The notes under the pieces: model-generated
Databases searched by the model: none
Seen by the model: the letters and a program-made list of their open reading frames with translations, nothing else
Told to the model about the DNA's origin: nothing
Assembly (NCBI GenBank): GCA_001769835.1
Contig: MEPR01000021.1
Span: 1 to 32,277 of the forward strand
Direction of reading: 5' to 3'
Length of the DNA stretch: 32,277 nucleotides
DNA from: Bdellovibrionales bacterium GWB1_55_8
GTDB lineage: Bacteria > Bdellovibrionota > UBA1018
Position numbers and translations under genes: made by a program
Shown: piece by piece, positions 1 to 32,277 of the stretch
Layout: each line of letters begins with the position of its first letter
Numbering within the stretch: position 1 is the stretch's first letter

Positions 1-195
1 CTCGCCCCGACCGAAATCGGCACTTACAAGCAGGCTGCCTACTCTAGCCCCCACTTTCTCATTCAAAAAATTCATCCCAAATTTTCAAAGAACATTCTCC
101 CTTACGAGAGCCTCTTTCACGCGAACAGTCAGCCTTTATCCCGTTTGTTACCGCTCGGGATACCGGCAGAACGCTTCACCTTGTCAGAGGTTTGA
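1..195 (+). CDS. possible C-terminal end of a gene cut by the left edge
   Basis: Frame 1 is open from the first base to a TGA at 193-195, giving about 64 codons and ending in the residues AERFTLSEV. No start codon is needed because the gene would begin outside the window. A perfect hairpin at 204-220, just after the stop, is consistent with the end of a transcription unit. I recognise no motif. Frame 2 is also open through most of this stretch, so the open frame could be chance. If it is not coding, 1-283 is simply the unassigned region downstream of the minus-strand gene at 284-1408. Confidence 0.25.
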   Translation, partial: LAPTEIGTYKQAAYSSPHFLIQKIHPKFSKNILPYESLFHANSQPLSRLLPLGIPAERFTLSEV

Positions 196-203
196 TTGGT
201 ATA

Positions 204-220
204 GCGCCATTGATTGGCGC
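204..220 (+). terminator. candidate hairpin terminator
   Basis: The sequence forms a perfect 6-bp stem (GCGCCA / TGGCGC) with a 5-base loop, 8 bases after the TGA at 193-195. The nearest T run (232-236) is 11 bases away, so this is a weak intrinsic terminator at best. For the opposite gene, which ends at 284 on minus, the first useful T run on that strand lies at 249-256, without a clear stem before it. Confidence 0.3.
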
Positions 221-283
221 GCGCAACAGCAATTTTTAAAGTTTATACAAAAAAAATCAAACAGCTGAATGACGCATCGCACA

Positions 284-1408
284 TTATTCCGCTCGAGCAG
301 CTGAAGCATCCGTTTCGCCGCGAAATACGCGGATATTTCCGAATTTCGTATACAACTTCAGCAGCTCGCCGCCATCCCGCACGCGCCCGTAAAATCTTTC
401 GGCCGGCTGCGGACCAACGGCCGCCTCCTCCAGCTTGCGAACAGGAAATCCCACTTCTGTTTTTCCTTCCAGACTCCAGATGTCGACGTCGCCTGAAAAA
501 GCAAACGGCAAACGCAAACTGATATTGCCACTATCAGTTTCGATCAACGCTTTGTCCGAGAATTTCCAACGTTTCATTTGCGCGGAAATGGCGCCACTTG
601 TAGTGCGTCCGCTCAAGAAGCCCGAACTGGAATTTATTTCAACGGGCGCTGTTTGCGCGTGAAATTCAATGCGTCCATCCAGGGCTTTTCCAGTTATTTC
701 TCCGGAAGAGGAAACATAAAGCTGCTCGCCGATGACCGTGTTCATCACAATGGAGCCAGAACTTGTTTCCGCGTAAACACTTCCTCCCCGCACTTCCTTC
801 AATTCAATTTTTCCAGTGCCGCCCATGCATCTGATCGAGGCCTTCACATTTTCAATTTTCATCAGGCAGGAAGGACAAAGCAGCGAAACTGATTGTGACT
901 TCACCCGCTGTACGACAATCGGTCCGGCAGCAGTACGGATTTCGAGCGGCGCACTCCAGGACTTCGCCGTCGCCTTTCCGTCCACCGTCGAAATTTTCAG
1001 CTTCAGATTTCCCGGAGCAAAAACAATCATCTCCATGCCCGTGCGCGGGCTCTCACGCTCTTTTAACCGAGCTTGAATATCCAGGCCCCGCCCGTACTCA
1101 GCGGAAAGCTCGATGTCACTTCCATCAATACTGCGATAACGGAAATCCATAGTTGAGAAAAGCTTCTGCGCTTCCTCCTGCGTGTCTGCGATCGCTTTTC
1201 TGCGCGCCTTGATGCGAATTTTGTCGAGCGCCCAGCCCTGCACCGATACGTCGCCGCGCATATTGGTGACATGGAGCTGCCCGATCGATTTAAGCGGAAA
1301 ATCCCGCTCGATCTCTTCGACAAACTCTGCAGCACGCGCATAAGAGGAAAAGACGGATAAAACTGACCCGATTACAATTGCGGCAACGCCAAAGCGCTTT
1401 GAGGACAT
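284..1408 (-). CDS. secreted DUF4097-like beta-strand repeat protein
   Basis: This 374-residue protein starts at the ATG at 1408. The reading frame extends upstream to a TTG at 1459, but the ATG start places a clean signal peptide at the N-terminus (basic MSSKR, hydrophobic core, cleavage near ARA-AEF), so I prefer it. After the signal come many short beta-strand-like units of the type 'xVxVxGWxxDxIxIxA' and 'SSGxIxxxTxSGxI'. This spacing is typical of the DUF4097 (putative adhesin) family, whose members form a right-handed beta-helix-like fold of unknown function. A CPSC pair near the middle could form a disulfide. The protein is probably periplasmic or outer-surface. It stands alone, divergent from the riboswitch-queE unit. 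Family assignment is by pattern only. Confidence 0.65.
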   Translation of the reverse strand: MSSKRFGVAAIVIGSVLSVFSSYARAAEFVEEIERDFPLKSIGQLHVTNMRGDVSVQGWALDKIRIKARRKAIADTQEEAQKLFSTMDFRYRSIDGSDIELSAEYGRGLDIQARLKERESPRTGMEMIVFAPGNLKLKISTVDGKATAKSWSAPLEIRTAAGPIVVQRVKSQSVSLLCPSCLMKIENVKASIRCMGGTGKIELKEVRGGSVYAETSSGSIVMNTVIGEQLYVSSSGEITGKALDGRIEFHAQTAPVEINSSSGFLSGRTTSGAISAQMKRWKFSDKALIETDSGNISLRLPFAFSGDVDIWSLEGKTEVGFPVRKLEEAAVGPQPAERFYGRVRDGGELLKLYTKFGNIRVFRGETDASAARAE

Positions 1409-1449
1409 GGGCTGATTATTATTTAAATCCGCTAAATTAGCCAAACCTC

Positions 1450-1478
1450 TTGCAATCAATAACGCGGTGCGCTAACCT
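1450..1478 (+). promoter_or_regulatory. candidate promoter for the GEMM-I RNA
   Basis: TTGCAA (1450-1455) and TAACCT (1473-1478) are separated by 17 bases, a plausible sigma-70 arrangement with a weak -10. Transcription would start near 1485, about 100 bases before the aptamer. The decamer AGTTCAAATA lies just downstream (1485-1494) and recurs upstream of the beta-barrel gene. Confidence 0.3.
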
Positions 1479-1498
1479 ATTTTTAGTTCAAATAATGG

Positions 1499-1580
1499 CT
1501 GGTCGGACAATGAAACAGGCGACCAGAAAAAAGCTTGGCCCACGAAGGGCCGTTTGAAGAGGGCGGTTTCGCAACCCACC
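1499..1580 (+). other. stacked hairpins upstream of the riboswitch aptamer
   Basis: Three stems follow each other. CTGGTCG (1499-1505) pairs with CGACCAG (1520-1526), then comes A6. GGCCC (1537-1541) pairs with GGGCC (1547-1551). GGTT/AACC closes a short TCGC loop around 1565-1576. The first is not a plus-strand terminator because A, not T, follows it. They may be a 5' stabilising or regulatory part of the same RNA. I know no family they match. Confidence 0.35.
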
Positions 1581-1582
1581 CC

Positions 1583-1680
1583 TTTTGAAAAAGGCAAACC
1601 GGTTGAAAAGCCGGGACGCAAAGCCACGGGACTTCGAGCTGCTTACCCCGACAGCTCATGTTAGCCGGGCTGCCAAAGGA
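1583..1680 (+). promoter_or_regulatory. c-di-GMP-I (GEMM-I) riboswitch aptamer
   Basis: The conserved GEMM-I core is present in order. GGCAAACC (1593-1600) is followed by a GAAA-type loop (1605-1608), then GGGACGCAAAGCC (1612-1624), a variable second arm around CGAGCTG/CAGCTC (1634-1656), and TAGCCGGGCTGCC (1662-1674). A closing P1 can form between the CCTTT-rich 5' side (about 1581-1587) and CAAAGG (1674-1679). The base before CAAACC that contacts the ligand in the Vibrio Vc2 structure is G, as expected for c-di-GMP rather than the A reported for cGAMP-type GEMM-Ib. Family knowledge says this RNA binds c-di-GMP. A strong terminator follows at 1762-1805, ahead of queE. Confidence 0.9.
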
Positions 1681-1694
1681 GGAAGACAAACGAA

Positions 1695-1760
1695 GGACCA
1701 CTGAGTTGGTCCGGCAGCATTTCAAAGGGGGGTCCCCCAAATGGACCCCCTCTTCATCTC
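1695..1760 (+). promoter_or_regulatory. expression-platform hairpins of the riboswitch
   Basis: GGACCA (1695-1700) pairs with TGGTCC (1707-1712). A G-run ending in GGTCC (about 1726-1734) pairs with GGACCCCC (1743-1750). Together with the terminator stem at 1762-1797, three successive hairpins reuse the complementary words GGTCC and GGACC, so alternative pairings are possible, for example 1743-1748 with 1765-1770. This is the layout expected of a terminator/antiterminator switch. Which conformation the ligand favours cannot be read from sequence. Confidence 0.5.
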
Positions 1761-1761
1761 A

Positions 1762-1805
1762 AGAGGGTCCGGTGGCACGAATGCTATCGGACCCTCTCCT
1801 TTTTT
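1762..1805 (+). terminator. strong intrinsic terminator downstream of the riboswitch
   Basis: A perfect 10-bp GC-rich stem, AGAGGGTCCG (1762-1771) with CGGACCCTCT (1788-1797), is followed by CC and six T residues (1800-1805). It lies between the c-di-GMP aptamer and the queE start at 1847. Confidence 0.85.
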
Positions 1806-1846
1806 CGGGCATAGAGTTTCAGTGAAAAAAAACGTAAGAAACAGAC

Positions 1847-2521
1847 GTGGCGTCTCACGAGCTTTTTATCAACGAAATCTTTCACAGCCTTCAGGGCGAA
1901 TCGACCTTGGCGGGCGTGCCATTCGCATTCGTCCGTCTCACAGGCTGCAACCTTCGATGCACCTATTGTGACTCGACCTATGCGTTTCATGACGGTAAAC
2001 GGATGACAATCGACGAGGTGTGCGCCGCCGTCGCTCCTTTCAGCACGCGGCATGTACTGCTCACGGGCGGAGAACCCCTGATGCAGAAAAACACACCGGC
2101 CTTGGCGCAAGTTCTGGTCGATAAAGGTTACGACGTCAGCGTGGAAACCCATGGCGAACTCCCCATCGGACCGATCGTCCAGAACACACGGGTGATCATG
2201 GACATCAAGACTCCCTCCAGCGGAATGCAACGCGGCGGCTACCGAACAAATCTGCCTCTTCTGAAAGAAACGGATGAAGTGAAATTCGTGATCGCGTCAG
2301 AATCTGACTATGCGTGGGCAAGAGACCTGGTCCGCTCGGAAACGATTCCGGTGAAGGAAATTCTCTTTTCACCAGTCGGTCCTTCTGGCGGTGCACCTGG
2401 AAGCTATCCGGGAATCTCAGCGCAGGTGCTGGCGGAAAGAATCCTGGCTGACAGGCTGCGGGTCCGAATGCAGATACAGCTGCATAAAATCATCTGGGGT
2501 GCAGACGCCAGAGGCGTCTGA
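1847..2521 (+). CDS. queE: 7-carboxy-7-deazaguanine synthase QueE
   Basis: QueE is a radical SAM enzyme that converts 6-carboxy-tetrahydropterin to 7-carboxy-7-deazaguanine in the queuosine (preQ0) pathway, in the cytoplasm. The 224-residue length fits the family. The start is GTG (1847); no ATG lies close by, and the conserved INEIFHSLQGES segment at residues 8-19 fixes the N-terminus. The [4Fe-4S] ligands are C34, C38 and C41 (CNLRCTYC), followed by the family's DSTYAF segment. LLTGGEP (glycine-rich SAM-binding motif) and VETHGE follow, and the C-terminus reads QLHKIIWGADARGV, in family style. There is no strong Shine-Dalgarno sequence. The gene lies 41 bases after the riboswitch terminator, so readthrough may govern it. 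No other queuosine gene is in the window. Its last codons lie inside a 28-bp tandem repeat. Confidence 0.93.
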   Translation: MASHELFINEIFHSLQGESTLAGVPFAFVRLTGCNLRCTYCDSTYAFHDGKRMTIDEVCAAVAPFSTRHVLLTGGEPLMQKNTPALAQVLVDKGYDVSVETHGELPIGPIVQNTRVIMDIKTPSSGMQRGGYRTNLPLLKETDEVKFVIASESDYAWARDLVRSETIPVKEILFSPVGPSGGAPGSYPGISAQVLAERILADRLRVRMQIQLHKIIWGADARGV

Positions 2522-2549
2522 CTGGGGTGCAGATGTCAGGGGCGTCTGA
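2494..2549 (+). repeat. two tandem 28-bp hairpin repeats over the queE stop
   Basis: Two adjacent 28-bp units (2494-2521 and 2522-2549) match at 25 of 28 positions, and all three differences are transitions. Unit 1 forms a perfect 8-bp hairpin (CAGACGCC, loop AGA, GGCGTCTG). In unit 2 the two changes in the 5' arm (C to T) turn G-C pairs into G-U pairs, so the stem survives in RNA. The first unit encodes the last QueE residues and the stop. It may act as a weak terminator or mRNA end stabiliser, or be a REP-like element. Confidence 0.8.
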
Positions 2550-2551
2550 TC

Positions 2552-2581
2552 TTGACAAAGACCTCTGCCCCTTGCTAGCCA
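2552..2581 (+). promoter_or_regulatory. candidate promoter of tRNA-Cys
   Basis: A consensus TTGACA (2552-2557) is followed after 18 bases by TAGCCA (2576-2581). The tRNA 5' end is 25 bases downstream, a normal leader length. The -10 is poor, so confidence rests on the perfect -35. Confidence 0.5.
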
Positions 2582-2605
2582 TGAAGACCAGTCTTTGAAA
2601 ATCGG

Positions 2606-2681
2606 GGTGACGTACCAAAATGGCTAATGGGACGGTTTGCAAAACCGTTTTGTGTCGGTTCGATTCCGACCGTCACCTCCA
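2606..2681 (+). tRNA. tRNA-Cys (anticodon GCA)
   Basis: A full cloverleaf can be drawn. The acceptor GGTGACG (2606-2612) pairs with CGTCACC (2671-2677). A CCA/TGG D-stem is present. The anticodon stem ACGGT/ACCGT (2632-2636, 2644-2648) carries loop TTGCAAA, giving GCA at 2639-2641. The T-arm is GTCGG-TTCGATT-CCGAC. The discriminator base is U (2678), and GCA plus U73 are the known cysteine identity elements. The CCA end is encoded (2679-2681). It is convergent with the membrane protein gene ending at 2696. Confidence 0.96.
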
Positions 2682-2695
2682 ACTTTTCAACCCGA

Positions 2696-4147
2696 CTACG
2701 GCCTCCCTGGCAAGCCACCCTGCTTCCGTACAAAATATTCAAGATGGTAAAATCGCTTTTTTTCGCGGACAAATGCGGGATGCTCCTCGAAGAGAGCTAA
2801 GGCTCCTGCATCAGCGCGGGAAATCACGGCATAATCGACCTCATCGGCTATCTTCTTGTCCACTATCCATAAACCAGTCACGATTTTCTTGTCCGCGTAG
2901 GACTGGTGCCCTTTCAAAATCCCATATTCGAAAAGGTACTTTGCCTCAGCGTATACTGCCGGACTGAAGTAGCCTTTTTCGGAGAGCCTCCCTTCCCGTT
3001 CCGCCTCTTGAATCACGCTCAGGGTGTCGGAGTATGGGTCAAACCGAAACATCGAAATGGAGGACAGGAGGGCGGCCGCAGCCATTAAAAATCCCAATAT
3101 TCCGAGGCGAGGTCTTCCCGCTGACTTTCGAAGCAACGGCAACAGGATGGCGACCGACGGTATCAACGAAATGTAGGACGCGATATTCACGGCAATCGTG
3201 AACCGCTGGGTCAAGTACCAGGGATAGTAGCCGGCCATCGACACTGGAATGAAACTCAGATTCAGCAGGACAAGGAACCAGAAAAAAATGCGATGCCGCC
3301 CTTTGAGCGCACCCAGACCACGCTGTGCCGCATAGGCTAAAAAGAAAATGCATTGAAAGAGCGCTTCTGGAACACCGAAATTCACGCGCAGGATGTCGCG
3401 CGTTTCCATCAGGGTCTTGCCTGAAAGAATAAACTGACTGATGTAATCACGATTTTCTGGCAAATGATAAAATAACGGAATCAGGATGGGAACGAAGGGA
3501 AGACAAAGCAAAAACAGCATTCTAAGCGAAAACCGGCGCTGCCCGGCCGTGCTTATCCCGAATGCGAAAACAAATGCGCTGAGCGTGAGAAGAAAACTGT
3601 AACGAGAGGTCGCGAAAAAACTGAGCGCGGCAATCGACAGAAATACACCTGACCGCGAACGTAGCAGACCCGGCCGATAACAAAGATAACTGACCCAGGC
3701 GACTCCGCAGACCTCCATACCATAGGCTCTTGGAAACAGGCTCCATTCGGCAATCACCGGGTTCGTTAACGGGAAAAGCGCAAGAAGTCCCGCCAAGTAC
3801 CTGTCTCGCAATAACAAGACGCCCAGCCGATAAAGAATGAATACTCCCAGACCAAGAAACAAGACCGAGAGCAGCCGAAGCCACACGTGGTTCGTCGAGA
3901 TCAGCGCCCAGTAACGAAGCAGGAACGTAAATCCGCCTGGATCCATATTGCGGGAAAGATTGAGCCTCCAGGCGTCCAGAAACGTTCCTGGTTCGGAAAA
4001 AGGAGGTGACGTATTCGTCAACCCGAGGACGGTGAAGATCATCTGAGCCGGGTCGTAACAGAGGACGGGGTTTGTCACGTTTCCCCAGAGGTAAGCCGCG
4101 AATGCCGCGGCAAACAACGCTATTACAAAAAAGCGCGACTGCATCAT
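2696..4147 (-). CDS. polytopic GT-C-like membrane glycosyltransferase (paralogue of the 11202 gene)
   Basis: The 483-residue protein begins MMQSRFF. The frame extends further upstream, but ATG 4147 overlaps the stop of the preceding mutase gene as ATGA, so translational coupling marks this start. It has about ten or more hydrophobic segments and a soluble C-terminal tail of roughly 120 residues. After the first membrane segment come YLWGNVTNP, then an acidic YDPAQ loop and NMDPGGF. This is the layout of GT-C (PMT/ArnT-type) enzymes, where an Asp in the first external loop is catalytic. The protein at 11202-12686 shares these motifs, plus RYWA.IST, FPLTNP.IA.W and SRYSFLL, and the same C-terminal domain. 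A lipid-linked sugar donor and periplasmic active site are inferred. It could instead be a flippase or polymerase. Confidence 0.7.
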   Translation of the reverse strand: MMQSRFFVIALFAAAFAAYLWGNVTNPVLCYDPAQMIFTVLGLTNTSPPFSEPGTFLDAWRLNLSRNMDPGGFTFLLRYWALISTNHVWLRLLSVLFLGLGVFILYRLGVLLLRDRYLAGLLALFPLTNPVIAEWSLFPRAYGMEVCGVAWVSYLCYRPGLLRSRSGVFLSIAALSFFATSRYSFLLTLSAFVFAFGISTAGQRRFSLRMLFLLCLPFVPILIPLFYHLPENRDYISQFILSGKTLMETRDILRVNFGVPEALFQCIFFLAYAAQRGLGALKGRHRIFFWFLVLLNLSFIPVSMAGYYPWYLTQRFTIAVNIASYISLIPSVAILLPLLRKSAGRPRLGILGFLMAAAALLSSISMFRFDPYSDTLSVIQEAEREGRLSEKGYFSPAVYAEAKYLFEYGILKGHQSYADKKIVTGLWIVDKKIADEVDYAVISRADAGALALFEEHPAFVREKKRFYHLEYFVRKQGGLPGRP

Positions 4148-5505
4148 GGCTTCATGCCACCGACCATTTGGTCGCTCCACTCGATGCCCTGCAAACAGCA
4201 GTGATCCTGATTTCCGTTTTCGTATTTCCACGCGCCAAATCGTCCGCGTGAATAAATCTGAAAACGCTCCAGCGCGGGCAAAATGCCTTTCAGCAGCTGA
4301 TCCCGGTCCAATGAAGGTGTCGGATAGGCGTATTCCGCAAAATGGGACCACAGCGACTCAACATCCGAGCGTGAGCTGATCAGTCCGACCCGGAGCAACC
4401 CGGTGAGAGTCTCTTCAACGATATCGCCGTAAGATACCGGCTTCTCCGGCGATGCGCTCGTTTCCGCCAGCAGTGACCAGTTGTTTTGGGGGTCGGGCAC
4501 CAGCGCGGAACTGTAATTGGATAAAACCGTCACGCGATAAAACGGGCAATCGCCCTCCGGAAAATAGATCCAACTTTTCGTTTTCAATGCTTCCGGCGGC
4601 TTGCCGCGCAAACCCAAACCCACGACATGGCAGGAGGAAAAAAGGAGTTTCCGGGAAAGCTCGCGAACTTCATCAATGACCGGGGACTGCGGCACAAGAC
4701 TCTGACAAAGGAGATTCAGAGGCTTCGTGGAAAGGAGATGCTCGAATTCGATGCACTCTCCTGAGGTCAGCGTGAGACGCCGCTCCACCGGGTTCACGGC
4801 ATCCACGCGGGCACCATAGAGAATACGATCTTGTCCGATCAGTTCGGCCACCGACTTCCAAATCGCGCCGGTCCCACCTGTCTTGGGATATCGAAACCGA
4901 TTATTGGGCCCCCAGGAAACATCATCTTCCCCGTTTGAAAGGGTCTTGCGTATCCGCTCCACATCCGGCGGCGCCACGCGCTCACCGATCCAACGCCAGG
5001 ACAAACGGCTGGGGTGGTAGGCCCAGACCTTTCGGTTATAGGGAAGAAAAAAGGATTCCACCAGCCCGGCTCCGAACCTGTCGACAAGCCAATCGTAGAA
5101 ACTGGCGTCGTCGGGAACAGGAGAATTGCGTCCGGCCGCCGCCTCGAGGTCGTTCAAGCATCGGCTCAGCACAGCTTCCGGCAAATACCGGAGATTGTTT
5201 TGAAGCGGATAAGGAATGAAACTTCCGTGAAGCCGGACGAAAGCCTGGCGTTCATGATGAAGCCAGGAATCATCCCCGATCGCGGCGCGCATGAGATCGA
5301 GAAAAAGAGGATCCCTGGAAAAAAGAATATGCCCGCCGATATCCCACGAGAAGCCCTGCGGGTCGCGGTAAGTTGACGACAAGCCTCCAGCATTTTGTTC
5401 CTGCTCAAGAACGATGAAATCGCGCACGCCCTTTGATTTCAGGCGCCATGCGGCACCCAGACCCGTTGGTCCCGCACCGATAATGACGAACCGATACCGT
5501 TTCAT
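4144..5505 (-). CDS. glf: UDP-galactopyranose mutase, eukaryotic-like class
   Basis: The enzyme interconverts UDP-galactopyranose and UDP-galactofuranose using reduced FAD. The 453-residue protein opens with a Rossmann motif G10-A-G12-P-T-G15 and has WDIGGH (H59, the mobile flavin-site histidine of Aspergillus UGM). It then shows the fungal-type landmarks GERVAPP, WGPNNRFRYP followed by GGTGAIW, YFPEGDCPFYR with SNYS, and near the C-terminus IYSRGRFGAWKYE with GNQDH. These segments match class II (fungal/protozoan) UGM far better than the short Glf of E. coli or the haem enzyme HemY, with which such proteins are often confused. It overlaps by ATGA both the upstream GT2 gene (5502) and the downstream membrane protein (4147), so all three form one operon. 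Confidence 0.85.
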   Translation of the reverse strand: MKRYRFVIIGAGPTGLGAAWRLKSKGVRDFIVLEQEQNAGGLSSTYRDPQGFSWDIGGHILFSRDPLFLDLMRAAIGDDSWLHHERQAFVRLHGSFIPYPLQNNLRYLPEAVLSRCLNDLEAAAGRNSPVPDDASFYDWLVDRFGAGLVESFFLPYNRKVWAYHPSRLSWRWIGERVAPPDVERIRKTLSNGEDDVSWGPNNRFRYPKTGGTGAIWKSVAELIGQDRILYGARVDAVNPVERRLTLTSGECIEFEHLLSTKPLNLLCQSLVPQSPVIDEVRELSRKLLFSSCHVVGLGLRGKPPEALKTKSWIYFPEGDCPFYRVTVLSNYSSALVPDPQNNWSLLAETSASPEKPVSYGDIVEETLTGLLRVGLISSRSDVESLWSHFAEYAYPTPSLDRDQLLKGILPALERFQIYSRGRFGAWKYENGNQDHCCLQGIEWSDQMVGGMKP

Positions 5506-6224
5506 CGCAGAGTCCTTCCGATTCCGACCAGATATCGGAAACGCACCAGCTCAAAAGCACTCCTGATGCAGGCCTTCAGAAGCCTCCATGAAAAAAGGGA
5601 AGCGGAGCCCGTCTTGCGGGCAAAATGAGCTACAGGAATAAAAAACAGGTTTTCACCATCGCGTGCGGCCAGAATAGAGAGGAAAAGGTTCGGGGCAAAA
5701 ATTGTATCCGGAAGGCGGGACAGCAACGAAGCCAGGTAATCCACGCGCATCAGCCGAAAAGGAATGTTCGGATCCCTGATCCTTACTCCAAAAATCACGA
5801 GCAACAGCAACTTCAGTGCCCACGTAATCGCGTCGCGGTGTCGTCCGTCCTGGCGTTCTTTCCTGTGGCCCAGAATGAAGCGCGAAGCTTCGCGTCGTTC
5901 CCAGAGAAGGCTGAAATCCTTCGCCTGAAACTGCGCATCCGTGTCCACCTGAAAAATCCAGATAGCGCCGCACTCGATTGCCTTGGCATACCCCGCAAAC
6001 AGGGCTCCACCATGGCCGGAGTTATTTTTCCGCAGGAGCATCAGCCGGGATTGCTCAAGCGAAAGCTGGTGCACGATGTCCCCCGTACGATCAGTGGAAC
6101 CGTCATCGATCACCAGAACGCGAAAATCCTGTGTCCATTTCGAAAGCTCATCCACCCAAGAGGAGATGACCGAAGCAATACATCCCTCTTCATTGTATGC
6201 CGGCAGTACCAGACAGATTTCCAC
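5502..6224 (-). CDS. GT2 family glycosyltransferase (dolichyl/polyprenyl-phosphate type)
   Basis: The 240-residue protein starts with GTG at 6224 and reads LVLPAYNEEGCI, the standard GT-A opening. VIDDGSTDRTG gives the nucleotide-binding D40-D41, and QVDTDAQF gives the metal-binding DXD-like D94-T-D96. FILGHRKER and a late hydrophobic stretch around residues 145-155 fit polyprenyl-phosphate sugar synthases (DPM1-like), which load a sugar from a nucleotide donor onto a lipid phosphate. Such a lipid-linked donor is what GT-C enzymes use, fitting its co-operonic neighbour at 2696-4147. It lacks the additional C-terminal membrane domains of GtrB. It is the first gene of the minus operon. A weak promoter (TTGCCA, N18, TAGACT at 6231-6236) would leave almost no leader. 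Confidence 0.8.
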   Translation of the reverse strand: MEICLVLPAYNEEGCIASVISSWVDELSKWTQDFRVLVIDDGSTDRTGDIVHQLSLEQSRLMLLRKNNSGHGGALFAGYAKAIECGAIWIFQVDTDAQFQAKDFSLLWERREASRFILGHRKERQDGRHRDAITWALKLLLLVIFGVRIRDPNIPFRLMRVDYLASLLSRLPDTIFAPNLFLSILAARDGENLFFIPVAHFARKTGSASLFSWRLLKACIRSAFELVRFRYLVGIGRTLR

Positions 6225-6307
6225 GACCTGAGTCTACCGGGCACCAGCAACCGGTGGCAACCGGCAAAGTTGTTTGCAATAGAGCCGCTTCTGGCTAGCA
6301 TGGCGAA

Positions 6308-7936
6308 ATGCGGGTTCGGATCTTCCTCGACAGACATTTTCACTGGATCCTTGCGTTCATCTTCTTCGTGATTCTTTGGCGATGGACCTCGTTCCTGGTG
6401 CCTTTTATCCAAATTGACGTCCACGACGAAGCAGCGACTATTGCCAGTGCGATCGGGCAGGAAGAATACAGGTTCGCCCCTGGATATCGTCTCTGGTACC
6501 AGCTTCTGTCCTTCCTCTCCGGTTCCAGAGATCTTATTTTTCTGAATGACGTGAACACGCGGCTTTTGCTCGCGCTCGCGCCGTCCTTATTACTCCTTTA
6601 CCTGTTGCTGATCAGGGCGGATTTTATCAGCATTTTTCTTGCGATTTTCACGTCCACGATCGCCCTGGCGGGAATGACGCCTGGAAACAAGAACATGCAG
6701 TTTGTATTTGTTCTTCTTCTGACTGCCTTTATTATCGCGAGCCAACTCCAGAACCCAAAAGGTCGCCTAGTGGTGCTTGCGGCTATTGCGGCGTGCTGCT
6801 TCATCAGGACGGAGTACATCCTGTCGCTTGGGGTTATGGGCTTTATTGTATTCAGAAGCATGAGCATTCGCATGCCACGCTCAATCAGAAATATTATTGC
6901 ATTTTCAATCGCGTTGATCGTGATCGCCCTCTCCGCGAGCATCCTGTCGAACGAAGCGCAGAAATCGAACTCGGTTGGCGTATTCATGCTCGCCAACCAG
7001 CTGCAATACCAGGACTCTCTTCGCAGGCACATCCCTAACTGGGACTCCGTGACCGCGCATATTCCGGATTTTGATGCCAAATACGGACATCCGATGACCC
7101 TGCTGGACGCGGCGACGAAAAATCCCAGGGCTTTTGCGAACCACCTGGCCGGTTCACTTTGGGATGCGCCATTCCGAACGCATGAGGACTTCATTGGGAA
7201 CAGCCGCTGGACAAATCCTGTATGGGGCATGTGGTTGCTCGCCCTTTTCTACTTGGCGCTCACGATTGCAACGATCAAATACAGGAAAATGGGGATCAGT
7301 CCCTGGGTTGCGTCGCAGATAAAACGCGAAATGCTCTTTGAGCATTTCGCCATGATAGCCATTCCAGCCGCCGCGGTTTCGTTCATCTACTTCGCGCAAT
7401 TCCGCTATCTTCTTCCCGTCGCGATGCTTGCCCCCGCCCTGCTCATCGGATGGCATTTGAACGTCGACCTTCAACCCGGACTCAAAAGGACATTCCTTGT
7501 TCTTCTCACACTTGTCTTCCTGATCCCCCCCGAACCGGTACTGCTTTTCGGCCCTCACTGGAACAGCCCGGTGCGCGATATGACGACTTTGCTGTCCCGG
7601 GTCGAAACAAGCCGCAAAATTCGTATTCTCTCGCTGGAGTATCTCGGGCACCTCCTCCCTTTCGAAGTGGATCTCATCAGGCCGGAGCCTGCGAAACTCA
7701 CCGCGTTCTGGACTGGAATGACGCCAGACCTGACGCGCGATTTCGATGTCATCTGCGATGAGCCGGTCCTCAATCGATCGCTGAAACTCCTGGGTGCGAA
7801 ACACGCTGCCCTGCTGGAGGATTTGCAAAAGAATCCGGGACATTTCGGGTTTTCCGCTTATCGGTTACCTGGAAGGGAGTCCCTGGTCCTTTACATCAGA
7901 GACGGGCTGCTTCCTGCTACAGCCACCCATAATTGA
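6308..7936 (+). CDS. polytopic membrane protein, GT-C-like
   Basis: The 542-residue protein has a first membrane segment at about residues 12-32. An acidic loop IDVHDEAATIA follows, the position and character of the catalytic Asp-Glu pair in GT-C enzymes. About ten more hydrophobic segments and a C-terminal soluble region of roughly 130 residues come after. It shows no clear sequence similarity to the two paralogous membrane proteins at 2696 and 11202, so it would be a separate member of the class. The ATG at 6308 has no good Shine-Dalgarno sequence. The gene is divergent from the GT2 operon (83-bp gap) and convergent with the radical SAM gene, overlapping it by 20 bp. The substrate is unknown; participation in the same glycan is inferred from position. 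Confidence 0.6.
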   Translation: MRVRIFLDRHFHWILAFIFFVILWRWTSFLVPFIQIDVHDEAATIASAIGQEEYRFAPGYRLWYQLLSFLSGSRDLIFLNDVNTRLLLALAPSLLLLYLLLIRADFISIFLAIFTSTIALAGMTPGNKNMQFVFVLLLTAFIIASQLQNPKGRLVVLAAIAACCFIRTEYILSLGVMGFIVFRSMSIRMPRSIRNIIAFSIALIVIALSASILSNEAQKSNSVGVFMLANQLQYQDSLRRHIPNWDSVTAHIPDFDAKYGHPMTLLDAATKNPRAFANHLAGSLWDAPFRTHEDFIGNSRWTNPVWGMWLLALFYLALTIATIKYRKMGISPWVASQIKREMLFEHFAMIAIPAAAVSFIYFAQFRYLLPVAMLAPALLIGWHLNVDLQPGLKRTFLVLLTLVFLIPPEPVLLFGPHWNSPVRDMTTLLSRVETSRKIRILSLEYLGHLLPFEVDLIRPEPAKLTAFWTGMTPDLTRDFDVICDEPVLNRSLKLLGAKHAALLEDLQKNPGHFGFSAYRLPGRESLVLYIRDGLLPATATHN

Positions 7937-9392
7937 AGTACTGCAGAAGACGATTGTAGGTTTTCAGCGCCAGATGCATCGCCCGCAGCTCCACCGGAAA
8001 GGCGAAAAAACGCTTTCGCCAGCGCCAGCCCTCAATCATGTGAAGCATGCGGTAAACCCATCGCAGAATCATGAAATCGGAATGCAGATGATTGTAACGG
8101 AAGGCAAACAAGGAGACAAAGCTCACATCGACGCAAAGATCCGCCTCCGGCGACCAGATGAGCTTCCGTGAATTCCAGTAATACTCACCCCATTCAGCAA
8201 GAGATCCGGGCGCTTTCAGGCCGAGTTTCTCACACACTTTGAAAATGGGCGTCCCAGGATAAGGAGTCAGGAGCTTGATATCGATGATATTGACGTCCGG
8301 CCATCGGCGCTTCACCAGATCAATGAAATCAAGGGTCTCGAAAATTTCCTTACGTGTTTCCTCCGGGTGACCCACGATGAAACTCAGGTTCACCGGAATC
8401 TTCCGGGCGGCGGCTGCCTCTAGAGCGGTCAGCGCCTGCTCGATTTTGAACCCCTTGTTATAGCGACGCAAAATGAGCGGCGAACCCGTTTCGATAGCGA
8501 AATCCAGACGAACACAGCCCGAGTTCGCCAGAAGGTCGAGGAGCTCATCGTCAATGTTCGCGCAATTGGCGCTCAGCACGAACTTCTTTTTTTTCCTCTT
8601 GAGAATATCGACAACTCCCGTGAGGCGGGCGCGATCCACGGAGAAGTTATCATCGTGGAAAAAGACCACCTCAAAAGGTGCAAGCTTTTCAAGAGAGTCG
8701 AGTTCCGACGAAATCTGTTCGACGCTTCTTCCCTGCCATTTTCTGCGGTTCACGGAAACGGAGTAACAGAACGTACAACTATGATTACAGCCGCGCGACG
8801 TGAACATGTAGACGGTGGGTTCCTGAAAATAGAGCGAGTTGACGTAGTTCGGCAGGCTGACCAGGCCCCAATCCGGCTCGGGCAAAAGCGACACATCGAC
8901 GTTCGGGAGATTGGCGCTGCTCCGTATCCCCTGCGGTGTCTTGTAAACAATTCCGTCGATTCCCATCAACTCGGTTTCACCACGCATGATTGCTTCCGCC
9001 AGCTGGACGATGGTGTGATCCGAGTAGCCCCGAAGGATGTAATCAATGAAAGGCTCTTGAATGGACTGGGTTCCGGTCAGGGTGACATGGAGCCCTCCCC
9101 ATACGACCGGCACTTCCGGGAACGCTCTCTTAATATATTTCGAAATGTTGATCGCATGAAAGATCTGCGGTCCCGTCATCGATGAAACACCACAGAACAG
9201 CGGCAAGGTTCCCTTTTTGATGCAATCCTGGACCGCTTGTTTGTAATCCTCGATCCTGGCGTCAATGATGTGAACATCGAAGCCAGCCTGCTTCAGTGCC
9301 GTTCCCAGGGAAACGAGGCCAAAGGGCGGCTCCAGGAAATCAGGACCGGTTTTCGGAAAGAACAGGAGTATGGGCCGGGTTGCTTTTGTCAT
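7917..9392 (-). CDS. B12-binding-type radical SAM protein
   Basis: The 491-residue protein has an N-terminal domain with the fold signature of cobalamin-binding radical SAM enzymes (PPFGLVSLGTALKQAGFDV, then VVWGGLHVTLTG at residues 97-107). The classical DxHxxG cobalamin-ligand motif is not evident, so B12 may bind base-off without histidine or not at all. The radical SAM core has C202, C206 and C209 (CNHSCTFC), FFHDDNFS, and IETGSP. The C-terminal 130 residues are rich in Trp, Arg and Tyr, like the unassigned extension of this class. Family members catalyse methylation or C-C chemistry on antibiotics, lipids and hopanoids. Its start overlaps the carbamoyltransferase stop (ATGA), so the two are co-translated and probably modify the same product. 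Confidence 0.8.
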   Translation of the reverse strand: MTKATRPILLFFPKTGPDFLEPPFGLVSLGTALKQAGFDVHIIDARIEDYKQAVQDCIKKGTLPLFCGVSSMTGPQIFHAINISKYIKRAFPEVPVVWGGLHVTLTGTQSIQEPFIDYILRGYSDHTIVQLAEAIMRGETELMGIDGIVYKTPQGIRSSANLPNVDVSLLPEPDWGLVSLPNYVNSLYFQEPTVYMFTSRGCNHSCTFCYSVSVNRRKWQGRSVEQISSELDSLEKLAPFEVVFFHDDNFSVDRARLTGVVDILKRKKKKFVLSANCANIDDELLDLLANSGCVRLDFAIETGSPLILRRYNKGFKIEQALTALEAAAARKIPVNLSFIVGHPEETRKEIFETLDFIDLVKRRWPDVNIIDIKLLTPYPGTPIFKVCEKLGLKAPGSLAEWGEYYWNSRKLIWSPEADLCVDVSFVSLFAFRYNHLHSDFMILRWVYRMLHMIEGWRWRKRFFAFPVELRAMHLALKTYNRLLQYFNYGWL

Positions 9393-11092
9393 TTTTCCAG
9401 GAACCAGTCGCCGATCAGAAGACCATCAATACCGCTGTTCGTGAAACACCCGATCGCGTCCTGAGGCGAATTCACGATAGGTTCTTTGTCGAGATTGAAA
9501 GACGTATTCAGGAGCATGGGCACCCCGGTTTGCTGCTCAAACGCGGAAATCACGTCGTAGTAAGCAGGATTTGCATCTCGCGACACGGTCTGAATACGAG
9601 CGGTGCCATCAACATGAGTTACCGCCGGAATCAGATGAGCCTTTCCCGGTCTGACCCGGACTGTCTCGATCATGAAGGGAAGGTTCAAGCCCTCCTGTAT
9701 CTCAAAATACTCAGGAGCATGCTCCACCAGTACGCTTGGAGCAAAAGGTCTGAAAGATTCCCTGAGTTTGACCTTCTCATTCAGAATCGCCTTCATTTCA
9801 GGATTTCGGGGGTCCGCGAGAAGGCTGCGAAACCCGAGAGCGCGTGGACCAAACTCAGCCCTGCCCTGCATGAATCCAACGACATCGCCCTTCGCGATCC
9901 TGCTAGCAGCCAAACTGATCGCGGCCGGTCCCGCCGTTTTCTTGATTCCGAGAAGGGGTCGCACGGCGTTCTCGATCACGCCGGCCTCATATTCGGGACC
10001 GAGGTCGAGCCGCCGCAGCTCCTGGGGCATCCTGCTGGCGTGCTTCCAATGCAAATAAGCGGCGGCACCGAGTGCGGTGCCATTGTCATCTGCTATCGGC
10101 GAAAAGTGGAACTTCTTGAAGCCCAGGCGTTCACGAATTTTCTGATTCAACAGACAGTTCAGGAAGACACCACCACTCGTGCAAAGGACCGGCGGAATTT
10201 CAACCAGTTGGCTTATGGCCTGCTCGAGCAGCTCGAGCATCTTTTGCTCCAGAAGATCCTGGACTGCACGAGCGATATCGGCCTTTTCATCGAAAGAATG
10301 ATTCTCACCGAGCAGAGACCTCAAGGACTCTGAAAAGAACCTGGAAGCACTCCTGTGATGATTGAAATATTTCAAGTCGAGCTCAAGCCTGGATGCTCGC
10401 AAGTCCGCCAAACGGAGAATGGCATGGTCGGGTTTCGACCGTCCGTAAGCACTCATCCCCATCACCTTGTATTCATCGCTATCGGGAGTGAATCCCAGGT
10501 ACTGGGTCACGGCAGAATAGAGGATGCCAAAAGAATGAGGAAAGGCGGTCTGACTCAAAAGCCGATGCCGACTATTCCGGACCTCGTAGACGGAAACCGT
10601 GGCCCCTTCGGAGGAGCCGTCAGCCACCACCGATAAAGCATGCGAATCAGTCACTCCAGCACAGGCCGCGAACGAATGCGCGATGTGATGGGGAATATAC
10701 GAAATCGGCGGACAATGATCGAATGTCTTCCGGAACTCCCCTGAAATGCGAAGCATCTTTGCGAATTTGTCGAACCTGGAAAAACCATGGTGGCCGTTTC
10801 GCTCGGAAAAATAATAAGAGAAATGATGTGGATTGTATCTGAGGAAATGCCTCATCTGAAACGCGAGGCTCAGAACCGGAGACCAGGCGAAGCCCACCCT
10901 GTCGATTTGATGGATGGAAAGATTCCGGCTGTCCAGAATGTGACGAATGGCGCGCGCTGGAAACGACGTGTCTTGCTTCTTTCTACTGAACCGTTCTTCG
11001 GCGATGGCGTCTGTGATGACCCCTTCTCGCACGAGAGCGGCGGCTGATCCGTGCCCCTGATAGCAAATGACACCTAGAAAGGTTGAACCCAT
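9389..11092 (-). CDS. O-carbamoyltransferase, NodU/CmcH/TobZ family
   Basis: These enzymes use carbamoyl phosphate and ATP, through a carbamoyl-adenylate, to carbamoylate sugar hydroxyls, as NodU does on Nod factors and TobZ on tobramycin. I start the 567-residue protein at ATG 11092 because FLGVICYQGHGSAAAL is where the family begins. A longer GTG start at 11119 exists, and neither start has a good Shine-Dalgarno sequence. The Kae1-like N-terminal domain shows HHIAH (H135-x3-H139, metal binding), VADGSSEG and SGGVFLNC. The YrdC-like C-terminal domain shows GFMQGRAEFGPRALG with RSLLADPR and LNTSFNLDKEPIV, as in the family. It is followed without a gap by the radical SAM gene. Together with the mutase and GT genes it suggests a carbamoylated surface sugar. 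Confidence 0.9.
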   Translation of the reverse strand: MGSTFLGVICYQGHGSAAALVREGVITDAIAEERFSRKKQDTSFPARAIRHILDSRNLSIHQIDRVGFAWSPVLSLAFQMRHFLRYNPHHFSYYFSERNGHHGFSRFDKFAKMLRISGEFRKTFDHCPPISYIPHHIAHSFAACAGVTDSHALSVVADGSSEGATVSVYEVRNSRHRLLSQTAFPHSFGILYSAVTQYLGFTPDSDEYKVMGMSAYGRSKPDHAILRLADLRASRLELDLKYFNHHRSASRFFSESLRSLLGENHSFDEKADIARAVQDLLEQKMLELLEQAISQLVEIPPVLCTSGGVFLNCLLNQKIRERLGFKKFHFSPIADDNGTALGAAAYLHWKHASRMPQELRRLDLGPEYEAGVIENAVRPLLGIKKTAGPAAISLAASRIAKGDVVGFMQGRAEFGPRALGFRSLLADPRNPEMKAILNEKVKLRESFRPFAPSVLVEHAPEYFEIQEGLNLPFMIETVRVRPGKAHLIPAVTHVDGTARIQTVSRDANPAYYDVISAFEQQTGVPMLLNTSFNLDKEPIVNSPQDAIGCFTNSGIDGLLIGDWFLEK

Positions 11093-11164
11093 TGAGCGAC
11101 CATTTTGCCGAGAAACCACCAGGAATCAATCTTCGAAACGGCCTGTGCGCGAAATTTCCGAGTG

Positions 11165-11193
11165 TTGAACAATGGCCCGAAAAGGATGATACT
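11165..11193 (+). promoter_or_regulatory. candidate promoter of the second GT-C-like gene
   Basis: TTGAAC (11165-11170) and GATACT (11188-11193) are 17 bases apart. Transcription would begin at about 11200, leaving no leader before ATG 11202 but room for the weak GGGA Shine-Dalgarno sequence (11204-11207) in front of the in-frame ATG at 11214. Confidence 0.35.
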
Positions 11194-11201
11194 CCTTCGG
11201 A

Positions 11202-12686
11202 ATGGGAATTCTGATGCCAGCTATCAAGCGTACGTTCACCAACAGCTTCTCCTTTAGAGGAGCTTGGGCCTTTTTTTTCGCTGTGCTTATCGTTGGCAGC
11301 TACCTTTGGGGCAACGTCACGAATCCTTTTTTCTGGTTCGATGCGGCGGGACAGCTTTTCATGGCCCTGGGGATGGATCCTTGCGGTCCGCCCTTCGCTG
11401 AAATCGGGTCGTTTTGGAACTCATTGAAACTGAACCTGGGCGGGAACATGGATCCGGGCATGTTCACCATCCTCGTGAGGTACTGGGCCTTTATCTCAAC
11501 ACATCCCGCCTGGCTCAGAATCCTGCCCCTGCTATTTCTGCTTGCCGCACTGGTGCTGATTTTCCGTCTGACGATCAAAGCCACGAATGACCTTTTCCTT
11601 TCAGCAGTGCTCGCGTTTTTTCCGCTCACGAATCCTCTGATCGCTCAATGGGGTTTGAGCCTTCGTGGTTATGCCATGGAAATGTGCGGTGCCGTCCTGG
11701 CGAGCCTGCTCTGCTATGAACCAGAAGTCCTGAAGGACAAACGGCGTCTGATCGGCGCGGTACTGCTCCTCGGGTTCTTTGCCGGATCCCGCTACAGCTT
11801 CCTGCTGGTCATTTTTTCGCTCGGAGCAGCGCTTGCAATCACGCGATTCGAGGAACTCAGGCTCAAGATCTCAAAGCGAATGATCGCGTTCGGGAGCCTC
11901 GCATTGCTTCCAATCGCCATTCCGCTCTCGATGCATGCTCAAACAAAGGTCACCTACATCAGTCGCTTTGTTCTGGCTGGAAAAACGCCACGAGGCTTCT
12001 TCGATATCGTTTTGGCGAACCTCAGCCGGCCTGAAGTGCTCCTTCAAATCGTGTTCGTTCTCGTCTATTCCGCTCTCCTGAAGGGGGACCCGATCAAGAG
12101 ACGTCACCAGACGTTTCTCTATTTTCTTATCTTCGTGAACATCGCCTTCATTGCGGTTTCAATCATCGGAGTTTATCCATGGGTTCTGGACGAACGATAC
12201 ACGATTTCCTTGAATATCGTTTCCTATGTGGCGGCTGCATCCGCCGTCAGCATCATCGCCTCAAAACTGGAACCGAGAAAGGCTCTGTCGGCCGGAGGCT
12301 ACGCCGCATTATGCGCGATCCAGGCGCTGGCAGTTTCGAACTTCAAACTCGACACCTACACGAACACTTACGATAGTCTGGAATGGGCTAAATCCGAGGG
12401 CCTGCTGGAAAACCGTGTCAGCTTTCTAAGCCGCGGAGCTCAAATCGACGCCAGGTACCTCTTCGAACACGGCTATCTGAAAGGCAAGTGGCCGGAATTC
12501 TATCCGGGTGGATTCATCGCCAACAACTCCGACCAGGCTCCGGACGCGAAGACGCTGAGCGGGATCGATCACGCGTTCATCGCTACGGCTGATTACAAGA
12601 TGCTTGCGTATTTTAAACAGCATCCCGATTTCGAGCCCTTGAAAGAGTACAACCACCTTCGGATCTTCAAAAGAAAACGCCACTAG
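11202..12686 (+). CDS. polytopic GT-C-like membrane glycosyltransferase (paralogue of the 2696 gene)
   Basis: This 494-residue protein has many hydrophobic segments and repeats the landmarks of the protein at 2696-4147. They are YLWGNVTNP, an acidic loop FDAAGQ, NMDPGMF, RYWAFIS, FPLTNPLIAQW, SRYSFLL, and a C-terminal domain ending in an ADYKMLAYF..HPDF segment. The shared Asp residues after the first membrane helix are the likely GT-C catalytic site. The start is either ATG 11202 or ATG 11214; the latter has the better ribosome site and would remove four residues. It is divergent from the carbamoyltransferase operon. The two paralogues bracket the glycan cluster in opposite orientation, which suggests an old duplication with sub-functionalisation, for example different sugars or acceptors. 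Confidence 0.7.
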   Translation: MGILMPAIKRTFTNSFSFRGAWAFFFAVLIVGSYLWGNVTNPFFWFDAAGQLFMALGMDPCGPPFAEIGSFWNSLKLNLGGNMDPGMFTILVRYWAFISTHPAWLRILPLLFLLAALVLIFRLTIKATNDLFLSAVLAFFPLTNPLIAQWGLSLRGYAMEMCGAVLASLLCYEPEVLKDKRRLIGAVLLLGFFAGSRYSFLLVIFSLGAALAITRFEELRLKISKRMIAFGSLALLPIAIPLSMHAQTKVTYISRFVLAGKTPRGFFDIVLANLSRPEVLLQIVFVLVYSALLKGDPIKRRHQTFLYFLIFVNIAFIAVSIIGVYPWVLDERYTISLNIVSYVAAASAVSIIASKLEPRKALSAGGYAALCAIQALAVSNFKLDTYTNTYDSLEWAKSEGLLENRVSFLSRGAQIDARYLFEHGYLKGKWPEFYPGGFIANNSDQAPDAKTLSGIDHAFIATADYKMLAYFKQHPDFEPLKEYNHLRIFKRKRH

Positions 12687-12689
12687 AAT

Positions 12690-12732
12690 TTGCTTTAAGT
12701 TCAAATAGTTATAGTAATTATTATTTTATATT
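12690..12732 (+). promoter_or_regulatory. AT-rich promoter region of the beta-barrel gene
   Basis: A very AT-rich stretch follows the previous stop. It includes TTGCTT (12690-12695), AGTTCAAATA (12698-12707), TATAGT (12710-12715) and a TATATT at 12727-12732. Several -10 assignments are possible and no pair has ideal spacing, so I mark the region rather than one promoter. Confidence 0.4.
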
Positions 12733-12779
12733 GCAGCGCGTTAAACCGTGGTAACGTCCGCCCGGACGGAGGAAGCTGC
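12733..12779 (+). promoter_or_regulatory. structured leader enclosing the Shine-Dalgarno site of the barrel gene
   Basis: GCAGC (12733-12737) can pair with GCTGC (12775-12779), directly before the start codon. This encloses a perfect hairpin CGTCCG (12755-12760), CC, CGGACG (12763-12768), and a weaker TTAAACC/GGTAA arm (about 12741-12754). The Shine-Dalgarno GGAGG (12768-12772) lies in the junction and its first G is inside the hairpin. The ribosome site is 7 bases from the TTG at 12780 and decides that start. No known riboswitch family is recognised. Confidence 0.45.
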
Positions 12780-14207
12780 TTGATTCGTACACAAAACCGG
12801 TGTCCTTATTATTCGCCAATGCGATCAGCCTTAAGGACCTTCACATTGCTGTGTGCGATCCCTCTGATATCCGGAATATCAGCCACACGAGCTTTGGCGT
12901 CGCCCACGGGCAGCTGGGGTTCCGCAGGATATGAGGCTACGAGCTACCTCTACGCGCCGACCAGCGGTCATGAATCCGTTTTTCAATCCATCTCGATTGA
13001 GTCCGGTGTGCGCTCCTCAGGCGAAATTCTGGAGATCGGCGCCAGTGGCAACCTTCTTCTCAATGTGAAACCGGAAGTCCATCCCTATTTTGAGGTTCCT
13101 GAGTTGTTTGTGGGCTCGCGCAAGCTTGTTCCACTCCAGATTCGTTTGGGCCGAAAGCTTGAACCCTGGAGCGAGCTCGATGAGACCTGGCAACTCGGTT
13201 TGTTTCAACCTCGTTTCCGATGGGATTACCTGCACCCACAATCCGTCGGACTGACTGGAGCTTTTGCGGAATTCAAACAAGGGGCATTCCAGGTCATCGG
13301 GTTTGCGTCACCTCTTTACATTCCGGAACGCGGAGTGCCGATACACGTGGACAACGGAGAGTTCAGCTCCCCCTCCGCATGGTTTATTCCGCCCAGCTCG
13401 CGGATAACGCTCTTTGATCGCGAAACCCCGGTCAAATACGACCTTCAGATCCCCCGGGTCTCCGATATCATTTTTCAGTTAAGCGGAGGAATATTGGCCC
13501 GGATGGAGACCGCCGGTGGCTTCTGGAGTTCAGGTGCTTATAGCATCAAGCCCATGAATCAACTGCTGCTCGGGCATGATGCCCACCTTCGCCTGGACGC
13601 CCTTGAAGTCCCGGTGAAAATCGCTCCTCGAGTCGCTTACCATCAGATCGCCTCACTTGAAGGCGGCTTTGAGGCAAAGAAATATGGATTTGCCCTTTCC
13701 CTGCTCCACGAGCGCCCCATGGATCGGTTCATCGGAGCGAACTGGACTGTTCAGACCGCCGTTCCGGCAACCGCCGTGAGCCCGGCCGTGAAATTCCGCC
13801 TTGGAAAAAGCCGCGCCGGCCCCTCGCTTCTCAGCCTGGGATATTTCCGGCGCTGGGGCGGGAACGGACGCGATGCCGGTCGCGACGCAAGCGACATCAG
13901 CGTGTTCGAGTCTCGTTATCCGTTCCGGAGCGCCCTGAGACTGGCCGTCTCATCAGCCGGTGTCTTCGGCCTGGCCTCTGAAAATCTCACGGGCGCCTCC
14001 CGTATGATTTATGACTCAAGCGAAGATGGGGCGATTTGGTCCACCGAATTCAAATATCGCTTCAGCAATGAATGGCGAATGAACCTGGGCGCAGACTTCC
14101 TGGCCACGCAAGTCGCCGCGAATACACCCGAGCTAGACAGCAGCAATTTCATCCGGCGATATCAGGTCCACAACCGAATACAAGCGGGAATCAGTTATGT
14201 TTTCTGA
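12780..14207 (+). CDS. outer-membrane beta-barrel protein
   Basis: The 475-residue protein probably starts at TTG 12780, because GGAGG at 12768-12772 is placed perfectly for it. The in-frame ATG at 12819 gives a more standard signal peptide (MRSALRTFTLL...) but has no ribosome site. Cleavage near ALA-SPTG is likely. The mature part is made of alternating, amphipathic strands with frequent aromatic ends (RLGRKL, FRWDYLHP, AEFKQGAFQVIGF) and closes with IQAGISYVF. That terminal Phe is the classical Bam-recognition signal of outer-membrane barrels. No channel family is recognisable. The gene runs directly into a lipoprotein gene (11-bp overlap), so the pair probably act together at the outer membrane. 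Confidence 0.75.
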   Translation: MIRTQNRCPYYSPMRSALRTFTLLCAIPLISGISATRALASPTGSWGSAGYEATSYLYAPTSGHESVFQSISIESGVRSSGEILEIGASGNLLLNVKPEVHPYFEVPELFVGSRKLVPLQIRLGRKLEPWSELDETWQLGLFQPRFRWDYLHPQSVGLTGAFAEFKQGAFQVIGFASPLYIPERGVPIHVDNGEFSSPSAWFIPPSSRITLFDRETPVKYDLQIPRVSDIIFQLSGGILARMETAGGFWSSGAYSIKPMNQLLLGHDAHLRLDALEVPVKIAPRVAYHQIASLEGGFEAKKYGFALSLLHERPMDRFIGANWTVQTAVPATAVSPAVKFRLGKSRAGPSLLSLGYFRRWGGNGRDAGRDASDISVFESRYPFRSALRLAVSSAGVFGLASENLTGASRMIYDSSEDGAIWSTEFKYRFSNEWRMNLGADFLATQVAANTPELDSSNFIRRYQVHNRIQAGISYVF

Positions 14208-16530
14208 ACTGCCGAAGAAACTCACACTGATGACACTCGCCATCTCCGGCGCGCTCATGGCATCGTCCTGCAACTTTCATTTCCGCGAATCGCCTTCACC
14301 GGAAAAAGCCATGCAGCTCGGAGATTCGGATTCAGGGTGCCTGACGGGTTCGTTCGAAAAAATTTCCGCTTACCTCAACGGGCGGGCAAGTGATCAGCAG
14401 ATCACGACCGTCTGGAACTGCCTTTCACGCTCTTTGCAACTTTTCTCAGAACGCACACGCGGCGCGAAACCGGGAGTATACACTCCTGATGAACTGCGCG
14501 GTTTTCTCGAAAAATACTTCCTCACGGACTTTCACATCACCGACGGACTTCTTCGAGAATCCATGGAACTGAAATGCACTTTGCTCGGCGGCTCGCCGGA
14601 TGTGCTTACCCTTGAGGAATTACAACGCACACGCCAGCTGGTACAGGTACTGATGGAGCAGAGTATCGCTCTGAAGACCTTCATCCCCCTCAGTTTCGGG
14701 TGGGTGCTCAATAAAGATCCTCGAACCGTGGATGAGGCGGTGAGCACGTTGGAGAAAGCCGCCCAGGCGATCGGTCGCCCCATTCAGAAAACGGGATATC
14801 CTTACTATTTCGCCCGCTTTGATGCCCTTCGAAAGGAAGTGGAAGCGGTCCTGGGGCGCAGCACCTCCTCGCCCGTGTTCAGGAGCTTCAGGGACCGCAT
14901 GCCGCTGGCACGAGCGCTCAAATCGATTCTTGTCGCTCCGAAAGGCGACCGCATCGACGGTCATGAATGGGTGAACTTCCTTACAACCAGCGCGCGCTGG
15001 TATGGCGTCGCCGTCAGATTCTGGCACCTGACAAAAAATTATCCGGACTGGACAACCGGAGAGGGTCGTTCGCGCTTCACCACGATCGTGCTGGACGCGC
15101 TGACATTGCTGGACGAAGCGGTTTTGCGGCACCCAGGTGAAGTCATCCCTTTTCACGAACTTGACCTTCTGATTGACGGACTCGATGATTCCGAGCTCCC
15201 CTTCGCGAAAAATGCTGAGGAAAATCTGCGGCATCTGCGCCCCGCCTTGAAGAAAGTGCTGAAGCCCGTGATCCGGCGCGCCTTGGGCGGCGCGCTTGAT
15301 GGTCGCGACGGACGTGAGGCCCAGGGCATCACGCGCGCAGGCCTGAAGCGAGTGGCAGGCCTGGTGGAACACTGGTCCGAGGGGCAGAAGTATCTCGAAG
15401 CCCTCTTCGAACGCGCACGCGTGGAATTCGGTGAAAGCAAGGCTGGTTACACCGCAGAACAGCTTTCGAAATTTACAATCGAGGACGTCCTGCCCGCTGG
15501 TGACATCTCTTCGGTGATGATCGACGCCGCCGAGGAGATACGCCGCGCCATTCCTAAATCGCCGCCATTTTTTGAAGGAGGCGACAAGTTCATTTTCGTA
15601 AGCACTCCTCCTCGGACGCAACGCAGCTTTTACGACCTTTCGATCATGAACATCTCCTATGCAGCCGCCCGGATTCTGATTCAGGGTTACGCCGCGCGCG
15701 AGCGCGCTCAGTCGGATACAGGAATCCTCCTTTCCGAATTTCATCAGGTTCTCGCGGATGTTCTAGAGATGGGAATCACCATCCGAATTCTTGATCCCAA
15801 ACGTGACAATGAGAAAATGTTCACCACTCGTTTCACGGAAGGCAGCCTTTTCACCTACGCCTCTAACGGAGACGAATACCTGGATCTTCATGAGGCAGCA
15901 CAGCTCTTCCCGATGCTCTTCTCGGCGTATCTGATGGCCGACACGATTCACAAGGAAGCATCCGCCCATTCGTGCCCGGTGAGGGGAACAGACCCGTTCG
16001 GAAAACCCGTGTTTTCGACAGATTGCTACATGGAGAGTTACTTCTCCAATATTGAGGACTTCTGGAAACGTTTGCCAGGAATGCTCCAGTTCTATAAAAG
16101 CCTCAGCTCCGCAGACAAATCGGATTTCCAGGAGCACCTGATGGCCGCGGCTCGTTTACCGGGATCTCCGAAGCACCTTATCAACTCCAATGACTCGATA
16201 GGCTTCGCAGGGATCGCGCAATATGTGGACGCCATGTTCGCGCGCTTCGACCTCGACGCATCAGGCACCCTCGACCAGAATGAGGCGAAACCCGCTTTCC
16301 TCGTATTCAGGGGCGCGCTCAAGAATGTGGTCGAAGCGAAAAAAATGTCCAAAATCATTCCGGATAAGGATTTGGAAGCACTCTTCACCTATATTCTCGC
16401 CCATTCCGAACCTCCGTCCAAAATCACCCACCTGCCTAAATGGTATTGGTGGAAGCTGAAAACTGAATGGAAGTTCCAGACTGACCGGATGGGAATCCTG
16501 CGCATTTTTGGTCAGTTGATGCAGAACTGA
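14197..16530 (+). CDS. large EF-hand lipoprotein
   Basis: The 777-residue protein overlaps the end of the beta-barrel gene by 11 bp. It has a lipoprotein signal peptide with C25 as acylation site (MASSC; Ala at -3 is less usual). The body is mostly helical and Cys-poor. A perfect EF-hand loop is at D685-L-D-A-S-G-T-L-D-Q-N-E696. A degenerate one is at N557-G-D559...D563-L-H-E566 (NGDEYLDLHE), and other weak ones may exist, such as GDRIDGHE near residue 250. EF-hand pairs bind calcium, so the protein may have a calcium-stabilised or calcium-sensing helical fold. The translational overlap and shared cell location argue that it partners the barrel. An inverted repeat covers its stop codon. I do not recognise the family. 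Confidence 0.7.
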   Translation: MFSELPKKLTLMTLAISGALMASSCNFHFRESPSPEKAMQLGDSDSGCLTGSFEKISAYLNGRASDQQITTVWNCLSRSLQLFSERTRGAKPGVYTPDELRGFLEKYFLTDFHITDGLLRESMELKCTLLGGSPDVLTLEELQRTRQLVQVLMEQSIALKTFIPLSFGWVLNKDPRTVDEAVSTLEKAAQAIGRPIQKTGYPYYFARFDALRKEVEAVLGRSTSSPVFRSFRDRMPLARALKSILVAPKGDRIDGHEWVNFLTTSARWYGVAVRFWHLTKNYPDWTTGEGRSRFTTIVLDALTLLDEAVLRHPGEVIPFHELDLLIDGLDDSELPFAKNAEENLRHLRPALKKVLKPVIRRALGGALDGRDGREAQGITRAGLKRVAGLVEHWSEGQKYLEALFERARVEFGESKAGYTAEQLSKFTIEDVLPAGDISSVMIDAAEEIRRAIPKSPPFFEGGDKFIFVSTPPRTQRSFYDLSIMNISYAAARILIQGYAARERAQSDTGILLSEFHQVLADVLEMGITIRILDPKRDNEKMFTTRFTEGSLFTYASNGDEYLDLHEAAQLFPMLFSAYLMADTIHKEASAHSCPVRGTDPFGKPVFSTDCYMESYFSNIEDFWKRLPGMLQFYKSLSSADKSDFQEHLMAAARLPGSPKHLINSNDSIGFAGIAQYVDAMFARFDLDASGTLDQNEAKPAFLVFRGALKNVVEAKKMSKIIPDKDLEALFTYILAHSEPPSKITHLPKWYWWKLKTEWKFQTDRMGILRIFGQLMQN

Positions 16531-16572
16531 CCAAACATCAATCGAAAAAGCCGGGGCTTGCCGCCAGGCAAG
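16511..16572 (+). terminator. inverted repeats at the end of the barrel-lipoprotein operon
   Basis: GTCAGTT (16511-16517) pairs with AACTGAC (16525-16531), which contains the stop codon. A second stem, CTTGCC/GGCAAG with a 4-base loop (16557-16572), follows. Neither has a T run, so termination would have to be factor-assisted. The second stem also overlaps the next promoter's -35. Confidence 0.3.
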
Positions 16573-16586
16573 ATCGTTGCTATACA
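16559..16586 (+). promoter_or_regulatory. candidate promoter of the small secreted protein gene
   Basis: TTGCCG (16559-16564) and TATACA (16581-16586) are 16 bases apart. Transcription would start near 16593, giving a leader of about 165 bases before ATG 16758. The -35 lies within a hairpin. Confidence 0.5.
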
Positions 16587-16602
16587 GGGCCTATCCTAAA
16601 AA

Positions 16603-16685
16603 CCTCGGGAATTTCCGATGGGAATTTTCCACCGGCTTTCCGAGGAGGGCACTTTTTACCACCGCTATTGTGAAGCCGCTTCGGC
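16603..16685 (+). other. structured 5' leader of the small secreted protein gene
   Basis: CCTCGG (16603-16608) pairs with CCGAGG (16640-16645). The enclosed loop has a near-tandem repeat of GGGAATTT. Five T residues follow at 16653-16657, resembling a weak attenuator. A second small hairpin GCCG-CTT-CGGC sits at 16675-16685. No riboswitch family fits. No gene other than the one at 16758 is supported in 16531-16757. Confidence 0.35.
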
Positions 16686-16757
16686 AACACAGCACGTGGC
16701 GAATTTTTCGGCCCCATTACACAGAACAGCAAAGAACACGAGAAAGGAAGGGGCATC

Positions 16758-17165
16758 ATGTCCTTGAGATTGCTCGGCGTTGTTGGCGCTCTGGTGATGG
16801 GGTTCATTGTCATCACACCCGGCGCCGCCAATGCTTTTGAAAATGGCTCAGAAGAATTCTTCGTAAACGCGAACGTTGCGGAGGAACTTGCTTATCGGAT
16901 GCATCGTGAAGGGATCCGAAAGCCCATCAACGTCTCTAATCGAAAAGACCTGAAAAGGGTCTTGAAACAGGCAAATAGGTACGCTGAGGAATTGAACCTC
17001 GGCTGCGAAGCGAACCGATTTTTTGAAATCCGGTTTGTTCAGCGCTCCCGCGAGTGGATCGCCGGATATTCCGCGCTCATCTCATGCGAAGACGCTCCTG
17101 CGCCACTGAGCATGTACTTTGACGTGGATCAAAAGTTCCTGGCGGTCTTTGAATTCGGTCAGTAA
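16758..17165 (+). CDS. small secreted protein of unknown function
   Basis: The 135-residue protein starts at ATG 16758 behind a good AGGAAGGGG ribosome site (16744-16752). It has a signal peptide with cleavage near ANA-FENG. The mature part of about 110 residues is mixed alpha/beta, with two Cys residues (in LGCEA and LISCED) that could form a disulfide. No domain is recognised. The gene has its own candidate promoter and a long structured leader, and its end overlaps the convergent radical SAM gene by 7 bp. A periplasmic role is inferred from the signal only. Confidence 0.65.
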   Translation: MSLRLLGVVGALVMGFIVITPGAANAFENGSEEFFVNANVAEELAYRMHREGIRKPINVSNRKDLKRVLKQANRYAEELNLGCEANRFFEIRFVQRSREWIAGYSALISCEDAPAPLSMYFDVDQKFLAVFEFGQ

Positions 17166-19015
17166 GGTTTTTTTCCGCGAAATCCGTGCAGCACCCGTTT
17201 GTGCCCGGATCTGTGCGGCTGAAGCAGTGCTTGTTGAATTTTTCGATCTTCCCAGGACTTCGCGACAAAGAGTGCTTTTCTGTTTACCGGGTTCAAGCCC
17301 GTCCAATACATCGCTGTCGCGAGTGTCATGGGCGTCGGAATGAATGCCTGCACTTGCTGTAGTCTCCAGCCTTTGCTCTGGAGGTAACTCGTGACGTGCT
17401 GCATTTTTTCATGAGTGCTGCCCGGGAAACCGCTGATGAAGTAAGGCACCAGGTACTGTTCCTTGCCGGCAGCGCGGGATATCTCATCGAAGAGGGCGGC
17501 GAATTCTTCAAATTGCTGAATTGGCGGCTTCTTCATCAATGCCAGCACCTCAGGGTCGAGGTGCTCAGGAGCAACTTTCAGATGCCCCCCCACGTGGTGC
17601 GTGACCAGCTCCCGCAGGTATTCCCTTCCGGCTTTCTGGTCTCCGAGAGCCAGGTCATACCGAAGCCCGGAGGCGATGAAAACCTTTCGAACCCCGGGGG
17701 TCGCGCGCACACGCGACAGCAACCGAATCTGGGGCGAATGGTCTTTTTGTAAATGGGGGCAGAGGGTCGGTGAAACACAGGAAAGCTTTCGGCACTTCGC
17801 CTGAATTTCGGGGCTTTTACAGGTAAGTCCGTACATGTTCGCGGTAGGACCGCCAACATCCGTCACAATGCCTTTGTAGCCGTTCACACGTTGAAGTCCG
17901 GCGACTTCCTGCAAGATACTTTTTTCAGAACGTGATTGTACGATCCGGCCCTGGTGAAGCGTGATAGCGCAGAAGGAGCAACCGCCGAAACATCCCCGAT
18001 TCGAGGCGACGGAGAAACGAATCATGTCGCATGCGGGAATACGGGCATCGTAGGAAGGATGCTGATCCTTGACGAACGGAAGCTCATAAATCGCATCGAG
18101 TTCGGAGGTGGACAGTGGCAAAGGTGGTGGGTTCACCACAACAGCGCGCGAACCATGGTACTGCACGAGCCTCCGCCCATTCGCGGGGCTCGCCTCAAAT
18201 TCCGTGAGATAGGCGGCACGAGCAAACTTCTTCTTGTCGTCCCTGACCTCTTCGAAAGAGGGAAGAGTCAATCGGGGTTGCAGCTCTCGAGCATCCGCTT
18301 TGCTGACGAGATAGGCAAACCCGCGCTCCTGCTTCAAGCGGGTCAGAGCGGCTTGAGCTGCCGGATGCCCTTTCACAAGGACCGGGGTTCCAGCTTCTTC
18401 GCGCGCACGACTCAGCTCTTTGAAAATCGCCGCGCTCGATCGCTCGCCCATGCCGAACGCGAGCAGATCGGACTGAAGATCCATCAGAATGGACGGACGT
18501 ACCTTGTTTTGCCAAAAATCGAAATGTGCCAATCGCCGGAGACTTGCCTCGACCCCGCCAACCACCAATGTCGTATTGGGGAAGGCCTGACGTGCAAGTC
18601 CTGAATAGACGACACTCGCGTAATCAGGCCTGAGCCCGCCTTTTCCGCCCGCTGCATACATATCGTCTGAACGGCGCTTCCGATTTGCGGTGTAATTATT
18701 AATCATGCTGTCGACAGTGCCGGAGGAGATGCCAACGAATAACCTGGGGACCCCCATTCGCAAAAGGTCCTCCGTCGTGTTCCATCGCGGCTGCGCGATA
18801 ATACCGACTCTGGCGCCAAGACTTTCCAGCCAGCGCCCAAGACACGCGACCCCGAAACTGGGATGATCCACATACGCGTCGCCGGAAATGAGAAGCACAT
18901 CGAGTTCGGACCATCCCCGCCAGCTCATTTCTTCCCGGGTCATCGGTAAGAAACGCTCGCACTGCCTACGGAATTCTGCTGAAGAATGGACCATGAAGGA
19001 GGGTGTTACCCGCAT
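17159..19015 (-). CDS. ygiQ: YgiQ-family radical SAM protein
   Basis: The 618-residue protein carries the signatures of the YgiQ (UPF0313) family. DVLLISGDAYVDHPSFG lies in the N-terminal part, VVGGVEASLRR follows, and the [4Fe-4S] ligands are in GCFGGCSFCAITLHQGR near residue 345. Further on are TDVGGPTANMYG, KVAPEHLDP and YFISGFPGS. The family's reaction is unknown. E. coli YgiQ is longer, with an additional C-terminal tail that is missing here. ATG 19015 has no clear ribosome site; further ATGs follow at residues 8 and 25. The gene is transcribed in the same direction as the motility operon, ending 40 bp away from it, but no functional link is known. Confidence 0.9.
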   Translation of the reverse strand: MRVTPSFMVHSSAEFRRQCERFLPMTREEMSWRGWSELDVLLISGDAYVDHPSFGVACLGRWLESLGARVGIIAQPRWNTTEDLLRMGVPRLFVGISSGTVDSMINNYTANRKRRSDDMYAAGGKGGLRPDYASVVYSGLARQAFPNTTLVVGGVEASLRRLAHFDFWQNKVRPSILMDLQSDLLAFGMGERSSAAIFKELSRAREEAGTPVLVKGHPAAQAALTRLKQERGFAYLVSKADARELQPRLTLPSFEEVRDDKKKFARAAYLTEFEASPANGRRLVQYHGSRAVVVNPPPLPLSTSELDAIYELPFVKDQHPSYDARIPACDMIRFSVASNRGCFGGCSFCAITLHQGRIVQSRSEKSILQEVAGLQRVNGYKGIVTDVGGPTANMYGLTCKSPEIQAKCRKLSCVSPTLCPHLQKDHSPQIRLLSRVRATPGVRKVFIASGLRYDLALGDQKAGREYLRELVTHHVGGHLKVAPEHLDPEVLALMKKPPIQQFEEFAALFDEISRAAGKEQYLVPYFISGFPGSTHEKMQHVTSYLQSKGWRLQQVQAFIPTPMTLATAMYWTGLNPVNRKALFVAKSWEDRKIQQALLQPHRSGHKRVLHGFRGKKPY

Positions 19016-19054
19016 TGACGCATAAGGTCAACCCTGGCGGATGGCCTTTTGTAT

Positions 19055-19834
19055 TCAGGGACTATCGTACTGATTATTCAGGACGATGATTTCGATCCTG
19101 CGGTTGCGGGCTCGCGACCATGCGTCCTTCTTCTCACTCAACGGCCGATAATGAGAATAGCCAGCCACCCCTACCCGCCGGGGGTCCAGGTCAAAACGCT
19201 GTAAAAAATATTTTGCAACCCACGATGCGCGCGCAGTGGACAGCTCCCAGCCACTCGCATAGCCCGCGATGGGCTCTCCAGGATCCGTATGGCCTTCCAC
19301 TCGTACGAGACGCTTGCTGCGAGAGAGTACTCGGCCGATCCGATCCAGCGCCGGCCGGAGATCCGGCACGACAACGGACTGCCCGGGCTCGAAAAAATCT
19401 TTTGCAGCGAGCCGCACGACGAGTCCGCGACTATCGAACTGCATGTGCATTTTTTCGGAGATATCGGAAACCCCGAACTCGAGCGTGATCGACTCCTCAA
19501 GCAGCTCACGAATCTCCTGAAGTTCAGGGTCCGGATCCGCCGCCGTATGGGTTTTTCCAGCCGGCATATTCTGCATGCGTCCGCCCGGCGCCTGGAATTC
19601 CTCGAACTGCTGAACCGTGGCTCCTCCTGAGCTTCCGCTCAAATCAATCATGCCCGCAGGTCCTGCCGAGGCAAACGCGACCTTGATGCTGGCGGCGACT
19701 TTCTTGAACTTCGTCATGTCCGCCTGCGAAATGGCGTACATCACCACGAAAAACGCGAACAGCAGCGTCATGAAATCCGCGTAGGAGACCAGCCAGCGCT
19801 CCAGGTTCACATGTTCGGGGTGCTTTTTCTTCAT
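19055..19834 (-). CDS. motB: flagellar motor stator protein MotB
   Basis: The 259-residue protein has one membrane helix with the proton-binding Asp (D20 in SYADFMTLL). After a periplasmic linker comes an OmpA-like peptidoglycan-binding domain (GHTDPGEP, ELSTARA, SHYRPL, SRARNRRIEIIV). MotB and MotA form the ion channel that powers the flagellum, with MotB anchored to the cell wall. It starts 4 bp after the motA stop, within the flbD-motA-motB operon. Asp20 and the protonation-type residue context suggest H+ rather than Na+ coupling, which cannot be proved by reading. Confidence 0.95.
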   Translation of the reverse strand: MKKKHPEHVNLERWLVSYADFMTLLFAFFVVMYAISQADMTKFKKVAASIKVAFASAGPAGMIDLSGSSGGATVQQFEEFQAPGGRMQNMPAGKTHTAADPDPELQEIRELLEESITLEFGVSDISEKMHMQFDSRGLVVRLAAKDFFEPGQSVVVPDLRPALDRIGRVLSRSKRLVRVEGHTDPGEPIAGYASGWELSTARASWVAKYFLQRFDLDPRRVGVAGYSHYRPLSEKKDAWSRARNRRIEIIVLNNQYDSP

Positions 19835-19837
19835 GGA

Positions 19838-20614
19838 TCAGTGTTTCCCGTCCTGCTCGCCACGGCGAAGATGCTCTTCCACGAACACCTCAAGCTTCTC
19901 CTGCAGGAAATGCGGATTCAAACCTTCCTGAATTCCGACGACACCGAGTTTGACCACTTCCTTGGTCATCATCCTCTGTGCAGCCTTCCGCTTGAGCTTC
20001 GTGCCCATGGGAATCATGACCAGGTTCGCGATACCCACGCCGTAAACAGTTGCAACGAAAGCGACGGCGATACCATCGCCGATCTTGGAAGGGTCACTCA
20101 ACATCGACATGACGTGAATGAGGCCGAGCACGGCTCCGATGATTCCGATCGTCGGAGCGTAGCCGCCGGCGCCTTCCCAGACTTTTCCCGCATTCTCCTC
20201 TTCCTCGAAAGCGATAAAGATTTCCGTATCGATGATTTCCTTAACCGTATTCGGCTCGAAACCGTCGATCACATACTTGATGGATTTCTTGAACAGAGGG
20301 TCCTGAATCGACTCGCGCTGGCCTTCCACCGCAAGAACGCCCTCTTTTCTCGCGATCGTGGCGATCCGGATGATCTCATCGATGGTCGGACGAACATCCA
20401 TATTCACGTTTTTGAATACGGCTGGAATCAGCTTGATCGCGCGTTTGATGTCCTGCATCGGAAATGAGACCAACATGGCTCCGAACGTTCCACCGAACAC
20501 GATCAATGCAGCCGTTCCCTGCATGATTTGCCCGATATGGCCGCCCTCAAGAATCTGCCCGCCGATGATCGCCGCGAATCCCAGAATAATGCCGAAAATT
20601 GATGCTAAATCCAT
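19838..20614 (-). CDS. motA: flagellar motor stator protein MotA
   Basis: The 258-residue protein has the four-helix plan of MotA/PomA. Helix 1 is at the N-terminus (MDLASIFGIILGF), helix 2 follows (GTAALIVFGGTFGAML), and a large cytoplasmic loop carries RKEGVLAVE, the region that meets FliG. The last two helices are around GGYAPTIGIIGAVLGLIHVM and GDGIAVAFVATVYGVG. The conserved prolines of the channel segments are present. The start is ATG 20614, 3 bases after the flbD stop. It assembles with MotB in the inner membrane. Confidence 0.96.
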   Translation of the reverse strand: MDLASIFGIILGFAAIIGGQILEGGHIGQIMQGTAALIVFGGTFGAMLVSFPMQDIKRAIKLIPAVFKNVNMDVRPTIDEIIRIATIARKEGVLAVEGQRESIQDPLFKKSIKYVIDGFEPNTVKEIIDTEIFIAFEEEENAGKVWEGAGGYAPTIGIIGAVLGLIHVMSMLSDPSKIGDGIAVAFVATVYGVGIANLVMIPMGTKLKRKAAQRMMTKEVVKLGVVGIQEGLNPHFLQEKLEVFVEEHLRRGEQDGKH

Positions 20615-20617
20615 GGA

Positions 20618-20824
20618 CTAATCACCCGCTTTCAAAGGAACCCCTTGATAGAGCTGCTGACGATACCGTACCGTCGCGCTCACGACATCGTCCACCGCCT
20701 CCCGGACCATGATCTTCTCACCTGTTGTAAGAGTGATAATGGTATCCGGTGTGGCTTCGATGTACTTGATCAGCTCGCAGTTCAGGATAAACTCTTTCCC
20801 ATTGAGCCGGCTCAATCGAATCAT
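20618..20824 (-). CDS. flbD: FlbD family flagellar protein
   Basis: This 68-residue protein matches the small FlbD/SwrD family, which sits next to motAB in many bacteria. It shows MIRLSRLNGKEF at the N-terminus, NCELIKYIEATPDTIITL, TTGEKI and MVREAVDDV. It should not be confused with the NtrC-like FlbD regulator of Caulobacter. In Bacillus the homologue SwrD raises stator power. It is the first gene of the operon, behind a sigma-70-like promoter. Confidence 0.92.
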   Translation of the reverse strand: MIRLSRLNGKEFILNCELIKYIEATPDTIITLTTGEKIMVREAVDDVVSATVRYRQQLYQGVPLKAGD

Positions 20825-20836
20825 TGCTGACCTCTA

Positions 20837-20864
20837 TTGCGACGCATTGCTTTTAGTGTAACCT
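20837..20864 (+). promoter_or_regulatory. candidate promoter of the divergent membrane protein gene
   Basis: TTGCGA (20837-20842) and TAACCT (20859-20864) are 16 bases apart. They interleave with the minus-strand flbD promoter, so the two genes may compete for RNA polymerase. The leader would be only about 12 bases. Confidence 0.35.
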
Positions 20865-20882
20865 CAACAACATAGGTGTCAA
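20855..20882 (-). promoter_or_regulatory. sigma-70-like promoter of flbD-motA-motB
   Basis: On the minus strand TTGACA (20877-20882) and TACACT (20855-20860) are 16 bases apart. The perfect -35 lies immediately before the ATG of the divergent gene at 20883. Transcription would start about 20 bases before the flbD ATG. No sigma-28 motif was found here. Confidence 0.6.
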
Positions 20883-22343
20883 ATGACCCCGCAGGGGAAC
20901 AAGCACTCTCGGGCAGAATCAGGAAATTCTCACGTCAGGGGGCAAACGGCCTTCAGCCGTCCGGCGCCGCTTTCGCTTGAAGCCGCCGCTTCGTTCGCGG
21001 ATCTTGGAATTTCGCTCATCATATTCTTCGCCGCGCTCTCGTTGACAGGTACCACGTTGGTTCCGAGCCTTTTCTGGCTTCCGCTGTTTCTTGCCCTTCA
21101 TGCTGCTCTCTGGGTGACCCAGAGGCTCTCGACCCAGACTACTCTGGGCGAACTGACGTGGTCACTCCGCTTCAGGACCCGTGAACGCAATCTTCGTTCG
21201 CTCCGAGCGCGGGCCCTGCGCCCGGACAGCCTGACATCCGCCCGTATCGGCGCCGCCATTTTTATGACGCTTTCGATCTGGGCGGTGGGACTGAAGACGA
21301 TTGACCACGCCTATGGCTCACAACCCCAGTGGCTGGTAGCTGAGCGATGGAAAATGAGTCCGTTTCTTCCCAGTGCGGCTCCCGGACGATCGGACGAAAA
21401 ATGGGCAATTGGCGCCTATTTCTACGCGTTAGGTGCCTGGCCCCTCACCTTCATGAGCAAGCCTGTCTTTCATGGCATCCCTTATGAAAAAGGGCCTCCC
21501 TCACGATTTCTGGGCCGCATTTACGCGCGCTGGTCCACGCCCGACATCCAACTTCTTCTCGAAGGTCCCAAAACCCCTCTCCTCGATGGGGTCCCGGTTT
21601 CGCGAGACGAAATACGGAATTGCCTGACCTCAAAGCTTCTGAACCAGAAAACCTTTCGATGTTTGAAGGTACGCGAATCCGTAATGAGGCGACATTACGG
21701 TGAAATGAAGAAAATAGATCCATACACCTGGAAAATGCGCTGGTTCACGGTTGAGAATGCTGCGCTCCCGGCGGCAGAACAGGTCCAGGGAATCTTCGTG
21801 CAGGCTCGTGCCAAGTCGAAGCAGCAAAGCCGGTATATACTGATAACGCCGCATGGAACCCATCAGGCGATCGTGCTCGACGGAGTGCGTACGCCGGACG
21901 GCGCGACTTCGAAAACCGTTCATGCCGAGGAGTTACTGGAAAACACGATCGGCAGCTTACGCATTTCAGATACATTGGACTCAGGTCGCGCCTGGGTGGA
22001 CCGAGAGCTCACGAAGGTAAAACTCAATCAGCTTCCGAGTCCCGAACGTTCCGATGAATTTCTGATTGAACTGGCAAAAATCCAATCGCTCCTGATTTCA
22101 AAGCTTTCCGTGGACCCAAAGACCTTCGAGACCTACCGTCACCTGGCAGGGCTCAGCTGGATCCTCATCCAGGCGGGAGTCTCCAAAAGAAGACCCGTTT
22201 GGACAGCTTCGGCAGCCCCCTTGCTCGAAAGTATTCATCAATACGCATTGGACGTGGCCCCGCCCGGCCCCAAGTCGCGAGGCATGGTCGAGATCGAAAA
22301 TCTCTGGCTCGAGGCTAAGAAATTCTCTTCTAAGAAGAAGTGA
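20883..22343 (+). CDS. three-TM membrane protein with a large soluble domain, unknown function
   Basis: The 486-residue protein starts at ATG 20883. A polar N-terminal tail precedes three hydrophobic helices, at about residues 38-58, 60-80 and 120-140. The segment between helices 2 and 3 (RLSTQTTLGELTWSLRFR) and the ASFADLGISL start of helix 1 resemble the RDD-family membrane domain (an Asp in helix 1 and a TxGxxxxxLRV-like segment after helix 2), but only loosely. The remaining 340 residues are soluble, with no recognised motif, ending in a lysine-rich tail. It is divergent from flbD-motA-motB and shares their promoter region, so a motility link is possible but unproven. Confidence 0.6.
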   Translation: MTPQGNKHSRAESGNSHVRGQTAFSRPAPLSLEAAASFADLGISLIIFFAALSLTGTTLVPSLFWLPLFLALHAALWVTQRLSTQTTLGELTWSLRFRTRERNLRSLRARALRPDSLTSARIGAAIFMTLSIWAVGLKTIDHAYGSQPQWLVAERWKMSPFLPSAAPGRSDEKWAIGAYFYALGAWPLTFMSKPVFHGIPYEKGPPSRFLGRIYARWSTPDIQLLLEGPKTPLLDGVPVSRDEIRNCLTSKLLNQKTFRCLKVRESVMRRHYGEMKKIDPYTWKMRWFTVENAALPAAEQVQGIFVQARAKSKQQSRYILITPHGTHQAIVLDGVRTPDGATSKTVHAEELLENTIGSLRISDTLDSGRAWVDRELTKVKLNQLPSPERSDEFLIELAKIQSLLISKLSVDPKTFETYRHLAGLSWILIQAGVSKRRPVWTASAAPLLESIHQYALDVAPPGPKSRGMVEIENLWLEAKKFSSKKK

Positions 22344-22408
22344 TCCCGTCTAAATTCTGACGCATTATTGCGCCGCACAAGCCTTAGCTACTTTCCTCTC
22401 CTGAAGTG

Positions 22409-22436
22409 TCAATTTTCAAGACACTCGCACCGATAA
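22409..22436 (+). promoter_or_regulatory. sigma-28 (FliA)-like promoter of the lipoprotein operon
   Basis: TCAATTTT (22409-22416) and ACCGATAA (22429-22436) match the flagellar sigma-28 consensus TAAAGTTT and GCCGATAA at 6 of 8 and 7 of 8 positions. The spacer is 12 bases instead of the usual 11. The start would be near 22443, leaving a short leader with a GGGGAAGTGAG ribosome region before ATG 22459. A perfect inverted repeat AGTGTC (22405-22410) / GACACT (22420-22425) overlaps the -35 and could be an operator. Nothing else is seen in the 115 bases between 22344 and 22458. Confidence 0.5.
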
Positions 22437-22458
22437 GGTGATGGGGAAGTGAGCTTTT

Positions 22459-23520
22459 ATGAATCTGGCGGAACAGAAAAAAATCAAACGGATGCGTTCA
22501 CGGGAGCTATGTCGCGTCCTCGCATTCGCGCTTCTGCCGATTCTCAGCGCCGGCTGTTTAACTCCGCCCAATACGGACAACACCCATCCGATCACCGATC
22601 CGACAGCGACACCGACAATGACTCCGGCCGGCGGTGTTCGTGCGGCGAAAATCATTTTCAAGGTGCCCACGGGCGGAAGCGATAGCGGCAGCTTTGACGC
22701 GCCATCAGGCGCCGGCACGGTACCGGCCGTCGGCCTCGGTCTTCAGGCGACGAGGGTCTTCAATGCTGACGGCTCGCTTCTCTCTGCTGCAGGAGCCGAC
22801 TCTCCGACCTGGCCAAAATGGCTCGCAGGAGTGGAGGTCGGCGTAAGCGGCGCATTGAACACAAAAGCCACAAACAGCAACTGTGCCCGATTCGCCGCGG
22901 CCACCGATGCAGGAGGCAGGTGCTACTCAGGTTCCGAATCCTGGAACTGCAACGCACCCGCTGGTTACTACCGGGTCAGCGAATACGACTGCCTGTATGG
23001 AGCAACCCCCACGACGCAAGCAGGTACGGGCGGAAAAGACGATGGCGTTTACGTCCGGGCTTTCTTCAGTCGCGAGGCCGAGAGCCTGGATCCAAGTGAA
23101 AACATTTTGGCGGTGATCGAGTACAGCGCCTCGGGCATGAACGGTCCGACCGCAGCTGCGAACTGTTTTCCTGGCGGGATATTCAAACCTGAATCCTGCA
23201 ACGAGCTCACGTGGCAGATTTTCCTTCGCGCGAATGCCACTGACTCCGCCGTCCCCCCCTATCTCATGATGATTCCGCCGCTTGTGGGAATGGTGAACAC
23301 CGCCAAGAAACTTGGAGGAACCGGAGTCACCACCCGGCAGGTGATGATCCCCCTGGCTTCGGACACCTCGCTTCAGGTTTTTCAGCTGAGCCGCATCGGG
23401 GCCACTCCGGGAAACCAGACCGAATTTGAAACCACCTGCAGCAATAATAATAACGGAACCGGAAACTCCCCGCTCTGCATGGGAGTGGTTTTGTATTCCA
23501 TCACCTTTTTCAGAATTTAA
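22459..23520 (+). CDS. lipoprotein of unknown function, first gene of the operon
   Basis: The 353-residue protein begins with a basic, long N-region. Its lipoprotein signal peptide ends at ILSAGC, with C33 acylated. A Thr/Pro-rich linker follows. The mature domain is Cys-rich (about ten Cys), which suggests disulfides and exposure outside the cytoplasm. Its C-terminal half (from GYYRVSEYDCLYG, about residue 169) lines up with the C-terminal module of the next gene's product. Both have a GYY...CxY segment, an SLDPSENI/KLGPNENV-type segment and a strand of the form MIPLASD/LIPLSID. It is therefore probably a stand-alone copy of that module. The TAA stop forms part of the next gene's AAGGAG ribosome site. 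Outer-membrane or surface location is inferred. Confidence 0.75.
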   Translation: MNLAEQKKIKRMRSRELCRVLAFALLPILSAGCLTPPNTDNTHPITDPTATPTMTPAGGVRAAKIIFKVPTGGSDSGSFDAPSGAGTVPAVGLGLQATRVFNADGSLLSAAGADSPTWPKWLAGVEVGVSGALNTKATNSNCARFAAATDAGGRCYSGSESWNCNAPAGYYRVSEYDCLYGATPTTQAGTGGKDDGVYVRAFFSREAESLDPSENILAVIEYSASGMNGPTAAANCFPGGIFKPESCNELTWQIFLRANATDSAVPPYLMMIPPLVGMVNTAKKLGGTGVTTRQVMIPLASDTSLQVFQLSRIGATPGNQTEFETTCSNNNNGTGNSPLCMGVVLYSITFFRI

Positions 23521-23532
23521 GGAGAGCACAAA

Positions 23533-26500
23533 GTGATTCGCGAGATCCCAACCAGCCTAAGCAAAATTCGGAGAGCGACCTGGGTTGCGCTCATTGTTTT
23601 GCTCTCGGGCTGCGCGGCTGATTATCGCGGCGAAGCCACTCCCGATACCGCTCCCACGACTAGCCCGCTTGAACTTGAACGGCAGATCGCCGCCAGCGCC
23701 GTGTCCGCGAAGGTATCGTTCCATTTTTCCGATTTTTATTCCCTGATGGCGCCGAATTCAGATACCGGCTGCGCGGGAGATGCGAAAATTTATCATCAAC
23801 CGCTCGTTTTTGACGAATTCACCGGGACAAAGCCCTTCCCGAGCAGTTACTTTGAACCGCTCGCAACCATCAAACCTGATTTCATCAAGAACATTTCTGT
23901 CGACCTGACTGATGCGAATTCCGCTCTTCCGTCCAATCGCGCGGCGGGATGCTCCTATGGAACCGGGATCGGCCTGCCGGCACCCACAAGCTGCGCGACT
24001 TTCGACTATGGAGCCGCTGGCGGCATTACCAGCAGCATGGGCGGTAGCCTGCTGCTGATTGGCGGCAATCAGGGTATCAGCTACGCTTCCGCCCCTTACA
24101 CCTCTTCCCACACCGCGAGTTGCGGAATGATGGATTTGACGGGCACAAAAATCAACTCATGCGCCAGTAACGCGTTTGCGCTCGCCATTGAAACCCTTCC
24201 AGCTTCAGCTGCGACCGATCCGCCCAGTGAGCTTGCACCGGGACTGACTTCCGCTGAAGGACCGATTTCAAGCTGGGTCAATCTCGCGGGAGCCGTCGAT
24301 TTCGCCGGCCCTGATGGAATTTCGGGTGGTGGTGCTGCATTCGATGTCACAGGCAGAAAGCTCCTTCTTTTCGGAGGATCCACCCCTCTGTCATTAAGCG
24401 GTGGAACAACTGCCGGCCTGACGAGTTCCGCAAGCTGGCTCATGGATCTCTCCGATCAGAAATGGACGCACATCCCAGCCTTCGGTAACTCCCAGGTGGA
24501 CACGAAAATTCTGCGGCTTCTGGATGGTGCTTCAGAATTATCGAAAGCCTCTGGAGCACGTATGCTTTTCGGATATGTGGCCGCGCAGGGCACGGCTCTG
24601 AGCAAGATGACCAGCACTTCGACGATCGACGCCAACAACGTGGATCAGACCGATCGGATCGTGATCGTAGGCGGAATAGGATCGTCCGGCGTTCTGAACG
24701 ACGTGCGCCGATTCAACCCGACCTACGGGCCAGACTGGGTGGATACGGATGATGGAGCCACAACTGGACATCGGCAGTGGCTCGACAGCTATCACACACA
24801 ACTTGTGAGTAACTCTTCAAAACCTGCAAGCCAATTCTCACCGGACTTTCCTCCTTCCACCCCCGCCAGTTTGAACACCGCATTGAACTTTGGAACGGTG
24901 GCGCTACGAAACAACCTTGCTACATCCACATCACTTAATATGGGCGAGATCCTCGTTGTCGGCGGCTTTGACAGCTCCACCAATGTGAATACGCCTTCCG
25001 GAACGGATTGTACCGATCTCACGATGTGCGGACGCTTCACGCTGAACCGCAGATCCGATCCGGCGAGCCTGCTGTCGGACGTAAGTAAAAGCGGTTTCGT
25101 TTCCATTCCGAATACGCTTACGGGCGGGGCCGCAACTCCGAGACAATGGAACTCCATTGCTGATACAGGAGCCGGCACGAAATCCGTGCCCTGGTATGGG
25201 GGAGCCACCCTTCTGCCTGGTTTCGATCTTTATCAGAACGATATTGTCTATTTTGGTGGAACGTCGTGCAAAAACTATCTCACCTCAACCGCGGGCTCCT
25301 GCAACTTCAGCAATACCGGCTTTTACTGGAACCTGGAAGAAGACTTGAATGCTTTGGTCGACACGGGAGATGCCACCGATGTGACGTGGGTCACCAATGA
25401 TCAGACCAATTCCCCGTTTCCCACCAGTGCCGGCATGGCTGCGGCGCGAGGCCTCGCACGCGACAATAATGTGATCATCGTCGCGTGGGGTGGCGCAAGT
25501 GCCGCCAAAACTCCCGCTGACCCGAACATTGTCTGGGTCCTTTATGATGCTGATCCTGCCGCTACAACAGACCCGACCTGGCTCAAGCTGCCAGTCACGG
25601 GCGGGCCAACCGGACTTATCAACGCCTCGATGGTTTTCAGCCACGTCACCGGCAATTTTTATCTTTTCGGCGGTTATAATCCGACAACGGATTACTTAAG
25701 CGCGGATATCTGGGAACTTGCCCCCACCAGTGCGTCATGTACTCCGGCATCTTGTACGTTCACCTGGAGTCAGCTGAATACCAGCACTCTTTTCAGCTGC
25801 TATCCAAGTTGCCCGGCCGCTCGCCATTCCCACAGAATGGTTGAGGCAAATTACTTCAACCGAAATCCCGGCGGCGGCGTCGCTTCCAACGGCGAAAGCG
25901 CGTGTACGGCGACCGAACCCTGCTCTTTCGGAATTTTCATGGAAGGCGGCAATCTGAGCAAAACCGGGACAGAACCCGCCGCCGATCGCTGGATGTTTGA
26001 TCCCACCGCAAACGGAGTCGGACAATGGATCCGCATGGGCGAACTTCCCCCTCGCGTACTCCCCGCCATGGCTGGCTTTGAATACAAACTCCCCGATGGC
26101 AACACAGTGATCCGTCGAGCCCTGTTGTTCGGAGGCGAAACCAGCTTCCAAAGCCCCGTGAATACCGTTTCGGGCAAATACTTCGTTGCTCCCACTCTCG
26201 GCGACACCCTGATGTTTGATTTCGATGACAAGTCCTCGGGGAATCCTCTTCAATGGAACCGAGTGGAACTCCTTGGCAAGGGATACCGCGATTCATTTCC
26301 GACCACCCCGGAACGCGACGTTCGCGAAGCGTATGACTCAGATGATCCGACCACGGGAGGTACCACAAACGACCTCTCGGTTCTGTCCCCTCCCCCCCTA
26401 TCGGGCGCCATGATGGTGACCAGAACCCATGATTCGACCAGTGGCTCCCCCACACTGCTGAAGCTTCCTGAGATTTACCTTTTTGGCGGTCGCCAGAAAG

Positions 26501-27789
26501 ATGGAAGCCCGCTGCCTTTGGATCATGTCTACAAATTCTGCCCCGGCACCACGGGAGAAGACGCGGATGCAAAATGCGACTATTTCAACGCGGCAACGAA
26601 CCCGGGCCTGGTCGTACCCACTTCGAAGTATGAAGGCCGCTGGCTGCTGAAAAGACCTGAGAATTCAGACGGCGACATGAATTCCAGACAGGCTTATCTA
26701 GGAGCAGGAACTTACGATTCGGTCCGCGACCGGATCATTCTGGTCGGCGGCATCAATTACGCCGCTGAAGGTGGAAAACGAGCCATCACCCAGGACATTG
26801 ACCACAAAAGCGGAACCATCGACGTCTTTGAGTACACACCATCCATCAAAGCTGCATCGGCACCAGCAGCTGGTGCCGAGAGAAACGGCTCATGGGAAGC
26901 GATTCCGGCTTGTACCGGCGCACTCATTCCTGATCTGCCTGAAGCTCGTTATGGCCACACAGTCAGCTATGACCCGATGAAGCGGAGACTGATCCTCGTG
27001 GGCGGCTATCGAATCAGTAGCGATCCGGTAACCAATGGCGGCCCCCTCCAGCAGGAGATCACGGATTCGAACGGAACCTACAATACGCCCGACGTGTGGG
27101 TTGGAACCCGAATTGATGTCGATGTCAGCGAAAACGAGATTCCGGGCGTTCCCGAGATCACAACAGCGCCCTGCTATTACTGGTCAAAAATTTCCATCTT
27201 CGGCAACACGCGATATGGGGATCCTTCTCAAGGTCCGCCCACCTCCGGCATCGCGCATGCGGCCTCGCTCTATCTGCCTTCGGCCGGGTACAGCACCGGT
27301 TATTACACGATGTTCGACAATGCGTGCGAGTACCAGGGACCGATCGCGAGCACCGAACCATCGATCAACAAACTGCTTGCGGGAGGCGCCTACATCGACA
27401 TTGATCGCAGCAAGCTTGGTCCCAACGAAAACGTTGTTTTGAATCTCACTTACATCCCGTTCGGCACGACAAACCTTCGCCCTGACTCGGTGAATTTTTC
27501 TGAGGCCGAGTCCGCCATATTCAAGGTTCATCTGGTGAAGACGGGGCAAACCGCCGAAGGCATCATGCAGATGTTCCAGCCGCGCTATTTCTCCTACACC
27601 GAATCGGAACAGTTTCCGGAGATAGCACATACGATCTCGGTACTGGCTCCTCCGACAGGACAGGTACGCCAGGACCAATTACTGATTCCGCTTTCAATAG
27701 ACCCCGCCATCGATCGGGTCAGGATCGAACGCTATTCGGGCAGCGGCATTCTGATTGACGCGAGCCTTTTCAGAATGGGGTACCGATGA
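23533..27789 (+). CDS. giant kelch-repeat lipoprotein
   Basis: The 1418-residue protein starts at GTG 23533 with AAGGAG at 23519-23524. The lipobox LLSGC gives C27. The body is a kelch/galactose-oxidase-type beta-propeller region. At least ten 'hydrophobic-GG' motifs (LLLIGGNQ, LLLFGGS, VIVGGIG, ILVVGGFD, IVYFGGT, FYLFGGYN, ALLFGGE, IYLFGGR, IILVGGI, LILVGGY) are spaced about 85-150 residues apart, from residue ~173 to ~1160. That is enough for one large or two smaller propellers. The last 165 residues are a separate module resembling the preceding 353-aa lipoprotein. Kelch propellers bind proteins or glycans. The size, signal and repeats point to a surface adhesin or scaffold; the ligand is unknown. 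It sits second in the operon. Confidence 0.85.
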   Translation: MIREIPTSLSKIRRATWVALIVLLSGCAADYRGEATPDTAPTTSPLELERQIAASAVSAKVSFHFSDFYSLMAPNSDTGCAGDAKIYHQPLVFDEFTGTKPFPSSYFEPLATIKPDFIKNISVDLTDANSALPSNRAAGCSYGTGIGLPAPTSCATFDYGAAGGITSSMGGSLLLIGGNQGISYASAPYTSSHTASCGMMDLTGTKINSCASNAFALAIETLPASAATDPPSELAPGLTSAEGPISSWVNLAGAVDFAGPDGISGGGAAFDVTGRKLLLFGGSTPLSLSGGTTAGLTSSASWLMDLSDQKWTHIPAFGNSQVDTKILRLLDGASELSKASGARMLFGYVAAQGTALSKMTSTSTIDANNVDQTDRIVIVGGIGSSGVLNDVRRFNPTYGPDWVDTDDGATTGHRQWLDSYHTQLVSNSSKPASQFSPDFPPSTPASLNTALNFGTVALRNNLATSTSLNMGEILVVGGFDSSTNVNTPSGTDCTDLTMCGRFTLNRRSDPASLLSDVSKSGFVSIPNTLTGGAATPRQWNSIADTGAGTKSVPWYGGATLLPGFDLYQNDIVYFGGTSCKNYLTSTAGSCNFSNTGFYWNLEEDLNALVDTGDATDVTWVTNDQTNSPFPTSAGMAAARGLARDNNVIIVAWGGASAAKTPADPNIVWVLYDADPAATTDPTWLKLPVTGGPTGLINASMVFSHVTGNFYLFGGYNPTTDYLSADIWELAPTSASCTPASCTFTWSQLNTSTLFSCYPSCPAARHSHRMVEANYFNRNPGGGVASNGESACTATEPCSFGIFMEGGNLSKTGTEPAADRWMFDPTANGVGQWIRMGELPPRVLPAMAGFEYKLPDGNTVIRRALLFGGETSFQSPVNTVSGKYFVAPTLGDTLMFDFDDKSSGNPLQWNRVELLGKGYRDSFPTTPERDVREAYDSDDPTTGGTTNDLSVLSPPPLSGAMMVTRTHDSTSGSPTLLKLPEIYLFGGRQKDGSPLPLDHVYKFCPGTTGEDADAKCDYFNAATNPGLVVPTSKYEGRWLLKRPENSDGDMNSRQAYLGAGTYDSVRDRIILVGGINYAAEGGKRAITQDIDHKSGTIDVFEYTPSIKAASAPAAGAERNGSWEAIPACTGALIPDLPEARYGHTVSYDPMKRRLILVGGYRISSDPVTNGGPLQQEITDSNGTYNTPDVWVGTRIDVDVSENEIPGVPEITTAPCYYWSKISIFGNTRYGDPSQGPPTSGIAHAASLYLPSAGYSTGYYTMFDNACEYQGPIASTEPSINKLLAGGAYIDIDRSKLGPNENVVLNLTYIPFGTTNLRPDSVNFSEAESAIFKVHLVKTGQTAEGIMQMFQPRYFSYTESEQFPEIAHTISVLAPPTGQVRQDQLLIPLSIDPAIDRVRIERYSGSGILIDASLFRMGYR

Positions 27790-28010
27790 AAACAGGAAGT
27801 CAAGGAACACCCCGGTTTTTCCGAAAAATGACCAAGGGTTCGACAGTGCCTCGCCTTTCGACAGATTCAGGGGCACCCGCGCGCCCGAGACAGAGCAGGC
27901 GGATTTACCTGAAAAAACAGGCAAAAACCCCCGAAAGTGTCGAAGTTTTAGACAACTGTCGAGAGTGTACAGGACTTGCAGCAAACAAGGTGCGGGAGGA
28001 GTTCACGTGA
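27786..28010 (+). CDS. possible small translationally coupled ORF
   Basis: A 74-codon frame begins with ATGA overlapping the stop of the kelch gene and ends with GTGA overlapping the GTG start of the next lipoprotein gene. This perfect overlap at both ends is what a translationally coupled operon gene shows. The product is very basic, with no signal peptide, no membrane helix and a CREC motif near its C-terminus, and it is not like any family I know. Much of its length lies in an inverted-repeat region, so it may be a leader-like translated spacer and not a functional protein. The upstream start has no good ribosome site of its own. Confidence 0.35.
   Translation: MKTGSQGTPRFFRKMTKGSTVPRLSTDSGAPARPRQSRRIYLKKQAKTPESVEVLDNCRECTGLAANKVREEFT
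27839..27963 (+). repeat. long imperfect inverted repeat between operon genes
   Basis: TTCGACA occurs at 27839-27845 and again at 27857-27863. Their complements occur at 27938-27944 (TGTCGAA) and 27956-27962 (CTGTCGA). Further pairing of TTC with GAA and GGGG with CCCC extends the inner stem. The outer and inner 7-bp stems are separated by an internal loop of about 11 bases, and the apical loop is about 57 bases. It lies inside the operon and could be an mRNA processing or attenuation structure, or paired binding sites 18-19 bp apart. Confidence 0.5.
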
Positions 28011-29830
28011 ACGTTCGGCACACTTCAAAGAAAGCGATCCGGGAAATCGGGGCATTGCTCCCGGTTGCGCTTTCGTGTGCCGTCCTGCTATCCGCCTGTA
28101 CAAACAACTTCCTGACCGCCGGGGGCGGCATCGATCCGAACGCGCTTCGAGCGCCTGCCGCAGTTTCAGATCAAGGGGACTCCTCCCTCGTGGTTTCCAG
28201 AATCGCCAAGAGCGCCGTGGACCCTTCAGGATCATTCGATCTCATCGGAGACGGTACGGGCACCATGTCTCAGTACTGTTTTTCGGAAACTGAAGGATCC
28301 GCAGGCGAAAGCAATTGCCGCTGCGAGTACAGCTTTATCCTTCCGGACGGAAATTCCAACAGCTTCGATGTCGCGACTTCCTATCATGATGCCAACATGA
28401 TTCGCTGCCGTTTCGCTGATGCGCCGGGAATCCCGGCAAGCGTCTCATCGGTCAACGTAAGGATCCTTCTCTCGAATTCCCAAACCTACTCCAATACGCT
28501 TCGAGTGAAGATGACCGGCACAGGAACCGCGCTTGACCTCTCGGACCCGCTCAGCTTCACCCAGGCTGAGCGCTATCAGTGCCGCGACATCGTGAACGTC
28601 CCGTATCTGTTTGATGGAAACATCATGGACCCGGTGGTCTCCGATGATCCTAAAATATCCTACCCGCTGAACTTCTACACGACGAACATGGGTGGGAGCC
28701 TGGCTCTGTTCGTGAAGCAAGGCTCCGCGGTGAGCAACTGGAATTGTCCCTCCATCCCGAACGACAGCGCCAGCGATGCGGGACTGGATCTGACGGTCTA
28801 CAGCCTGGGACCCGACGAGACCGGAAGCAAACAGATTTTCCCCGCGAAAAGCGGATTTGACCGCTCCACTTTTTACCTAGCCCGCTCCAATACCGGCATT
28901 TTCAATGTGCCGGTTCATGCATTCACTGCTCCGACAATCACGACGGGCGTGAACGAACTGCCGGCCCTGGGCTATGGTGCCGCGCCGGTTCCGACGACAA
29001 ACGGCGAGACATGCCCTGACACTGATCCTTCCGTGATCATTCCGTCAGGATATGAATGGGTGAAAGTATGGCTCTTCCGCGCGAATCTGGCGCCTCGCGA
29101 GTACCAGGCCAACGCGGGTCTGAAGACAATCGGAGGCATCGGCTGCAATCCCGGAAAATTCCCGGTATCTCAGGAACAGATATTTCCTGACTGCAAAGAC
29201 CTTCCCACCATGAGCGATGCCCTCAACGCGACTGGCCGGCCGGCTGCACGGGTACTTCTCGGCACGGGCATGTGCATGAGCCTCCGCGGGGAGTTCCCTC
29301 CCTGCAGCGCCAACGGCCGCGTGGATGGTCCGGGCTGCACTTCTCAGAGCATGACCGCCCAATACCCGGACAAAACGATGTTCGCTCCTGGAACTGACGT
29401 CTGGGCGACATCGGGCAATGCCACCCCCTATTCCTGCGGCGGTTCCAATGCCACGGACCTTCTGAATCTCTGCACGGAAGCGTTCCCCGTGCCGCATACG
29501 ACTGAACTGACCCCTAAAACGATGGACCAGGATGGCGGGCGGTTTGACTTCCTTTTTGTCGTGACTCCGCCAACCGTCACGACCAATACCATGAAAAATC
29601 TCTCGAGTTCCGCCAGCCACGCCTACATTCCTTATCGTTACCGGCCCGGAGATTGCGCATCCCCCGATCCTGATAATCCCGTGACGGATGGCGATTGCGA
29701 TGGCTCGAAGAGAATCACCTATGGATTAAAACTCCACGATGTCATCAGCAACGGTGACCCGCCGGCCTCGAATCAGAACCGCGCAGGCGTATTTCCGGTA
29801 TGCACAATCCGGCCAAAAGGTGGATCATGA
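28007..29830 (+). CDS. Cys-rich lipoprotein, paralogue of the next gene
   Basis: The 607-residue protein starts at GTG 28007, set by GGGAGGAG at 27994-28001 with a 5-base spacing. The frame extends further upstream to 27755, but that would put 84 residues before the signal peptide. The lipobox LLSAC gives C31. The N-terminal domain contains CRCEYSF followed by NMIRCRFAD and then RYQC. The protein at 29827 shows the same order (CLCQFSW, NMVSCAAPD, RYTC). The rest holds many Cys in pairs (GCNPG, MCMS, CSANG, CTSQ), suggesting an extensively disulfide-bonded extracellular protein. No known domain is recognised. Its TGA overlaps the ATG of the next gene. Confidence 0.75.
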   Translation: MNVRHTSKKAIREIGALLPVALSCAVLLSACTNNFLTAGGGIDPNALRAPAAVSDQGDSSLVVSRIAKSAVDPSGSFDLIGDGTGTMSQYCFSETEGSAGESNCRCEYSFILPDGNSNSFDVATSYHDANMIRCRFADAPGIPASVSSVNVRILLSNSQTYSNTLRVKMTGTGTALDLSDPLSFTQAERYQCRDIVNVPYLFDGNIMDPVVSDDPKISYPLNFYTTNMGGSLALFVKQGSAVSNWNCPSIPNDSASDAGLDLTVYSLGPDETGSKQIFPAKSGFDRSTFYLARSNTGIFNVPVHAFTAPTITTGVNELPALGYGAAPVPTTNGETCPDTDPSVIIPSGYEWVKVWLFRANLAPREYQANAGLKTIGGIGCNPGKFPVSQEQIFPDCKDLPTMSDALNATGRPAARVLLGTGMCMSLRGEFPPCSANGRVDGPGCTSQSMTAQYPDKTMFAPGTDVWATSGNATPYSCGGSNATDLLNLCTEAFPVPHTTELTPKTMDQDGGRFDFLFVVTPPTVTTNTMKNLSSSASHAYIPYRYRPGDCASPDPDNPVTDGDCDGSKRITYGLKLHDVISNGDPPASNQNRAGVFPVCTIRPKGGS

Positions 29831-32154
29831 GCAAGATGCATCCGAAAATCCTCATCGCCGCCATGGTTGTCCTGAGCGCTTGCACGAACTCGCGCCTTGT
29901 TCCCAAGTCGATCAAGGACGCTAACATCACCACTGAACCGGACAGCGGCTCCACCAGCAGCTATCGGATCTCCAACGTGACCGTCGCAAATCAGGCGGAG
30001 GTTCCGACCTTTTCCGTGTTTTTCGATTCCTCTTCACTACCCAGCCCGATTACCGACAACTGCAGCACCAAATCGAGCAACACTGTCGCCGAAAAACCCT
30101 GTCTGTGTCAGTTCAGCTGGCAACAGGTGAACCCCTTCTCTTCAAATTCGAGTCCCGTTCAACGGCTGATCTTCACGCCTGTCATCACGGTTCAATCGAA
30201 CATGGTGAGCTGCGCAGCTCCCGACATTTATTCAAAAGACAATGAGGTTCCGGTCGGCACGGCCCTTAATGTCAGCATTGTCTCGGCATCGGGCAGCCCC
30301 ATGAACTTTGCGACGACGCAATACAAGCACACGAAAAATTCAGGCAACACGTCTGGCGGGAGCTTTCAGGATGCGCAGGGCCGGTACTTCGACGACATTC
30401 TTCGGTACACCTGCTTCGAACAATTCCAGCGAGGAATGAGCATTACCAGCAAGCCTTGGCCGGTGGAGGGCGGCTCTCAGAATGAACAGGTCAAGGTACC
30501 CCTCGCCTCCCAGTTCTGCGTCGCGAAGTCGAGCGGAGCGGAAGGCGGCGTTGAGAATTGCACCAACATTCCCGCCAAGGAAAACTCAGCTCAGGCCTAT
30601 TACTACAATCTTTACACCCGCGAGAGCGAACTCGGCGGCATCAATTACGCGAATCAGCGGTATGTCTGCCCGAGAGTGAAAGAACCGCTCATCACCGGCA
30701 TGGGGCCAGGCCATCACTGGCCTCTGGACAGCAGCTTCGCGCTTTCATTGGGTCCCACCTCCGATTTTCCGATCGGCGTTGAAGCATTCACGAAACTGGC
30801 GAATGGCGCGACCGATGCCGGCAGCCAGGGCTCGGTTTGCTACCCGCCGCAATCACAGGGTAGCACTGATGATGACGCGGGTGAGGTACCTGTTGAAAAC
30901 AACGATACACTCGTCAGATCCTGTCTGGGATTTGCCGCGAAACCCAATACGGATGGAACGTGCCCCTACTTCAAGGACTCAACCGGACACGTCCGCCACA
31001 CCTTCCGCTTGCGGAGGTTCATGGCACTTTACCCCGCCGTTTTCGACTCGAGCGGCGCCCCCATGAATCAAGCCCAGGCGATGGATACGATCTATGTTCT
31101 GGATCGCCCGGTGTACTTCGATGGCGCGGATGTAAACAAACCTTATACCATGCGCGGACCGAAACCCTGTCCGTTCGCCTTCTTCGATCATAAAGGCGTG
31201 ATCGGTGTTCCCGACGCCCTCTATCCCGGAGGAGTTCGCCCGGTCTATGCCGGCACGAACAATTCGGGCTGGCGTGGAAAAAACGTGGATGGAATTCAAC
31301 TTCCAAATACGGATTCCGTGAATTCCTGCGCAGCCGTCCTGCCGGTCTTCAATGATGACCTGAGCATTCTCTCGCTGGCGACGGTACATCAGGCAAGCCC
31401 CGTCTACAAATCAGTGCATATTCGGCCGGTGCGGCCGTGGTCTCCCCATTATGTGGAAGACACGGATTTCCTGGCTTGCGCTCCGCAGTCGAACGTCTTG
31501 AGAGATCCACCTCTTCATTTCGCGAAAGACACGACGACGGGAAACATCGGCTGGTGCGCCGAAGCTTATCCGACACAGAACGACAATGTTGCCGCCCTGG
31601 ATAAACGGCCGGATATCAACTCCAACTATTTCGGAAAAGTGCAGCCCTTCACATCCCATGTGGTGAAAAACACGGCAAGTGTCGAGTGCACAGCACAACA
31701 ACTCACCTCTATTCCATCCGCCTATCCGCCAGTGACCGGTAACGCATGTCCGGCTTATCCCGGCACCGGAAATCCGACCTCGCTGGCGAATCACCCCGAG
31801 GATCTGGTAGTCGATCAGGCGCCGAACGCCGCGGGAACCCCGCAGAATGTTTGCGCGCAGAAAACCTGCGATCGAACAGTCACGAACCAGGCGCTGACCT
31901 GGCCGAAATTCCCGCTTCTCGCACCCCCCGGCGACGTGGAAAAGGCGCTTATTTCGGATACCACCTACGGTTGCGTCCTGACTTACGACAATGGAAGCGG
32001 GAAAACAGGTAAACAGTCGCCCAGCGAAGGCTGCTGTGGCCTGAACGTTTCCATGCTCACCGGCATTCCCGAAAGCGGGGAAACGAACGCATCCATGACC
32101 AACTTGAACGCCCACCTTGAACCGGATCAGCGCTGTCTGATTCCGAAATACTGA
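29827..32154 (+). CDS. Cys-rich lipoprotein, paralogue of the preceding gene
   Basis: The 775-residue protein starts at ATG 29827 (ATGA overlap with the previous stop, AAGGTGG ribosome site just upstream). An earlier in-frame ATG at 29800 only adds nine polar residues. The signal peptide ends at VVLSAC, with C19 acylated. The N-terminal domain repeats the CxCxF/Y, NMxxC and RYxC pattern of the preceding protein. The C-terminal part is longer, with many Cys and Pro residues and a CCGLN near the end. The protein is probably exposed on the outer membrane. No enzyme motif is visible. Its TGA (32152-32154) overlaps the next gene's ATG by one base. Confidence 0.75.
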   Translation: MSKMHPKILIAAMVVLSACTNSRLVPKSIKDANITTEPDSGSTSSYRISNVTVANQAEVPTFSVFFDSSSLPSPITDNCSTKSSNTVAEKPCLCQFSWQQVNPFSSNSSPVQRLIFTPVITVQSNMVSCAAPDIYSKDNEVPVGTALNVSIVSASGSPMNFATTQYKHTKNSGNTSGGSFQDAQGRYFDDILRYTCFEQFQRGMSITSKPWPVEGGSQNEQVKVPLASQFCVAKSSGAEGGVENCTNIPAKENSAQAYYYNLYTRESELGGINYANQRYVCPRVKEPLITGMGPGHHWPLDSSFALSLGPTSDFPIGVEAFTKLANGATDAGSQGSVCYPPQSQGSTDDDAGEVPVENNDTLVRSCLGFAAKPNTDGTCPYFKDSTGHVRHTFRLRRFMALYPAVFDSSGAPMNQAQAMDTIYVLDRPVYFDGADVNKPYTMRGPKPCPFAFFDHKGVIGVPDALYPGGVRPVYAGTNNSGWRGKNVDGIQLPNTDSVNSCAAVLPVFNDDLSILSLATVHQASPVYKSVHIRPVRPWSPHYVEDTDFLACAPQSNVLRDPPLHFAKDTTTGNIGWCAEAYPTQNDNVAALDKRPDINSNYFGKVQPFTSHVVKNTASVECTAQQLTSIPSAYPPVTGNACPAYPGTGNPTSLANHPEDLVVDQAPNAAGTPQNVCAQKTCDRTVTNQALTWPKFPLLAPPGDVEKALISDTTYGCVLTYDNGSGKTGKQSPSEGCCGLNVSMLTGIPESGETNASMTNLNAHLEPDQRCLIPKY

Positions 32155-32277
32155 TGAAAGAGACTTTCGAGATCATCGTGAACCCGCCCGAGGAGCGCCT
32201 GGACCTGGCGCTTCTCGGAAAACTCCGCGAAAGAATGCCTGATCTCTCACGCCTTGCCGTCAAAAAGCTTTTTGCCG
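32154..32277 (+). CDS. RluA-type pseudouridine synthase, N-terminal part (cut by window end)
   Basis: ATG 32154 overlaps the previous stop as TGATG. The 41 visible residues contain RLDLALLGKLRERMPDLSR followed by LAVKKLF. This is the opening of an S4 RNA-binding domain, as found before the catalytic domain in RluC/RluD-type 23S rRNA pseudouridine synthases. The catalytic domain lies outside the window. If it is transcribed with the lipoprotein operon, it would be a housekeeping gene riding on a motility-type promoter, or it has its own promoter inside the lipoprotein gene. Confidence 0.6.
   Translation, partial: MKETFEIIVNPPEERLDLALLGKLRERMPDLSRLAVKKLFA

Follow-up and report, generated by a model that had tools for sequence, protein, structure and literature searches.

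Cyclic di-GMP RNAs of the merRNA type across the Bdellovibrionota and their placement ahead of queE in one order

Of the RNAs described so far, the one closest to the locus considered here is merRNA from Bdellovibrio bacteriovorus HD100, a riboswitch RNA made in extreme abundance, lacking a gene in cis and proposed to act as a c-di-GMP reservoir (PMC3627812). Its coordinates are given as 1,073,741-1,074,185 on the reverse strand (Karunker et al. 2013, Table 2, PMC3627812), and the paper reports it as unconserved outside Bdellovibrio (PMC3627812). Within the open-access subset of the literature, as far as its texts were available, a link between merRNA and queE was not found in print. The window analyzed here, a 32,277-nucleotide stretch of DNA from Bdellovibrionales bacterium GWB1_55_8 (contig MEPR01000021.1), carries a c-di-GMP-I aptamer and a terminator directly ahead of queE. 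An earlier note on this DNA had offered two options for the arrangement, namely c-di-GMP control of queuosine synthesis or an RNA that stands alone in the manner of merRNA, and the two are compatible with each other. We regard it as reasonably probable that the locus specifies a free-standing c-di-GMP RNA of the merRNA family and that, in the window's own order, queE is transcribed through read-through of its terminator.

An Rfam scan of the window places the c-di-GMP-I aptamer at 1584-1678 on the forward strand, with 71.9 bits for c-di-GMP-I-GGC (RF03167, cut-off 59), a family reportedly described by Weinberg in 2017. RF01051, on whose match the earlier note had made its GEMM-I assignment depend, does match, at 1583-1677 with 83.1 bits against a cut-off of 35, and the assignment stands. 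Each of the two models finds a single match in the window's own genome, and the region 1484-1846 folds better than 100 of 100 shuffled versions (z -4.96). The window thus scores above both cut-offs of two families that Rfam types as Cis-reg, yet most copies in the phylum come without an obvious gene in cis. Riboswitches for preQ1 are found before que genes, and the neighbor here is likewise a queuosine gene; no preQ1 family matches the window at Rfam gathering thresholds.

The 3',3'-cGAMP riboswitches (GEMM-Ib) of Geobacter share the aptamer scaffold of c-di-GMP-I, and cGAMP-type aptamers carry an A at the position called G20. The unpaired base just 5' of the P2 GC pair, which we take to be that ligand-selectivity position, differs from GEMM-Ib in being a G in the window and in 125/125 loci. 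G20 of Vc2 is quoted as a selectivity factor. Because of this invariant G, c-di-GMP is favored as the ligand, and we infer that the window RNA would bind it. Four GGDEF proteins are encoded in the own genome. Three have the D of ordinary diguanylate cyclases and look canonical, while the fourth (L082, G000:C40:112488-112958) has a receiver-like stretch at its N-terminus and a T replacing the D at the base-selecting site (GHLAGT), presumably the Hypr signature, and is possibly a hybrid cGAMP/c-di-GMP synthase. With three canonical proteins and one with T, c-di-GMP can be made, and possibly cGAMP too. A cGAMP (GEMM-Ib) reading of the aptamer, prompted by the T of L082, was rejected as the main reading on the strength of the same G.

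Matches to these models extend well beyond one genus. RF01051 matches in 136 of 368 genomes of the phylum, once per genome and above the cut-off in 135/368; RF03167 matches in 129/368, above its cut-off in only 25/368, and a single genome (G215) has a second, weak RF03167 match. None of the 14 control genomes has a match, and 232/368 phylum genomes have none at the filters used. Flanking sequences were taken for 125 of the 129 RF03167-matched genomes (G047, G048, G050 and G052 were left out and judged by their coordinates), and these 125 loci omit the second G215 match. This census differs from the report that merRNA is not conserved outside Bdellovibrio. The match in HD100 itself (G190:C1:1073867-1073950, minus strand) falls within the published merRNA coordinates and strand, which argues that the phylum is the Bdellovibrionota and that the window RNA belongs to the merRNA family. 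Judged by these matches, the merRNA-type RNA is a single-copy family found across the phylum, usually without an attached gene. So far merRNA has been an isolated oddity, and a phylum-wide set with a shared layout, a conserved strand exchange and a constant terminator position provides comparative material on its role.

Transcription of the window RNA would be expected to start near 1482, downstream of a promoter-like motif, TTGCAA-N13-GCGCTA, at 1450-1474 on the forward strand. Of the 35 loci in the window's own order, 20 have the motif in its general form, TTG-N3-N12..15-GNG[CT]TA, ahead of the aptamer against 0.5 expected, a count that holds partly by construction because the motif was chosen after these sequences had been viewed. 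Family f11 has it in 19 of its 58 loci (1.1 expected); HD100 is among them, and there the published 5' end of merRNA lies 46 nt downstream of the first base of the motif (281 versus 235 nt ahead of the aptamer). Families f16 (1/8), f18 (1/15) and the others (1/9) show it at background frequency. A previous spacer for the motif found 11 of 125 loci against 4.9 expected, and the spacer was refitted to the own-order alignment and HD100.

The 5' part of the RNA contains the upstream hairpins that the earlier note had placed at 1499-1580. The first, CTGGTCG/CGACCAG, spans 1499-1526 on the forward strand (arms 1499-1505 and 1520-1526; inverted repeat I11 and fold). The second, GGCCC/GGGCC, is predicted by folding at 1537-1551 on the same strand, and a CCCA..GGGC hairpin recurs at this site in most own-order relatives. 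A purine element R, TGAAGAGGG, follows at 1555-1563 (forward strand); it is complementary at 9/9 positions to 1748-1756 (I5), and a GAAGAGG-like R element is present in 32 of 33 own-order loci. Far upstream, positions 1-120 of the window resemble the starts of L002, L006, L017, L018 and L021 in a stretch of the form CTCTCTTCAAAAAATTCATCC...TTCAAAGAACA. In several genomes such a stretch opens the contig, 350-540 nt ahead of the aptamer, and its reverse complement resembles an rRNA-operon boxA leader. A divergent rRNA operon upstream of the RNA may account for these contig breaks.

Four short elements on the forward strand would allow the RNA to adopt two folds. The pyrimidine element Y1, CCCCTTTTGAAA, at 1579-1590 can act either as the 5' strand of P1 or as an alternative partner of the purine element R2 (I4). 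R2, TTTCAAAGGGGGGTCC, lies at 1720-1735 in the 3' domain, beyond a small folded hairpin (GGACCA/TGGTCC, 1695-1712, forward strand); it reads like a copy of the P1 3' strand, CCAAAGGAGG, and can pair with Y1 or Y2. The pyrimidine element Y2, GGACCCCCTCTTCA, at 1743-1756 pairs with R2 in a local hairpin or with R over a long range. R2 and Y2 in these forms are features of the 3' domain in the own order. Complementarity in the window between R2 and Y1, the latter taken as the P1 5' strand with its upstream neighbors, covers 12 nt at 92%, and Y2 is complementary to R2 at 8/8 and to the upstream R at 9/9 positions. The minimum-energy ligand-free fold of 1485-1800 contains Y1:R2, R:Y2, P2, P3 and the terminator together.

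Comparison among relatives bears on which of these pairings are maintained. Duplex energies between Y1 and the 3' region were better for own than for swapped partners, with 0 of 2000 permutations as good (121/125 loci, kinship ignored), and the result persisted when swaps were made only inside families (-14.01 versus -13.48, again 0/2000). Family f1 taken alone had weaker own than swapped pairs (-15.61 versus -16.57). The region upstream of Y1, paired with the 3' domain across all families, gave a negative result (p 0.45 overall and 0.96 inside families). Within the own order, 33 of 35 loci entered the swap tests (G040 and G044 lack the Y2 motif), and own pairs were better than swapped ones for P1 (p 0.0006), for R2:Y2 (p 0.009) and, weakly, for R:Y2 (p 0.03), in each case with kinship ignored. 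Y1:R2 in these 33 loci gave p 0.51, because this pairing hardly varies. The long-range helices of the own order have 92.9% of cells paired, with 234 of 500 shuffles as good and no co-variation, and P1 plus R2:Y2 have 90.2% of cells paired with 0 of 500 shuffles as high (kinship ignored). One analysis of R2 and Y2 used 31/35 own-order loci and omitted G014 and G030, which hold Ns, in addition to G040 and G044. On these comparisons, Y1 and its partner in the 3' domain change in sequence together across the phylum, and the exchange of strands that they make possible is conserved.

An intrinsic terminator closes the element at 1762-1804 on the forward strand, with a stem of 16 pairs (1762-1797, -29.0 kcal/mol) followed by a T-run, CCTTTTTTCGGG; the word strong that the earlier note had attached to it is well chosen. 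The distance from the aptamer to the end of the terminator stem has a median of 112 nt in 30 queE-adjacent loci and of 112.5 nt in 84 loci of the free-standing families, the latter group including some loci at odd distances. In a separate automatic survey of terminators, some picks fell well outside the main cluster and are likely errors. The terminator comparison covered 119 of the 125 loci (30 + 5 + 84), leaving aside f7 and f9 as well as loci whose right flank was short. Stems are stronger before queE (median -25.4 versus -16.0 kcal/mol), and the T-tract is weaker there (median 5 versus 7 T of 9, p 1e-7 with kinship ignored). A weak T-tract is also found where an own-order locus has no queE beside it (4 of 5 shown), and it may therefore be a trait of the lineage and not an adaptation to read-through. 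Many terminator loops in own-order and f11 loci carry a GGA or GAxG motif (e.g. ATGGATG, CAGGAAAGC), which to our eye is reminiscent of CsrA/RsmA sites.

Set beside merRNA of HD100, the window RNA has the same aptamer families in a single copy, the same kind of terminator, the Y1/R2 strand-exchange element and a similar promoter-like motif. The aptamer end lies 126 nt from the mapped 3' end in HD100 and about 125 nt from the end of the T-run in the window. In the layout held in common, 5' hairpins precede the aptamer; a 3' domain follows, in which a purine element can take the place of the P1 strand, and about 112 nt past the aptamer comes the terminator. The two RNAs differ in their 5' extension, which is 235 nt in HD100 and about 100 nt in the window, and in their surroundings, as no queE lies in the flank searched in HD100 and queE stands directly behind the RNA in the window. 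With a homologous single-copy aptamer, the same terminator distance and a conserved exchange between Y1 and the 3' domain, the window RNA and merRNA are, as far as sequence comparison goes, members of one RNA family. The free-standing, merRNA-like option of the earlier note is borne out more strongly than the letters alone could have shown, in the family membership, by coordinates, 3' end, terminator and strand exchange. As to genes in cis, queE adjoins the RNA in most aptamer-bearing genomes of the own order and is absent or displaced in six.

The gene at 1847-2521 on the forward strand, with a GTG start, has QueE (7-carboxy-7-deazaguanine synthase, radical SAM) as the best family of its product (TIGR04349, E 7e-71, 238 bits, below the curated cut-off of 300) and Pfam Radical_SAM above cut-off, in keeping with the queE named previously as the nearest gene. 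Among the 40 aptamer-bearing genomes of the window's order, 34 have queE directly behind the RNA, on the same strand and within about 135-325 nt. It is absent or displaced in the other six (G005, G010, G047, G036, G039, G041). In G005 and G010 it lies about 4.4 and 9 kb on, with the first gene behind the RNA on the opposite strand; in G047 RNA and queE are separated by an ORF of 387 aa on the opposite strand; in G036 the two are at the ends of different contigs that, by eye, share a repeated stretch; and in G039 and G041, at 95% completeness, queE was not detected and the RNA is kept. At the G036 contig ends, after the RNA in L189 and before queE in L215, a GGGGTCGGAGCCTTTTCTG element recurs as an inverted copy; it may be a small mobile repeat that came to separate the two. 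Conversely, G017 keeps queE and its DUF4097-like neighbor with no aptamer match, so that queE does not need the RNA everywhere; ahead of its start codon (L208) a short T-run remains, and the TGTGATAAAAT stretch after it is a possible new promoter. In G032, another genome with no aptamer match, the contig ends, by eye, inside an apparent RNA 3' domain before queE.

Outside the window's order, tblastn of the flanks, which mostly reached about 4 kb to either side and in some loci stopped short at a contig end, found queE in 0 of 90 loci; the RNA there is often preceded by an Mrp/ApbC-like P-loop gene and faces a convergent LysM-SLT gene. The synteny with queE is real, then, and confined to the window's order, and the RNA persists where queE has been lost or moved. 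The oddness that the earlier note saw in a c-di-GMP aptamer beside queE, as well as the synteny it looked for in relatives, holds inside this order and gives way to other neighbors outside it. Other neighbors within the order are retained less well, as the next upstream gene family is the same in 15 of 29 loci and the second downstream gene in <=6/26. The queE link is close enough to point to co-transcription, and its exceptions indicate that the RNA has a function of its own.

For the preferred reading, a free-standing RNA with read-through into queE, the following course may be proposed. A transcript of about 320 nt would begin near 1482 and end in the T-run near 1803. In its ligand-free fold, Y1 would pair with R2 and R with Y2, clamping the aptamer. 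In the ligand-bound fold, Y1 and the strand right after the aptamer would form P1, and R2 would be freed to pair with Y2. Since the terminator is predicted to form in either fold, most transcripts would stop there as a discrete c-di-GMP-binding RNA, presumably an abundant one. From the end of the terminator stem to the first aligned queE codon the median is 46 nt (range 24-142, 28 loci), and no conserved promoter-like block was seen by eye between the two in part of the 33-locus own-order alignment. From this short gap and the lack of such a block, queE, a few tens of nt past the terminator, is probably transcribed from the RNA promoter by those polymerases that pass the terminator.

A bolder extension of this reading, which we put forward tentatively as a possibility, is that a c-di-GMP-gated, single-copy noncoding RNA, ancestral to much of the Bdellovibrionota, acts in trans or as a c-di-GMP reservoir through the conserved exchange, by which its purine element R and its CU-rich element Y2 are exposed or hidden, and that in the own order it was also captured as promoter and leader of queE, coupling c-di-GMP to queuosine. 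If true, such a capture would tie the second-messenger state to the supply of tRNA queuosine. The order with queE provides a natural comparison, since the RNA there has a gene attached to it, and genomes in which queE has been lost or separated serve as controls.

Among the alternatives, a classical transcription riboswitch for queE, in which c-di-GMP sets the terminator against an antiterminator, fares best and is nonetheless doubtful. Pairing in the window is possible between Y2 (1743-1754) and the 5' arm of the terminator (1761-1770). Ligand would thus place Y2 in R2:Y2 and let the terminator form (OFF), and without ligand Y1:R2 would leave Y2 free to block it (ON). The co-directional adjacency to queE, kept better than other neighbors, and the tight spacing speak for such a switch, as does an antiterminator hairpin in the window of -13.0 kcal/mol, the second strongest of 33 (inverted repeats I9 and I10). 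Against it, Y2 and the terminator arm do not co-vary (own -7.77 versus swapped -8.10 kcal/mol, p 0.91, 33 of 35 loci used), in a test whose positive control, the two arms of the terminator, was strong (-26.7 versus -13.0). Moreover, the antiterminator is nearly absent in some queE-adjacent relatives (G003 -0.9, G049 -1.0, G030 -2.6), and RNA and terminator are also found together where queE is missing. With no co-variation and an antiterminator close to absent in relatives, the terminator is read as the constitutive end of the RNA. Control of queuosine synthesis by c-di-GMP, the first option of the earlier note, is accordingly the less likely of its two; it is kept because of the same-strand adjacency and the little room for an ordinary separate promoter. 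A c-di-GMP aptamer beside a gene is insufficient to assign that gene to c-di-GMP control.

It is unlikely that the synteny is passive, with queE using a promoter of its own that overlaps the terminator and the RNA being unrelated. The retention of queE and the DUF4097 neighbor in G017 and the position of queE past an opposite-strand gene in G047 would suit this view, which sits poorly with the median room of 46 nt, with the lack, by eye in part of the alignment, of a conserved promoter-like block and with an adjacency that outlasts other neighbors. Least probable is a combination of the two roles, in which the c-di-GMP RNA stands free and ligand, by way of folding kinetics and with no fixed antiterminator, adjusts how much transcription reads on into queE; this would unite the queE adjacency with the conserved strand exchange, yet no conserved element was found that ties the switch to the terminator.

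Several minor features surround the RNA and queE. Upstream, the window encodes at 284-1459 on the minus strand a divergent DUF4097 (toastrack) protein, whose family is the next upstream one in 15 of the 29 loci of the own order for which an upstream gene was called. At the end of queE, positions 2500-2545 hold a nearly perfect direct repeat with units of about 25 nt (GGGGTGCAGA..CAG.GGCGTCTGA), the second unit lying after the stop codon. A tRNA-Cys (GCA) follows at 2606-2681 on the forward strand, and Rfam also places a tRNA downstream of the RNA in L017, L018, L021, L030 and L220.

Follow-up and report, generated by a model that had tools for sequence, protein, structure and literature searches.

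Two proposed lipoprotein families, one of them with a member split by a kelch insert, at a locus of an uncultured order of Bdellonasia

Four neighbouring genes, here designated P1 to P4, code for lipoproteins that form two duplicated pairs (P1 with P2 and P3 with P4), and the largest of them, P2, carries a kelch-repeat region inserted into its own module and missing from many relatives. Taken together, P1-P4 could quite possibly constitute an outer-membrane recognition or adhesion complex, a reading that is favoured here tentatively on the basis of sequence comparisons and predicted structures.

The window, that is the whole stretch of DNA analysed, comprises positions 1-32277 of a 153,552-base contig, and all coordinates are counted from its first letter. 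P0 (20883-22343, plus strand) codes for a 486-aa protein with about three predicted transmembrane segments near its N-terminus (from hydropathy) and a conserved soluble domain containing the motif PYEKGPPS. Divergent to it, on the minus strand, are the stator gene motA (19838-20614; Pfam MotA_ExbB, 9.6e-28) and motB (19055-19834; MotB_plug, 7.6e-21, and OmpA, 1.1e-13), which codes for a proton-channel stator protein with an OmpA-like C-terminus. P0 is followed on the plus strand by P1 (22459-23520, 353 aa), P2 (23533-27789, 1418 aa; Pfam Kelch_2, 4.9e-11), P3 (28007-29830, 607 aa, 19 cysteines) and P4 (29827-32154, 775 aa, 24 cysteines), and then by the start of an rluA-type pseudouridine synthase gene (32154-32277, plus strand; PseudoU_synth_2, 7.5e-18) that runs beyond the window to about position 33092 (in locus L022 rluA is the ORF 10154-11092) and has nrdJ downstream, in convergent orientation. 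An earlier note on this DNA had described four lipoproteins packed with stop/start overlaps: the four same-strand ORFs do all have a signal peptide and a lipobox, whereas the overlap is confined to P3 and P4 (4 nt, ATGA, 29827-29830), P1 and P2 being 12 nt apart and P2 and P3 217 nt apart. P4 also overlaps rluA by 1 nt (TGATG). Between P2 and P3 there is a 74-aa ORF (27786-28010, plus strand) with 4-nt overlaps with both neighbours and no Pfam match, which was considered as a fifth gene; it has no relative in other loci, so it is probably not a conserved gene. The unit that is conserved in relatives exceeds the interval 22459-32154 delimited in the earlier note, since P0 upstream and rluA downstream lie outside it.

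Lipoboxes were recognised by the pattern [LVI][ASTVI][GAS]C ending the signal peptide, and the corresponding cysteine motifs are SAGC, LSGC, LSAC and LSAC, at residues 33, 27, 31 and 19 of P1, P2, P3 and P4, respectively; a lipobox is discernible in most of the relatives' P1-P4 too. The residue at position +2 after the lipobox cysteine is L, A, T and T in P1-P4, and this lack of Asp hints at sorting to the outer membrane, according to a rule that comes from E. coli. The proteins probably adopt disulphide-stabilised extracytoplasmic folds.

Within the first pair, residues 169-312 of P1 align with residues 1256-1400 of P2, with an E-value of 0.59 when the two sequences alone are compared by BLASTP. 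This value is not significant and, therefore, family profiles were used, which match with a probability of 98.3 and an E-value of 1.8e-14 over 226 columns (hhalign). P3 and P4 are related already as single sequences (BLASTP E-value 4e-4), and their profiles match over 320 columns (hhalign E-value 7.3e-12). As controls, 30 column-shuffled profiles were compared for each pair, the best E-values being 0.13 for P1/P2 and 0.082 for P3/P4, and hhalign found no match across the pairs (P1-P3 and P1-P4, probability under 1%). P1 and P2 are thus one proposed family (type-A), with similarity over the whole module, and P3 and P4 another (type-B), with similarity over about 320 N-terminal columns; the type-B module spans approximately residues 31-371 of P3 and 19-411 of P4. 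Mutual matches within each pair had been anticipated in the earlier note and are significant for both with family profiles, and the two Cys-rich proteins are paralogues as it had proposed, with the N-terminal order CxC, NM..C and RYxC present in their alignment. It had also likened the C-terminal 165 or so residues of P2 to P1; the likeness is found at that place, although the description was incomplete, because the similarity spans all of P1.

Neither Pfam nor NCBIfam accounts for these proteins: P1, P3, P4 and the short form of P2 have no Pfam match above noise (27 members of P3 and 28 of P4 were scanned), no NCBIfam family covers any of P0-P4, and P0 matched no family in either database. 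Sequence searches of the PDB returned nothing for P1 or P2 and chance-level matches for P3. Kelch aside, the P0-P4 families have no Pfam or NCBIfam entry and, by that measure, are new.

The kelch region of P2 (residues 159-1255, positions 24007-27297, plus strand) lies between an N-terminal half of the type-A core (residues 27-158, 23611-24006, plus strand, ending ...CATFD), which aligns with the short P2 of relatives, and a C-terminal half (residues 1256-1418, 27298-27786, plus strand, starting GYYTMFD). P2 is only about 340 aa long in many relatives, with a loop of 8-45 residues at the insert site, and the P2 of the window aligns up to about residue 160 and from about residue 1250 to adjoining halves of this short form. 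The boundaries are sharply defined: where the window has CATFD[~1,100 residues]GYYTMFDNAC, locus L027 has CATFDTEATYDTGFYTFLDHRC. The propeller thus sits inside a split module and is missing in many relatives, rather than ending in a P1-like module as had been supposed earlier. The insert contains 12 hhhhGG kelch motifs, with similar spacing in relatives, which would fit two six-bladed rings, and it scores above the curated cut-offs for several kelch families (of the Pfam Kelch_2, Kelch_3 and Kelch_4 type), for example with 42.5 bits for Kelch_2 (cut-off 21.3) and 54.4 for Kelch_KLHDC2_KLHL20_DRC7 (cut-off 50). In locus L130 (family f2), a 956-aa P2 has about seven kelch repeats at the same site, six of them counted by regular expression and the seventh (ILIGGYG) by eye, and in family f5 the site is occupied by a Pro/Thr-rich linker. 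The insert is found at this one position in many genomes that come from separate projects, and an assembly artefact was therefore rejected as its origin. On a tree of P3+P4, presence of kelch requires three changes, compared with a mean of 11.8 after shuffling (0 of 500 shuffles were as low). One reading of this history is a single gain followed by at least two clean losses in family f1, and others are that kelch was gained three times, or that an older insert was lost more often; the tree was built by a quick method and has several weak branches, and how many events of each kind are counted depends on it. The kelch region does not clearly evolve faster than the N-terminal core of P2, which is a point against an adhesive role.

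The AlphaFold2 model of P1 (pLDDT 82, pTM 0.83, from 18 sequences) is mostly beta, with a predicted beta-sandwich as the type-A module. Foldseek found a single match to it under 1e-3 in the PDB, the K3 adhesin domain of Lys-gingipain (E-value 9e-4), followed by weaker matches to carbohydrate-binding modules, legume lectins, a MAM domain and Cry beta-sandwiches; the TM-scores normalised by query do not exceed 0.36, so these matches hint at the fold class only. Against viral models, nothing under 1e-3 was found for P1. In the P3 model (pLDDT 72, pTM 0.59) the N-terminal part is predicted with confidence and is rich in beta structure, without significant Foldseek match in the PDB, the best ones being Ig-, FN3- and NF-kB TIG-like (E-value 0.04 or worse). 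The weakness of these fold matches also speaks against the adhesion reading.

Homologous loci fall in metagenome-assembled genomes (MAGs) of uncultured Bdellovibrionales, Oligoflexia and Bacteriovoracaceae, including CAIRTR01 and UBA1018. The genus CAIRTR01 belongs to the GTDB class UBA1018, renamed Bdellonasia, a sister of Bacteriovoracia (PMC13200544, 2026), whose members are described as having a Kil system and probably a predatory way of life, some of them being magnetotactic (PMC13200544). The window probably belongs to this class too, since it shares family f1 with CAIRTR01 (genome G018). Among 55 genomes of one uncultured order of this class, P0 was found in 48 (plus two genomes of family f7, same class), P4 in 46, P3 in 44 (plus one weak class-level match) and the P2 core in 40, while neither P4 nor the P2 core was found in any of the 314 other Bdellovibrionota genomes searched; since these are draft MAGs, absence of a gene may reflect incompleteness. 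Single-protein and profile searches found one copy of P3 and of P4 per genome where they are present.

The adjacency P1-P2-P3-P4 is conserved in relatives, as the earlier note had foreseen, and the departures from it are informative. In loci L143, L144 and L145 the P1-P4 block is absent and P0 is directly followed by rluA, a junction that is taken as the empty site of the block. Locus L035 has the order P0-P3-P4-rluA and locus L047 the order P0-P3, with no match to the P1 profile in either genome, and P3-P4 are present without P1-P2 in genomes G021 and G004; that several relatives keep P3-P4 in this way is a further point against adhesion. In family f7, genome G056 has two P3-like lipoproteins of about 410 aa after P0 (hhalign to P3, E-values 1.6e-7 and 2.4e-4) and G055 a tandem P3-like pair with a P0 fragment just upstream. 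Because this sister family has only P0 and the tandem P3-like pair, the comparison suggests stepwise layers, P0 with a tandem type-B (P3/P4-type) pair coming first, then the P1/P2 pair and then the kelch insert. Four f5 genomes have an extra lipoprotein with Laminin_G_3 and Ig-like domains directly after P4.

In the tentatively favoured recognition/adhesion complex, P1-P4 would act jointly at the surface to recognise and hold a target outside the cell, which could be a glycan, a particle or a prey cell, with the Cys-rich P3/P4 pair as the old scaffold, the beta-sandwich P1/P2 pair as a later addition and the 12-repeat kelch propeller region in the P2 loop as an exchangeable binding head in the lineage of the window. 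It is favoured because of the four lipoproteins, the Cys-rich beta domains, the removable module, the lectin-type additions and the presence or absence of the genes as a block. A surface assembly of P1-P4 is plausible; their physical association is presumed, as is a binding role, the latter because of the beta-sandwich of adhesin/carbohydrate-binding type, the kelch repeats, the Ig-like hints and the appended lectin-domain lipoprotein of some relatives. The probable predatory life of the class, and the modular fibres that Bdellovibrio uses in prey recognition, also speak for this reading.

The main rival, unlikely though deserving serious consideration, is that P1-P4 form the outer-membrane part of a trans-envelope machine linked to MotAB, in which MotAB would use ion flow, P0 would relay it across the periplasm and P1-P4 would be a stationary or driven outer ring, either as a flagellar-motor accessory or as a gliding-type surface drive. 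Its support comes from gene order, since motBA lies divergently beside P0 in f3 and in the majority of f1 loci whose flank is long enough, MotA adjoins P0 in f5, and P0 lies directly 5' of the P3-like lipoproteins in both f7 genomes and of P1-P4 in f1; moreover, the MotA of the locus is a second copy in the genome of the window, besides one on contig C91. This conserved MotAB/P0 link is left unexplained by adhesion alone and counts against that reading. However, MotAB-P0 is kept in genomes without P1-P4 (L143 and L144), P0 and P1-P4 are at different loci in f5, f6 and f3, divergent neighbours may differ in function, and a motor ring needs no kelch or lectin-like domain. An improbable combination of both ideas would be an envelope machine powered by ions and specific to the class, with MotAB and P0 acting on an outer-membrane lipoprotein assembly that has an exchangeable kelch head and was built in layers.

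It is distinctly unlikely that P1-P4 are a surface glycan-capture complex feeding uptake, working like the SusD/E/F-type surface lipoproteins: the type-A fold resembles carbohydrate-binding modules and some relatives have the Laminin_G_3 lipoprotein, but neither a TonB-dependent receptor nor a glycoside hydrolase could be recognised in the neighbouring genes that were examined, the conserved ones being MotAB and rluA. That the four genes are co-transcribed with separate functions, their order conserved by slow rearrangement only, is very doubtful, for although about 20 kb separates P1-P2 from P3-P4 in G013 and the two pairs are on different contigs in G035, and P3-P4 occur alone in G021 and G004, the four genes stay together in f5 (away from P0, between aminopeptidase/ComM/ComEC-like flanks) and f1 (between P0 and rluA) despite different flanks, and three genomes lack the block as a whole.

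The P3/P4 part of the locus is carried by the majority of members of an uncultured lineage of probable predators, and the layers proposed would be an unusually clear case of a surface complex growing stepwise. Kelch-less and kelch-bearing sister genomes offer a natural comparison for the role of the propeller, for instance in prey range. Should the link between MotAB and P0 prove functional, a new kind of energised structure in the envelope would be indicated.

As regards known systems, MotAB-linked envelope systems (flagellar stators and their periplasmic partners) have in common with this locus a neighbouring MotAB with an OmpA-type MotB, and we know of no stator partner that is an operon of kelch and Cys-rich lipoproteins. 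Type V (FimA/Mfa1) pili are surface structures whose operons likewise encode several paralogous lipoproteins; their hosts, the Bacteroidota, belong to a different phylum, and P1 and P3 were rejected as type V pilins, which have a two-domain transthyretin-like fold, no FimA/Mfa1 structure being among the 50 best Foldseek matches of each. The P2 insert passes the cut-offs for kelch beta-propellers, yet its 12 motifs sit inside the loop of an unrelated beta-sandwich lipoprotein, and the literature searches found no paper on kelch, lipoprotein and Bdellovibrio or on an operon with a kelch outer-membrane lipoprotein adhesin. The tip complexes of the Kil/Tad pilus are likewise multi-subunit, variable recognition complexes of predatory bacteria, but they consist of minor pilins with an alpha1N helix and a prepilin peptidase site, and the paper describing them (PMC12075869) uses none of the terms 'lipoprotein', 'kelch' and 'propeller'; P1-P4 were rejected as such minor pilins, having lipoboxes in place of a prepilin leader, with beta folds predicted for P1 and P3. 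P1-P4 were also rejected, on anatomy and by comparison of descriptions, as mosaic adhesive trimer (MAT) fibres of Bdellovibrio bacteriovorus, which are trimeric beta-prisms resembling phage fibres, an S74 protease domain being present in some, described in a text that does not mention lipoproteins, kelch or propellers (PMC10769870). The likeness to MAT fibres is of concept only: these predator surface proteins are modular, combining a base that is conserved with binding tips that are exchanged, and serve prey recognition in Bdellovibrio (PMC10769870).

P0, the gene upstream of the four lipoprotein genes (P1 to P4), occupies positions 20883-22343 and codes for a membrane protein whose family has no match in Pfam or NCBIfam, and which is present in 48 of the 55 genomes of the order and in class-level relatives. 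Some genomes of family f5 contain two P0 copies. Divergent to P0 lies a MotA/MotB pair (19055-20614), the second pair of this genome (the other MotA is encoded on contig C91), and the MotA/MotB-P0 neighbourhood is seen again in several families. Between P2 and P3, a 74-aa ORF (27786-28010) overlaps each of them by 4 nt and contains a CxxC; relatives of this ORF were sought in other loci and none was found. The sequence of the rluA gene that follows P4 (L022:10154-11092) is incomplete, since part of it is masked (N) in the genome sequence.

Elsewhere in the window, two membrane proteins (2696-4351, minus strand, and 11202-12686, plus strand) are apparently related to each other and have in common an LWGNVTNP stretch near the N-terminus; the cluster that they enclose includes genes for a carbamoyltransferase and a glycosyltransferase-like protein. 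Two neighbouring unknown proteins of 475 and 777 aa follow (12780-16530), the second of which, possibly a lipoprotein, has one weak EF-hand-like match.

Among the relatives, four f5 genomes (loci L044, L045, L046 and L050) have immediately after P4 a gene for a fifth lipoprotein (L044:4253-6796), which contains Laminin_G_3 and Ig-like domains. In the class-level relative G056, P0 is followed by two tandem P3-like lipoproteins of about 410 aa (L128:5582-8054), an arrangement shared by G055. A C-V-I-P motif close to the end of both G056 proteins resembles the CLIP that P4 has near its own end.
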